Assembly: GCA_964035015.1 (NCBI GenBank)
Contig: CAXIUP010000236.1
Span: 1 to 64,000, forward strand
From: Corallium rubrum
Lineage: Eukaryota; Cnidaria; Anthozoa; Scleralcyonacea; Coralliidae
Direction of reading: 5' to 3'
Length of the DNA stretch: 64,000 bases
The stretch's first letter is position 1. Each line of letters begins with the position of its first letter. Below the pieces are notes generated by a model. That model ran no database searches and was not told the origin of the DNA. It saw only the letters and a list, made by a program, of their open reading frames with translations. This document shows positions 1 through 64,000 of this stretch, piece by piece. A program made the position numbers and the translations under genes.

Positions 1-1749
1 GTTTAGTTAGTTTAGTTAGTTTAGTTAGTTTCAGTTAGTTTAGTTAGTTTAGTCAGTCAGTTAGTTAGTTTAGTTAGTTTAGTTAGTTTAGTTAGTTTAG
101 TTAGTTTAGTTAGTTTAGTCAGTTTAGTTAGTTTAGTTAGTTTAGTTAGTTTAGTTAGTTTAGTTAGTTTAATAGTTTCCAGTTAGTTTCAGTTAGTTTA
201 GTTAGTTTAGTTAGTTGTAGTTAGTTTAGTTCAGTCAGCTCAGTTTAGTTAGTTTAGTCAGCCAGTCAGCTCAGTCCAGCCCAGTTTAGCTCAGTTTAGC
301 TCAGTTTAGCTCAGCTCAGCCCAGTTTAGTTAGTTTAGTTAGTTTAGTTAGTTTAGTTAGTTTAGTTAGTTTAGTTAGTTTAGTTAGTTTAGTTAGTTTA
401 GTTCAGTTTAGTTAGTTTAGTTAGTTTCAGTTCAGCTCAGTTAGTTTAGTTAGTTTAGTTAGTTTAGTTAGTTTAGTTAGTTTAGTTAGTTTAGTTAGTT
501 TAGTTAGTTTAGTTAGTTTAGTTAGTTTAGTTAGTTTAGTTAGTTAGTTATTTAGTTAGTTTAGTTAGTTTAGTCTAGTTTAGTTAGTTTAGTTAGGCTT
601 AGGCTAGTTTAGTTGGCTTAGCTTTGGTTAGCTCAGTCTAGTTTAGTTAGCTTCAGGCTAGCTTAGTTAGTTTGAATAGTTAGCATCAGTTGGCTCAGTT
701 AGCTCATTAGGCTCAGTTCAGTGTCAGCTTCAGTTTCAGCTCCAGCTGGCTCAGCTGGGGCTCAGTTTAGTTAGCCCAGCTGGGCTCAGCTGGTCAGGCT
801 CAGTCAGCTTCAGTGCAGTTGGCTCAGCTGGGGCTCAGTCAGCTCAGTCAGCCTCAGTCAGCTCAGTCAGCTTCAGCTGTGTCAGCCAGCTCAGTCAGCT
901 CAGTCAGGCTCAGTCAGCTCAGCTGGGCTCAGCTCAGGCTCAGTTGCTCAGCTCAGCCCCAGCTCAGTCAGCTCAGTCAGCTCAGCTCAGTCAGCTCAGT
1001 CAGCTCAGCCTCAGCCCAGCTGGGGCTCAGTCAGCTCAGTCAGCTCAGCCAGCTCAGCCAGCTCAGTCAGCTCAGCTGGGGCTCAGTCAGCTCAGCTGGG
1101 GCTCAGCTGGGGCTCAGCTGGGGCTCAGTCAGCTCAGTCAGCTCAGCTCAGCTCAGTCAGCTCAGCCAGCTCAGCTGGGGCTCAGTCAGCTCAGTCAGCT
1201 CAGCTGGGTCGCCCAGTCAGGCCAGTCAGTGTTCAGCTCAGTCAGGCTCAGTCAGCTGGTCAGCCAGCTCAGTCAGCTCAGTCAGCTCAGCCAGCTGGGG
1301 CCCAGTCAGCTCAGCTCAGTCAGCTCAGTCAGCTCAGCTGGGGCCCAGCTCAGTCAGCTTCAGTCAGCTCAGCTGGGGCTCAGTCAGCTCAGCCAGCTCA
1401 GCTGGGGCCCAGCTGGGCTCAGTCAGTCAGCCCAGTCAGCTGTCAGCCCAGCTGGGGCCCAGTCAGCTCAGCTTGGGGCCCAGCCAGCTCAGCTGGGGCC
1501 AGCAGCTTGGGGCTCAGTCAGCTTCAGTCAGGCTCAGTCAGCTCAGCCAGCTCAGCTGGGGCTCAGGCCAGGCTCAGTGGCCTCAGCAGTTTAGTTAGTT
1601 TAGTTAGTTTAGTTAGTTTAGTTAGTTTAGTTAGTTTAGTTAGTTTAGTTAGTTTAGTTAGTTTAGTCAATAGTTTAGTTAGTTTAGTTAGTTTAGTTAG
1701 TTTAGTTAGTTATCAGTTAAATTAGTTAGTTTAGTTAGTTTAGTTAGTT

Positions 1750-1925
1750 TAGCTAGTTGAGTTAGTTGAGTTAGTTGAGTTAGTTGAGTTAGTTGAGTTA
1801 GTTGAGTTAGTTGAGTTAGTTGAGTTAGTTGAGTTAGTTGAGTTAGTTGAGTTAGTTGAGTTAGTTGAGTTAGTTGAGTTAGTTGAGTTAGTTGAGTTAG
1901 TTGAGTTAGTTGAGTTAGTTGAGTT
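1750..1925. repeat. Homogenised TTGAGTTAG sub-block of the satellite
   Basis: About twenty perfect copies of TTGAGTTAG sit inside TTTAGTTAG units. One T-to-G change has been spread through neighbouring units, as expected from recent local amplification by slippage or unequal exchange. Confidence 0.9.
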
Positions 1926-2107
1926 AGTTTAGTTAGTTTAGTTAGTTAGTTTAGTTAGTTAGTTTAGTTAGTTTAGTTAGTTTAGTTAGTTTAGTTAGTT
2001 TAGTTAGTTTAGTTAGTTTAGTTAGTTTAGTTAGTTTAGTTAGTTTAGTTAGTTTAGTTCAGTTTAGTTTAGTTTAGTTAGTTTCAGTTAGTTTAGTTAG
2101 TTTAGTT

Positions 2108-2192
2108 AGTTCAGTTAGTTCAGTTAGTTCAGTTAGTTCAGTTAGTTCAGTTAGTTCAGTTAGTTCAGTTAGTTCAGTTAGTTTAGTTAGTT
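2108..2192. repeat. Homogenised TTCAGTTAG sub-block of the satellite
   Basis: About nine perfect TTCAGTTAG copies lie between TTTAGTTAG blocks. The unit differs from its neighbours by one T-to-C change and is a step between the T-rich and C-rich unit types. Confidence 0.88.
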
Positions 2193-5100
2193 TAGTTAGT
2201 TTAGTTAGTTTAGTTAGCTCAGCTTGGGATTTAGTCAGCTCAGTCAGGGCTCAGTCAGCTCAGTTTCAGTCACGCAGTCAGCTCAGTCAGCTCAGGTCAG
2301 CTCAGTCAGCTCAGTCAGCTCAGCTGGGCCAGTCAGCTCAGTCAGCTCAGTCAGTCAGTCAGCTCAGTCAGTTAGTCAGCTCAGTCAGCTCAGTCAGCTC
2401 AGTCAGCTCAGCTGGGCTCAGCTGGGCTCAGCCTAGCTCAGTTTAGTCAGCTCAGTCAGCTCAGTCAGGGCTCAGTCAGCTTTAGCTCAGCTGGGGCTCT
2501 CAGCTCAGTCAGCTCAGTTTGAGCCAGCTTAGCTGGGGCTCAGTCAGCTCAGTCAGGCTCAGCCACCAGTCAGGGCTCAGTCAGTTCAGTTTAGTCAGCT
2601 CAGTCAGGGCTCAGTCAGCTCACATGGCTCAGCTGGGGCTCAGTCAGCTCATTCAGTCAGTCAGCTCAGCTCAGTCAGCTCAGTCAGCTCAGCTGGGGCC
2701 TCAGCTTCAGTTTAGTTAGTCAGCTCAGTCAGCTCAGTCAGCTCAGTTTAGCCTGGCCGGGCTCAGAGCCACCAGTCAGCTCAGTCAGCTCAGTCAGCTC
2801 AGTCAGCTCAGTCTCAGTTTAGCTAGCTCAGCTCAGTCCTCAGTTAGTTTAGCTCAGTTTAGTTCAGTTTCAGCTCAGTTTCAGCTCAGTCAGCTCAGTT
2901 TAGTTAGGGCTCAGTTAGTTTAGTTAGTTTAGTTAGTTTAGTTAGTTTAGCCAGGCTTAGTTTAGTTAGTTTAGTTCAGTTTCAGTTAGTTTAGTTAGCT
3001 GGGCTCAGTTTAGTTAGTTTCAGTTCAGTTTAGTTAGTTTAGCTCAGTTTAGCTCAGTTTAGTTAGTTTAGTTAGTTTAGCCCAGTTTAGCTCAGCTGGG
3101 GCCCAGTTAGTTTCAGTTCAGTTTGCCCAGTTTATTAGTTTCAGTTCAGCCAGTTCAGCTAGTTCAGTTTAGTTAGCTCAGCTCAGTTTAGTCAGTTTCA
3201 GTTAGTTTAGTTAGTTTAGTTAGTTTAGTTAGTTTAGTCAGTTTAGTTAGTTTAGTTAGTTTAGTTCAGTTTAGTTAGTTTAGTTAGTTTAGTTCAGTTT
3301 AGCTGCTCAGTTAGTTTAGTTAGTTTAGGCTCAGTTTAGTTAGTCAGTTAGCCCAGCTAGTTTAGTTCAGCTCAGTTAGTTTAGTCAGCTCAGTCAGTTT
3401 AGTTAGTTTAGTTAGTTTAGTTCAGTTTCAGTTAGTTTAGTTAGTTTAGTTAGTTTAGTTAGTTTAGTTCAGCTCAGTTAGTTTAGCTCAGTTTAGCTCA
3501 GTTTAGTTAGTTTAGCCAGTTTCAGTTAGCTCAGTTAGTTTAGTTAGTTTCAGTTAGTTTAGCCAGTTTAGTTAGTTTAGTTAGTTTAGTTAGTTTAGTT
3601 AGTTTAGTTAGTTTAAGCCAGCTCAGTTAGTTTAGTTAGTTTAGTTAGCTCAGCTGGGGCTCAGTTTCAGCTAGTCAGTCAGCTCAGTTTAGTTCAGTTT
3701 CAGTTAGTTCAGCTCAGTTAGTTTAGTTAGTTTAGTTCAGTTTAGTTAGTCAGTTAGTTTAGTTCAGCTGGGGCTCAGTTAGCTCAGTTAGTTTAGTTCA
3801 GCTCAGTCAGTTTCAGTCAGCTCAGTCAGCCAGTTTAGCTCAGTCAGTTTAGTTAGTCAGCTCAGTCAGGCCTAGCCAGCTCAGCTGGCTCAGCTGGGGC
3901 TCAGTCAGCTCAGGCTCAGCTGGCTCAGCTGGGCCCAGTCAGCTCAGGCTCAGCTCAGCTCAGCTCAGTCAGCTCAGGGCTCAGTCAGCTCAGTCAGGCT
4001 CAGTCAGCTCAGGCCTCCAGCTCAGCTCAGTCAGCTCAGCTGGCCTCAGTCAGCTCAGCTCAGCTCAGCCAGCCTCAGCTCCAGCTGGCTCAGTCAGGCT
4101 CAGCTCAGGCTCAGCTGTCCAGCTGGCTCAGCTGGGCTTCCAGGCCAGCTCTCAGCTCAGTCAGCCTTCAGTCAGCTCAGTCATGCTCAGCTGCGTGGTG
4201 CTGCCAGCCAGCAGTCAGCAGCCAGGCTTCAGCTCAGCTCAGGGCCAGCTCAGCTGGCAGCTCGGCTCAGCTCAGCTGGGGCTCAGTCAGCTCAGTCAGC
4301 TCAGCTGGCAGCTGGGGCTCAGTCAGGCCTCAGTCAGCTCAGCCGGGGCTCAGTTGCCAGCTCAGGTCAGCTTCAGCTCAGCTCAGCCAGCTTCAGCCAG
4401 TCTAACAGCTCAGCTTAGCCAGCTCAGTCAGGCTCAGCTGGGCAGTCAGCTGGCTCAGCTGCTCAGCTCAGCTCAGCTGGGGCTCAGCCAGCTCAGCCTC
4501 AGCTGCAGTCAGCGCAGTCTGGGCCCAGTCAGCTCAGCCAGTCAGCTCAGTCGGGGCTTCCAGCTGTGGGGCTCAGCTGCCAGCTCAGTGCTCAGGGCAG
4601 CTCAGCTGGGCTTCAGCTGGGCTCAGGCCAGCTCAGTCAGCTCAGCTGGGCTCAGCTGGGGCTCAGCCAGGGCTCAGCCAGCTCAGCTGGGGCTCAGCTG
4701 GGGCTTCAGTCAGCTCAGCTCAGGCTCAGTCAGCTCAGCCAGCTTCCAGTCAGCTTCAGCCGGGGCTCAGTCAGGCTCAGCTCAGCTCAGCGCTCCAGCC
4801 AGCTGGGCTCAGCTCAGGCCTCAGCTGGGGCCCAGTCAGCCTGTGCTGGCTCAGCTCAGGGCTCAGGCTCAGCTGGGGCTCAGTCAGCTCAGCTGGGGCT
4901 CAGGCTCAGTGGCTCAGTCAGCTCAGCCAGGCTCAGCCAGCTCAGTCAGCCTGTGCTGTCAGCTCAGCCAGCTCAGCTGGCTCAGCTGGGTCCCAGCTCA
5001 GCAGCCAGCTCAGCTCAGCTGGGCTTCAGTCAGCTCAGCCAGGCTCAGCTGGGGCTCAGTCAGCTCAGTCAGCTCAGTCAGCTCAGTGCAGCTCAGGCAG

Positions 5101-8100
5101 CTCAGTCAGCTCAGCTGTGGCAGTCAGGCTCAGCCAGCTCAGCCAGCCCAGCTGGGGCTTCAGTCAGCCCAGCTGGGGCTCAGCTGGGGCTGCCAGTCAG
5201 CCCAGGCTGGGGCTCAGGCAGGGCTCAGCTCAGCTCAGGCCCAGCCGGCCCAGCTTAGCTCAGCCCAGTCAGGCTCAGCTGGGGCTCAGGTCAGGCTCAG
5301 TCAGCTCAGCCAGGGCTCAGTCAGCTCAGCCAGGCTCAGCTCAGCTCAGCCAGCTCAGCTGGCCCAGTCTGGCTCAGCTGGGGCTCAGCTGGGGCTCAGT
5401 CCAGGGCTCAGTCAGGCTCAGTCAGCTCAGCCAGCCCAGCTGGGGCTCAGTCAGGCTCAGCTGGGGCTCAGTCAGCCCAGCTCAGGGCAGTCAGCTCAGG
5501 CTGGCTCAGCCAGCTCAGGCTCAGCTGGCTCAGCTCAGCTCAGTCAGGCTCAGTGGGCTTCAGTCAGCTCAGTCAGCTCAGGCCAGTCAGCTTGGGCTGA
5601 GTCAGCTCAGCTGGCTCAGCCAGGCTCAGCTGGGGCTCAGCTGGGGCTCAGGCCAGGGCTCAGTCAGCTCAGTCAGCTCAGCTGGGGCTCAGTCAGCTGG
5701 CCCAGTCAGCTCAGCTGGGCCAGTCAGGCCAGCTCCAGTCAGCTCAGTCAGCTCAGTCAGGCTCAGCTGGGCTCAGTCAGGCCAGTCAGCCAGTCAGCTC
5801 AGTCCGCTCAGCCACCAGCCAGCTCCCAGCTGGGGCTCAGCCAGCTCAGCTCAGGGCTCAGCTGGGGCTCAGCTTTCGCTCAGTCAGGCTCAGCTGGGCC
5901 CAGCTCAGTCAGCCAGTCAGCTCAGTCAGCTCAGTCAGCTCAGCTGGGCTCAGCTCAGCTCAGGCAGCTCAGCTGGCCAGGCTCAGTCAGCTCAGTCAGG
6001 CTCAGCTGGGGCTGGGCTCAGGCCAGCTCAGTCAGCTCAGTCAGGCCTGTGTCAGCTCAGTCAGCTCAGCTGGCTCAGTCAGCTTCCAGCTGGGGCTCCA
6101 GTCCAGCTCAGTCAGCTCAGTCAGGGCTCAGCTGGGGCTCAGCTGGGGCTCAGTCAGCTCAGCTGGGGCCTCAGTCAGCTCCAGCTGGGCTCAGCCTCAG
6201 CCAGCTCAGTCAGCTCAGCCAGCTCAGCTGGGGCTCAGTCAGCTCAGCTGGGCTCAGCTGGGCCCAGCTCAGGGCTCAGCTCCCAGCCAGGGCTCAGGCC
6301 AGCTCAGCTAGTCAGCCGGGGCTCAGTCAGCTCAGTCAGGGCTCAGTCAGCTTCAGCTGGGGCTCAGTCAGTCAGCTCAGTCAGCTCAGTCAGCCTGTCA
6401 TCAGTCAGCTCAGTCAGGCCCAGTCCCAGCTCAGCTTCAGTCAGCTCAGTCAGCTCAGTCAGCTCAGCCTGAGTCAGGCTCAGGTCAGGCTCAGCTGGCT
6501 CAGTCAGCTCAGCCTGGCCCTCAGCTCAGCTCAGGCTGGGGCTTCAGTCAGCTCAGCCAGCTCAGTCAGCTTCAGGCTGGCTGTCAGCTCAGTCAGCTCA
6601 GCTCCCAGGTCTCAGTCAGCTCAGCTGGGGCTCAGCCAGGGCTCAGTCAGTCAGTCAGGCTCAGCTGGGGCTCAGTCAGCCCAGCTGGGGCTCAGCTCAG
6701 CTCAGCTCAGCTCAGCTGGCTTCAGTCAGCTCAGCTCAGGGCTCAGCCAGGCTCAGGCCAGCTCAGCAGGGCTCAGTCAGCTCAGCTCAGCTCAGCTCAG
6801 CCAGCTCAGCCAGCTCAGCCAGCTCAGCTGGGGCTCAGCTGGGGCTCAGCCAGGGCTCAGCTGGCCCAGCTGGAAGCTTCAGTCAGCTCAGCTGCTCAGC
6901 TGGGCTCAGCTGGCTCAGCCAGCTCAGTCAGGCCCAGTGGGCCCAGCTGGGGCTCAGCTGGCCCAGTCAGCTCAGTCAGCTCAGGCAGCTCCGTCAGCCA
7001 GCTCAGCCAGCTCAGTCAGCTGGGGCTCAGTCAGGGGCTCAGCTCAGGGCCCAGCCAGCTCAGCCTGCCCAGTCAGCCAGCTCAGCTCAGCTGGCCAGCT
7101 GGGGCTCAGTCAGGCCCAGCCAGCTGGGCAGCTCAGCTGGGGCCCAGCTGGGCCCAGCTCAGCTCAGCTCAGCTTCAGCTGGGCTCAGTCAGCTCAGTCA
7201 GCTCAGGCCCAGCCAGCTGGGGCTCAGTCAGGCTTCAGTCAGCTCAGTCAGCTCAGCTGGGGCTCAGCTGCTCCAGTCAGCTCAGCTCAGCTGCTCAGCT
7301 GCTCAGTCAGCTCAGCTCAGCTCAGCCTGGGCTCAGCCTCAGTCAGTCAGCTCAGCTCAGGCTCAGTCAGCTCAGTCAGCTCAGGCCAGCTCAGCTCAGT
7401 CAGCTCAGCTGGGGCTCCAGTCAGCCTCAGCTGGCTCAGCTCAGCTCAGTCAGGCTGGGGCAGTCAGCTCAGCTGGGGCCAGTGTCAGCTCAGCTGGGGC
7501 TCAGCTCAGGCTCAGCCAGGCTGGCTCAGCCAGCTCAGTCAGGCTCAGTCCAGCTTCAGTCAGCTCAGTCAGCTCAGCTGGCTCAGTCTGGGGCTCAGCT
7601 GGGGCTCAGCTGGGGCTCAGCCAGCTCAGCCAGCTCAGTCAGGCTCAGTCAGCTCAGCTGGCTCAGTCAGGCTCAGTCAGGCCCAGCTGGGCCCAGTCAG
7701 GCTCAGTCCAGCTCAGCCTGTCCAGGCTCAGCTGGCCCAGGCCAGGCTGTCAGCTGGCTCAGTCAGGGCTCAGCTGGGGCTCAGTCAGCTCAGCTCAGCT
7801 CAGTCAGCTCAGTCAGCTCCAGCTGGCTCCAGCTGGCCTCAGGCCAGCTCAGTCAGCCCAGTCAGCGCTTCCAGCCTGTGCCAGCAGCCAGCTGGCTCAG
7901 CCAGGCTCAGCAGTCAGGCTGCAGCTGGGGCTCAGCTGGGCTCAGCTCAGCTCAGGCTCAGTCAGCTCAGCTGGGGCTCAGTCAGCTCAGCCAGCTCAGC
8001 CAGCTCAGCTGGGGCTCCAGTCAGCCCAGCCCAGCTGGGGCCCAGCCAGCTCATTAGCTAGGGGCTCAGGCCAGCCCAGTCAGCTCAGCCAGCTGGGGCA

Positions 8101-10351
8101 GCCAGCCTAGCCAGCCTTCCAGCTCAGCTCCAGCTCAGCTCAGCTCAGCTCAGTCAGGGCTCAGGCTCAGCCCAGCTGGCAGCCCAGCCAGCCTCAGCTC
8201 AGCCTAGCTCAGCCTAGCCAGCTCAGCTGGGGCCCAGTCAGCCAGTCAGCTGGGGCCCAGTCCAGCTCAGTCCAGCTCAGCTCAGCGGGTCCAGTTGTCC
8301 AGCCCAGCTGGGCTTAGTTCAGCCAGTTCAGCCAGTCCAGCCAGTTAGTCCAGCCAGTTTAGCTAGTTCAGCTCAGTTCAGTTCAGCCCAGTTCAGCTAG
8401 TTCCAGCTAGTTTAGTCAGTTCCAGCCAGTTTCAGCCAGTCCGCTTCAGTTAGCTTCAGTCCAGTTCAGTCCAGCCAGTCCAGCCAGTCAGCCTTGAGTC
8501 CAGCCAGTCCAGCCAGTTCAGGCTTCAGTCCAGCTCAGTCAGCCAGTTAGTCAGCTCAGTCCAGTCAGTCTGTCCAGCCAGTCCAGCTTCCAGCCCAGCT
8601 GGTCCAGCTAGTTCAGCTCAGTTCAGTTGTTCAGTCCAGTTCAGTCCAGCCAGTCCAGCCAGTCCAGCCAGTCCAGTCCAGTCCAGCCAGTCCAGCCAGT
8701 CAGCCAGTCCAGCTGGGGTCCAGCTCAGTCCACAGCTAGTCCAGCTAGTCCAGCTCAGTCCAGCTCAGTCCAGCTCAGTCCAGCCAGTTAGTCCAGCTAG
8801 TCCAGCTCAGTCCAGCTGTTCAGTCCAGCCAGTTGTTCAGCTAGTCCAGCCAGTCCCCAGCTAGTCCAGCTCAGTCCAGCCAGTCCAGCTCAGTCCAGCC
8901 AGTCCAGCCAGTCCAGTTAGCTCAGTCAGCCAGTCCAGCTAGTCCAGCTAGTCCAGCCAGTCCAGCCAGTCCTCAGCCAGTCCTCAGCCAGTCCAGCCAG
9001 TCCAGCCAGTCCAGTTCAGTCCAGTCCGGCCAGTCCAGCCAGTCCAGCTCAGTCAGCTCAGTCCAGCTGCAGTCCAGCCAGTCTCAGCTGTCAGTCCAGC
9101 TCAGGTCCAGCCAGTCCAGCCAGTCCAGCCAGTTCCAGTCAGGGTCCAGCCAGTCCTCAGCCAGTCCAGTCAGTTCAGTCCAGTCCAGCCAGTCCAGCTA
9201 GTCCCAGCTAGTCCAGCTTAGTTCCCAGCCAATCCAGCCAGTCCAGTTCAGTCCAGCCAGTCCAGTTCAGTCCAGCTTCAGTCCAGCCAGTCCAGCTCAG
9301 CCAGCCAGTTTCCAGCTCCAGCCAGTTCCAGTTCAGTCCAGCTTAGTCCCAGTTAGCCAGTCCAGCCAGTCCTAGCCAGTCCAGCCAGCCCAGCTGGGGC
9401 TCAGTCAGGCCCAGTCAGGCCAGCCAGCTCCCAGCCAGTCCCAGCCAGCCCTCAGTCAGGCCCAGCCAGCTTCCAGCCAGCCTCCAGCTCAGGCCTGCTA
9501 GTCAGGCCAGCTGGCTCACAGCTGGGCTCAGCTGGCCTCCAGCCAGTCCAGCCAGTCCCTCAGCCAGCCTCAGTCCAGGGGTCCAGGCCAGTCCAGCTGG
9601 GGCTGTCCGTCAGCCCAGCCAGCCCTGAGCCAGCTCAGCTGGGGCTCAGCTCAGCCAGTCAGCCTCAGCTTCAGCTGGGGCTCAGTCAGCTCAGTCAGCT
9701 CAGTCAGCCCAGCCAGCTCAGCTGGGGCCCAGCCAGGCCTCAGCTTAGGTCCTCAGCCAGCCAGCCTTCAGCCAGCCTCCAGCCAGTCAGCCAGCTCAGT
9801 CCAGCTCAGTCAGCCCAGCTCAGCTCAGCCAGTCCTCAGCCAGAGGCTTGTCAGCAGCCAGTCAGCTCAGCCAGGGGCTCAGCCAGCTCAGCCAGGGCCC
9901 AGTCAGCTCAGTCAGCTCAGTCAGCTCAGCTGGGCCCAGCCAGCTCAGTCAGTCAGGCTCAGTCAGCCAGCTCAGCTCAGTCAGCTCAGTCAGTCAGGCC
10001 AGCTGTCAGCCCAGTCAGGGCCCAGCTGCCCAGCTGGGGCTCAGGCCAGCCCAGTCAGCCAAGTTTAGTTAGTTTAGTTAGTTTAGTTAGTTTAGTTAGT
10101 TTAGTTAGTTTAGTTAGTTTAGTTAGTTTAGTTAGTTTAGTTAGTTTAGTTAGTTAGTTTAGTTAGTTTAGTTAGTTAGTTTAGTTAGTTTAGTTAGTTT
10201 AGTTAGTTTAGTTAGTTTAGTTAGTTTAGTTAGTTTAGTTAGTTTAGTTAGTTTAGTTAGTTTAGTTAGTTTAGTTAGTTTAGTTAGTTTAGTTAGTTTA
10301 GTTAGTTTAGTTAGTTTAGTTAGTTTAGTTAGTTTAGTTAGTTTAGTTAGT

Positions 10352-10948
10352 TACTTACTAAGCACAACATGATTGGTCAATTTCAACAGGAAGTTTGCAA
10401 TTGCAAGCAGATTCCAGGAAGTTGTCAACATTTCAAGGAAGCGCTCGAAACAGCTATGTACATGTATTTCACCTGATGCACATACTAAGTCTATTATCTT
10501 TATGTATTTACATGCAGCTGATGCAGCAAATCAAAACTGAGGAAAAAATTAATAATAGTTACAACTGCCCACAACTAATATTCTGAGCATGCGCAAGAGG
10601 TAAAAACATTGCTTTGCTGGTGCTGGGAAAAATATAACCTCCAATAACCTCCATCTCCAAAAATATTATTAACTCTGCAACGTAACTTGCAATTTAAACA
10701 AAAAAAATACCAGTATACAATAAGGTGAAATAAATGTTTAAAAAAATTAAATAAAACAATTATGGAACTGGTTTTTCACAAAATACATGTATTTTGATTT
10801 GACAGTGCCTTACTGACCAACTACTAATGACTTGCCTCTGCCATCAGCATCGGCAAATAATTAACTGGCTTGCCACTGCCAAATTGCAGTCTTTTCCTCT
10901 GGCTCTTAACTGCTCTACAAATATTATGTGGTAAATTGTGCATGTAAC
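10352..10948. other. Spacer without recognisable gene
   Basis: This is ordinary AT-rich sequence between the satellite edge and the 3' end of the minus-strand integrase-like gene. A 63-codon frame at 10395-10586 has no recognisable motif. I see no repeat or RNA gene here. Confidence 0.6.
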
Positions 10949-12400
10949 TTATAAAGTAAGTTGTCTAACACAATCCCTTACTACGTAGTAATGTTCTACA
11001 CAGTCATTGCCATCATGGTCTATTTCAGCTAACCTTTCATTCAGTACATTTCCCCTTTCTTCTGCAACAGGATAATTTGTATCTGGCACCTCAACAATTG
11101 TTGCAGTTGTTTCATTCTCTGCAGGTACTGGACCAGTCCAGTCAATGCCATATAGATCCCAATTGGTGTCTTCTGGTTGCGGAACTGCAGCATGATTCCA
11201 ACGCATACCTCTGATCCAGAGCTGAAAAGGACTAGAATTGTGCTCAGTTCGTAATGGATGTCTGATCCATCCTTCAACCCATCGAGATAAGGCATGATTG
11301 ATTTCTTTCAGGAAAGCAAAGTGGAGACACCAGAGGTCAACTTCATTATCTGGGTCTAGAATGCCATGATCCTCCATAGTGTGGAAGAGAGTGTAGAAAG
11401 CATGTAATACACCTTGGTACACATCACGCCACGGACGCTCAATCCTCTGGTTATGGACACTTCTCCCAGTGATTGCTGAACCTCGTCCAGGCCCACGCAG
11501 TGGATGATTAGGCATGTAACGGACAACATCCACATTCTCTCCTCCTTTATCACATCTTACTCTTGCTGGAACTCCCCAATCATTAACAGCCTGCATAAAT
11601 AGATCTAGAACAGTGATTGCTTTGTTGTTGCTACTGCATGCCAAAAATACAGGAATACGAGTGTATCCATCAACACACCCATGCACCACAAAACGCCACC
11701 GAATCAGCTTGTGGTTTCCGTCTAAATGCCACAGGGCCAGGGGACGAGAAACATTATACACCCTACGATGAACTGTCCTACATCGTCTGGCAAGTATGCC
11801 CAAGGCATCTACACGAGTAAGAGACTCTCTAACACGTCTTCTTTGAACACGTATCTCCATTGCTCGCAGATATCCAGCAAGAAGTTTTGAACCACAGTCA
11901 GGCGAAGTTTTCTTTACGTCTCTCACCGCGTTGTCTAACTGTTCACCGGTTATTTCTGTGAATCGATTCATCGCTGTCAAGCCATAGGTAGTCATACGTC
12001 GTTCAACAGTTCGTTTCGACACGTTCAATATTTCACTCATTTCTCTCACTGTAAAATTACAATCCATTAAATATTCGATCTGTTCTTTTGAAATTTGAAA
12101 GCAAGGTCGACCCACGGTACCAGCAGCGTCAGATCTCCGCGCAGCTGCATTTCTGCAGATGTTATTCCTTGACAACACGTTATGAGTGTGCATCAAACAA
12201 CTAAAAACATGTTCTGAAACCCTTTCAACTGAATCCAATAAGACTACGCATTGTATAATTTCATCTAAGATTTCCAATATGCCTTGTGTATCACATTCCA
12301 GATCAGGTTGAAATAAACGGTCTCTAACAGACAGCAGTTTACTATGTATCATTTCCCTCAAAGATGCGTGAGAAGAAGGAACTCCTTCGGTCTCCGCCAT
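10949..12400 (-). CDS. Integrase-core (DDE) protein, intact, multicopy type
   Basis: This is an uninterrupted frame of about 483 residues from the ATG at 12398-12400, which sits in AAAATGGCGG, a good Kozak context. The frame also extends upstream to an ATG at 12457, but the resulting leader is low in information. After an N-terminal helical part comes a helix-turn-helix-like stretch (MSEILNVSKRTVERRM), then an integrase core with the likely catalytic acids in LDGNHKL, CDKGGEN and NQRIERPW. The core resembles integrase-like proteins that occur in many copies in cnidarian and fish genomes, some without flanking LTRs. It would be a nuclear DNA-processing enzyme or a domesticated derivative; the target is unknown. 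I see no terminal repeats close by and no intron. The lack of any stop or frameshift contrasts with most other elements here. The integrase-core call is secure; transposon versus host gene is open. Confidence 0.8.
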   Translation of the reverse strand: MAETEGVPSSHASLREMIHSKLLSVRDRLFQPDLECDTQGILEILDEIIQCVVLLDSVERVSEHVFSCLMHTHNVLSRNNICRNAAARRSDAAGTVGRPCFQISKEQIEYLMDCNFTVREMSEILNVSKRTVERRMTTYGLTAMNRFTEITGEQLDNAVRDVKKTSPDCGSKLLAGYLRAMEIRVQRRRVRESLTRVDALGILARRCRTVHRRVYNVSRPLALWHLDGNHKLIRWRFVVHGCVDGYTRIPVFLACSSNNKAITVLDLFMQAVNDWGVPARVRCDKGGENVDVVRYMPNHPLRGPGRGSAITGRSVHNQRIERPWRDVYQGVLHAFYTLFHTMEDHGILDPDNEVDLWCLHFAFLKEINHALSRWVEGWIRHPLRTEHNSSPFQLWIRGMRWNHAAVPQPEDTNWDLYGIDWTGPVPAENETTATIVEVPDTNYPVAEERGNVLNERLAEIDHDGNDCVEHYYVVRDCVRQLTL

Positions 12401-12457
12401 TTTGAAAACGGCGGAATCATGAGCACGACAATACGCACTATCATGCGCACGCATCAT

Positions 12458-14440
12458 TTTGGCGGGCTACCTGCATAACATATTTGTAAATGAAAGGAAT
12501 TGAATTTGACAATTTCTGAAGATATTAGCTTTAAAAATAGTTAAATTTTTTTAGTATTGGCCACGATTTCATGTATGTCGCCGCCAAAATGATGGACGTG
12601 CAACATTGTTCAACTGGCCTATAGGCGACTTGCACTTGCACTTGCACTAAGAGGTCATGTGATCTCAATCCTCTTAAAATATCAGGTATTGAATTACTAG
12701 AAATACATGAACGCAACAACCCCTCGCCCGCTTTATATGCATTTTTTAACCCCCCTTTCCCCCCCCTCCCCCTAATTTCTGTTTTTTGTTGTATTAATGA
12801 ACACAGATCAGAAAACATCCAGAAAATTAGTTTGCAAGGTTCATCTGTAGTCGTGTATTATTTCTATAGTATTGACACACCGAAAGGACATGCAATGTCA
12901 ATATTCCAAAAAAACAAAAACGAGATGAGCCAAATGACAATTTTTCATTCAAAAATATATATAAACAGTGGCCAAGAAAAGACACAAATCACACAATGTC
13001 AACGTCCTAGCGTTGAAAGACAATTCTAGACAATATATTATTTATATTAATTTTCATTTTCAAGATTTCTTCTGTTTTAACTCAGCTAAACTGTTAAATC
13101 TCCTACCGTTAAACTTTCTTCTGCTTTTGTGACCACAAACACTGCCAATTCAGTCTACTCTTTTCGGATTGTTTTTCTCGTTCGCGGTTTCTTACTTTTT
13201 TCGTTGTTGACACATAAATATGACAAGGCATCATTCATTTCTCTTCATGATCTAAAAAGCCGTTTGTTTCAAAATTTCTTCATCGTTCCCTCTTGAGTTA
13301 TGTAGAATACACCAGAGCAAAATTCTTTACCGGCTTTGAACAGTTTCGGGACACATCCTTTTTTCAGTTACATTTCGGTCGGCATCGTTTTCGGTCTTTA
13401 TCGTATTAATTTTTAGGATCTTTCCAGTGGTTTTAAGTCGTATTTATTGTTGTCTTTTTCTCGCTGCCACATCTCTTGTTAGCACTCTTTCTTTCGTCTT
13501 TGTTCATAGTAATATTAATGTACATTTTAGCCGAAATAATTTTTTCTGGCAAAGATTTCTTTCGTCATGATCGTTGAAAAACTATTTCATAATCCAACCG
13601 AACTTATAAATTATAATTTGCTGACGTAAATTTAAATAATTTGAATAATTTAATGGATTAGTTACCAGTACCCTGCTATTCGAACTGCGCAAGTTGTGGA
13701 TTTGATAACATATCTATAGATATATAAACATCTCGCAGAATTTCTTTCCCATTTGCGTGTAATTTCGCGTGTACTCCACGCGTGTCGAGATTAGCACCCT
13801 CACCCGGGCTCCGGGCCTTCGGCCCTACGCCAGGGCTCGGGGACAATATAGAGTGGTGTTTTAAATAAAATTTCTAAATTTCGATTTTCGAAACTTGCAT
13901 TGTCTTTGAGAAAACGGCGATAATGTAGCTGGTCACGTGACTAAAATGAAAATTTCACGCATGTATTTCCTTTACCTACTAACTAGATTGCATTATTGTT
14001 TGACAAATTGTTGTAACGAAGATATTTAAATACTTTATTAGTCAATTAAGTCAAATTTTGTGAGTTGTGTACTTAAAGCTTTACTATCATACTTCACGAA
14101 CTAGAACCATAGCCCTAATAAGCTATTAGCTGCATATACTATGAATTGGTATCCGTGTATTACTACTGATCAAACACGCTGAGTACTGTAGAAGACACAA
14201 TCTGTTTCTATTTGGTCTCTGCCTGTGTGTTGTACTACAAAATACTATCGTCATTTGAATTTACACAAATCTAGACGACAATGCTACAATGGTTAGGAAA
14301 ATAGAACTTTTGTAACTATATTTTAGAATGAACACTTCTAAAATTAGTAAACAGCTTGTCAAATAATATAGAAAAGGGGGAAATGCGCTGAATATTTATT
14401 ATGGAGTGCCATATCCACTTGTGCTTATAACTTGTGCTGA
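12458..14440. other. Long non-coding spacer
   Basis: No coding region is supported. The stretch holds a short GCACTT repeat near 12625-12648, C-rich runs near 12750-12772, and AT-rich DNA with many stops in all frames. Its 5' part may include the promoter of the minus-strand integrase-like gene, but I see no clear TATA element. Confidence 0.6.
13798..13844. repeat. GC-rich hairpin
   Basis: A short GC-rich block in AT-rich surroundings contains GGGCC-TTC-GGCCC and outer CCCGGGCT/AGGGCTCGGG arms, so it could fold into a stable stem. It may be a fragment of a dispersed repeat. Confidence 0.4.
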
Positions 14441-14447
14441 ATAATGA

Positions 14448-14567
14448 GGTGAGGTGAGGTGAGGTGAGGTGAGGTGAGGTGAGGTGAGGTGAGGTGAGGT
14501 GAGGTGAGGTGAGGTGAGGTGAGGTGAGGTGAGGTGAGGTGAGGTGAGGTGAGGTGAGGTGAGGTGA
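14448..14567. repeat. (GAGGT)n microsatellite
   Basis: About 24 perfect copies of the pentamer GAGGT, followed by GAGATGAGATAAAAACTTTATTT. That join resembles the 3' tail of a short retroelement, but the upstream body is not recognisable. Confidence 0.93.
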
Positions 14568-14640
14568 GATGAGATAAAAACTTTATTTCAAGAGGGTGAC
14601 ACCTTACAATTAATTGATAAACTTGTGGCCCTCAAATTAG

Positions 14641-15391
14641 CTGGCTAATGCTACAACCTGTGCTGAATAATGAGAAGAGCTGGCTAATGTTACAACTTGC
14701 TGAATAATGAGAAAAGAGCTGGCTAATGCTACAACTTACGCTGAATAATAAGAAAAGAGCTGGCTAATGTTACAACTTGTGCTGAATAATGAGAAAAGAG
14801 CTGGCTAATGTTACAATTTAAGGCGGTTTTCCACTAGGCGACATTTGTCGACCGACTCGACATTTTTCTTTTGTCTTGTCTAATTAGTTCCACTCGCGCG
14901 ACATTTTTCGCCTAGTGGAAAACCGCCTTTACGCTGAATAATAAGAAAAGAGCTGGCTAATGTTACAACTTGTGCTGAAAAATGAGAGAAGAGCTGGCTA
15001 ATGTTACAACTTACGCTGAATAATCAGAAAATAGCTGGCCAATGTTACAAACGGGGCTGAATAATCAGAAAATAGCTGGCTAATATTACAAACGGGGCTA
15101 ATATTACAAACGGGGCTGAATAATTGAGAAATAGCTGGCTAATGTTACAAATGGGGCTGAATAATTGAGAGATAGCTGGCTAATGTTACAAATGGGGCTG
15201 AATAATTGAGAGATAGCTGGCTAATGTTACAAATGGGGCTGAATAATTGAGAAATAGCTGGCTAATGTTACAAACAAGGCTGAATAATAAGCAAGAACGG
15301 CTGGCTAATGTTAAAAACAGGACTGAATAATAGAGAAATAGCTGGCTAATGTTAAAACAGGGTTGAATAATGAGAAAAAATGGTTGGCTAA
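14641..15391. repeat. 41-bp tandem satellite (GCTGAATAATGAGAAA... GCTGGCTAATGTTACAA)
   Basis: Roughly sixteen diverged copies of a unit of about 41 bp, each containing GCTGAATAAT, an A-rich stretch, GCTGGCTAATGTTA and CAA. A MITE interrupts one unit (14821-14928) and the BEL element another. Copies resume at 22601-22650 on the far side of the BEL element. Confidence 0.88.
14821..14928. mobile_element. AGGCGG MITE, copy 1, with TTA duplication
   Basis: A 108-bp element with long inverted ends beginning AGGCGGTTTTCCACTAGG and ending in the complement. It is flanked by TTA on both sides (14818-14820 and 14929-14931). Neighbouring satellite units show the empty site (ACAACTTACGCTG), which fixes the boundaries. 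A 3-bp TWA duplication fits PIF/Harbinger-type transposition. There is no coding capacity, so it would need a transposase in trans. Confidence 0.85.
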
Positions 15392-15766
15392 TGTTGTGAT
15401 ACTTGATATAAGATAACTATACGGGACTAGACCCAGACCCCCGGGGGTATAAAGGTCGCAGCAGCGGGTTTGGGCGGCCATATTTGAACATTTCGTCGTC
15501 TGGAGTAAATTGGAGAACTAATCGGAGTATTATCGGAGCTATTTGGAGGACGATATAAGGCCAAAGATGTAAGTCGTTGTAACGTTGTAGACTCGTCTTT
15601 ATATGTCAAATGTCAGTCGGTGTAGTATGTTTATCGTGCATATTTTTGTAATTTGGTTTTTAGTTTTCACCGAATGCTGTAGTTCAGATTTTATTAAACC
15701 CTTTGATATTGTATGAACTGTACGTTGTCGGTTGGCACTTCGCTCCTCATCCGTGGGGACGCGACA
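15392..15766 (+). repeat. 5' LTR of the BEL/Pao element
   Basis: A 375-bp LTR with TG...CA ends. It contains a TATAAA-like box (GGGTATAAAGG near 15445-15455) that could drive transcription. I count about three substitutions and one single-base indel against the 3' LTR. Confidence 0.93.
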
Positions 15767-15895
15767 GTGAAAAATCTTGTGTCGTTCGTATCAAACTTAT
15801 CGTGGAGTATTTGACTTTGTTCGCTTGGAGTTCAACATAGTGTAAGTATAAAACATTTCATAGTCGTGGAAGACCACGAATGAAGAGAAATAATT

Positions 15896-18800
15896 ATGTC
15901 AAACGTTTCTGGATCAACCGACGATAGTGGTCCGACTCCAAACGTGTCAGAATTCGGGGACAAACGCTCGCGAATCCCAAGTCGTAAAGGCTTCCAGAGT
16001 TTGTTGATAAAGAAGACATTAGTCTTTAATAAAGAGACAAAGGCACTACAAAAGGCCATCGACTCAGTCGTTCACACGGCAACGGGAGAACCGTCAACTT
16101 TAAAATCAGTAATAGCCTCGTTGGAAGTAAGTAAATACAGCTTCGAAAGAATCCTCAGAGACCTGGAAGATATATTTGCACAAGACAGATGGGGAGAGGC
16201 TACAGAAGTAAAATCTACCGTCAGCCAAACTAGCCAAAAATTCCTTCAGACCGTCAACGCTGTATTACTCGAAGCGGCTGGGAAACTCAAGGAGGCAGTT
16301 AAGGACGACGAGCTTTCCTTGAAGGAATCAAGACGTGGGATATTCTCTAGTAGCTCTGGATCGTCATGCACATCTTCAACCAACGCAAGAAGAAAAGCAT
16401 TGGCAGAAGCAGCCGCGGCAAAGAAGCAGGCGGAATATGATTTATTAATGGCGGAGAGAGAAAACGCGAGGAAGCTGACAGAGGCTGACGGGGAGCGTAG
16501 AAGAGCAGCTGCACGAGCACAACACGATCACGACATGGCAGTTTTAGCAGCAAAGAAGCTTACGGCAGTAGCAAAGGCCAAGCTGGACTGGATTGAACAA
16601 TCCATCCTGGGAGAAGAAGAGGGATCCTTTTCTTTCAAATCACGCGAGAAAGTCAATGTCACGTCAGAGAGACGCACAGAGGCGTGGCTCCAAAACCAGA
16701 GGCAGAACGAGACTGAGGTATCTAAGCAAGCTGTTAATCGACGGAGCGGGGTTCGATTCTCCGTCGAAAGGTCACAGAATGCGATCGAGACACCCCAGCA
16801 AACCAGATCCCAGCAACGTACAGAGTCGACTTCGCGGCAGGAGAGCACGCAGCAGCCTGGTGGAATAGTACAGCAATGTATGGGAGCGATTGCGGCAACT
16901 AATGAGAAATTGACGGCGAGCCTAGCGAGAATGAGTCTTCCGAAATGCCATCCAGACGTGTTTTACGGCGACGCTACTATGTTTCACCCCTGGAAAAGTA
17001 CATTCAAAGGAATGATTCGTGACTGTGATGTCTCTCCCGAACATGAGATGAATTATTTGCACATGTACACAAAGGCGGAACCACAGAAGCTGGTAAATAG
17101 CTTTCGTAAAAGACAACACCACGATCCCATACGACTGTTGAACGAACTCTGGAAAGAAATGGAGAGACGCTTCGGTAACGTCGCTGTAATAACCAAGGCG
17201 TTCCTGACAAGACTGAGAGAATATGCGAAATTTGGAGACAAAGACAAAGCAAAACTGCTAGCCTTTTCCGATCTGTGCATTGATGTGGCTTCCCAAATCG
17301 ATCACCTTCCCGGGCTTGCCTGCCTGAATTATCCTAACGCCATTCAACATATCCTGCAAAAGTTGCCTGGATCGTTGCGCTCCGAATGGGAGAAACAAGT
17401 GGTCAAGTTCGCCGCGAAGAATTACGACGCCTATCCTGATTTCACAGTGTTTGCATCCATGGTCGAGAAGCAATCTCTATTGAGGAACCACCCAAACGTT
17501 ACGGCGGCCGGAGATAGAAATGAAAAAGAGAAGAATGATCGACGAAACCCTTCTAGACAGCAATTCCACCCTTCGCATACAGTTTTAAAAGGAAACGCCG
17601 AGATGGATAAAGAAGGCAATGATGAAAAACACTGTTGGTTTCACGATAGCCAAGGTCACGACTTAACAGAATGCAGAGCCTTTTCCCGCAAGACCCTGCA
17701 GGAGAAAACCCAGTGGATTAAACAGGAGAGACTTTGTTTTCGGTGCTTATTACCAAAACATGTGGCCAAGGAGTGTAGAGCTAACGTTAAATGCAAGAAG
17801 TGTGGCAGCGACCGCCACCTGGTGATACTCCATTTGGATAAGAAGAAGGAAAAGACAGACGACAGCGAGAAGAAACAGTCAAACGAAAGCGAGAAGAAAG
17901 AGGAGACAGACGACGGCGAGGAGATTAATTCAGCTCGGACAGACATCGGCTGCGACGCTGTTGGTGGCGTTTCCTGCAGTAAAATTGTTCTTCTCGACAT
18001 TTTTCATCCAAGCAGACCCGACAACAAAGTCAGAGTGTACGCCCTAATAGATGAACAGAGCAACGCATCGATGATTAGCCCTGAGCTGATAGACAAACTC
18101 GGAGTAGTTGGCTCAAAGGAGAAGTACTTGTTGTCAACTTGTAGTGGGTCGAAAGAAATAAGATTCGGTCGTCGAGTACCAGGATTAAAGATAACATCAA
18201 TGAAAGGAGTATCACTGAATCTGCCGACCATGGTAGAATGTGACAACATTCCCAAAGATAAACGCGAAATTCCTTCGCCGGAGTTGGCAAAACGATTCGA
18301 TCACCTCCGAGATATCGCTGGAGAAATCCCATCCTTGGACGCCGAAGCGGAAGTCCAACTCTTGATTGGTCGAAACGCACCAGAACTTTTGAAAGTCAGA
18401 GCATTCCGTAACGGTCCGAAAGGCGAGCCATGGGCACATAAGTTATCTATTGGCTGGACTATCTGCGGACAAGTTTGTCTTGATCGTCATGGTGGACCCG
18501 TTCATATCCTTACTCATCGCACTGTGTGCCACGATCTGTTTGGGGAAGTCAACGATGGTGTTCGTACACAACGGACAACTGGCCTCCGTCTACGATGCAA
18601 CGCCTTCGGACAGACGCTGTGCCACGAGCTAGTGCCTTGCCCGAACAATTTCGTGATAAAAGAAGCTTATGGGAAGTCGGAGAACTCCACCGATGTCTTT
18701 CATACGACCGATCGTGATAACGAATCAAGCATGTCTGTAGAGGACCGACGTTTTATGCAGATCATGGAAAGGGGAATTCGCAAAAATGAAAAAGGGAACT

Positions 18801-21800
18801 GGGAGATGCCATTGCCTCTCCGATCAAGCAAGGTAAGTCTCCCAAATAATCGAGAGCAAGCTCTTAGCCGTATCAGGAGTCTATTGCACACCTTTAGGAA
18901 GAAACCTCAAATGGAAGAGGACTATTTTCTTTTTATGGCCAAGTTGTTCGAACGTGGACACGCCGTACCGGTACCACCGAATGAACAACCTAAGGAAGAA
19001 GAAGGCGGGAAAGTTTGGTACTTACCACACTTTGGAGTCTATCACCCACGAAAGTCAAAGATTCGCGTAGTGTTCGACTCATCTGCACATTTCCAGGGAA
19101 CTTCATTAAATACAGAACTACTTCCTGGTCCAGATACATTGAACAGTCTGTTAGGCATACTGATCCGCTTCAGACGAGATAATGTGGCAGTGGTATGTGA
19201 TATAGAGCAAATGTTTCACAGCTTCCACGTAGATCCTTCACATCGAGATATGCTACGATTTCTTTGGTTTGAGGACAACGACGGATCGAAGGAAATCATC
19301 GAATACCAAATGGTCGTTCACTTGTTCGGAAATTCCTCCAGCCCAGCTGTAGCAACGTATGGCCTGCGAAAGACCGCTGAAGAGGGTGAACAAGAATTTG
19401 GACGGGCTGCGAAAGAATTTGTCCTCAACGACTTTTACGTAGACGACGGCTTGACTTCTTGCCCCACTGCAAAAGAAGCTGTAAAGCTAGTCAAGAACAC
19501 TCAGACAATGCTGGCGACGGCGAACCTCAGGCTGCATAAGATTGCATCGAACTCGGTCGAGGTGATGAAAGCCCTACCACAGCAAGATAGAGTCGACAGT
19601 TTCCGAGATTTAGATCTTCATAAAGATCCACTCCCGTCGCAGCGTTCATTAGGTGTGATATGGAATCTGGAGAAAGACTCCTTTGCATACCAAATTTCGT
19701 TACCCGAGAAACCCTACACTCACAGAGGAGTTCTGTCCATCATCAATTCGATATACGACCCGTTGGGACATGCAATTCCAGTCACGCTACAGGGAAGATT
19801 ATTATTGCACGAGCTCGTCACGAGGGGAAACGAAAGAAACGGCAAAGACCCGCCTCTTGGATGGGATGATCCGCTCCCAGATGCCCTCCAAAACAAGTGG
19901 AAAAACTGGAAAGACTCACTCAACGATCTGCAAGACGTTCTTATTCCAAGGTGCTACCTTCCGGAACACTTTGGGAAAGTCAGCAGAATAGAAATTCACG
20001 CATTCTCAGACGCCAGTTGTAACGCAATTGGTACTGCGATATACTTAAAGCAAACGAACGAAGCTGAAGAAGTTAGCCTTTCACTCGTGTACGCTCAAGC
20101 ACGGCTGTCTCCTAAGCAAGCGACAACCATTCCAAGATTAGAACTTTGTGCTGCAGTACTGTCAGCCCAAGCCGTTAACTGGATAACTCGCGAATTGAAG
20201 CTTGGAATAGACGAGACCGTTTTCTACACCGACTCCAAGGTAGTATTAGGATACATTCAAAACGAAAGTCGCCGATTCTATGTGTATGTAGCTAATCGAG
20301 TCCAAATCATTCGAAGTATGTCGAGTCCCTTGCAGTGGAGATACGTTGAAACAATGGAAAACCCAGCGGACATCGCCACAAGGGGTAAAGCTGCTAAAGA
20401 CCTAAGGAAGTCGTCATGGTTTAACGGTCCTGATTTTTTAAGAAACAGTTCGTTACCCGTAATTGACCCAGTCGAATTGCCTATAGTCAACAATGACCCA
20501 GAAATCCGACCTCAAGTCACGATCTACAGCACAGATCATCGCGAGATCCAGGGTCTAGGATCTAGCAGATTCGACCGATTCTCTAAATGGGTTCTATTAC
20601 GAAGAGCTTTAGCCAATCTAATGGTCAAAGCGAAACAACTCAAAGCCCGACGAAAAACATCGTCAACGTCCGAGAACAGAGATGCACGTAATTCTCCACC
20701 TAATTTTCTAGCGAAATCAAGACAGCTTCGACTACGCCCATCTGCAACGGAATTGAAACAGGCGGAAACGTTAATGATTAAAACTGTCCAGACCGACGCC
20801 TTCACCTCAGAAATGAAAGCTCTTCAGCAAACGACTTTAGAAGGAAGTTCTTCTAAAAGTAGCCTGATGAAATCCAACATATACCGGCTCGATCCATTCA
20901 TAGATGACGACGGAGTCCTTCGAGTTGGAGGAAGACTTCGTCGAGTAGACCAAATGTTCGAAGAGAAACATCCCGCCATCCTACCTAAAAACAGCTATCT
21001 GGCGACACTGGTAATAGACCATTATCATAACAAGGTGTACCACCAAGGAAGACAAATCACTCATGGCGCGATGCGACAGGCAGGTATTTGGATAATGGGA
21101 GTTAGCCGAATGATTTCAAAGAAGATTGGTCGATGTGTTATCTGCAGGAGGTTAAGAGGGAGGAACATGACACAACATATGGCCGACCTACCAGCCGATA
21201 GACTAGATACACCGCCACCATTCACCAACGTTGGCCTCGACGTATTTGGGCCTTGGATCATTAAAACGCGAAGGCTGAGAGGAGGAGCAGCAAATGCGAA
21301 AAGATGGGCACTGATTTTTACATGTCTGAATTGCCGAGGTATCCACATTGAAGTGTTGGAGACAATGGAAGCGAGCTCATTTATTTGCGCTCTTAGGCGT
21401 TTCATCTCTATTCGTGGACCACCTTCAATACTGCGTTGTGACCGAGGAACAAATTTCGTCGGAGGAAAATCCGAACTGGACCATGCGTTACACGAAATGG
21501 ACCATAAAGCCATAGCAAATTACGTTAACGAACAAAACTGCGAGTGGCTTTTTAATCCTCCGCACGCTTCACATTTCGGCGGTATTTGGGAACGTCAAAT
21601 CGGCACCGTACGACGAGTCCTAGATGCAATGCTTTTACAGCTCGGCCCATCGCAGCTAACACACGAGTTACTTGTGACTCTTATGGCTGAAGTCACCGGT
21701 ATAGTCAACTCGCGACCTATTGCTACCTTACAATCCGACGTAGACCAGCCCCAACCACTGTCCCCAAATATGCTACTTACAATGAAGATGAGACCTCTCC

Positions 21801-22147
21801 TTTCTCCACCTGGAGTCTTTACCCCTCAGGATCTCTATTCACGTCGCTATTGGAGAAGAGCTCAGTACCTTGCAGATCAGTTCTGGACCCGTTGGAAGCG
21901 AGAATATCTTCAAGCCCAGCAGTCGAGATCAAAGTGGAATAAACAACACCCTAATCTCGCCGTTGGTGACATCGTTATTATGAAAGAAGACACCCACCGT
22001 AACCAGTGGCCACTCGGGAGAATTGTTGAAGCGGTAAAAAGCGAAGACGGTAAAGTACGGAAAGCCAGAATAGCTATCTGGAAAAGCGGGCAGAAAAAAT
22101 GTTACTTCAGACCTATCAGCGAACTGGTTCTCATAATGCACCTTTGA
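15896..22147 (+). CDS. BEL/Pao gag-pol polyprotein, intact
   Basis: One uninterrupted frame of 2,083 residues from the ATG at 15896. In order I see: an N-terminal region with an Ala/Glu/Lys-rich coiled-coil (about 160-240); a gag core of the DUF1759 type (about 350-540); Cys/His zinc knuckles (about 578-640); an aspartic protease with LIDEQSNAS (about 715); reverse transcriptase with YVDD at 1181-1184; RNase H with AFSDAS (about 1370) and YTDSK; an integrase with an HHCC-like finger (CVICRR) and acids in GLDVFGPW (about 1780), RCDRGTNF (about 1847) and GIWERQIG (about 1898); and a C-terminal BEL domain with VGDIVIMKED. The polyprotein would form particles, copy the RNA and insert the cDNA. 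All catalytic motifs I can check are present, so this copy may be active. Confidence 0.95.
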   Translation: MSNVSGSTDDSGPTPNVSEFGDKRSRIPSRKGFQSLLIKKTLVFNKETKALQKAIDSVVHTATGEPSTLKSVIASLEVSKYSFERILRDLEDIFAQDRWGEATEVKSTVSQTSQKFLQTVNAVLLEAAGKLKEAVKDDELSLKESRRGIFSSSSGSSCTSSTNARRKALAEAAAAKKQAEYDLLMAERENARKLTEADGERRRAAARAQHDHDMAVLAAKKLTAVAKAKLDWIEQSILGEEEGSFSFKSREKVNVTSERRTEAWLQNQRQNETEVSKQAVNRRSGVRFSVERSQNAIETPQQTRSQQRTESTSRQESTQQPGGIVQQCMGAIAATNEKLTASLARMSLPKCHPDVFYGDATMFHPWKSTFKGMIRDCDVSPEHEMNYLHMYTKAEPQKLVNSFRKRQHHDPIRLLNELWKEMERRFGNVAVITKAFLTRLREYAKFGDKDKAKLLAFSDLCIDVASQIDHLPGLACLNYPNAIQHILQKLPGSLRSEWEKQVVKFAAKNYDAYPDFTVFASMVEKQSLLRNHPNVTAAGDRNEKEKNDRRNPSRQQFHPSHTVLKGNAEMDKEGNDEKHCWFHDSQGHDLTECRAFSRKTLQEKTQWIKQERLCFRCLLPKHVAKECRANVKCKKCGSDRHLVILHLDKKKEKTDDSEKKQSNESEKKEETDDGEEINSARTDIGCDAVGGVSCSKIVLLDIFHPSRPDNKVRVYALIDEQSNASMISPELIDKLGVVGSKEKYLLSTCSGSKEIRFGRRVPGLKITSMKGVSLNLPTMVECDNIPKDKREIPSPELAKRFDHLRDIAGEIPSLDAEAEVQLLIGRNAPELLKVRAFRNGPKGEPWAHKLSIGWTICGQVCLDRHGGPVHILTHRTVCHDLFGEVNDGVRTQRTTGLRLRCNAFGQTLCHELVPCPNNFVIKEAYGKSENSTDVFHTTDRDNESSMSVEDRRFMQIMERGIRKNEKGNWEMPLPLRSSKVSLPNNREQALSRIRSLLHTFRKKPQMEEDYFLFMAKLFERGHAVPVPPNEQPKEEEGGKVWYLPHFGVYHPRKSKIRVVFDSSAHFQGTSLNTELLPGPDTLNSLLGILIRFRRDNVAVVCDIEQMFHSFHVDPSHRDMLRFLWFEDNDGSKEIIEYQMVVHLFGNSSSPAVATYGLRKTAEEGEQEFGRAAKEFVLNDFYVDDGLTSCPTAKEAVKLVKNTQTMLATANLRLHKIASNSVEVMKALPQQDRVDSFRDLDLHKDPLPSQRSLGVIWNLEKDSFAYQISLPEKPYTHRGVLSIINSIYDPLGHAIPVTLQGRLLLHELVTRGNERNGKDPPLGWDDPLPDALQNKWKNWKDSLNDLQDVLIPRCYLPEHFGKVSRIEIHAFSDASCNAIGTAIYLKQTNEAEEVSLSLVYAQARLSPKQATTIPRLELCAAVLSAQAVNWITRELKLGIDETVFYTDSKVVLGYIQNESRRFYVYVANRVQIIRSMSSPLQWRYVETMENPADIATRGKAAKDLRKSSWFNGPDFLRNSSLPVIDPVELPIVNNDPEIRPQVTIYSTDHREIQGLGSSRFDRFSKWVLLRRALANLMVKAKQLKARRKTSSTSENRDARNSPPNFLAKSRQLRLRPSATELKQAETLMIKTVQTDAFTSEMKALQQTTLEGSSSKSSLMKSNIYRLDPFIDDDGVLRVGGRLRRVDQMFEEKHPAILPKNSYLATLVIDHYHNKVYHQGRQITHGAMRQAGIWIMGVSRMISKKIGRCVICRRLRGRNMTQHMADLPADRLDTPPPFTNVGLDVFGPWIIKTRRLRGGAANAKRWALIFTCLNCRGIHIEVLETMEASSFICALRRFISIRGPPSILRCDRGTNFVGGKSELDHALHEMDHKAIANYVNEQNCEWLFNPPHASHFGGIWERQIGTVRRVLDAMLLQLGPSQLTHELLVTLMAEVTGIVNSRPIATLQSDVDQPQPLSPNMLLTMKMRPLLSPPGVFTPQDLYSRRYWRRAQYLADQFWTRWKREYLQAQQSRSKWNKQHPNLAVGDIVIMKEDTHRNQWPLGRIVEAVKSEDGKVRKARIAIWKSGQKKCYFRPISELVLIMHL

Positions 22148-22224
22148 ACTATTATCTTTTGTAATGTACACTATGTAACGTGTAAGTAGCAAGGACGTTT
22201 TCGCCATCGTCCTTGGGCGAGGAG

Positions 22225-22600
22225 TGTTGTGATACTTGATATAAGATAACTATACGGAACTAGACCCAGACCCCCGGGGGGTATAAAGGTCGCAGCAGCG
22301 GGTTTGGGCGGCCATATTTGAACATTTCGTCGTCTGGAGTAAATTGGAGAACTAATCGGAGTATTATCGGAGCTATTTGGAGGACGATATAAGGCCAAAG
22401 ATGTAAGTCGTTGTAACGTTGTAGACTCGTCTTTATATGTCAAATGTCAGTCGGCGTAGTATGTTTATCGTGCATATTTTTGTGATTTGGTTTTTAGTTT
22501 TCACCGAATGCTGTAGTTCAGATTTTATTAAACCCTTTGATATTGTATGAACTGTACGTTGTCGGTTGGCACTTCGCTCCTCATCCGTGGGGACGCGACA
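22225..22600 (+). repeat. 3' LTR of the BEL/Pao element
   Basis: A 376-bp partner of the 5' LTR. A purine-rich stretch (GGGCGAGGAG) sits just before it and is a plausible polypurine primer. Differences from the 5' LTR are ACGGAAC for ACGGGAC, one extra G in the G run, CGGCGTAG for CGGTGTAG, and TGTGATTT for TGTAATTT. Confidence 0.93.
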
Positions 22601-22650
22601 GCTAATGTACAAATAGGGCTGAATAATGCGCAAATGGCTGACTAATGTCG

Positions 22651-23200
22651 GAAAAATGTAATTTTGGCGGATATCGCACCCCATACTCGAGTATGCATTT
22701 TACTTTTAACTTAAGATGTGGAAATTCAGTCTGAGAGATATAAGCAGCAAGAAAATGATAAAAAGCCTGAAGCTATGGAATCATCACCTATAGGTATGTT
22801 CACAATTGACGCAATCTCATGGCGTATATTCTATTCACATTACACTAATTATCTTATGGAAACTTAACGTAAGTTTAAACATTTTTGTATGTTTATTATA
22901 GTATTCATTTTTGTGAGCATTAACTTCTGTGACCTTGTTTATTATAACCACAAATTTTGTATCGAATCCAGGTATAGCTTACACCTTGATTTTTTAAATA
23001 AGAATGTGGGTAAGTTGCCGAATGTAACTGGTGTACTATTATGTAGCCTAGAATGTCGTTTGTCCCAACTCGTGCTCTTTGGCTCTTTGGTCAAATTTAT
23101 ATTGACAATGTTCCATACTCATTATTATTGTTCATCAGTCTCGCTATCTAAATTATTCGAGTGCTCTCTACTCGATCCATATTTGTTATTTAAATGGGAA
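22651..23200. other. Spacer without gene
   Basis: AT-rich sequence following the last satellite unit. A 106-codon frame at 22889-23209 is rich in Phe, Leu and Ser and has no recognisable domain. I do not support a gene. Confidence 0.55.
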
Positions 23201-23216
23201 AAAAGTTGAAAGTGAG

Positions 23217-23560
<344 letters not shown>

Positions 23561-24170
23561 AATCGTAATAGTAAAAATTACTCGGTGAGGTTTTTTATAT
23601 CAGTCAAGAATTATCAAGGTCTCCTTTTCTAGTATTAGCCTAACGTTTAGACTGAAAATATCACAGATTACTGAGTTGTCCAACCAGATGTCCAACACTT
23701 GTCGAAACTTTTGACTACTTTTTCCATTTCGAACTTATAGAGTTACAAGTTCCAGGGGAACTTGAAAAACGTCAAGTCTGGTTAAATTTCCACGACAGTG
23801 TGATATCTGGTTGCATCTCCTCTGCTACAAATAATACTACAGATGATAACATTCTGGCTCAGATCCCAACAATTCAGAGAATGATACTAACAGTGCATAT
23901 AGGGAAATAAAATAATGTATTCTACGATGCTTTCTGGCCCATCTCCAAAATAATTATTAGGATCATTAAAAGTTTCTGTTTGAGGCTTCGCCAATTCAGT
24001 ACGGTATGATAAAGGAGCCATTGGACGGTAAGATTGTAGCATCACTAGGAAGAAACATGTCAATTTAATGTATGGTTGGACACCATTCATTGAGTGGCCG
24101 TTCTGTACTGTTTCTAGGTAATTTACCTCCGGTTTACGTCCGTGGCGCTAAAAATGTTGCTTGCTATTGA
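23561..24170. other. Spacer without gene
   Basis: Unique-looking AT-rich DNA. No open frame with recognisable content and no structured repeat was seen. Confidence 0.5.
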
Positions 24171-24174
24171 TTCC

Positions 24175-24254
24175 GAACGAACGAACGAACGAACGAACGA
24201 ACGAACGAACGAACGAACGAACGAACGAACGAACGAACGAACGAATGAACGAAC
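24175..24254. repeat. (GAAC)n microsatellite
   Basis: About twenty copies of the tetramer GAAC. A MITE follows, and two more GAAC units lie beyond it near 24401-24410, so the MITE landed at the end of the tract. Confidence 0.92.
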
Positions 24255-24257
24255 TTA

Positions 24258-24398
24258 AGGCGGTTTTCCACTAGGTGAAAAATGTCGCGCGGAGCGACAT
24301 TTCCTTTTGTCTCACAAGCTCTCGAGTGGAACGAATTAGCCAAGACAAAAGAGAAATGTTGAGTCGGTCGACAAATGTCGCCTAGTGGAAAACTGCCT
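24258..24398. mobile_element. AGGCGG MITE, copy 2 (reverse orientation)
   Basis: A 141-bp element with the same AGGCGGTTTTCCACTAGG end as the copy at 14821 and a complementary right end. Its interior matches copy 1 in inverted orientation and has about 33 bp more. It is preceded by TTA and followed by TTAACG, so a TTA duplication is likely, with one base lost at the right end. Confidence 0.82.
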
Positions 24399-24410
24399 TA
24401 ACGAACGAAC

Positions 24411-25339
24411 TCACACACTGACAGAATATAAAGCACTGCATGCTAAATGGAAAGGCACCGCAATATACATTCTTCGTACACGGACGTATTTAAAGAGATA
24501 TGATTGGTCAATTTGCACCACGTGAGACCTGTTATGACGTGACAACGCTCAGCCGCGCGTTATAATAACGTATGACTAGCTTTGTTTCCACCCCTTGCAT
24601 TGTATCTGGAAGTGTTTTGCTGTTTATGAAGACTCAAGTTTATATTCTGTGTGTGAGTTCGTTCCTACTAATAATTTTTCTGTACTTATTAAATATTTTT
24701 TATTAGATATCAATATTGTAATATTTATCTATAGTAGCTGGTTAAATGCTAGAAAGATGCTTAATTGCTAGATATGTTAACTGGGGAAAAATTTGATTTT
24801 CTTCATTATTCAGGGAATACGTTCTAAAAAAAAATGCTAAAAGATATATTGTCCATTTTATAGGCACCTTAACACATGTAATAAAATAACTGGAATTTGA
24901 AATGGTATGATGAATATTATCACATATTAATATCAACAAATCTCACTTAAATAAAACGAATTGAAATAAAACAAGTCCTGTATATTATGCAATTTATGAT
25001 ATATCAACAATTCCAAATCTGTTTTAACAATAATAATGGTCAATATTTGGCAACCATGCATGTAAGTATAACGTAATGATAAATCCAGCATGCATCCACT
25101 TTATTCTCGTTTTCTTGTACGTTTTCCTACATAAATCAGTAAAAGGAAAGTTCATAATAAAAATTCGGTGGTTTACAGTCAAACTGGATGTTCTTTCTGG
25201 CGCGACCTTGCAATATTGATAGCAACATTAACATGGCACATTTGCACTTAGTAAGTTGCTAAAAATTGGCATTTTAAATATCGAACTACACATAATATGA
25301 AGTTCTGTTGAGAGTGAGAACAACTAACTCTAAGTAAAC
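24411..25339. other. Spacer without gene
   Basis: AT-rich DNA with stops in all frames and no recognisable domain, repeat or RNA gene. Confidence 0.5.
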
Positions 25340-25523
25340 CAAGGAAGCACGCCAGACTGACCTGTCTCGGGTTTTCGTCGGCCCACTTGCCTCCGTAGCC
25401 CGCGCCTGCGATACGCTAATGAATATACCGCATTATTCAAGATGGCTGAATATATTAAATGAAGGAACGCCGAACAAATAAGAAGAAATACAGCCATACA
25501 GGTCAGTCTGGCGTGCTCCCTTG
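25340..25523. mobile_element. 184-bp inverted-repeat element (MITE-like)
   Basis: Ends of about 26 bp (left part GCACGCCAGACTGACCTGT, right part its complement) are inverted with one mismatch. The 130-bp interior has no coding capacity. No clear target duplication is visible, so the superfamily is not assigned. Confidence 0.72.
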
Positions 25524-25536
25524 CTTCAATAGAATG

Positions 25537-26574
25537 TTATTTACCATTCATTAAGCCACTATGAAGAGTGTAGAACAAACATTCAACAGCACGATCTCTC
25601 TTTCCATATTTTAAAGGATCTCCTTCTTCTGTTGATGGTCTGTTTTTAGTAGTTCCTGGTGCTGATTCCCTGTTTGCTGATTGACGACTTATGCTGATGG
25701 TTTCTGGCAGTTCCACAAGTTGGTGATTGATGATCATGGTGTTTTCCTCCTGTTCTACAAGTTGAGGATTCGTAATGACTGTTTCCACCTGGTCTACCAG
25801 TTGAGGAATGAAGATGTTGACTTCCTCCTGGTCAATTGGTTGGTCTGCTCGTAGATGATTCATTATTTCGGTTTCCCTTGGTCTACATGTAAGCGATTTT
25901 CAATGTTGGTTTCTTCGTGGTCTGTGGGTTGAAGATTCATGTTGGGTATTTCCTGGTCATCGAGTTGGGGATTCATGTTGCCTTCCTCTTGGTTAACGAG
26001 TTGGGGATTCATGTTGCCTTCCTCTTGGTTAACGAGTTGGGGATTCATGTTGCCTTCCTCTTGGTTAACGAGTTGGGGATTCATGTTGCCTTCCTCTTGG
26101 TTAACGAGTTGGGGATTCATGTTGTCTTCCTCTTGGTTAACGAGTTGGGGATTCATGTTGCCTTCTTGGTTAACGAGTTGGGGATTCATGTTGCCTTCCT
26201 CTTGGTTAACGAGTTGGGGATTCATGTTGCCTTCCTCTTGGTTAACGAGTTGGGGATTCATGTTGTCTTCTTCTTGGTTAACGAGTTGGGGATTCATGTT
26301 GCCTTCCTCTTGGTTAACGAGTTGGGGATTCATGTTGCCTTCTTCTTGGTTAACGAGTTGGGGATTCATGTTGCCTTCTTCTTGGTTAACGAGTTGGGGA
26401 TTCATGTCGCCTTCCTCCTGGTCAATGAGTTGGACATTTGTAACAATAGTCTGCTGGCTGAATACTTGTAACATCGTGTTGTCCATCCTGATCTGGCATT
26501 TGTTGATTTGTTGTTGTAGTATGTTCTTTGTCCGTATTATTTCTCTTTCCAAGTTCTATATATAACACATTAAA
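25537..26574 (-). pseudogene. Gene fragment encoding tandem 12-residue NPQLVNQEEGNM repeats
   Basis: The minus strand encodes a short helical lead-in, then thirteen repeats based on MNPQLVNQEEGN, then diverged copies and a basic tail (YGKRDRAVECLFYTLHSG). The repeat is 36 nt and the one length variant loses a whole codon. The frame breaks near 25875-25880: the 229-codon frame ends at 25863 while the repeat style continues in another frame through 25537, consistent with loss of one base. A possible 3' splice site (TATATATAG before 26555) and 5' splice site (ATG/GTAAAT near 25543) suggest this is an internal exon. I recognise no family and cannot assign a function; the protein would be acidic and repetitive. 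Confidence 0.5.
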
Positions 26575-27024
26575 AATCAATGTGCATTGGTATCAATGCT
26601 AATCAGTCAATATTTTATGGGAAATGGTCAACGATGGTGTTCATAGAACCATATTTTAATGAATAAAATATATAATTTCAAATAATTTTCCTTATTTTAC
26701 ACACAGCTGATTTTATCCGATCTTGAGATATTCTGTTGATGTAATGAATCGCGATTTTTACTATGACACTGTTGTCAGGCTTTTAAAATTTAAATTAAAA
26801 CTTAAATTCTAAGGCTTTTGTACTGATTCTCCCAGTGAAAATAGTAAGTAAACTTCAGAGTCTAACAAACGAGCTTCATTTTATGATGTTTGGTACCTTG
26901 CAACCATTTTTGTTTTTGTTTTATCAATATTCAATTAGCACGGTTGAGCAATTAAACCCCAAACGTCATTGACGTCGGCACGTTGCTATTGCATTATTGC
27001 ATAAATTCTTCCCTAGTTAAATTA
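26575..27024. other. Spacer without gene
   Basis: AT-rich sequence with no supported feature. Confidence 0.5.
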
Positions 27025-27205
27025 CAGTAAAAACTCGCGTATAAGAACCTGTGAATTATGAGCCTTTAGGCTAAAATTTGCCTTTTAGACCCCCATTTTA
27101 TAAGGGGTTGACTACATCACGGGCGTTCGTTGCGGGCAACATCGAACGGTTTGGTCAGCGGATAACTTCTTTTCTTCGTAATCAGTTCGTAGCGAGATCG
27201 CACTT
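27025..27205 (+). repeat. Dispersed repeat, copy A
   Basis: This stretch (TATAAGAACCTG ... GACTACATCACGGGCGTTCG ... CAGTTCGTAGCG) recurs in inverted orientation at about 41255-41410 with a few differences. It contains no coding motif and is probably a non-autonomous element of unknown class. Confidence 0.75.
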
Positions 27206-27785
27206 CTTTAATAGAGCGACGTTCGTGTATGAAAGTACGTGCACTTGGATTTAAAATGCTTGGAAGTTTCCCCGAAATTCATGTTCAATATGGACAGAGG
27301 TAAGAATGTTAATATGATTTGACTACATGTACCTACAATACAGTCGATAGTTATATAAAACTACAATCGATTTATATAAAATGAATTAATGATATGAATT
27401 GCTTTTTAATATTATCTCATAAATATTTTGGTATTATCTAAAATATATTAAAAATAACTTCAGTGATGTTACACTGTTTTATCACATAACTTAAAAGTAT
27501 TACTATTCGAGAGCCCCTGAATAGTGTAAAATGCCTAATTACATCTGTTTTTTTCTCAAACTGTTTTCAAACTTTACAGGGGGGGGCACCCCAACCGTAG
27601 TTTATATACTACATACAACTGAAAGTTGCAAATATCACCTTATGTATGAGTCATTTCCAAATGCGATCATCGTCCCCTCCCCACCATCTTGAATTTGCAA
27701 TTTTGCAATGTGGTCTATCCAGGGGTGTGCCGGGGGAGGGTGTGTGTGTGTGATCACAGTTGGAATTGATTCATACATTTTTAAT
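27206..27785. other. Spacer without gene
   Basis: AT-rich DNA with a G run near 27581-27587 and a short GT tract near 27740-27752. No gene is seen. Confidence 0.5.
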
Positions 27786-27789
27786 GTAT

Positions 27790-27941
27790 TGTGATGGCGA
27801 GCATGCAGTAGACTGGGGGCGAATCGGCGCAGAACCTCAAAAACAAAGACTTATGCGCAGGCGTGCTAGACAGGTTGTTGAATGTTGAGATTCGTTTGAA
27901 CTAAATAAAGATACTTTTTACCAACCGTTGTCCGTGTAACA
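27790..27941 (+). repeat. 5' LTR of the Gypsy element, with primer site downstream
   Basis: A 152-bp LTR containing AATAAAG near its 3' end, a likely polyadenylation signal. Directly after it, TGGTGGCAGCGGTGG (from 27943) is the complement of a sequence ending in CCA, as expected for a tRNA primer-binding site; I cannot say which tRNA. Confidence 0.9.
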
Positions 27942-27962
27942 GTGGTGGCAGCGGTGGTCGTG

Positions 27963-28841
27963 ATGACCAAGAAATTAGAGTATTTTTCAGGAGAAGACGG
28001 CACATTGTTGAAGCCATGGCTCGATCGTTTCGACGCCGTAATCGAAGCCGAAGGAAAGGCGAGTAAAGCAGCCGCCATTATTCGCACTTGTTTAAAAGGG
28101 GATGCAGCGCAAGTGGTAAGAGTAATGTCAGACGATGACAGGAAAGACCTTGACAAGATCAAAGCTGAACTTCTTAAGCAGTTTGACAGACGAGATAAAA
28201 CGCAGATTCAACGTGAGTTTTACAACAGAAAGCTTGAAAGTGGGGAGTCTGTTGGAAAATTCGCTCGAAGCCTTCGACAACTTGCCAAAGAAGGATTTCC
28301 TGGTTGGGAAACTGCAGCTCGCGATCAAATCGTGAAGAGCCAGTTTTTGCATGGAATACCTAACGACCTTCGTACCCAGTTATCCGTGGCTTTTCAGTAC
28401 AAAGTGGATGATGCCTCGTTGAAAGATCTTGAGGAATTTACTACCAATTGGGAAAGAAATGGAGGAAGGGCAACTGCTTCCATACAGCAAGTAACCGTGG
28501 CTTTACCAACACAAGATTCGTCGGAAACCGTTCAAACCGCAGTGGAGACAGCCCTTGGTAATCTGGAAGGGAAACTTTCCGAAATAGAAGCAAAAGTAAA
28601 CCGTGTTTTTACTAGACAAGACAAGTACAACAGACAAGATAAGTCCACCAGATCAAGCCAATGAAGAAACCAACCACACAGTGAAACAAACGGTGGGTGC
28701 TATAAGTGTGGCTCGTTTGGTCATTTCAAGAGAGTCTGCCCCCAGATAAAATCCCAAATTGTTTGTTACCGCTGTGAGAAACAGGGACACAAGGTTAGTG
28801 AATGTCCTGATTTACCTTCATGGTTACGCCCAAACTTCTAA
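27963..28841 (+). pseudogene. Gypsy gag with two zinc knuckles, broken by one stop codon
   Basis: The likely start is the ATG at 27963, because the seven codons before it overlap the primer site. A capsid-like region runs to an in-frame TGA at 28662-28664. The same frame then continues to TAA at 28839 and encodes two CCHC knuckles, CYKCGSFGHFKRVC and CYRCEKQGHKVSEC (about 28698-28811). The position and unbroken frame beyond it argue that the TGA is a point mutation rather than the true end. Gag would form the capsid and bind RNA. Without read-through, this copy would make a capsid lacking knuckles and no frameshifted pol. Confidence 0.85.
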
Positions 28842-31800
28842 GAGGTGGGAGGACCAGCCCCCCTGTCACCTCACCTAGAATGAGGGCTAACTTTGAATTT
28901 AATGGAACTGTAAATAAACCTCGAGTTTCTACTACCTTTGCCACTGGTGTATGTGGGGATGAAGTAACTGTACAAGGAATGGTTAATCATAGGAACATTT
29001 GCATGCTACTGGACTCAGGTTCACAGATTACCATTATTTGGAGTGACATTTACTATTCGTTTTCTGGAGGGACTTGTTTGCGACCTGTTTCACTGAAACC
29101 ATCAGCAGTTAATCGATCATCAATAATATTCCTAGGGCAAGCACTACTAGACATTACTGTAATGGGAACTTATGTTGGAAAATCATGGGTATTTGTTATG
29201 AGTCCTGAGCACATGAAGAATGAGATGATACTGGGGACAGATGTACTGGCAAGACTGGGTTGTTTGTCCATTGATTTTCACTCTCAGACTGTCGACTTTG
29301 ATTCAAGACCTATTACAGAGACACCCAACTCAGATTGTCACCTTAATCCAGGCAGGTGCTGTAGGGTACAACTTAAAACTACTCAAGTTATTCCAGCTAT
29401 GCATGAACAATTATGTAAAGTTGTGGTAAGGGATGCCCAACCAGACCAAGAAGGTTTAATTGATGCCTATGACCAGTTGATCGATGAAAAGTCTGTTGCT
29501 TGTGCACATTCACTTAATGTTATTGGGAAAGATAACACAACTTGGGTCAGGCTGTGCAATCCCAATAACCATCCAGTCAAGTTATACAAGGGATCCAACC
29601 TAGGCTCCTTTGAACCGGTTAGGTCCAATGTTACAACTTCGGGCCAGGTTTGCTCAACAACAATGCCAAAAGACAACCCAGCACTGACAAAACTTGTGGA
29701 AACAGCAGAGATCACGGGACGTCCCAAAGCTGACTTACAGAAACTACTGGTTGAATTTCAGGATGTATTTTCTTGGGAAGGGGAACTGGGAAGAACAAGT
29801 AAGATTAAACATGAGATACCTATAACCTCTGCTCATCCAGTGAGATCAGCAGCTCGAAGGACAGGGTACCATGAGAAAGCAGAAGTTGATGGAATTATCA
29901 AAGAAATGCTGGAAAATGATGTGATTGAAGAGAGTACAAGTCCATGGGCAAGTCCAATTGTTCTTGTATCAAAGAAAGATGGGTCTACTCGGTTTTGTAT
30001 TGACTATCGCCGTGTTAATGCAGTGACAGAAGATGTCGCTTATCCACTTCCTAGAATCGCTGACGCGCTTGACTGTTTAGGAGATAGCCAGTGGTTTTCT
30101 GCACTGGATTTGGCAAGTGGATACTGGCAGGTAGAAGTAAAGGAGGAAGACCGACCCAAAACTGCATTTGTTAGTCACCGTGGTCTCCACCAGTTTAAAG
30201 TTATGCCATTTGGGTTGAAAGGAGCTCCAGCCACCTTCCAGCGGCTAATGGCCTCCATTTTTGGTCCGTTTCTTTGGCTTATCCTGCTGATCTACCTTGA
30301 TGACATCCTCGTTTTTTCATCTTCAGTCGACCAACATTTGGAACGCTTACGTTTGGTGTTCTCCAAGCTACGAGAAAACAACCTGAAGCTTAAACCCAGT
30401 AAATGTCAGCTATTCCAAACATCGGTCGAGTACACTGGGCACTTGGTCGGTGCAAGTGGTATTTCCCCATCTCAACATCTGGTTACAGCAGTATCCGAGT
30501 TTCTCCAACCCCGATCAGCTCAAGAGGTGAAACGGTTTCTTGGACTCGCATCATATTACCGACGTTTTATCGCGGGATTCGCTGACCTTGCATACCCACT
30601 CAATCAGCTGACGCACAAAGAGGTTCAATTTGTGTGGAGCAACGAATGTGAACAAGCCTTTCAGTCGTTGAAGAGAAAGTTGACTACAGCGCCAATCCTG
30701 GCCCATCCGAACTTTAATTGCCCATTTGAACTTACCACTGATGCAAGTGGGACAGGCATGGGTGCTGTGTTGGAGAAAAAGGTGGATGGCGTTACCCGAC
30801 CCGTGGCATATATCAGTGCGACTTTAAACAAGGCTCAATGTAACTACTCTGCTACAGACCGGGAGTGCTACGCGGTCAAGTGGGCAGTTACAAAATTGCG
30901 TCACTACTTGTATGGCACCAAGTTTAAGATCAACACAGACCACCAAGCACTGTCATACTTGATGTCGATGAAAGAACCTCGTGGGATGATGGCAAGATGT
31001 CAAGCTGCACTTCAACAAGCCTACGATTTTGAGATTGCCTACCGTGCTGGAAAGACAATCCCTCATGCTGACGCTCTGTCCCGAGCTCCTCTGGTAGCTG
31101 CTTTGGCTTTCCCAGGCAAGTGGTCAGCCGAAGATCTTCACAGCCTTCAGGTGAATGACCTTGACATTTCAAGAACCAAAACTCTTGTGCGTTTGAACCA
31201 ATCGTGCCCGAAGAATGCTTCTCCTCGAGTGAAACGTTTGATGTCGCTTGCAAAAGGTCTCCATATTGATGGGAATTCTGGTTTACTTTGCTGTCGGTAT
31301 AGAATCGGTCGACGGGAATATATACAAGTGGTCTTTCCAGACTCTCACGCTTCAGAAATCCTCCATTTGGTCCATGATCAACTTGGCCACTTTGGAATAA
31401 AACGCACATTACTTCGTTTGAAGCAGTCTGTTTACTGGCCTGAGATGTCTCGGCGCGTAGAAGAATGGGTGAATACGCGTGATCAATGCATGAAGAACAA
31501 GAAGATGACAAGCAAAGCAAAGGCTCCGCTGCAACTTATGCCAGAACCCGTTCGTCCATTCGAGTGGGTTAGCATGGACATCGCTGGACCGTTTCCCAAA
31601 ACAACGAGCGGCAACCGCTTCATTTTGGTCATATCTGATGGGTTTTCCAAGTTTACGCAAGCAGTCGCAAACCCAAGCCAGGACGTCGCCACAGTAGCAC
31701 CAGTGTTCTGCAACAAGTGGTGTTTAGTGTTTGGTCCACCCGAAATCTTGCATTCTGATCAAGGACGCAATTTTGAAAGTCACGTAATGGCCGAGTTGTG

Positions 31801-32647
31801 TAAAGTCCTCGGTATTACTAAGACCAGAACATCTCCCTACCATCCCTCGGGAAATGGTCAGACGGAACGTTTTAACCTCACGATGCTTGACGTGCTAAAG
31901 GACTACACAAACGAGCAGCAGACTGATTGGGATGAACATTTAGACAAAGTCATCTTCAGCTATAACACCAGCGTCCACGACTCAACAAATGAAACTCCGC
32001 ATTTCTTGCTCTTTGGACAGGAGGCGAAAACTACCATCCAATCCCAGACACCAGAAACAAATGGACCCTCTCGCAGTTTACGTACAGCACGGGAAAATGT
32101 TGGTATTCAACGCAAGGTTCTCCTCAAAACACGTCAATATGTGTCTGAGCGGTTAGCAAGACTAAGACGACAACGATGCACCAAGTCAGCGACCGTTGCA
32201 CGATTCCAAAGATACGTAGTTGGCGACAAAGTACTTCTCTCTAATCTCACACGTAAGAAGGGTGTCAGTCCAAAACTCAGCCCAAGATGGCGTGGCCCAT
32301 ACAGGATTATCCAGGTTGTCAGTACGGTCTTGTATCGCATACAAGTCAGTCAACGAAGACGGGTGGTGGTGCATCATGATCGTTTGAAACTGTACGAACG
32401 TCCGAGTCACCTGCAGCAAGGGCAACCACCAACACTGACCGAGCAACAGCAGAACCAATCAATCACTGAACAGTTCACCCCTCAAGTACCAGTTTCTAAT
32501 GACAACCCAGCCACTAGTGATGACAGTGCAGAAAGTGGAGTGGAGGAAGAGAATGAAGCCCCGTGTGCGACACCTAGTAGATCACGTAATGGACGACCCA
32601 CACGAGTACGTCGTGCCCCAGAGCGATTTGGATTCGGAGAAGATTAA
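28820..32647 (+). CDS. Gypsy pol polyprotein (protease, RT, RNase H, integrase)
   Basis: This frame of 1,275 codons is in the -1 frame relative to gag and overlaps its end, so it is probably made as a gag-pol fusion rather than from its own ATG. It has an aspartic protease with LLDSGS (about 63-68), reverse transcriptase with YLDD at 492-495, RNase H with TTDASG (about 640), and an integrase with acids at D920 (MDIAGP), D980 (HSDQGR) and E1016 (QTERFN). The HHCC finger reads TRDQC: the first Cys of the expected CxxC is Arg (codon 31478-31480), which should weaken zinc binding. The C-terminal part includes VGDKVLLSNL and an acidic tail. No stops occur, but the Cys loss and the gag stop suggest the copy is no longer autonomous. 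Confidence 0.93.
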   Translation: MVTPKLLRGGRTSPPVTSPRMRANFEFNGTVNKPRVSTTFATGVCGDEVTVQGMVNHRNICMLLDSGSQITIIWSDIYYSFSGGTCLRPVSLKPSAVNRSSIIFLGQALLDITVMGTYVGKSWVFVMSPEHMKNEMILGTDVLARLGCLSIDFHSQTVDFDSRPITETPNSDCHLNPGRCCRVQLKTTQVIPAMHEQLCKVVVRDAQPDQEGLIDAYDQLIDEKSVACAHSLNVIGKDNTTWVRLCNPNNHPVKLYKGSNLGSFEPVRSNVTTSGQVCSTTMPKDNPALTKLVETAEITGRPKADLQKLLVEFQDVFSWEGELGRTSKIKHEIPITSAHPVRSAARRTGYHEKAEVDGIIKEMLENDVIEESTSPWASPIVLVSKKDGSTRFCIDYRRVNAVTEDVAYPLPRIADALDCLGDSQWFSALDLASGYWQVEVKEEDRPKTAFVSHRGLHQFKVMPFGLKGAPATFQRLMASIFGPFLWLILLIYLDDILVFSSSVDQHLERLRLVFSKLRENNLKLKPSKCQLFQTSVEYTGHLVGASGISPSQHLVTAVSEFLQPRSAQEVKRFLGLASYYRRFIAGFADLAYPLNQLTHKEVQFVWSNECEQAFQSLKRKLTTAPILAHPNFNCPFELTTDASGTGMGAVLEKKVDGVTRPVAYISATLNKAQCNYSATDRECYAVKWAVTKLRHYLYGTKFKINTDHQALSYLMSMKEPRGMMARCQAALQQAYDFEIAYRAGKTIPHADALSRAPLVAALAFPGKWSAEDLHSLQVNDLDISRTKTLVRLNQSCPKNASPRVKRLMSLAKGLHIDGNSGLLCCRYRIGRREYIQVVFPDSHASEILHLVHDQLGHFGIKRTLLRLKQSVYWPEMSRRVEEWVNTRDQCMKNKKMTSKAKAPLQLMPEPVRPFEWVSMDIAGPFPKTTSGNRFILVISDGFSKFTQAVANPSQDVATVAPVFCNKWCLVFGPPEILHSDQGRNFESHVMAELCKVLGITKTRTSPYHPSGNGQTERFNLTMLDVLKDYTNEQQTDWDEHLDKVIFSYNTSVHDSTNETPHFLLFGQEAKTTIQSQTPETNGPSRSLRTARENVGIQRKVLLKTRQYVSERLARLRRQRCTKSATVARFQRYVVGDKVLLSNLTRKKGVSPKLSPRWRGPYRIIQVVSTVLYRIQVSQRRRVVVHHDRLKLYERPSHLQQGQPPTLTEQQQNQSITEQFTPQVPVSNDNPATSDDSAESGVEEENEAPCATPSRSRNGRPTRVRRAPERFGFGED
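28829..28873 (+). promoter_or_regulatory. -1 ribosomal frameshift signal between gag and pol
   Basis: The heptamer CCCAAAC at 28829-28835 is phased C CCA AAC in the gag frame, the X XXY YYZ form. Slipping back one base enters exactly the frame of pol. The gag stop is 4 nt further on. A stem of GAGGTG (28842-28847) with CACCTC (28867-28872), plus G and C runs inside it, begins after a 6-nt spacer. Heptamer, spacer and stem together match classical -1 frameshift sites. Confidence 0.75.
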
Positions 32648-32698
32648 CTTGAACTCTGGTCAAGCATGGGGACATGCTTTTAAATAGAGAGGGGGTGA

Positions 32699-32853
32699 TG
32701 TGACAGCGAGCATGCAGTAGACTGGGGGCGAATCGGTGCAGAACCTCAAAAACAAAGACTTATGCGCAGGCGTGCTAGACAAGTTGTTGTTGAATGTTGA
32801 GAATCGTTTGAACTAAATAAAGATACTTTTTACCAACCGTTGTCCGTGTAACA
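32699..32853 (+). repeat. 3' LTR of the Gypsy element
   Basis: A 155-bp copy of the 5' LTR, preceded by the purine tract AAATAGAGAGGGGG, a good polypurine primer. It has a GTT triplet not present in the 5' LTR. Confidence 0.92.
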
Positions 32854-32882
32854 GTATGTAAAAGCTTATATTACTATTATAC

Positions 32883-32885
<3 letters not shown>

Positions 32886-32931
<46 letters not shown>
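32886..32931. repeat. (TA)n microsatellite
   Basis: About 22 TA dinucleotides just beyond the Gypsy element. Confidence 0.92.
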
Positions 32932-32933
<2 letters not shown>

Positions 32934-33162
32934 CTACACCTACACTAATTGAGACTACTTCCATTCTAAATATTGGAGTAATAATTTAGAGGCAAGTGTA
33001 CATGATGTATTTATTTCTCTATCTTACTTCCTTATCAACTTCATAATCAATTTTATTGGTAATGGCCAACTCAAAAGCTCTTTTTATCCTTTGGCCACTA
33101 TGCACTCCTCATTAAAAAAATAATTAGAAAATGCATTTTATACTTTGGAAAATTTGAAATTG

Positions 33163-33307
33163 TTATGGGCAGTAAAACATGTCTTGCAATGCTTCTCCAT
33201 AGTCTACGTTGAGACAGCTAGCATGGAAGTATTGGCCACAAGCATCACAACCAAGCCAGTCTTCTCCGTCATTTTCTTTGCAAATTTTACAACGTGAATC
33301 ATCTCTC
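33163..33307 (-). pseudogene. Last exon: PHD-type zinc finger
   Basis: After CATGTGCAG the minus strand encodes CKICKENDGEDWLGC, DACGQYFHASC and DMFYCP, then TAA at 33163-33165. The Cys and His spacing (CxxC, CxxC, HxxC) is that of a PHD finger; the usual final Cys is missing because the frame ends just after FYCP. PHD fingers bind histone tails in many nuclear proteins. The phase from the previous exon does not match if the first AG is used, so another acceptor or a lesion is needed. Confidence 0.55.
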
Positions 33308-33409
33308 CTGCACATGAAAATTTTAAAAAATTGAAAATTAATTGATTCTGGGAAATTATGAAGGTCAAACCAATGTAAAATAAATTTGTTTGTGTAGGCA
33401 AAACCTTAC

Positions 33410-33521
33410 TCAGTAATATCATCATAGCAACTTCAAGGAGAGTCGATGAAATTTTTTGTCTTTCAATATTGAGGTTGAATGATTGATCAAGAGGCTCTCC
33501 TTTGGCTATGCAATGAGCAAA
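33410..33521 (-). pseudogene. Exon after the Ulp1 catalytic Cys
   Basis: A 112-nt exon after GAATTTTTAG, ending at CTGA/GTAAGG. It encodes FAHCIAKGEPLDQSFN and a helical stretch, the usual C-terminal end of the protease fold. It starts in phase 0, consistent with the Cys exon. Confidence 0.55.
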
Positions 33522-33650
33522 CTAAAAATTCAAACACCAGAACATAATTTGGAACTAAATGTTAAATTGAACAATGTTGAACTGTGTCAGTAGAAATACA
33601 TTGTGTTCAAGATCTTGACTAAAAATTGATAATTATTTATAGAAACTAAC

Positions 33651-33759
33651 CAAACAAACCAGAATACCACAATTATATCCATCCTTTTGAACAAAATCTT
33701 TGGGCTCTATACATTGCCAATCTGTGCTCCTCCAACCAGTTTTAACATCCACCACAGAG
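33651..33759 (-). pseudogene. Ulp1-type protease exon with catalytic Cys
   Basis: A 109-nt exon between AATCTTACAG and TTTG/GTTAGT. It encodes WQCIEPKDFVQKDGYNCGIL, which carries the Q(x)DG(x)(x)CG signature of C48 cysteine proteases; the Cys codon is at 33669-33671. Both borders are in phase with neighbouring exons. Confidence 0.7.
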
Positions 33760-34366
33760 CTGTAAGATTATTAAACACATACATAGCTATTATGAATAAT
33801 ATTGGCATTTACACTTGGTTAGATGCTGAGGAAAATTGTGTTAGTGATAGTTAGACCTCCTCAGCAAGTATACACTACATGTGTATACAGTAATACAGCC
33901 TATTTTAGGTCATGTGATGTTAACCCTGGAGAACTTTTCTTTGTTATTTTAATAAAATGCATATCGAAATTAAAAATTTGATTGTAACATTACCAATTAC
34001 ATTTCACATAATTGACACAAACATCAAAGGTACCAACATAGATGGGACTTCTGGTTATACAGTGTATCTTTATTCAGTGATGCAGCCCCCAAATATTGCT
34101 AAAGATCAAATTAGACCATTTTGCAAAAAAGGTTGGATACCCCTGATGTACACAGGTCATCACAAGGCTTATTAGAGGGCGCCTCATAGAAAGAAGGGGC
34201 ATATTAAATTTTTCAAAGTAATGAGGGAAGGAAGGTCATAGTAAAAATGGGGGGCTTAATAGAAGGAAAGGAATCAATTGAATGAAGGGGGTTAGTATTG
34301 AAAATATGGTTCTAGCTAATTTGTCTATCATCAAATATTGAATTAGTATGTACATGTACATATTAC

Positions 34367-34474
<108 letters not shown>

Positions 34475-34523
34475 ACAGCAGTGATTTTGATTCGAGACAT
34501 CTTTGCACATACACTACAGGTAC

Positions 34524-34640
34524 CTTATGTTGTCAATCAGTTCCTTAAGTTTTGGATTGGATCTGTTTGTTATTAGTTGCTGTTGCTGACCGCTCATAGG
34601 AGCAAGGTATAGTCGAACAGATTTTTCGTGGTCAACAACT
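34524..34640 (-). pseudogene. Possible Ulp1 middle exon
   Basis: The frame encodes VVDHEKSVRLYLAPMSGQ and LKELIDNIR, then ends at ATAAG/GTACCT in phase 2, which fits the next exon starting at 33759. The usual Asp of the protease triad is expected near YLAPMS, where I see Ala-Pro; this may be a lost Asp. The acceptor is not certain: TTTATAAG near 34639 gives the wrong phase. Confidence 0.4.
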
Positions 34641-34829
34641 TATAAAGTACATTTAAGACATAGAATAATTAGACGTCTGCACTGTCTGGCACTAAATAAA
34701 TGTTATTAGCAAGAGACCAGGGTCCAAATTAGATATTCAATAGCAAATTTTGCCCAAGCTGTTTTCGTGGTATGGACATTTTAGATGAGAGTAATCACAT
34801 TTAGATCACTTGATCACGATTAGCATGTA

Positions 34830-35065
34830 AATGTCGTACGATGTAGCATAACATCTTATAATGCAGCATAATGTCTTAAGTGACTTAATGCAGCATGATA
34901 TCTTTCAAAACAGTGTAATTGTATATTATAACACTGCGTAATATCGTAGACCACAGCGTAAAATGTTAGAAGAAGGCGTATAATTGAACACAGCGTAATG
35001 TCTGATTACGTATAGCACGAACGTCTTGAACACAGCATAACGTAATAGAACATAATTTCTCAAAC
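34830..35065. repeat. Degenerate tandem repeat (AACATAGCGTAACGTCTTA type)
   Basis: About ten weakly conserved copies of a unit of 20-28 bp (for example GCAGCATAATGTCTTA, ACAGCGTAATGTCTG). Cleaner copies occur at 35360-35425 (AACATAGCGTAACGTCTTA). The repeats fill intron sequence of the MULE/Ulp1 gene. Confidence 0.6.
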
Positions 35066-35214
35066 TCATTAAAAATGCGTGAGGAAAAGACAAAAGAAAC
35101 CAGTTACCGAGACGTTGTTGGTAAATGTGGTAATAAACGCCCATAAATTAAGACAAGTTTTACCTCAAATTTCTCTTTAAATGCTGATTTGTTTGAGAAG
35201 CTATACCATAAAAA

Positions 35215-35325
35215 TACCATTGAAAACCGTTTATTATCTGATTTAAAAACACCTCGAAGTTAGTTAAAACTCACTTCTCGGTGTTTCTCGGTGTTTTCCA
35301 ATCAGATAATAAACTGCTTCTCGTG
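35215..35325. repeat. Inverted repeat, about 110 bp
   Basis: GTTTATTATCTGAT (about 35228) is matched in inverted form by ATCAGATAATAAAC (about 35301), with AAAACACC/GGTGTTTT inside. It could be a small fold-back element inserted between the two patches of degenerate repeats. Confidence 0.6.
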
Positions 35326-35477
35326 TATGATACTGTATATTACATGACATTTTAGAAAATAGCGCCACATCGTAGAACATAGCGTAACGTCTTATAGAAC
35401 ATAGCGTAACATCTTAGGGCATATCGGAAGGTCTTTTTATTACTTTATTATTTTATTAGTAACAGTAATTACCATAC

Positions 35478-35663
35478 CAGCAGAGTTCAGTGGTTGCCAT
35501 TGACGTTCATTGTGATAAATATCTTCTTTATTGCATCAAAATTCTCTCCCGTCCAGAGTCTGCGAGTGCCTGACTGTCTTTGGACGATCTGGCAGAGAGT
35601 CGCGTCAGCATAGAAAAGTTCGACATTTGAGTAGCATAATTTCCACAGTACAGCTTCTATTAC
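35478..35663 (-). pseudogene. Ulp1-type protease exon with catalytic His and a stop codon
   Basis: A 186-nt exon between CACTGTAG and CTG/GTATGG, phase 0 at both ends. It encodes VIEAVLWKLC and ends MNVNGNH-stop-TLL. In Ulp1/SENP-type C48 peptidases the catalytic His is normally followed by Trp. The codon here is TGA (35487-35489), one change from TGG, so this looks like a nonsense mutation of that Trp. The stop would truncate the protein before the catalytic Cys. Confidence 0.68.
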
Positions 35664-35732
35664 CTACAGTGCAATAATACAAAGAATAGCTGTTAGGACT
35701 ATGTCATGCACGTTTGCCTTATTTATTACTTA

Positions 35733-36034
35733 CTATTTATAATAAAAGTACACAAGGCTCAAAAATACGTTTTATTAAAAAGAAAATAAAAATTATATAT
35801 TTAAAAACCGAACGTTTTCGACATTAAGTCATCTAAAAATTTCATCATTAAGTCATACTAAAACAAATGTTAAGATCCTCGTTAATGAATTCTCTATATA
35901 GATATTTAACTATTTTACCCTGAAGATGACTTACTGCCGAAAACGTTTGGTTTTTAAGTATATAATTTTTATTTTATTTTTAATAAAACGTGTTTTTGAG
36001 CCTTGTGTACTTTTATCATAAATAATAAGTAATC
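35733..36034. mobile_element. Fold-back element of about 300 bp in an intron
   Basis: Arms of about 90 bp are inverted: the left includes AAAGTACACAAGGCTCAAAA and ACGTTTTATTAAAA, the right their complements. The loop holds ATTAAGTCAT copies and a segment (TGTTAAGATCCTC ... GAATTCTCTATATAG) that occurs again at about 36360-36405. It is non-coding and lies in the intron between exons 36087 and 35663. Confidence 0.7.
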
Positions 36035-36086
36035 ATTATGACACTTATTATTTAATTTTAATTATCGATAAGTTAATTTTGTGTAC

Positions 36087-36351
36087 CGTATCTATTAGCC
36101 AACCACGAACAAAACGTCGATGCGTAACCTTCTCTGAAAGCTGGTCAGTATCATAATATGGAGGAATCAATGTGCATAGGTCCCCAATGTTCAGCTTGAC
36201 TGGGCCGTATTCCAACATGCAATGGTATCTTTGAAATCCACTCTTGCATGCGTGAATGATTCTTGCGTAGGGTGAAAACCATTTTGACGAGGAAGGGCTC
36301 TCACTTGAAGCTTGAATCATCTCTTCATCAGTTACCATGGGGAAAACAATG
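36087..36351 (-). pseudogene. Exon at the start of the Ulp1-type protease domain
   Basis: A 265-nt exon after TTGTTTTAG, ending at GATACG/GTACAC. It is open in the predicted phase and encodes MVTDEEMIQASS and RFVRGWLIDT; the last motif leads into VIEAVLWKLC in the next exon, as in Ulp1-like proteins where this helix precedes the catalytic His. Confidence 0.6.
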
Positions 36352-36359
36352 CTAAAACA

Positions 36360-36405
36360 AGATGTTAAGATCCTCCATAATGAATTCTCTATATAGTTAT
36401 TTAAC
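36360..36405. repeat. Duplicate of a segment in the fold-back loop
   Basis: GATGTTAAGATCCTC ... AATGAATTCTCTATATAG closely matches 35870-35912 in the same orientation. It lies directly upstream (minus-strand sense) of the 36351 exon, so intron sequence appears to have been copied or picked up by the fold-back element. Confidence 0.65.
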
Positions 36406-36448
36406 TTTATAATTTTTAGTTTAATTTTTTTTTCTCTTTAGTCCATAC

Positions 36449-36540
36449 CTAACACTGTTTGCAGTAGGGCTTGGAAGTTCGTGACTGTCTGGTGTATCCA
36501 TAGTCAAGTCAATAAAGGGATTTTCTTCTATGCCGAATTT
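36449..36540 (-). pseudogene. Linker exon of the MULE/Ulp1 gene
   Basis: A 92-nt exon from TCTATTGCAG to GTTAG/GTATGG that encodes an acidic linker (IEENPFIDLTMDTPDSHELP). It enters in phase 0 and leaves in phase 2, completed by the first base of the next exon at 36351. Confidence 0.6.
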
Positions 36541-37015
36541 CTGCAATAGAAAGCAATACTTGTAAAAAATAAAGACTGCAGTTGAAGCGGTATGTATAGC
36601 ATATTGCAGTTATTGTTGTTTATATTTTAGTCACAGTAACAATAAAACGAAATTAATTTTACAAATACTAAAGTGTTTTTTTTTCTCCTTTCCGTATGTA
36701 CATGAAAAACACATTTCATCACTAACATCTCCACTATCTCGAAGAGGTAAGATTGCTCAGTGGCATGCTCTGTATTTTTTAATATATATGACGATTTTAC
36801 TAAAGCCAACTTGATTTAGATTTTTTATAATCCAATTTGAAGTATACTCTTAGCCTATACAAATGCCCATGGAACTCGATTGCAGCCAATTTCTGTGCCC
36901 TACATATTTTAGAACGGTTGAATCTGTATTTAACATTTCGAACGACGGCGTTATGTCACATCACTATTTAGAAGTATACCAACCTTTTAGTATTTTAGAT
37001 TCGTATGTAACCTAC

Positions 37016-39269
37016 CTTCTTGTTGGCGATCTTCTCTACTACGTTTATCACACTCACTGATCGTGAAGCTGGTTTTGTCTTGCGTTTTTTCCTGAGGGAA
37101 AGCCCCTTATGAAACACTTTGTGATAATCTGGCTTGATTTTTAATTTTTTCTTTACAGGACTTCCTCTGAGGAAAAGACCTTCTGCTTTCGGACAACACG
37201 CGCGACGTTTTGCTTGAAGATTGTCAACAATAGTTATTGCCTCTTGGAGAACGTTTACATCTTCCACCAGATAAGGGACATCCCTCAATCCGGATACTTT
37301 ATCCTGAAATTTTCTCTTTAGTTTGGCATGAACTGACAACTCGGGTGGGGTGAAGGAGTTTTCTGTGCCTGCTGTACATTCTGGTGTCACTGATTCAGCT
37401 TGTGGGCTTTCTGGAAGAATGGGCGGATCTTTCAGGCGTTCGCTAGATTTAGACAACTGGTCGTGAGCGATTTCAGTTGAATTCATGGGTAGATGATCTG
37501 TGTCAAGGGTAATGAAGACATTGTTTCGATAGGCGTCTGGTAAATTGGAAAATTGCCATTCGGAAAAGAAATTGAAGATGGCAAAGAAATGCTTGCACGG
37601 GAAACACTCTGTCTCCAAGATTCGCATGCGCATCTCGGAACTGAAAATTGTACCAGGTAATCGACTTTTTTGTTCCTAGAACTCTTGACAAGAAATTCCC
37701 CTTTGTCATGATTCACACAGGTGATATGATTTTCATGAATCTCGTGGGCAGCGAATTTTTTCTTCAGGCAATGCTTTATAAAGTTCGGCGGGCGGTTTCT
37801 TAAGTAGTCTGGAACGATAGGGTTATACTTCCTGTATGAACTACTTAATCTTAAGTTCGCGCTTAGGTAGGCTTGGTACGTGTCGGGCAGGAAAGAAGTT
37901 ACAATCATGACGGCAATGCCATACAGAGACTTGTCGATGGATCTTGGTAAATAGTCATACTTGAATAGCCTGTTCATAGATTCTACTCCATTGTTTGTGT
38001 TTACAATGTTTAATGCTTGGGACTTTCGGAATGCATGACACCATCGAAAAGAACAGGGAATCCACGTTTTCTCTACATAATTTCGAACATTCACTTTCGT
38101 TTTGTAGATGGTTGATTCGCGAAGCTTGGACAACGCATCGTTATAGAGCCTTTCCGTTGGTGCGCTACCAATTGTTGTCATGGCAGACTGAAAGAACTCC
38201 TGTTCGTTGCAATCCAGACCATTCTTTCCAGTTCTGGCCCAACGCTGGATTGCTTGTTGACGATGGAAATCACAAATATATGCAACAGAATGGGGAAACC
38301 GTGCTTCAATTGCTCCTATTTCAGCAACTGAAAAATCCACCATGAAGTACTTCGGGCTCCACTGTGGGTTCCATACCTGCAAGATTCGGCAATGGATAAT
38401 TCATCTTCATGTTGACACATGAACTCCGCAACTACCTTGTAGCCAACATTGGTTTTCACGCATAAGAAAAACAGAGGCATAGCGTATTTCGTGGTTTTGT
38501 AAGTTGCGTCAAGTAGGACAAGGTCACTTCCAAACTTAAGCAAAAGTTTTCGTTGCCATTCTTCTTGGTGAACAAACAGAAAATTATTGCAGCTGCTTGA
38601 AGGGACAGTGTCGCCAAAGCAATTCGGTTCACCTTCGTGGGTTCGGAGAAAGAACTTGGTTGTCGGCGAGGACTGTTTCCAATCTTTTATTTTGCGGAGA
38701 AGAGATTCTTGATCGTCGTTGCAATATTTTTGAGCCGTAACTGCTCTTGCAACGTGATTTCGCAGGTCTTTGGTACTGGGGTAGTACTTACGATTTGTCT
38801 TCTTAGGCAAACTGTTTTCTGGAACACCAACGAATAATTCTTTCACCACGAATTCCTCAAGGCAACGCTTCACTTCTTTAATGGCGGTAACATTGTTATT
38901 CGCTAGTTCGTAAATACGTTCGATGATTCTTCTATCGACGGTCTGGTTTACAGAAGCGTTTTCGCCAACCGCATGACCAGAGTGCTCTTTGCTTAGAGGA
39001 ATTTTCATGTAATATCTGAAAGACGTATTAACCACCTCGTTTGCTCCCAGTTTTTCCTTCAGAACTTCCAGTGTTTTTTCCTTAGCTACCCGAATGCTGG
39101 TGGAAGAAGAAAAAGTGCCTGAAAGCTCGAAATCGTCAAATACTTGAATATGCCGTATTTGTATTGTGGCTGGGCAATTTAGTTTCCGTGTCCCTTGAAG
39201 CTTTATTCTGTGATTTCTACCATAGTTATGGTCATTGATGCGTTTTTGTTTCCAACCAGCTCTTGCATC
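37016..39269 (-). pseudogene. Large exon: CaRF-like end, MULE transposase core, SWIM finger
   Basis: The 2,254-nt exon lies between TACTTGCAG and AAGAAG/GTAGGT. The first part has GTRKLNCPATIQIRHIQVF, a CaRF-like stretch. The MULE core follows, with likely acids in LLDATYKT, FMVDFSVAE and NNGVESMN, and with the conserved CDFHRQQAIQRW. The SWIM finger is CAC then PCKH in two frames. One frame break lies at about 38380-38386 and one at about 37601-37615 inside the SWIM finger; each is explained by one missing base. The length is two short of 752 codons, which fits two single-base losses and the phase-0 borders. The C-terminal part is basic (KKKLKIKP, SLRKKRKTKP). Confidence 0.75.
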
Positions 39270-39714
39270 CTGCAAGTAGTACAAACATATTATTACTGAG
39301 TGACACGGAAGTGCAAAGTTCCAGATTGACATTTTTATATTTTTGCGCAGTAGTTGGTTCTCAGTTTGCTCGCTCACCCTTTATCAAATCTTCAATGCAC
39401 ACAACACAGCAAATACACTTTACTGAATAAAAACCTTCAAATTATTGATTTTTTGCGTTGTAGACATGAAGCATGGCATCCCATATTGTATAAGCCCTTT
39501 TTTATATCCCGCATTATTAAACACAGCTTAGCCGGTATAATTTTGAAACTGGAGCGAAGTTAAAAAACAGCTAATTTTTTTGGGTCGGTGTAGTCGAACC
39601 TATATGTATAAAGTTTAACGTAAGAACTAAATTAATGTATCTGTTTCGCCTGCTTTACCAAGGTTTTTTTTTAGCTTGGATTCTTAAATTTTACAAAATC
39701 AATTTGTTCCATAC

Positions 39715-39824
39715 CTTTTCGGAACCATGTAAACAATGTCTGGTCTCAGTCCCCATGATCACAAATGGTTTACCAAACATCGAAATCGGCACTTTGCCTC
39801 GTTTGTGTTCGAAGATGGGATTAC
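39715..39824 (-). pseudogene. Exon with start of the CaRF-like domain
   Basis: A 110-nt exon bounded by ACGCATTTCCAG (acceptor) and GAAAAG/GTATGG (donor). It encodes GKPFVIMGTETRHCLHGSEK near its end, a motif style found at the start of CaRF (ALS2CR8-type) domains in cnidarian MULE-like proteins. It ends in phase 0, which matches the next exon (GAT GCA AGA ...). Confidence 0.6.
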
Positions 39825-41250
39825 CTGGAAATGCGTTTAATATAAATTTATAATTGAAAACAGTCACAGTTAGTGCATGGCACAGGTGCCGGAGGAGAGA
39901 CTCCAACATTTTACTTTGCTCTCCTCCCCCAAGAAAAATCAATGACTATCACTTCAAGGTGTTTATTTTTTCCTATAACATTCCTAAGTATTTCCGTTGA
40001 ATTAAAAAAGAACACGTGAAAGTGATTAGCTGATTTTAACCATAGCCTAATCCTTACCATTCCCCTCATCCCAATTATGTTAACCCTGTCTATATTAGGG
40101 AGGGGGGGGGGGGGGAGTGCCCAGGGCGACTTTAAACGCTTGTAACTTCTTGAGTATTTAAAATAAATGCATGAAACTTATATGGCAACATTTTTTTGTA
40201 TTGATGAGATCAGTACCTGGTTTTATGTTACCATGGTAACCACGTAAACGTGATGACGTGTGTAGCAACATTTTCAAGTTTTTGTTTTAATTTGGTCTTT
40301 TGCTCATTATTTCTATAGTTTTTATTAAGTTTAGCATTCTTTCATATGATTCCATAAATTTTGCGTTACTCAGTAAGACTATTGTATGATGTCATACATC
40401 AAAGAAGGCGGAGCAGTGACGTAATCAAAATAGTAATTACAACAATTATTCCAAACGTTACGGAAGTTCACTTGGTACCTCAAACTATGTCCAAAGATAG
40501 AAAATAAAAGAATAAAACTTGATCAATAAATATAACACCCGTCTTATCACCAGTTCCTCAAGACTTCAAACAAAACTATACAGGATATGTCGTTTTCGTT
40601 ATATTTTATTCCTACTATCTCCAACCTTCAGTAATAATGGAAATTTTGATTTAGGAAGCATTGTCTATAATTTTGCTGTAAGTAGTATTTTTAGGTATGA
40701 CGTCATGTGACGTAACGTGAGCTGATACCAATAAAAATTTAGATATTTCTGGGTTTCCACAAAACGTATCCTGAATATTATATCTCCATTAACTAATTAA
40801 AGCTACCAAACTTGACTCCAATAGCTTGACTACTAAGGGAGATATTGACCGCGGACACTTTCCACCATCCCGGTCCCCCCCCCCCGACCCAGACCCCCCG
40901 ACCCAGAAGGCCAAATGCATGAAATATCACAATTTTTTTAACTAAATTGAATTGCGAATTTACCTGTTTCAGAGAACCTTTTGTGTCCTTTTTGTTTAAA
41001 ACGCGCTTCCTTGGTTACAAAACTCGTTGAACTTAACGCAAGGAATTGATCGATTATTTACTCGTAATTTTCCTTCGCGAAGCCATCAAAATACGTTCCT
41101 TCTACTCTGAAGTCGCTTAACAAGCCTTGTAGAAAATGTATTTCTTGGTCTATCATGTCAGTTAATAGGTTTGCTATGTTGCTGCATGCCATGTTTTATA
41201 CATTCGTGATATATGAACTTACGGTGCCGCCATATTTGAATATTTCCCGC
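39825..41250. other. Spacer without recognised gene
   Basis: This may contain the missing 5' exon(s) of the minus-strand MULE/Ulp1 gene, but I could not identify them. It has a G run at about 40099-40115 and a C-rich stretch (CCCCCGACCCAGACC) near 40876-40906. Otherwise it is AT-rich with stops in all frames. Confidence 0.5.
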
Positions 41251-41254
41251 AATT

Positions 41255-41410
41255 GCATCCGATCGCCGATCTCGCGCTACGAACTGATTACGAAGAAACG
41301 AAGTTATCCGCTGACCAAACCGATCGATGTCGCCCGCAACGAACGCCCGTGATGTAGTCAACCCCATTTTATAAGAACCTTTTTAGCCTAAAAGTTGTAA
41401 CAGGTTCTTA
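41255..41410 (-). repeat. Dispersed repeat, copy B (inverted)
   Basis: Reverse complement of the repeat at 27025-27205, including CTACGAACTGATTACGAAG, CGAACGCCCGTGATGTAGTC and TTTTAGCC. It lies just upstream of the DIRS-like element. A related AAGAACCTAAATAGCC motif near 41700 may be its other end. Confidence 0.75.
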
Positions 41411-42075
41411 TTTGAAAAACTTCAGTTGAAATGCTGAAAATAAATGGACAAAAACTGGTTGTTACAGTATGATTGTGTAACTGTCAGGCAGTTCAATTGT
41501 TTTATAAACATTCTAGTTTTGTTGCAGTTTAATTGTTACATAAAGGACCTGGACATAAATCAGAGCAGGGTTCTTTTTGATTATGTTGTCATATTAGTTA
41601 TAATTAAAGTGTTTATTGTACAAAAGCAAGGGGACACATCCATTTTGAGCTTGTTGTTGGACCAACAGCAAGTACCCTTCCTCGAAAAAGAACCTATTTA
41701 AGAACCTAAATAGCCTAAAATCCCAGTAAATATCACTTATATAATATTCTTATATGCGGGTTTTATGACAATTGACAAACGAAGTACTAGTTTGCAACCA
41801 GTAGCTTCAATGACGACAACAAAACCGATTCATTGTCTAGTACCTTTAGAACCTGGGCAAATGTACTCTCTATCGTCCATTATCTAAGAGTGTTCACTGT
41901 TCAGTCAAATGAACAACCAACCGTTAGTTAGAACTATTCGGCCTTAAGCCAACCACACATGATACATCGTCATTCTTATCGAGATTTTCAAGCCGTAAGG
42001 GTTGCTTAAATTAACAAATATACGTATGTTATATACTTGCGTCTTTTATATTCCTGTGTTAGCCTTTTCTCTACG
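41411..42075. other. Spacer, probably including the 5' non-coding part of the DIRS-like element
   Basis: No gene is supported. The DIRS-like gag starts at 42076, so its left terminal repeat should lie here, but I could not match it to sequence after 55560. Confidence 0.4.
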
Positions 42076-42712
42076 ATGCCTGTTACCAGAACGCGTTCTT
42101 CTCGCTCTACTGTACAAGGCACGAACGTACACCGCGCCAATGCAGTCGCACGCGATCCTTCAACTATCTCAATTCCTGAAGACTTGGAGCAGCTTCACAC
42201 TCCACAACTGCGGAATCTTTGCTGCACTCTCAATGTTGAACGCTGGAGGCCGACGGATGCTGAAAACCCGCCTTTTAAACGAAAAGAACCGTCGCCAGGG
42301 CGAATCAGCAGTCAAAGCGCCATCCAGTGCTGCTACCGTTCCTGTTGGCCAAGAGCAAACAGTGCCACAGGCCTCGACTGGCTTTAACGACGCACAGATA
42401 GCGCAGATTACCAGCATCGTCCAGAGGTCCATCGAAACGTTTTTCGACGACCGGCACCGAGAAACGGACCCAGTCAGCCCAGCCATCCAACGCCAAACAC
42501 GCCAGCCGAACGACGAACCAGCGAATCTTCTTGACCCTGGCAGACGGCGACCTCTCTCCAGAGGTTAGAGCAACCTGGCCAGTCGTTCCCGTTCCTGACA
42601 TTGCCTGAGTCATGCCAACCGCAGTCCCAGTGGCCCATTCACCAGCTGACGGAGGTTTCACGCCTGAAATCCCAGCAAAGTTCATCCGTGACATCGAAAG
42701 CGGTGAGTTTTT
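42076..42712 (+). pseudogene. DIRS-like gag, 5' part
   Basis: From the ATG at 42076, MPVTRTRSSRSTVQG leads into IPEDLEQLHTPQLRN, a helical N-terminal stretch; the frame then shifts near 42235-42245 to KTRLLNEKNRRQGE and DAQIAQITSIVQRSI, and again to IPAKFIRDIESGEF at the right edge. At least two frameshifts are needed. The content resembles the Pro/Gln-rich gag of DIRS elements. The Helentron begins immediately after GEF. Confidence 0.7.
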
Positions 42713-42736
42713 GTATCTACTGCGAAGCAGTAGATA
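42713..42736. repeat. Helentron left end: inverted repeat and hairpin
   Basis: TATCTACTGC and GCAGTAGATA are separated by 3 nt, giving a 10-bp stem at the extreme left. The outer 11 bp also pair with the right subterminal copy at 52266-52276. Confidence 0.85.
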
Positions 42737-42751
42737 TTATGTTGTCGCGCT

Positions 42752-42807
42752 GTTAAGTTAAGTTAAGTTAAGTTAAGTTAAGTTAAGTTAAGTTAAGTTA
42801 AGTTAAC
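42752..42807. repeat. (GTTAA)n microsatellite
   Basis: About eleven copies of GTTAA just inside the left end of the Helentron. Microsatellites in the terminal part are common in these elements and their non-autonomous relatives. Confidence 0.92.
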
Positions 42808-42895
42808 AATAGAATGCCCTCGGAGCCAATCAAAATGTAGAAGAATGAAACGACAATAATACGACAACTTACGACTGATAGCCGATTGTTACCGC

Positions 42896-45277
42896 ATGGT
42901 AGAAATTGAAAACGCCATTCGAATTCTATATTTTTTGTGGCTGATATGTCAGAAGAAATTGCAAGTTTGGGTAAGTATTTTCAAGATGATTTATAGTGAA
43001 TTTGTAAGTGTGATCCACTACCCTCTTCGGAGGAAAGTTATTGAGCCTCTTCGGAGGAAAGTTATTGAGCCTCTTCGGAGGAATATTATTGAGCCTCTCG
43101 ATGAGAGGAATGTTATTGAGCCTCTCGATGAGAGGAATATTTTTGAGCCTCTCGATGAGAGGAATATTATTGAGCCTCTCGATGAGAGGAATATTATTGA
43201 GCCTCTCGATGAGAGGAATGTTATTGAGCCTCTCGATGAGAGGAATATTTTTGAGCCTCTCGATGAGAGGAATGTTATTGAGCCTCTCGATGAGAGGAAT
43301 GTTATTGAGCCTCTTAGTATTGAAGCTAAATTGGTCCAGGAAGAAATCGAGCGAAACAATGTTTGTTCGCATAGCTCTGTTGATGTTTGCACTACGAATA
43401 ACAACGATTTAAGTCCTTGTTTGAATAGTTCTAGATCGACTGTAAGAAAATTAATCAGACAGTTGAATGTTGGACGATTTAGAGACCGAGAACCGTCTAG
43501 AATACCAATCAAGAAGATTATGCAAGCATTAAGAAAGAGAAAAAATAGACAAAGAGTTAAGCGAGTACTTAGAAGATCTACTCCTAAGTCATCCATTTTA
43601 AATACGTTAGCTACTAATTATAAAGATTTTTATGTTAAATTTGTACACAGACGTAATCTTTTTACACAGTCCTTTGGACATATTTTTAAACATATTTCCA
43701 GTAAAGTCCACAAGAGTAATCACAGAACACAGAATTCTTTGTGTAAGTCGTGTAATGTTTTTGAGCATGCTTTAAATAGTGACTTGATGACTGTGCCCAA
43801 CAACTGTAATTGTGTCAATGAGCAATATTGTGTTTCTTACCAGAACCTTCTGATGTCTGGTGATATTGAATTAAACCCAGGTCCTGTGCAAAATGAAAAC
43901 AGGGAAACTAGAATAACACTACCCTCACATGTAGTATTAGAACAAAGGTTACGTATATTTCAGCTGAGACCACTTGATGTTGGTGGTGCAGGTGATTGTT
44001 TTTTTAGAGCTGTTTCACATCAGTTATATGGTGATCCAAGTCATCACTTAGATATAAGAGCTGCTGGTATCACGTATATGAGAGAGAATCCTGAGAGATT
44101 TATTGAAAGCCATACAGAGCATTCTTGGTTACAATACCTTAATAACATGTCTATGCAAGGGACATGGTGTGATGGTTTGATTATACAAGCTGTTGCTGAC
44201 CAACTTAATTTAAGAATTGTTATTACTGAATCTTATGAACATTTTTGTCAGTACAATTTTATACGAGCTGTATCTTCAACACAGCGACCAACGGATGTTT
44301 TTTTGGGACATATAGATGAATACCATTATGTATCAACAGTGCCATTTTCTGGAAGTTCAAATTTAATTGAAAATCAGTGCAAAGATTTAGATAGATTAAA
44401 GGAAAATGTTTTGAAAAACAAACTAATTGATAAAAATGTTAAAAACAGTCGTAATTCTTACATGAAAGAATACATGAAAGCAAAACGGCTAACTAAGGAC
44501 CCTCAAAGTAAACAAAATACCAATGAGTACATGAAAGAATATATGAAAGCAAAACGGCTAACTAAGGACCCTCAAAATACAAAGAAGAATAATGAGTATA
44601 TGAAGGAGTATATGAAACAAAAACGGTGTGCACCTCAAACTTTACAAAGTTTAATATTAAAGTTTCATGATATTGTCTCCAAGGGTCCACTTTACATATG
44701 CAGTTGTTGTGACCAATTGTGGTACAAACATAGTGTGTCTTCTGCTGCAACTTTAAGGAAAACTAATCCTGACATTAACAAATATCTTCTTCATAAGACA
44801 AGTGTTGATAATGTTGAATGGTTGTGTAGATCATGTCGTAACTACTTAGTGAGGACTAAAGTTCCACCTTGTGCTGCTGTAAATGGGATGCAATTCCCAC
44901 CAAAACCAACATTTTTTGACCTGAATGAATTAGAATGTAGATTACTTGCACCAAGATTAGCATTTCAAAAAATCATGCAAGCCCCCAGGGGAAAACAATT
45001 GAAAATCAATGGCAACATTGTAAATGTTCCAGCAGACATAACTAATACTGTCAGCATGTTGCCAAGGTTACCAAATGAAACTGGAACCATTAAAGTTAAT
45101 CTAAAGAGAAGACTGCAATATAAAAGTTCAGCTTTATCTTTGAATGTAAGACCACACAAAGTAGTGCAGGCTGCCAACTGGCTTGTTGAAAACAGTAGTC
45201 TTTACAGAGAAGAAGGGATAGCTTTTAATGCAAATTGCTTGAATGTAGTTCTAATGTTTTATTACCACTTGAAATAG
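42896..45277 (+). CDS. Helentron ORF1: repeat region, 2A-like site, OTU protease, DUF6570-like region
   Basis: A 793-codon frame from the ATG at 42896. Residues about 40-140 are the hairpin-encoded repeats, then a basic region. GDIELNPGP at 322-330 is a 2A-like ribosome-skipping motif that would release the OTU part as a new chain starting at P330. The OTU protease follows (about 355-485) with D367-C368 in GGAGDCFF and the likely His at 477 (EYHYVS). Next are three repeats of YMKEYMKAKRLTKDPQ type, then a Cys-rich CSCC...CRSC region similar to the DUF6570 segment found before Helitron helicase domains. The frame ends at 45277, apparently through loss of one A near 45271-45274, because the adjacent frame continues with NSDPEQLGD. 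OTU proteases cleave ubiquitin; the target here is unknown. Confidence 0.85.
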   Translation: MVEIENAIRILYFLWLICQKKLQVWVSIFKMIYSEFVSVIHYPLRRKVIEPLRRKVIEPLRRNIIEPLDERNVIEPLDERNIFEPLDERNIIEPLDERNIIEPLDERNVIEPLDERNIFEPLDERNVIEPLDERNVIEPLSIEAKLVQEEIERNNVCSHSSVDVCTTNNNDLSPCLNSSRSTVRKLIRQLNVGRFRDREPSRIPIKKIMQALRKRKNRQRVKRVLRRSTPKSSILNTLATNYKDFYVKFVHRRNLFTQSFGHIFKHISSKVHKSNHRTQNSLCKSCNVFEHALNSDLMTVPNNCNCVNEQYCVSYQNLLMSGDIELNPGPVQNENRETRITLPSHVVLEQRLRIFQLRPLDVGGAGDCFFRAVSHQLYGDPSHHLDIRAAGITYMRENPERFIESHTEHSWLQYLNNMSMQGTWCDGLIIQAVADQLNLRIVITESYEHFCQYNFIRAVSSTQRPTDVFLGHIDEYHYVSTVPFSGSSNLIENQCKDLDRLKENVLKNKLIDKNVKNSRNSYMKEYMKAKRLTKDPQSKQNTNEYMKEYMKAKRLTKDPQNTKKNNEYMKEYMKQKRCAPQTLQSLILKFHDIVSKGPLYICSCCDQLWYKHSVSSAATLRKTNPDINKYLLHKTSVDNVEWLCRSCRNYLVRTKVPPCAAVNGMQFPPKPTFFDLNELECRLLAPRLAFQKIMQAPRGKQLKINGNIVNVPADITNTVSMLPRLPNETGTIKVNLKRRLQYKSSALSLNVRPHKVVQAANWLVENSSLYREEGIAFNANCLNVVLMFYYHLK
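43018..43316 (+). repeat. Hairpin minisatellite array in the Helentron 5' region
   Basis: Three 24-bp units contain CCTCTTCGGAGG (a 4-bp stem with a TTCG loop), followed by eight 27-bp units containing CCTCTCGATGAGAGG (a 6-bp stem with a GAT loop). Both unit types keep a perfect palindrome although the sequence between the arms differs. Unit lengths are multiples of three, so the reading frame stays open (IEPLDERNV-type repeats). Confidence 0.9.
43859..43885 (+). promoter_or_regulatory. 2A-like ribosome-skipping motif
   Basis: The codons read GDIELNPGP, matching the D(V/I)ExNPG-P consensus needed for translational skipping. The break would fall between Gly329 and Pro330, upstream of the OTU domain. 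Confidence 0.8.
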
Positions 45278-45278
45278 C

Positions 45279-45894
45279 GATCCTGAACAACTCGGTGACC
45301 AATCACAAAACATAGAGTGTGATACATTACCAGTAGATATTACCGGTAAGTCACAGGTAACAGTTGATGATGAAGATAACTGGAGTGAAGATGAGGTAGA
45401 GATCCCGGCTGGGGTCACAGATACCATGTTAACAGCAACTGATTTCATGACAGAATGAACGTCAGCATATTTTGAATGTTGCACCAGCTGAAGGCAGCAG
45501 GCCTCAGTGTATTTAGAGATAAATACTCCGAAGAATTAGCATATCCAGGTATTTTTCTTGGTCAAAAGCGACCTGACAATGCTAATAGACTTACAGATGT
45601 TCATTATAGTGAAGTTTGCAAGTCTGAGTTAAGGCGGTCTGACAGAAGGGCTGCTATGTGTGTAGAAAATATTTTCTTTAAAACAAAGAAACTGCAAATG
45701 AAGATTTTACTTGGGAAAAGTCAAGTTGCCTTGAGAAAATGTCAAGGTAACAATGGTTCAATTAAAGCAGGTCAGCTGAAACAGACAGGTGCGATAGAGA
45801 AACTAATTCACCATGATGAAGGTTTTAAGTTTCTAAGAGCATTAAGAGGTTCACCCCCATATTTTAAAAGGCTAAAAAAGATATCTTTGCAATG
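45279..45894 (+). pseudogene. Helentron Rep-helicase, N-terminal part, in broken frames
   Basis: From 45279 one frame encodes NSDPEQLGDQ through WSEDEVEIPAGVTDTMLT to 45458. The neighbouring frame then gives NERQHILNVAPAEG, and the 45476-45895 frame gives FRDKYSEELAYPGIFLGQKR and [17 protein letters not shown]. These are the usual N-terminal motifs of Helitron proteins. Three joins are needed: near 45458, near 45510 and in the A run at about 45875-45880. The last looks like one missing A, after which [10 protein letters not shown] continues in the next frame. Confidence 0.75.
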
Positions 45895-47322
45895 ATAAGA
45901 CAACTAGGCTCAGCCTCTTTGTTTTGTAGTTTTTCATCTGCAGAAACACAATGGGTTCATCTTCTTAGAATACTTAGTACAATTGTCAACAACAGAGAAT
46001 ACACTGACAATGAGTTAGAGAATCTCAACTGGGAGGAAAAGTGCAAGTTGATTCAGAGTGACGCAGTTACTTGTGCTAGACATTTTGACTATCAAGTAAA
46101 TCAGTTTTTGCGAAACTTCCTTATGAGTAGTCTTGCACCTCTAGGGAAAATTGCAGACTGGTTTTATAGAGTTGAATATCAACAAAGGGGTTCACCTCAT
46201 ATTCACATGTTAATATGGTTAGAAGATGCTCCAGTCTTTGGTGTTAATAATGATATCGAAGTCATAGCATTTATTGATAAAATAATTAGCTGTAAAAAGC
46301 CAACTGATAATCCTGAGTTACTTAAACTTGTTAACAGGCAAGTGCATCGCCATTCTCACACTTGCAGAAAAAAGTCAAAAACACAATGTCGTTTTAATTA
46401 TCCACAACCACCTATGCAGTCAACAAGAATTCTTTATCCTTTGGATGTTGATGATGAACGTAGTGAACACCATAAAAATGTGTGGAAATCAATAAAAAAG
46501 CATTTAAATGATTTGAAAGAGGGTGAAGACATCACATTTGACCAACTGTTAAAAAATTTGGATATAACCGAACAAAATTATTTGCTTGCTATACGATCAG
46601 GGCTAAATGCACCAACCATATTTCTAAAGAGGCAGCCAAATGAATTAAGAATAAATAATTATAACCCTGCTTGCCTTAGTGCATGGCAAGCTAATATGCA
46701 TATTCAATTTGTCCTTGATGTCTATGCATGTGCAATGTACATTGTATCATACATTTCTAAGGCACAAAAAGGCATGAGTGAACTATTGAGAACTGCATGT
46801 GCTGAAGCTAGACGAGGAAACTCTACTATCAAACAGCAAGTAAGAGACATTGGTAATAAATTTTTGAACAATGTTGAAATTAGTGCACAGGAAGCAGTTT
46901 ATATTGTGCTCCAGCTTGCAATGAGAAAATCATCTCGTCAAGTTGTGTTCATAAATACTGCACCCCCAAGAGATAGAGTTCACTTATTAAAGTCAATAAA
47001 TGACATCCATGAAATGGATGATGATTCAGAGGAAATTTATGCCACAGGTTTGTTAAAGCGATATAGCAAACGCCTTCCTAGCCTTGAACATGTGTCTCTT
47101 GCTGACTGGGCTGCATGGTATGATTCTTGTGGTAAGCCACATGTCAAAAAATCATGTGAACTTGATATTGATAATCTTCCACTTGAGACAAACATTGATG
47201 ATGATGATGATGATGATGATATAGAGGAGGAAAATCAGCCATGTGTAAAAAACAATAAAAACAAGAGGAGATCAAAAGCTAGAATTATACGAAGCATTTG
47301 CTTTAATAAGGTATTTATGTAG
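45892..47322 (+). CDS. Helentron Rep nuclease (HUH) segment
   Basis: The frame encodes the replication-initiator domain. [10 protein letters not shown] holds the HUH metal-binding pair (H103 and H105), and [10 protein letters not shown] holds two tyrosines (Y283 and Y287) in the YxxxY arrangement of Y2 Rep proteins. The enzyme nicks and rejoins single DNA strands during rolling-circle transposition. The C-terminal end has an acidic run (nine Asp) and a basic stretch. The frame stops at 47322, and the normal continuation [11 protein letters not shown] appears in the adjacent frame at 47321-47353, so one T is probably missing in the TTT at about 47310-47316. The ATG at 45892 is therefore internal to the real protein. 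Confidence 0.88.
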
Positions 47323-47351
47323 ATTCTGAGAAACATTATCGGGAACTGATT

Positions 47352-49865
47352 ATGTTGTTTACAGCATGGAGAAATGAAGAAACTGATTTGATTGGTAATT
47401 GTTCTTCATATCAAGAATATTTCTTTCAAATAAAAGATGTAATAGACGAGCAAATGGAACAATATGCTATATGCAATGCAGATTTGAATGAGATTCAAGA
47501 TCAGTTAAACAACGCAGATGATAATGATGATAATTATGATTTAATTGCCCCAGGAACACAGGACATTGAACGCCGAGATGAGTCTGAGGGTGCACAAGAC
47601 CTGCATCCTGATTTTAATGAAAATTATGATCTTTCCAATGATATTGGAATCCCTTCTACTGCCTCAAATAGAGAACAGCTTATATTAAATGAATTACAAG
47701 ACTGTGATTACAGACAAATGGTACAGAAATTAAACAAGGAACAAAAAGAGTTTTTCTTTCACATTTTACATCTTATTAAAACAACTGATAAGCCATTTCA
47801 CTGTTTTCTCAATGGAGGAGCTGGTGTAGGAAAATCACATTTGACCAAAGCATTGTATCAAGCAGCACTAAAATATTACAATACAAGAGCTGGTGATGAC
47901 TTTCATCAAGTAAAGGTGCTATTGCTTGCCCCAACTGGTAAAGCTGCTTTTAATATTAAAGGTAACACAATACACAGTGCCCTTGCAATAGCAGCATGCC
48001 AATCATTAAAGAATTACAAACCTCTTGATTCAAGCAGACTAAACACCTTACGAAGTCAACTTGGTGGTCTAAAATTAATATTCCTTGACGAGATATCAAT
48101 GGTTGGTAGTACAATGTTTAATGTTCAGATTAACAACAGACTCAAAGATATTAAGGGAAGCAAAGAAGACTTTGGTGGTGTTAGCATAATTGCAATTGGA
48201 GATTTGTTTCAGTTACAACCAGTGATGGATAGATACATATTTAAAGAGCTTGACAATTCTGCATATGCTATTCTTGCTCCTAATCTGTGGCAAGACCACT
48301 TTAAAATGTTTGAGCTTCAAGAAATTATGAGACAGAGAGAGAGCAAAGTATTTGCTGAAATTTTAAACAGACTAAGGGAAGGTAACCACACAGAAGATGA
48401 CATTTTAAAAATTAAGGAAAGAATGATTGAAGAAAATGGTATACGTGATCCAATGGATGTGCCACATTTGTTTATTCAAAACATTAAGGTGAATGAGTTC
48501 AATGAAAGAGTTCATCGTGCAGCAACTGGTGAAAAATATTCCATTAAAGCAGTTGATAGTGTAATAGGAGCTAACTCTGCTCAACTCAGAGATAAAATTA
48601 TCAGTCAAATACCAAATGATCCTAGGAAGACTAAACAAATCATTTCAAATCTCCAATTAGCAATAGGTGAAAGAACAGAAATAGCAGTAAATGTACGAAC
48701 TGAAGATGGCATGACAAATGGTGCTGGTAATGTCATTAGAAAAATACAATTAAACCAAAGAGATAAACCATCAGGGATAATATGGGTACAGTTTGATCAT
48801 GCTAATGTCGGTGAGAAGACTAGACATGAGAATAGGCAACTTTATGTCCAAGGTATTGAACCAACATGGATTCCAATAAAACCAATCACTACTCAGTTTG
48901 CTGTTGGTAGAAATCAAACAGCTCAAGTTGTAAGAAAACAGTTTCCATTGCGGCCAGCTGCTGCTAAAAGAATTCATCGATCACAAGGTGATACTGAGCA
49001 AAAAATAGTTGTTAATTTTAATACTAGAGGAGCAATACCTCATATACATTATGTTGGTCTTAGCAGAGTAACAACGATAGAGGGATTATATGTCACTGAC
49101 TTGTGTGAACAAAAAATAGCTGTCAATCCTTTTGTGAAGGCTGAAATGGAGAGTTTACGAACTGAACGTTGTCTTAAACTTAGTGTGTCTCCTATTTATA
49201 GTTTTGATCAAGTACTATTTAAAATTTGCTTTCTAAATGCAGGGTCATTACACAAATATATTGATGATGTTCGCCATGATCTAAATTATACAAGTACTGA
49301 CATCAATATTTTTTCAGAAACAAGATTTATTAGTTCAGATAATGATAATATGTATGCAATTGATGGCTATACCTTGTTTAGAAATGATGCTCAATCATCA
49401 GTAACTTCAAGACCTTATGGAGGTACAGCAGTCTGTAGTAGGGTTGAATTTATTCCTGGGTATCCACGTGCTTATAATATTAATGGTGTTGAGATAACTA
49501 TTATGAAGGCAATGATTCTTCCACATGTAACCATAATAGGTGTATATCGCTCACCTAAAATTCCTGTACAGCAATTGTGCCATGCTTTAAATGAGCTACT
49601 TGCATTTTCAACTTCTCAGTTCAATATTGTTATTGGTGATTTTAATATTAACTGGTTAGATCAAACCAATAGAAGGTCCCTATATAATCTATTTGTAAAT
49701 GATTATAATTACAGACAATTAATATCCAGTTGCACAACAGACAACGAAACAATTATAGATCATATTTATACAAATCTACCTGAATCACAAGCTAATGTAC
49801 ACATTTTAGAAACCTATTTCTCTGATCACAAAGCAATATGTGCATTAATTAATTGTTTTAATTAA
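47352..49865 (+). CDS. Helentron PIF1-family helicase with C-terminal endonuclease
   Basis: An 837-codon frame that in an intact element is fused to the Rep segment. Residues about 125-580 form a PIF1-type 5'-3' DNA helicase: Walker A GGAGVGKSHL (about 155), PTGKAA, Walker B FLDEISMV (about 245), GDLFQLQPV, and late motifs RIHRSQGDTE and YVGLSRVT. The remaining part (about 615-837) is an EEP-type endonuclease with FSETRF, GVYRSP, GDFNIN and SDHKAI. A C-terminal EEP nuclease separates Helentrons from classical Helitrons. No stop interrupts these domains. The nuclease resembles those of non-LTR retrotransposons and was probably acquired from one. Confidence 0.93.
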   Translation: MLFTAWRNEETDLIGNCSSYQEYFFQIKDVIDEQMEQYAICNADLNEIQDQLNNADDNDDNYDLIAPGTQDIERRDESEGAQDLHPDFNENYDLSNDIGIPSTASNREQLILNELQDCDYRQMVQKLNKEQKEFFFHILHLIKTTDKPFHCFLNGGAGVGKSHLTKALYQAALKYYNTRAGDDFHQVKVLLLAPTGKAAFNIKGNTIHSALAIAACQSLKNYKPLDSSRLNTLRSQLGGLKLIFLDEISMVGSTMFNVQINNRLKDIKGSKEDFGGVSIIAIGDLFQLQPVMDRYIFKELDNSAYAILAPNLWQDHFKMFELQEIMRQRESKVFAEILNRLREGNHTEDDILKIKERMIEENGIRDPMDVPHLFIQNIKVNEFNERVHRAATGEKYSIKAVDSVIGANSAQLRDKIISQIPNDPRKTKQIISNLQLAIGERTEIAVNVRTEDGMTNGAGNVIRKIQLNQRDKPSGIIWVQFDHANVGEKTRHENRQLYVQGIEPTWIPIKPITTQFAVGRNQTAQVVRKQFPLRPAAAKRIHRSQGDTEQKIVVNFNTRGAIPHIHYVGLSRVTTIEGLYVTDLCEQKIAVNPFVKAEMESLRTERCLKLSVSPIYSFDQVLFKICFLNAGSLHKYIDDVRHDLNYTSTDINIFSETRFISSDNDNMYAIDGYTLFRNDAQSSVTSRPYGGTAVCSRVEFIPGYPRAYNINGVEITIMKAMILPHVTIIGVYRSPKIPVQQLCHALNELLAFSTSQFNIVIGDFNINWLDQTNRRSLYNLFVNDYNYRQLISSCTTDNETIIDHIYTNLPESQANVHILETYFSDHKAICALINCFN

Positions 49866-50313
49866 TTGTATCGTTAAATATATTATATTAATATTGCAAT
49901 AACTGGCATTTAGCTCCAGCTACACAGGAGATAATCATATCATACTTAGTTTTAAGTAAAAGCATTTTCGCTAGGCATGTTGCAAGAGAACCAGGTAAGC
50001 ATTTCTTATTGTTATTCCTTTCCCCCAGACCCATGCAACATCATCCATTATCAGTAGTATGTCCACTGGTGGGGGTGGGGGGCAGCATGTGCCACCCTCA
50101 CCCTACACATACATCGATGCTGTGCTGTCTACGTACCAGAAGAATTCAGCTAATATAATCCATCTGGTAACTATACCCCTGATGTGAATCTTTGTCCCCC
50201 TCAACACCAAATACCCTTGATTTGTATCATGTAAAAATTATAGATTACATTTTATGGCTGACCTTTATTATTATCATTAATTGTTTTCGATTGTCCTTGT
50301 GTTTTAAGGCATT
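49866..50313 (+). other. Spacer between Rep-helicase and RPA genes of the Helentron
   Basis: AT-rich and non-coding. It must hold the 3' end of the first transcript and the promoter or 5' UTR of the RPA gene. TGTTTTAAG just before the RPA start could be a 3' splice site. No structured repeat is seen. Confidence 0.45.
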
Positions 50314-51555
50314 ATGAGCAATGAGGACAATACCATGGACAATATAACTCCCACTGATGTCCAGAACAGTGAACATGCAAGTAGTGGCACATCCGGTGAA
50401 CAATTCATTGCAACCAGTGACGATTATCCTATAGACAATCTAGACCTTACTCAACTTTTTAGCACTGAAGTTGCATCTACCACTCAATCACATTCTTGCA
50501 GTGATCAAGAAGAAACCCAGCATACTCAAACTGAGACAGAATCTCCTTCAGTTGCTGATAAAGAAGACGAAATTGTGGGATATATTCATAATCTGTCACC
50601 TTTAAAGAGTGGGAAGTACTTTGATTTTCAGTTGCAAGGAAAGGACAAAACAGTCCGAGGGATTTGCTTCTCTCCGCCAAAGCTTAAACGATTCGAAGAA
50701 TTCAGCAACACAAGCTCCCCTGTAAAAGTAAAGAAATTTCGTATTGATACACAATCAAATTCTGAAGATTATATTATGGAAAGTGATATGTCAATTGAAC
50801 ACTTTCCTGACGTAAACTTTCAGAAACAACAAATGTCTACCACCATGAACATCTCTACTGTCAAAACTCTGTGTATTGGACAATTACGTACACTGAAAGC
50901 AAAAGTGGCACACCTACATGTGCCAAAGAAAGTACAATCTCAGAACCTACTATTGCAAGAAGCTATGCTTGTAGATCCTTCCGGCACAATTAAATTTGTG
51001 CTATGGGAGAACTTTGTTGGCACCATACAGCAAGGTAGCACGTATTCATTTCATGACATAAGAGTAAAGAAAGACAAATTCTCAAGTGAAATCTTTCTAA
51101 ATACTGCAAAAAATGGTAGCAAAATCACCGATGAGCAACCGTTCCAAGAGATGCTGCCTGTAACAGCAGAAATGCCAAGTACCACAGTTACTGCAGAACT
51201 GAAGGGTATCACTAAGGTTGCTTGCTACCTGTGTTGTTACAAATGCAACAAGAAAATTGAGCCCACTCCATCTCGCATTGTTCATTGTTCAAGCTGCCAT
51301 TTCAAGCAAAAGCAGTCAGCATGCCATAACCATTGGTATGCACAAGTGGTATTCGAAGAAGTTAACACCAAGAAGAAAATTAACCTGACCTTGTTTCAAG
51401 ATGCCATTAAACAAGCAATTCAGCTCAACAACTGTGCTGAACAAGAAAGTCATCTCACTGAATTGGACATAGAAGAAGTTCTACTTACCTTGCCAGATAC
51501 TCTTATGGTCACATACCATAAACAAAATAGAGTTGTTACAAAAATTGCAATATAA
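50314..51555 (+). CDS. Helentron-borne RPA-like single-strand DNA-binding protein
   Basis: A 413-codon intact frame with an ATG at 50314. An acidic, Ser/Thr-rich N-terminus is followed by an OB-fold region (about 185-290, with LLLQEAMLVDPSGTIKFVLW) and a zinc-ribbon region with CYLCCYKC and HCSSCHFK (about 305-335), as in the third DNA-binding domain of RPA70. RPA-like genes are known cargo in Helitrons and Helentrons, where they may protect the displaced strand. It lies downstream of the Rep-helicase on the same strand and inside the inverted-repeat borders, so it moves with the element. It is shorter than cellular RPA70 (about 600 residues) and lacks the N-terminal interaction domain. Confidence 0.85.
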   Translation: MSNEDNTMDNITPTDVQNSEHASSGTSGEQFIATSDDYPIDNLDLTQLFSTEVASTTQSHSCSDQEETQHTQTETESPSVADKEDEIVGYIHNLSPLKSGKYFDFQLQGKDKTVRGICFSPPKLKRFEEFSNTSSPVKVKKFRIDTQSNSEDYIMESDMSIEHFPDVNFQKQQMSTTMNISTVKTLCIGQLRTLKAKVAHLHVPKKVQSQNLLLQEAMLVDPSGTIKFVLWENFVGTIQQGSTYSFHDIRVKKDKFSSEIFLNTAKNGSKITDEQPFQEMLPVTAEMPSTTVTAELKGITKVACYLCCYKCNKKIEPTPSRIVHCSSCHFKQKQSACHNHWYAQVVFEEVNTKKKINLTLFQDAIKQAIQLNNCAEQESHLTELDIEEVLLTLPDTLMVTYHKQNRVVTKIAI

Positions 51556-51856
51556 GATGTACTCTTCATTACTACCAAACCATACAATTATGAACATGTG
51601 AACCTTTCTAGAAACACATTTTGTATACGTTGTGTGCACTGTTCATATTCGGACCTTATGATCCAAACATACATTTGTTTCACATTGAAGCTTGTATAGC
51701 GACAGTTACCTCGTTGTGTTCAATTCATTGTTTATGTTGTTTATTTTTGTTATATGTTTACGTTGATGTTAAATAAATGTTGCGTTTGCTCATACTTTGT
51801 TGTTATTGTTACATTAGCACGGTTAGCCAGCATTGCCCAGAAAGAAATGAGACTAA

Positions 51857-52087
51857 AGACCGAGACACACCACACGCGATTCGGCAACGCGACGCGATTT
51901 TTCAATCTTTGAAGGCAAATAAAATTGTCCATGAAAGGAAATTTTGGAAGCCATGTAGAGCAGATAAGTCAAGATGTACTAGCGCTATGAAATTTAAAAA
52001 AAGATTATATCAGGAACAAATTTACTTGCTTTTGAAAATTGAAAAATCGCGCCGCGTTGCCGAATCGCGTTCGGTGTGTGTGGGCCT
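51857..52087. mobile_element. 231-bp MITE inside the Helentron, with TAA duplication
   Basis: Long inverted ends (about 55 bp, containing CGCGATTCGGCAACGCG and GCGATTTTTCAAT) are flanked by TAA on both sides (51854-51856 and 52088-52090). The 3-bp TAA duplication matches PIF/Harbinger-type targets. It inserted in the Helentron 3' non-coding region, after the RPA gene. Confidence 0.8.
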
Positions 52088-52265
52088 TAACTGTGTACTG
52101 TAGAGAGAATCGCAAAAATTCAAATAAATTAGCTGCGGCAGCACACACACAGATTGCGGTGCTATTTTTATTATACGAAATACATTCATTGCATTGTAAC
52201 TTTGTTACTATACTACTAGTGCTTCATCAAAATGTACATTATTTGTACTGCTACTTGTGTTCACT

Positions 52266-52297
52266 GCAGTAGATACATGCACGCCTGGGCGTGCCTA
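52266..52297. repeat. Helentron right end: subterminal inverted repeat and hairpin
   Basis: GCAGTAGATAC (52266-52276) is the exact complement of the left terminus. Two bases later GCACGCC and GGCGTGC form a 7-bp stem with a 2-nt loop, followed by CTA and the T run where the DIRS gag resumes. A hairpin close to the 3' end is the transposition terminator in Helitrons. Confidence 0.85.
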
Positions 52298-52936
52298 TTT
52301 TTTGAATTGTCTAAACTGTTGCCAAAAAACCTCAATAGGTCGAATGTTGGGTCAGATTACCCTGACAACAACGTCAGTTTTACAGTTTCCGCTTCTGGAA
52401 TCTCGTTAACACCCAGGAAACCACAGGTCCTTACAAATATTGAGGACTGGACAACAGCTTTCAACACCTATATGCTGATCGTTGTTCACAAATTCCCGAC
52501 TCACGCTGGTGAGCTACTCCAGTATATGGAAACTATTCGGCATGCTGCTAAAACGCATGGTGGGTTGGGGTGGTGCATCTATGACCACAAATTTCGATAC
52601 AAAGCCGCCAATTGTCGCACGATGTCCTGGGCTACAATAGACACCCAACTGTGGCTCCGTATTTTTACTGCCAGTTCCGAACAACTTCGCGAAGACTATT
52701 CGTTTTTTTCAAACGCACCCTCATACAAAGGAACTGGGGCAACGAGGGACGGATTCTGCCACAGTTACAACCAAGGACGACCATGTCCTAATAAGCCAAA
52801 TTGCCCCTACGCACATCGATGTAACCGACCTGGGTGCGGGGGAAACCATCCTGGGTACAAATGCTCAACCCACAAAGGTGTCTCCAAAGAAGCCACCGAG
52901 AACCATACAAGCCGAGGTTCCAATCGCAGAAAGTAG
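52298..52936 (+). pseudogene. DIRS-like gag, 3' part with Cys/His fingers
   Basis: From FFELSKLLP the frame runs through WTTAFNTYMLIVVHKFP and WATIDTQLWLRIF to a finger-rich tail, with CHSYNQGRPCPNKPNC and HRCNRPGCGGNHPGYKC. This is the usual gag C-terminus of DIRS-like elements, probably for nucleic-acid binding. The open frame also extends 22 codons upstream into the Helentron end, which is accidental. Confidence 0.82.
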
Positions 52937-54710
52937 TTGTAGTAATCGTAGTCATCCTAGTTCATGCACTTTCAATCGTAATATAGTTACACCAATTTGT
53001 GTTGACGTTTTAGAGCATGCTGTTCGAGAACATCCTGATCCATCATTTGTTTTGAAACTCTGCTCAGACTTGCGTTTCGGTGCTCGCATAGGTTATGAGG
53101 GCCCCCGTGTTCCCAAGGTTTCCAAAAACCTTAAATCTGCCGTTGAGAACCCAACTGTTGTTTCGACTAACATGGAAAGGGAAGTTGTTCTTGGCCATAC
53201 AGCAGGTCTTTTCACCAGTCCTCCCTTTGCTAACTTTCGCCGGTAGGTGTAGTACCAAAGAAACATTCCGACAAATTTCGCATAATCTTTCACCTTTCCT
53301 TTCCTTTCCGAAATCAGGTAGCTCTATCAATGCGTTTATCAGTTGCTTTTCTCTGCAATACATTAAGATTGATGATGCTATCTCAGCCTTAATCGATTAG
53401 GTCGTGATACATTTTTAGCAAAAACAGACATTGAATCGGCATTCCGTCAATTTCCGGTTCACCCAGATGATTGGGAATTACTCGGTATGCGTTGGAATAA
53501 TTTATATTATTTTGATAAAGTCTTGCCTTTCGGTTTGAGAAGCGCACCCTATATATTTAACCAACTTTCCGACGCTCTAGAATGGATACTTATAAATCAA
53601 TGTTCCATCAGCTATGTCGGTCACATTTTAGATGATTTTCTTATCATGGAGCCTTCAGCCACAACACAGCCCCCTTCGCAACCGTGTCAGGTGAGTCTAA
53701 CCAGCATGCTTCTAACCTACAAAAAGTTAGGCGTTCCTATTGCAGAACACAAAACTGATGGGCCAAGTCAGGTAATAGAGTTTTTAGGTCTCATTCTTGA
53801 CTCCAAATAAATGGAAGCCTGGCTCCCTAACGATAAGCTAGAGCGTTTAAAAAATGACTTGTTTTCCTGGGAAACGAGAAAATCAACTACCCTGAAAGAA
53901 TTACAATCACTCATAGGGACATTAAACTTTGCTTGCAAAGTCGTTCCTCCAGGTCGCGCTTTTTTGCAACGTATGATACAACTTAATCGAGGTATTACTA
54001 AATCACACCATCACATCCGATTAAATCATGGTTTTCACCAGGATATCAAAATGTGGCGAACATTCCTTCAGAGATAGAATGGTACAAACCTATTTCTAAA
54101 CTTGACCTGGGAAAATTCAAATGCTCTTTCTCTATTCACTGATGCTTCTGGTACCCTTAGTTTCGGGGGGATTTTTCAAAATCAATGGTTTCAGGGTTCT
54201 TGGTTACCACACCAGTCACTTGGCTGTAAGGATATTAGCATTGCCTGGCAAGAGTTGTTTGCAATCATAGCCGCAACATACATTTGGGGCCATACATGGT
54301 CTCAAAAGCGAATTCTCTTTTACTGCGACAACCAGACGGTAGTTTCAATAATAAACGCCAAACGCTCTAAAAGCCTGAGGATGATGGATTTAGTCCGAGC
54401 CCTGACCCTACAAACTCTTACACATAATTTCTATTTCAAAGCTATACACATACCGGGACACTGTAATGACATTGCTGATTCTATATCTCGTTTTCAGCTA
54501 CCCCGTTTTCGGCGTTTAGCTCCTCACGCAGATCAACATCCGCAAATCCTGCCAGAAATCTTTCTCGTCTTTAGACGTCGACTTACGCCGCTATCAAGTT
54601 GCCTCTTTAGCTCAAGGTACCTCAAGGACGTACAGCAGTGGAGAAAAACAATTTTTGAACTTCTACCATCAGTTTCATTTGCACAAAACCGGTCCTATCC
54701 TACCTACTAG
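52937..54710 (+). pseudogene. DIRS-like reverse transcriptase and RNase H, broken
   Basis: Pieces in changing frames give the full domain order: PICVDVLEHAVREHPD and GLFTSPPFANFR (52990-53243), VGVVPKKHSDKFRIIFHLSF (53242 on), GSSINAFI, LAKTDIESAFRQFPVHP, LPFGLRSAPYIFNQ, the catalytic HILDDFLI (about 53630), ELQSLIGTLNFA, and RNase H with LFTDASG and YCDNQTVV (54135-54350). Breaks: a lost C in the run at 53238-53242, a 5-bp CTTTC duplication near 53290-53310, a lost C near 53393, a TAA at 53808-53810 and a TAG at about 54076. The protein would copy element RNA and remove the template, but this copy cannot make it. Confidence 0.82.
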
Positions 54711-55560
54711 CGAAACTGTTCTTACCTACTTCGCTGTTTTTCTTGCAGACTGTAAATCCAGGCACCATAAAAGTATACCTTGCTGCGGTTCGTCATCTGC
54801 ACTTGATTAATGGCTTTGATCTTCCTGTCAACAAACTTACGCGTCTCCAATATGTCTTAAGAGGTATCAAGCGAGCTAAAGGCGTAACCACCAGGGAAAC
54901 TTAACTATAACTTAACCCCCTATAACTTTGGTCCATCTTACGTTATTTTACTGTTTACTACATTCACGTACCGTGCCTCTACTCGATGAACGTATACTTT
55001 GGGCTGCAATTTCATTAGCTTTCTTTGGCTTCCTTCGGATTGGTGAAATGACCTGTCCTCGACAATTCGACTCCTCTGTACATTTGACAAAATCCGATAT
55101 ATCTTTCCATCCTAATGGCATTTCAAGTAAAAGCCTACACATGTCGGTAAAAATCAAGGTCTCTAAAACAGACCCATTCCGCTCGGCAGTTACAATAACT
55201 ATTGGCGCCAATGACTCCGTTTTCTGCCCAGTTATGGCCATGAAAAACTACCTTTCCAAGTCCACGAGCTTAGTGGGTCCTCTCTTTCAGTACTCAAATG
55301 GTACACCTTTGTCACGTAGCCAGTTCACCAAAGAGCTACGCTTATTTTTGTCCCAGGGCGGGTATAATAGCTATAACTACTCTGGTCATAGCTTTAGAAT
55401 TGGCGCTGCCACAACTGCAGCTTCTCGCAGTCTACCTCACTGGCTCATCCAAACTCTAGGCAGATGGTCGTCTGACTGCTACTTGAGGTATATACGTACT
55501 CCAGTCAGTGTTCTAGCAGCTGTTTCAAAACAATTGATAACCGATGAGTCTCTTTCTTAG
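54553..55560 (+). pseudogene. DIRS-like tyrosine recombinase
   Basis: The N-terminal SAM-like part is readable in one frame at 54575-54745 (YQVASLAQGTSRTYSSGEK), then after a shift TIKVYLAAVRHLHLING, and after another the catalytic domain at 54928-55560. The catalytic part has the first Arg in RIGEMT, HSFRIGAATTAA (HxxR), and the nucleophile region LGRWSSDCYLRYIR. All catalytic residues I expect of a tyrosine recombinase are present in this last frame. The enzyme would integrate circular element DNA. Frameshifts before 54928 separate it from the binding domain. Confidence 0.82.
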
Positions 55561-55597
55561 AATATCATTTAGTAACTACTATTATGATCGCCGTCTT

Positions 55598-55675
55598 TAG
55601 TCTATGGGGATCACACACTTTGTGTGATTGTGGCGGAAATTGCTCCAGGATTGAGGTCACAATTGACCCATAGAC
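55598..55675. repeat. Nested hairpins after the recombinase
   Basis: ATCACACA-CTT-TGTGTGAT is a perfect 8-bp hairpin, enclosed by GTCTATGGG and CCCATAGAC. It lies just past the recombinase stop, where a DIRS-like element should have its 3' non-coding region and internal complementary region. Confidence 0.6.
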
Positions 55676-55763
55676 CTCTAATTCGTATGTACAATATAAG
55701 AAACTCGCCTCAGAGCCCACTGTTATCATTGAAAATCGCTCTGATGCCTATTTACAAATCTTG

Positions 55764-56000
55764 CATAGGAGTGTTTGCCCTGAGTAGATCAGGACCCAGT
55801 TCCATGACTGCATAGGAGTATATGTTCTGACCAGTTTTCAGGACCCAGCTCCAGTGACTGCATTAGAGTATTTGTCCTGAACATATTTTCTCAGGGCCCA
55901 GCTCCAATAGGAGTATATGCCCTGACTAAATTCTACTCAGGGCCCAGCTCCAATGATTGCATGAGAGTGTTTGCCCTGAATTCAGGGCCCGGCTCTCAAT
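55764..56000. repeat. Tandem repeat of about 51 bp, five copies
   Basis: Each unit contains GAGTATATG or GAGTGTTTG, then CCCTGA, a short AT stretch, CAGGGCCCAGCTCCA and TGACTGCAT. Copies differ by 10-20 percent and some lack a few bases. Not coding. Confidence 0.72.
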
Positions 56001-56304
56001 ATTCAATACTATTGTCTGCTGGAGCAGTTGTCCCACACTTCCATAACCCCACAAGACTGTTGTTGAGTTCATTATTTTATACTCAAATTATATGCATGTT
56101 ACTGAGTAGAGTACATTAATACTGTATTTATCTTGTTCTCTTGTTACTGAAATGAATCTTCTTACAAAATCAATGAGAAATCATACATGGCTTGTAGTGT
56201 TTCATGAATTTTCACAAATCTGACCACAAATGTAAACGTGTACAGTACTCAAGATAATGTGATGCCTAGTATATTTACTTTTAAATTATTGTTTCGTAAA
56301 ATTC

Positions 56305-56545
56305 TTACTTTCATCCAGTGCAGCAAGATCCTCTTCTTTGAACCACAATCTTTGAATGTGTGCTGTGTTACATTGTTTCCCTCTTTTGAATCTTATTTGT
56401 ACGCCAACACATCCGATACAACGTTGCTTTATAAAGTTTCTGATCGAGTTTTCATTTACCGACTCCATAACATTCTTGTCCAGATGCTTTTTGAGGCAGT
56501 CTTTGACCGACTTCACATGAAATACAACAGAGTGTCCACACTCTG
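56305..56545 (-). CDS. Candidate exon, unknown protein
   Basis: The minus strand is open and encodes CGHSVVFHVKSVKDCLKKH, RCIGCVGVQIRFKRG and RLWFKEEDLAALDE, then meets GATGAAA/GTAAGA, a strong donor. An acceptor-like CTTAAACCCACAG precedes it. The composition looks protein-like, with spaced Cys and Lys. I recognise no family. It could be an exon of a gene that continues outside the inspected pieces, or chance. Confidence 0.3.
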
Positions 56546-56868
56546 TGGGTTTAAGATCATGGTAGAAGTACACTAGAACCTAAAATGATTGGCAGTATGA
56601 GTTGCATAGAATCATTACACATGTACACATTGGGGTCGTTTATAGGAGGGATTAGACGCGGCTTATATAAGTAAAGAGGCCTATTTACACAGCAATTTGT
56701 GCTGTGATTTTACTCATCCTGACGCATGCGATTGTGTCGATAACTCACGAAATTAAAGTATTGGATCATAAAGCTTTACATGGATGGTCCAGTACATTCG
56801 TAAGTGCATCATTTTATCACATGCATCAGGAGGAGAAAAATCTCATTAACCAAGACACGGCTTAATTA

Positions 56869-56890
56869 AGCTGGTTTTCCACTAGGCAAA
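56869..56890. mobile_element. Solo end of an AGGCGG-type MITE
   Basis: TTA followed by AGCTGGTTTTCCACTAGGC repeats the end of the MITEs at 14821 and 24258 with one or two changes. No matching right end is visible downstream, so this is a fragment or a diverged copy. Confidence 0.6.
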
Positions 56891-57739
56891 TTTGTTCTCG
56901 CAAATCAAATCGAGATATCCGTTCATGCAACGTAATACTAGTGCTGCTAGTTTTTTGTGCCAATTTTCTTAGGACCAGTCATTTGCCTATTTTTCAGTCA
57001 TCTCAGAAACTAGTTCGCAGCTCGCTTATATTAGCCGCAACTTATTTTTACACTTTATAAATGGCGCTAATGTTTAAATGTGTAACAAATGTTACTATCT
57101 TTAAACATGCAGGACTTAGCCAGTAAACTTACAAATCCAAAATATGTATTTAAATTAAGTATCAGTAGAGTAGACATTCAAACATACATCTTTTGTGTCT
57201 TCTAATATGATAGCCGGAAGAAAACGCTCAAGTAAGACATCGTTTATCAGGTCTTCAGTAGTAGGCCGTCAGCCGCTCGCGAGATTATGAACTTTCGTTG
57301 CACGCCAACGGAGACTACGATTTTATTATCCCAAATAATGCTTTTGTGTCCTTATAATCCAAATTTGAAATGTCATCGATTCCTCCTGCAGTTTTCGAGA
57401 AAAGTCAACTTCAATTTGCTGTATTTTCGCAATATTTTGACGTATTTTTACAATTGCGTTTACACGCAAAACCGCGAAATTATTCTTTTCTGGCTTCCTA
57501 TTGGTTAACTAACTATCTCACCAAGGTCAAATTACAAGGTCACAAAGAATAGTCAACAATGAGCACTGCCAACGGCGGACAAAGAAAGCCAAAGTTTTAT
57601 TAATTTCAGTGCGATTTCGAACGAAGATATTTTAATTACGACTACGTGAGCATCATTATGCAAGATCATTGAGTGTAGGTCACAATGGAGTGTTTTGGAT
57701 GGCTAGGCAAGAGCAGCAAGTGAGAAAAGTTTCAGGTTT

Positions 57740-58039
57740 ATGAACGAGGAAGAAGGCAAGCAGTTGGTTGATAGCGATGAAGCAGTACGGACGGACTTAC
57801 TCTACCACCGTAAATGTTATCAGAAGTTGATGAATAAGCGACTAATCGAACAGGCGGTGAAACGGGTATCAAACGTAAACGATGATAATCAGACAGCCGA
57901 ACCACCAAGAAAATCTCGACGAAGTTCAACCGAGAATGAAGCAGGCACTCCACCAAGCCGTCAAAGGACTAAAAGTGCTGGAATACTGCCACGAATTTGT
58001 ATTATTTGTAAAAATGAAGAACTATACTATAATAACAAG
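57740..58039 (+). pseudogene. Exon 1 of the PIN-motif gene
   Basis: A 300-nt open stretch from ATG 57740, or from the acceptor-like TTTCAG just upstream, to the strong donor AACAAG/GTAAGC. It encodes RTDLLYHRKCYQKLMNKR, a Ser/Arg-rich linker, and CIICKNEELYYNN. The paired Cys residues suggest a small zinc-binding unit continuing into the next exon. Confidence 0.6.
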
Positions 58040-58822
58040 GTAAGCTGCTATGCTTTAGATTATTTATTTTGGTCTTATATTTGAATGATGTCCTTATTAA
58101 GTTAACCCAACTAGGCCAATTTCTAGTCACTCAGGTCAAGATATAAAACAATAAATCTTGATCTCAGGATTGTCCAATACTCTAGAGAATGTTTTATAAA
58201 GCCGAGTTGAATGTATTTGCGATATGTTCACCTGAGGAAATTGCTGTTAACACAACTGCCAATGCCTCTTGTTAATCCATTAAGGCGCAATGTACCCCGG
58301 TGCACCCTACATTGTTATTTTACTCTGTCTAATGCCAGACGATCTTACTTGTCAAGAGGAGGCCCTTATGCCTTAATGGGTTAATATTCACCTTGTGTTG
58401 CCTGGGCTTTAAGCCCCTAGATGATAAGATGCATGGGCTACCTACTTCATTGTATTTGTTGACTTTCGAAGAAATTCCCCCCCCCCCCCCAGGGAAATGG
58501 AAAAACAATCATGAAATATGATTATAATGAGGAAAAATATCTAGGGATAAAATCCACCCCTATTAAAGGCTTGTCGTAGAATCCAAATTTCTGTTTCATC
58601 ATCTTGTAGGTAGGTAGGTCCGCCCTTGACTTTTGTGGATTTTGCATAACATTGTAAGCATATTCAAACTACAATTTTAGGAAAAGTTATAATAATGCTA
58701 CTGTACATGTAAAAACTTGTGGGTTTTTTGGGTGCCCCTCTGGAAATTTCTTGTCAATTTCATAAACCTGGTATATTCGAATTTCACATTTCACAATGTT
58801 TGATTTCTAATCTCCACTTTAG
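58040..58822 (+). other. Intron of the PIN-motif gene
   Basis: Starts GTAAGC and ends CTCCACTTTAG. It contains a C run (about 58479-58491) and a GTAG repeat near 58608-58618. No other feature is seen. Confidence 0.6.
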
Positions 58823-60526
58823 AATTCAAAAAAGAGTGGTACAACATCTTACAACGTGCGAAACAATTGATGCTGGTGAACTGCGTGAGGCAGCTGGAAA
58901 AAAAGATGAGAATATTCTTATCCACATTAGGGGTAAAGATTGTGTGGCAATCGAAGTATGCTACCACAATATTTGTTACAAGAACTATACTCGTTTTTTG
59001 TCGAAGCCATACACCGATGCTACTGTTGATTCTGTTTACAATACAGCATATAAAGTATTCTGTGAAGAAATTATTGATGGTCAGATAACCAAGAACCAAG
59101 AGACTTTTTTATGAAACAATTAGTGGAAATTTTTCGAAAGTACATTATTAAGTACGAAGAAAATCAAGACGGTTCAGGATACAGGGCAAGCAAACTAAAG
59201 AGACGGTTGCAGAAAAGCCATCCACAACTAGTTTTCCATGCTTCAACACAACGGAGTAAAAGTCAAATTGTTTTTGCTGAGGATCTCTCAACTGGTGCAT
59301 TAGCTGAACATTTTATTAACGCAGAAGACAAGAGTTCTGACACACAGCGAAGACACAGAAGAGGATGTGCCAGCTAGGCACACACAAGAAAGCGAATCTG
59401 CGGACTTGTTTAGAGCTGCCATGATCCTAAAGAACATTATAAAAGATCGTTGTTGCAAGGTCAATGGCCACCAACTGCAGATGATTGCAATGAAGATGCA
59501 GTTTTACAAGCAGTTCCTACGCAACTATTTAACTTCCTTTGATGGTCGCTTGGTCTCTCAGATGTGCCATCTTTAGAATCACTGAGGGACTCAATCGCAG
59601 AGAAAGATGCTCATAAAATCGACTCAATAGCATAGGACTTAGTGTACGTTTCGTCAAAAGGACAAAAGCAAATGCCAAAGTCATTGTCACTTGAAGTGTT
59701 GACAAGGCAAGTGACAGGGTCTGCAGAAATGATAAACACTTTGAATGCATTTGGTCACTGTGCTTCCTATGACACTGTTATACGTCATGAAACAGCATTA
59801 GCAACCTTACAATCAGATGAAGATTCGTTTATTCCGAGAGATATGGTTAAAAGCGAGCCAACGATTCTAGTCTCTGACAACCAGGATCACAATGAAGAAA
59901 CGAAAAGTGTAAAAGGACAAACTCATATCGCTGCTGGCATAGCAATTCAAAGACGCGGAACTCAGGCAAACACTGGCAAACCCAAAGAGCTTGTTAGTAA
60001 AAGAAGTAAAAGTTTGGGTATACAAGAGAAAGATTTGCCTTACTTTCAATTAGGAAGAAAAGAGTCCTTGAAGCTTTCCCATTTATCGGAATTTGTCTCC
60101 ACTGATGCAGAGGAACATTTCCATCCTCAAGAAATTCCACGAAAGCTGGACTTTATCTTCAATCTATGTAAGTTCCAATCTCAAGAAATGTCCATCAATT
60201 TACCCAGTTGGACAGGGTTTAATACCCTCCTGCACAATGATGTTCCAACAGTGTCAAGAATAAGCTACCTGCCAATAATTGACAACCCTATAACGGAGAT
60301 GTCCACGATAAATGAGATCGTACGCCAAAGTGTTCAAATAGCTGATGAGCTGAAATTACCGCAAGTACTTCTTGTTGCTGATGAGGCTGTTTATGCAAAG
60401 ATACAGCAAGTTCGATGGAAAAGTGAAACTTACAGTCAGAGGTGTGTTGTGCGCCTTGGGGAATTCCACACAATCATGTCCTATTGTAGCTGCATTGGAA
60501 AGAGGTTCAAGGATTCCGGATTAGAG
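58823..60526 (+). pseudogene. Large exon 2 of the PIN-motif gene
   Basis: Needs several corrections to read through. A6 after the acceptor (58827-58832) and T6 at 59105-59110 each look one base short, since the next frame continues the family pattern at once. At 59345-59355 and about 59460 the frame shifts again. In the resumed frame, TGA (in LFNFL-stop-WSLG) and TAG (in DSIA-stop-DLVYVS) replace codons one C-to-T change away (CGA and CAG). From 59642 the frame is open to the donor and contains MPKSLSLEVL, HCASYDTVI, KDLPYFQLGRKESL, LPSWTGFNTLL, VLLVADEAVYAKI and EFHTIMSYC. Confidence 0.65.
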
Positions 60527-61110
60527 GTACATTAATTGATGAGAATGTATGAATTATTGTGTTCTAATATACCCAACTCATAACCCTTCGATGATGTAAG
60601 CTTCTCCTTGACTAATATTTTCTAGTTAAACAGAGTAATACTGTAGTGATATTTATATTTGATTACGTCTACGAAATTTGTCTTTCGCGACTCAGTCAAA
60701 TAGTCTTTCGCTGTTAGCACCACCTGTTTGCTGGTAATGAGACTGTCATGCAAAATGCATATCTTGTGGTCGTGGTCGTGGTTGTAGTCAAATCTAAAAC
60801 TCTTAAATGAGATGAACAATATTTAGCACTTTTCATCCAACAGTAAAACAAATTTATTAACAAAAGATACAGTAAATCAGGGTGGTCATCCCGTATACAT
60901 AAGCAGGCCGTTAATGATGGGAATAAGTGGTTCTACCTTTAAGTATAAACATAAACCATCAGTTGTCGTTCTGGATCGATTTTGAGCAAAAACCCGCTCA
61001 TGGCACCTTTTACGGGCCAATTTTGTATGTGCGAGGTCCATATTTATAAAAATGTAGCATCCTAAATCATCCTAGTAAGAATACGTCCTCAAACATGATT
61101 TATATTGCAG
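60527..61110 (+). other. Intron of the PIN-motif gene
   Basis: Starts GTACAT and ends TTATATTGCAG. AT-rich, no other feature seen. Confidence 0.55.
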
Positions 61111-61615
61111 GATATATTGATAAATTCTGGCTTGGTGGCATCAGGCTCAATTGATGGTGTTTTATCAGGAAAGAAATATAACCGGGCAGTCAGAGCTTGG
61201 AAGATTTCGATGGAGGCATTGGAACGCTTGCGTTTTGAGTCGTTCGTGCGAAATAATCCCCATGTTCTTGCATCGTTTGGCGAGTTCTTTGATTCTATGG
61301 TGGACGCCTTTCCCGATGGTCAGTTTATGGATTACCTTGACAGTCCACAGATAGAAGATGTGTTTGCTCAGTATTCCACGTATGTACAAGAATCAAGCGA
61401 AAACAACCTAATGTTCTCGTTTTGGTCTTCATTCATCGAAATGGTCCAGCTACTGCTGTTATTTCTTCGTGGTACAAGAGCAGACGACTGGTATCTGCAT
61501 TTGTCAGCAATCAGATCAATGTTACCTTGTTTTTTTGCTTACGACCGTGTAAATTATCAACGCTATCTCACAGCATATTGGCTTGAAATGAATTTGCCGG
61601 AACATACACATCCAG
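61111..61615 (+). pseudogene. Exon 3 of the PIN-motif gene
   Basis: A 505-nt open exon in phase with the one before. It encodes ILINSGLVASGSIDGVLSGK, KYNRAVRAWKISMEALERLR and DRVNYQRYLTAYWLEM, a helical region. This exon shows no lesion. Confidence 0.65.
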
Positions 61616-61991
61616 GTGAGCCATTTTAAATTATATTAATGACCAGTCAGTACTAGAAGGGTGCATAATGGTAATGATGTATAACTGTAGGTAAAACGGA
61701 ACCTTCCACTAAAGTAGATAAAAGAACATAGAGTTAACAATTAAAACTTATTTCATGAGGCCGAGGGAAACATTGTGTTTTGTGGACCCGAGACCGCCGA
61801 CATTTCGATTTTCGGACCCCCACGCAAGGATCTCTCGTCCAATGAAAAGCCACGAAAAACGAACTTTGTCACTTGGTATATAGAGATATACTTTGTCTGC
61901 ACTTATATTAACACTGTTTTATTTTTTATTCACAGATGCAATGCCAGATATCCTTCACAATTGGACATGCAGTCCAAAGACAAAGTGAATA
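61616..61991 (+). other. Intron and truncated exon of the PIN-motif gene
   Basis: The intron ends at TTATTCACAG (61935). The exon that follows encodes DAMPDILHNWT in one frame and AVQRQSEY in another, so it is probably shifted, and it is cut by the non-LTR insertion at about 61992. Confidence 0.4.
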
Positions 61992-61993
61992 TG

Positions 61994-62042
<49 letters not shown>

Positions 62043-62071
62043 TAATAATAATGATAATAATAATAATAATA
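61992..62071. repeat. (ATA)n tail of a non-LTR element
   Basis: ATA repeats with a few ATG interruptions. On the minus strand they follow CCTTAAAGTTTCT, the 3' end of the element at 62072-62830, and are its microsatellite tail. Confidence 0.85.
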
Positions 62072-62840
62072 GAAACTTTAAGGGAATAGCGAATGGACAC
62101 GAGGTCCCAACTAGGCAAACCCCGTACATAAATCAATAAATTCATGACAATACACATAATGGTCCACTATTTACTACAATACAGAATGCGCCATGATCCG
62201 CACCTGACGCTGAACTCAGCCCCCTACCCCCGAAATCAAAACGATTTAGTTTGAAATAGACGGATAACGGAAGTATTCAAAGGGCTGATCCCGACGTCAA
62301 GCACTGAAAAAAGACGCATCCTGCTATTCCTGAATCTTGCCTAAAAATCTCAGCAGCAAAAAGGTCTGTTAATTGTCCTACAATTAGGACATACTGTCTT
62401 CCACGTGCTTACTCTGTCTGTATCAAAGATAGTGTTTAACTTATTGTGACAGAGTTTATACAATTGAGTTTTAAAGGAAGCGAAAGAAGCTGACTGACGA
62501 ATTACAAGTGGTAAATTATTCCAAAGTTGAACAATACGATTAAAGAAGGAGTCTCTGAACAGTGATGTACGAAGACGGTGAACTGGACGAAGATTTAAAT
62601 TACAAGCAGAGCTTCTAGTACGGCCACTAGAGATATAAACATATTGGCTTTTCATCCATCGCATGTGAGCAGACCATAGAACAGACCTTTAATCGAGAAT
62701 CGAAAACGAACGGTGGTGTCACTGGAATAACACTTAATCGCCCTGCACTAAACCATTGGATTATTTCACAGTCCCAAAGGGTGGCAATAGCCAAACATGG
62801 CTGGTTTAGAGAAATCAGCAAGGTGAATAAACTTCTGTTT
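61992..62840 (-). mobile_element. 5'-truncated non-LTR retrotransposon (L2/CR1-like)
   Basis: The minus strand encodes the C-terminal end of a reverse transcriptase polyprotein (62350-62664: RTRSSACNLNLRPVHRLRTS, FFNRIVQLWNNLPL, ASFKTQLYKL, then CPNC), followed by a 3' UTR with GTTGGGACCTCGTGTCC and the ATT-type tail. Only the last part of the coding region remains, with a frame change near 62650, as expected of 5' truncation. It inserted in or near an exon of the PIN-motif gene. The 5' edge near 62840 is approximate. Confidence 0.78.
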
Positions 62841-63190
62841 TACTTAAGAAAAGGGAAAATATCCGCGGGCATATCAAACATTTTTTGCGGTTCGTGATTA
62901 CCATAACAAGAATGCTTTTCTAGTTAGTGTCTTCTGTGTTTTACAACTTGTTACTGTACTGGCAAAAAATAATATTCTACTAATTGCAGTAACGCATAGC
63001 AGAAGTAAATTTATTGCACCTTGTGGCGGCATTGTTCATATTGGCGTAATAACTTTTGTGCCCTTGGCCTTGGCGATTTTTCTCGAACTTTAGTCCAGCT
63101 CTCGCGTTAATAATGAGAATTATGTGTTTTATTGCACATGCACTTTTTAAGCAACTATTCCCATGATTTTGTTTATCTGCGTTTAAACCA
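62841..63190. other. Spacer before the PIN-motif exon
   Basis: AT-rich, no feature seen. Some gene sequence expected here (between the exon cut at 61992 and the one at 63195) is missing. Confidence 0.45.
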
Positions 63191-63194
63191 TGGA

Positions 63195-63638
63195 AGAAGT
63201 TTCTTTCAAGTGGCGGAAATAAAGAGAATCTCGTAGCTTTTTTGTTGGAGTCTTGGTCAAAGATGGACGGGCGGTCGTTGGGCGAAATTCAGCTGTATGT
63301 AACATCGGGGAAACACTGTACAAAGCTGTTATGTGTTGATGATCGTATAATCCAGGAGCAAGTCGACGAACTCTCATGCGATCATGAAGAGGCGGACACA
63401 CGACTTCTGCTCCATGCAGCACGTGCCGCAAATTCGGGCAACCAAACCGTTGTCATTAAAACACCAGACACCGATATGCTTATTCTGGCATTATTTTCGA
63501 AGCTGGTCTTGCCCGAAACGTCCTTGTATCTGAATACTGGCGCTGGAGATCGCAGCAGAATCATTTCGGTTGACGTTATATCAAGGGAGGTCAGCCCAGA
63601 ACTTAGTTCTGCTCTACCCGGATTTCATGCATTCACAT
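63195..63638 (+). pseudogene. PIN-motif exon of the multicopy gene
   Basis: Open frame from about 63195 (FLSSGGNKENLVAFLLESWS) to the donor at TTCACAT/GTAAAA. SCDHEEADTRLLLHA and VVIKTPDTDMLILAL resemble the paired acidic motifs of PIN/FEN1-type nucleases, where Asp and Glu bind metal; this assignment is inference. It ends ALPGFHAFT. The acceptor is not located with certainty. Confidence 0.65.
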
Positions 63639-63719
63639 GTAAAATATTATGAATTAAACGTTTTTTCTATAAATAAAAAAAATATTTTGTTTTAAATAAA
63701 CATTACATCATTTATATAG

Positions 63720-64000
63720 GCTGTGATTACACCAGCTCATTTTATGGTAAAGGCTTTCAAGTTAGCTCGATCAAACGAACAGTTTGTTTCAGCATTTTCC
63801 AACTTGGGAACCTCAGAAGTGGTTTGTGAAGAAACAGTCAACAAACTCGACCTGTTTACCTGCCAGCTTTTTGGCGATCAGACAGCAAGAACAATGAATG
63901 ACGCCCGTTACAACTTGTTTACCAAAGGGAAAATTTGGCGAGGACTGTTTACCTCCTAATAAAGACGCCCTTCTATTGCATATCAGCCGTGCCAATTATG
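63720..64000 (+). pseudogene. Next exon of the PIN-motif gene, running off the window
   Basis: After TTTATATAG the frame gives CDYTSSFYGKG. It shifts near 63750 to AFKLARSNEQFVSAFSNLG and ARYNLFTKGK, and shifts again near 63930 at an A run to EDCLPPNKDALLLHISRANY. The end of the window cuts the gene. Confidence 0.65.

Follow-up and report, generated by a model that had tools for sequence, protein, structure and literature searches.

To determine whether a rolling-circle element with readable ends lies within an older retrotransposon, and what such an element would encode, we analysed a 64,000-nucleotide stretch of Corallium rubrum DNA (contig CAXIUP010000236.1 of assembly GCA_964035015.1, positions 1 to 64,000; hereafter the window). 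A preliminary description had placed a Helentron at 42713–52297, nested in a DIRS-like retrotransposon, and this interpretation of the locus is supported by the comparisons below. We are highly confident that the gag gene of an older DIRS-order retrotransposon received a Helentron copy at a run of T residues, and the locus offers a clean, checkable case in which the ends of a Helentron, its target site and the gain of T can be read together. All features are on the forward strand (+) unless stated otherwise.

The interrupted DIRS-order element and its empty site

The host element is recognizable on both sides of the insertion. Its left part (41770–42712), comprising the 5′ region and a frame-broken N-terminal gag, is 93–95% identical to the related copy L094, and comparison with other copies places the true left end ~30 bp to the left of 41770. 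The right part (52303–56119), likewise frame-broken in the window, is 96% identical to L094 over 52298–56119 and contains the C-terminal gag with a CCCH-like finger, a reverse transcriptase (RT; 53376–53810, Pfam RVT_1), an RNase H (54078–54710, Pfam RVT_3) and, in place of an integrase, a tyrosine recombinase region (54916–55560) whose Phage_integrase match falls below its cut-off in both the window and L094. HxxR and Y residues, which we take to be the tyrosine recombinase motif, were spotted by eye in this region. Together, gag, RT, RNase H and the weak recombinase match bear out the DIRS-like identity. DIRS-order elements have characteristic terminal repeats, either inverted or split direct; in L094, whose right end is unmapped, no left–right repeat was found, the only repeat seen being a direct one, with ~98-bp spacing, near the right end.

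The insertion point had been read from a gag motif interrupted as GEF/FELSKLLP, and paralogous gag copies confirm it. All 14 of the closest copies carry an insert-free site consisting of GGTGAG followed by six T, after which 13 read GAATTG and one (L051) GAGTTG; six T also stand at this point in 9 of 10 more distant gag copies. The uninterrupted reading GEFFELSKLLP was found in the open gag frame of L094 (the same copy as L040). When the two flanks of the insertion in the window are joined through 5–11 T, the stretch used contains a stop in the gag frame.

The filled site has five T on the left and six on the right versus six at the empty site, a net gain of five T. The coordinates 42713–52297 thus stand for the element body, whereas the insertion includes five further T whose placement within the T runs (42708–42712 and 52298–52303) is ambiguous; assigned to the 3′ end, they give an insertion of 9,590 bp (42713–52302). 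The empty sites of the 14 close paralogues and the flanks show insertion into a T-rich target, with two or more T to either side and no target-site duplication. The proposed insertion between T residues agrees with the T runs at these empty sites and at the right-end loci described below.

Coding content and a 2A motif in the main frame

Pfam families follow one another along the element in the order OTU, DUF6570, Helitron_like_N, PIF1 and Exo_endo_phos_2. Read from its first ATG, ORF 1 (42896–45277) comprises an N-terminal region, a 2A motif, an OTU cysteine protease domain (43985–44251; PF02338, E 2.4e-11) and a DUF6570 domain (44855–45241; PF20209, E 3.8e-19), includes a 27-bp tandem array (43030–43314) that reads as a 9-aa repeat, and stops short of the Rep region. 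Between two frame interruptions lies a RepHel protein fragment (45476–45895) with 25% identity to locus L001 (E 1e-09), for which no Pfam family matched. The Rep (HUH/Y2) region (45868–47322; PF14214, E 2.4e-20) carries a 15-residue Helentron-type signature at 46162–46206 and YIVSYISK at 46738–46761. A single ORF (47310–49865) then joins a PIF1 helicase (PF05970, E 4.5e-25) to a C-terminal AP endonuclease (PF14529, E 6.8e-06; at 26.4 bits, just under the cut-off of 27.4); it aligns to L001 at 27% identity through the endonuclease, and contains GDFNI and SDHKAI, presumably AP endonuclease motifs. Finally, a 413-aa ORF (50314–51555) gives a weak phmmer match to a solved single-stranded DNA-binding protein (SSB; E 5.7e-04), with no Pfam family at cut-off and a mean pLDDT of 31 in an AlphaFold2 model from one sequence; its identity as an RPA-like gene is weakly supported.

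The full cargo claimed for the element is present in kind (Rep, PIF1 helicase, AP endonuclease, OTU and the candidate RPA-like gene), but the main reading frame of the window copy is broken. By length, at least 11 relatives sit in open frames of 2,303–2,536 aa, in which OTU–DUF6570 is probably joined to Rep. Introns are a possible cause of the frame breaks; because relatives have open frames of >2,300 aa, decay is the simpler reading. Judged from its frames, the window copy would need proteins of other copies to move.

An in-frame 2A/StopGo motif, SGDIELNPGP (43856–43885), had been overlooked. It lies upstream of the OTU domain, and its last eight residues, DIELNPGP, match the octapeptide D(V/I)ExNPGP. 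We consider it reasonably likely that the transposase would be made as a 2A polyprotein, an arrangement that appears to be kept in Helentron lineages 40–53% identical over the region and that is undescribed for rolling-circle transposons in the library searched. In this arrangement, the motif probably makes ribosomes release the main protein in two pieces: a ~330-aa N-terminal protein, the second half of which is basic, would be freed from an OTU–DUF6570–Rep–helicase–endonuclease protein in the same frame. The OTU domain may in turn serve as a deubiquitinase. A literature search pairing Helitron with 2A-like or NPGP found no paper in the library searched.

The alternative that the motif is a relic or a structural motif without ribosome-skipping activity is possible but rather doubtful. 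It draws on the dependence of StopGo on upstream context as well, on the absence of the strict octapeptide at two of the eight loci read (L011 and L013), and on the nearer loci, where the 25-aa segment around the motif is kept no better than its surroundings (L009, 21/25; L010, 22/25; L011, 19/25; OTU and upstream region, 84–89%); furthermore, two of the seven OTU matches that have no motif are free of internal stops. Against it, D(I/M/V)ExNPGP is in frame at 40 of the 47 OTU matches compared, including 23 of the 25 with <57% identity, and in L012–L014 the segment retains 72–76% of its residues versus 53–57% upstream. Genome-wide, the motif has 215 matches, compared with none in a reversed control.

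According to the excerpted text of PMC4981915, 2A ribosome skipping occurs in RNA viruses, non-LTR retrotransposons and some sea urchin immune genes. The polyprotein reading shares with the APE-type non-LTR retrotransposons treated there an in-frame D(V/I)ExNPGP in a mobile-element protein, but the motif of the window belongs to a rolling-circle DNA transposon and precedes OTU. An active motif would account for two proteins arising from one long frame, and ribosome skipping would then extend to rolling-circle DNA transposons.

Termini and family assignment

The 11-bp asymmetric inverted repeat and the hairpins proposed for the ends are present with one adjustment. The 5′ subterminal repeat GTATCTACTGC (42713–42723) matches its complement at 52266–52276 exactly over 11 bp, or over 12 bp counting 42712 (a T) and 52277, so that the 3′ repeat spans 52266–52277 on the reverse strand (−; complement TGTATCTACTGC). 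Among 4,925 pairs of randomly placed segments (70 × 80 bases, sampled from 36000–63900), 11 reached a match of at least 11 bp. The left hairpin (42714–42736) has the 10-bp stem proposed (42714–42723/42727–42736) and a GAA loop; the right hairpin (52279–52294), written as 7 bp, forms a 6-bp stem and a 4-nt loop when folded. A (GTTAA)11 microsatellite follows the left end (42752–42806) and is shorter in a second full-length copy, on C285. This copy has the same end bases in different flanks and is 98.6% identical across 7,859 aligned columns; the alignment spans window positions 42708 to 52307, and outside 42713 and 52297 it adds nothing but the T runs and a handful of chance bases, with no extension of the element past these ends.

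These features support assignment of 42713–52297 as the body of a Helentron, a known type of rolling-circle element. The endonuclease lies C-terminal to the helicase in the same ORF, the element carries OTU, and GSPHIH and FYR are found at Rep motif 2, where F/Y-x-R ahead of the motif and S in RGSPHxH are diagnostic of Helentrons in the excerpted text of PMC4067079. The 11–12-bp subterminal repeats and two hairpins, with both ends repeated in C285, agree with the palindromic subterminal inverted repeats of 12–15 bp plus a 3′ palindrome expected of Helentrons. A canonical Helitron or a Helitron2 would share the Rep and PIF1 helicase, and asymmetric inverted repeats together with a hairpin at either end are marks of Helitron2 too (part of PMC5148889), but the shared helicase–endonuclease ORF, OTU, the Rep motif 2 residues and insertion into a T run with neither 5′ TC nor 3′ CTRR make either of these identities highly unlikely. 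For the Helentron, by analogy with the family, the HUH/Y2 Rep would nick and join single-stranded ends, with unwinding by the PIF1 helicase; joining of the new strand between T residues would leave a T-rich 3′ end and no target-site duplication.

As far as the sections used of Thomas et al. 2014 (PMC4067079) extend, the Helentrons and HINEs described from mite, Culex and Drosophila share with this element a Rep/PIF1/AP-endonuclease protein, an OTU gene, an RPA gene for which the window has a weak candidate, palindromic subterminal inverted repeats, a 3′ palindrome, a microsatellite, a T-rich target, the lack of target-site duplication and many short derivatives. Unlike in those sections, the right repeat lies 20–25 nt from the end (38–60 nt in mite HINEs), OTU and DUF6570 occupy one ORF, and a 2A motif precedes OTU, neither NPGP nor 2A-like occurring in that text. 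Fusarium FoHeli elements (Helitron2-like), in the same part of PMC5148889, have a GAA-loop left hairpin, asymmetric inverted repeats and a T-rich 3′ end (ATTTT) as here, but neither the endonuclease nor an RPA-like gene. In zebrafish and other animals, Helentrons that carry a deubiquitinase similarly have a RepHel with C-terminal AP endonuclease and in some cases OTU, as covered by an excerpt of PMC9741609 that does not mention 2A; unlike them, the window has no VTD-type family among its Pfam matches.

Related copies and searches

The 34-bp right end has 173 matches genome-wide versus none for a reversed control. Reading of 30 right-end loci shows CCTA followed by 2–9 T (the search pattern itself demanding two T), with five T in 16 and at least four in 28. 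A candidate left end was found within 1.5 kb at only 5 of the 30, and all seven candidate left ends found are preceded by at least two T. An assembly join or segmental duplication, rather than transposition, is a most improbable origin for a junction that, although known from a single assembly, sits in the T run expected for the Helentron family and shares both ends with the differently flanked C285 copy. The view of the window copy as a rare reference does not hold: right ends are numerous, and since this copy is frame-broken and relatives have long open frames, it is no special reference copy.

No relative came from viral contigs when these were scanned with the helicase–endonuclease protein, the Rep protein and a pair of degenerate motifs, and none from genome contigs scanned with the Rep protein. 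A degenerate Rep motif marked six loci in the genome contigs. L001 aligns from Rep through the endonuclease, L003 aligns to Rep, helicase and weakly to the RPA-like ORF, and L006 weakly to Rep; L002, L004 and L005 have no match at E 0.01. A phage tblastn search returned 403 records, the best 20 of which match the helicase part only. An Rfam search found nothing, and ARAGORN found no tRNA. The 3′ region of the element contains a palindromic MITE-like insert (51856–52088) with 90-bp arms that are 79% complementary; it is also present in the C285 and C23 copies and has relatives elsewhere in the genome.

Insertion site and ends of the Helentron

The locus holds a Helentron nested in a DIRS-order element, both of an ordinary kind, and the predictions of the preliminary description are confirmed with a correction of five T. 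As it had proposed, a Helentron at 42713–52297 lies inside a DIRS-like gag with a T-T insertion, all visible in the sequence, and the uninterrupted gag copy that it predicted is found at locus L094 (the same copy as L040), where a 451-aa gag frame in the 7.9-kb stretch around the copy reads IESGEFFELSKLLPKNL. Across the genome (474 Mb, 312 contigs), the right gag flank has 35 matches, the window's own among them. The best 14 outside the window (96–97% identity) all read GGTGAG followed by exactly six T and no insert, and continue with GAATTG in 13 cases and GAGTTG in the gag copy L051; of ten further, more distant gag loci that were cut out, nine show the same six T and one (L059) is unaligned at the site. 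Since the filled site holds five T to the left of the Helentron body and six T to its right, five T were gained on insertion. Coordinates 42713–52297 thus stand as the T-free body, but the full insertion exceeds this by five bases, which sit somewhere in the T runs (42713–52302 is one example).

The exact 11-bp inverted repeat (12 bp when the adjoining T and the A that pairs with it are included) and the left and right hairpins are likewise present. Because random segment pairs gave an inverted match of at least 11 bp in 11 of 4,925 cases, the repeat alone is modest evidence, and proof of the ends comes from other copies. A second full-length copy, on contig C285 (97073–106666, minus strand), has the same ends, with five T then GTATCTACTGC on the left and GCGTGCCTA then six T on the right, and its flanks are unlike those of the window copy. 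Identity between the two copies is 98.6% across 7,859 aligned columns; across 1,919 columns that include a 27-bp tandem array (43030–43314, a 9-aa repeat within ORF 1, gapped in the alignment of the two), it is 92.2%. A third copy, on contig C23, matches the window copy at 98% as far as 52128 and diverges from there. All three share a palindromic MITE-like insert in the 3′ region (51856–52088; 90-bp arms, TAA flanks by eye), which has related rows elsewhere in the genome, the two orientations being counted separately.

Genome-wide, a search for the 34-bp right end that tolerated as many as three mismatches gave 173 occurrences, versus none for the backwards pattern. At 30 right-end loci, the T run after CCTA (of which the search pattern itself demanded two T) comprises 5 T in 16, 6 in six, 4 in four, and 2, 3, 7 and 9 once each. 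Flanks beyond the T run differ, barring a few pairs (common to L069 and L093 and to L087 and L088, similar in L066 and L067). At 5 of these 30 loci a left-end candidate with no more than one mismatch lies within 1.5 kb; counting the window and C285 copies, 7/7 candidate left ends are preceded by at least two T, and TTTT begins at ~1.1% of positions in 10501–64000 of the window. Short right-end copies, for example L080 at ~350 bp, resemble HINEs, which are non-autonomous counterparts of Helentrons.

Identity and coding state

Pfam matches in the window copy run in the order OTU, DUF6570, Helitron_like_N, PIF1 and AP endonuclease, the last slightly below cut-off, and an ORF at 50314–51555 is tentatively RPA-like. 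Rep motif 2 carries the residues said, in PMC4067079, to separate Helentrons from Helitrons; the features listed there for Helentrons are 12–15 bp subterminal repeats, microsatellites, a palindrome at the 3′ end, and two or more T flanking the element on either side. The host element, whose left end lies ~30 bp leftward of 41770, has reverse transcriptase and RNase H matches and a tyrosine-recombinase match under cut-off, and no left-right repeats were found in host copy L094, the right end of which is unmapped; we therefore name it as DIRS-order without a subgroup.

In the window copy, ORF 1 runs to 45277 and is followed by a fragment that begins at 45476; with Rep and helicase in two further frames, the main protein is broken in at least three places; the coding part of the C285 copy is likewise spread across several frames. 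Among the OTU matches listed, at least 11 lie inside open frames of 2,303–2,536 aa (five at 76–78% identity, six at 44–49%). Given this broken frame and these open-frame relatives, the window copy is not uniquely good as a reference.

The 2A/StopGo motif upstream of OTU

The part of the locus worth pursuing is a conserved 2A motif. Upstream of OTU and in frame, the protein reads LLMSGDIELNPGP, with SGDIELNPGP at 43856–43885; the octapeptide D(V/I)ExNPGP is given as the 2A/StopGo core in PMC4981915 and PMC12846837. Among the eight OTU loci first read, including the window, six carry the strict octapeptide (L007, L008, L009, L010, L012 and L014), the departures being GDTELNPGP in L011 and NPGR in L013. 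In L012–L014, 53–57% of residues are kept ahead of 2A, 72–76% in the 25-aa 2A segment and 82–91% in OTU; in the nearer loci L009–L011, the 2A segment (76–88%) is kept no better than its surroundings. A degenerate DNA motif whose second residue may be isoleucine, methionine or valine gave 215 matches genome-wide versus 0 for the reversed control. We compared 100 of these 215, from contigs C1 to C18:4478448, with 47 OTU matches that span the motif's place among the matches listed on those contigs, and the motif occurs in 40 of the 47, in frame and at query position 62–74 (73 in the window), with 17/22 at ≥57% identity and 23/25 below. The seven lacking it are L011, L013, two stop-bearing rows from a single place, a copy containing five stops, and the matches C8:6125503 and C1:69584259, which have no internal stop. 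On the basis of the locus comparison and the genome-wide matches, the motif is a conserved part of these Helentron proteins. Separately, 60 of the 100 motifs fall outside the compared OTU matches, several in repeated sequence forms, and perhaps belong to other mobile elements.

The putative ribosome-skipping activity, predicted from the motif, would sever a 329-aa protein (counted from the first ATG), the second half of which is basic (30 K+R versus 9 D+E in 161 aa). Within the literature library searched, Helitron did not occur alongside 2A-like or NPGP in any paper.

Proposed mechanism and neighbouring sequences

Ends, target, T gain and domain content of the Helentron are demonstrated, and no duplication longer than the T gain was found at the target. 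By analogy with the family, the HUH/Y2 Rep would nick and join, PIF1 would unwind, and a single strand would be transferred into the T run. For zebrafish Helitron VTDs, PMC9741609 reports deubiquitinase activity and suggests that they may shield transposition proteins from degradation; the activity shown there is that of VTDs, transposon OTUs lying outside its tests.

Elsewhere in the window, short tandem repeats in degenerate form (GTTTAGTTA, GCTCAGTCA and their variants) make up the first ~10 kb (1–10352), with high GC at 4–10 kb. On the minus strand lie an open frame at 10949–12466, of which the 504 aa scanned contain an rva_4 integrase core (E 1.9e-79), and, at 36995–39380, a MULE-like transposase that is frame-broken and matches ALS2CR8. 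Long open retrotransposon frames at 15884–22147 (2,087 aa) and 28811–32647 (1,278 aa) look by eye like BEL/Pao-type and Gypsy-type polyproteins, respectively. Helentron- or Helitron-like genes also occur in two contigs binned as bacteria, L001 (1–4691, Photobacterium bin) and L003 (Cycloclasticus bin, sponge), both probably eukaryotic contamination of those bins.
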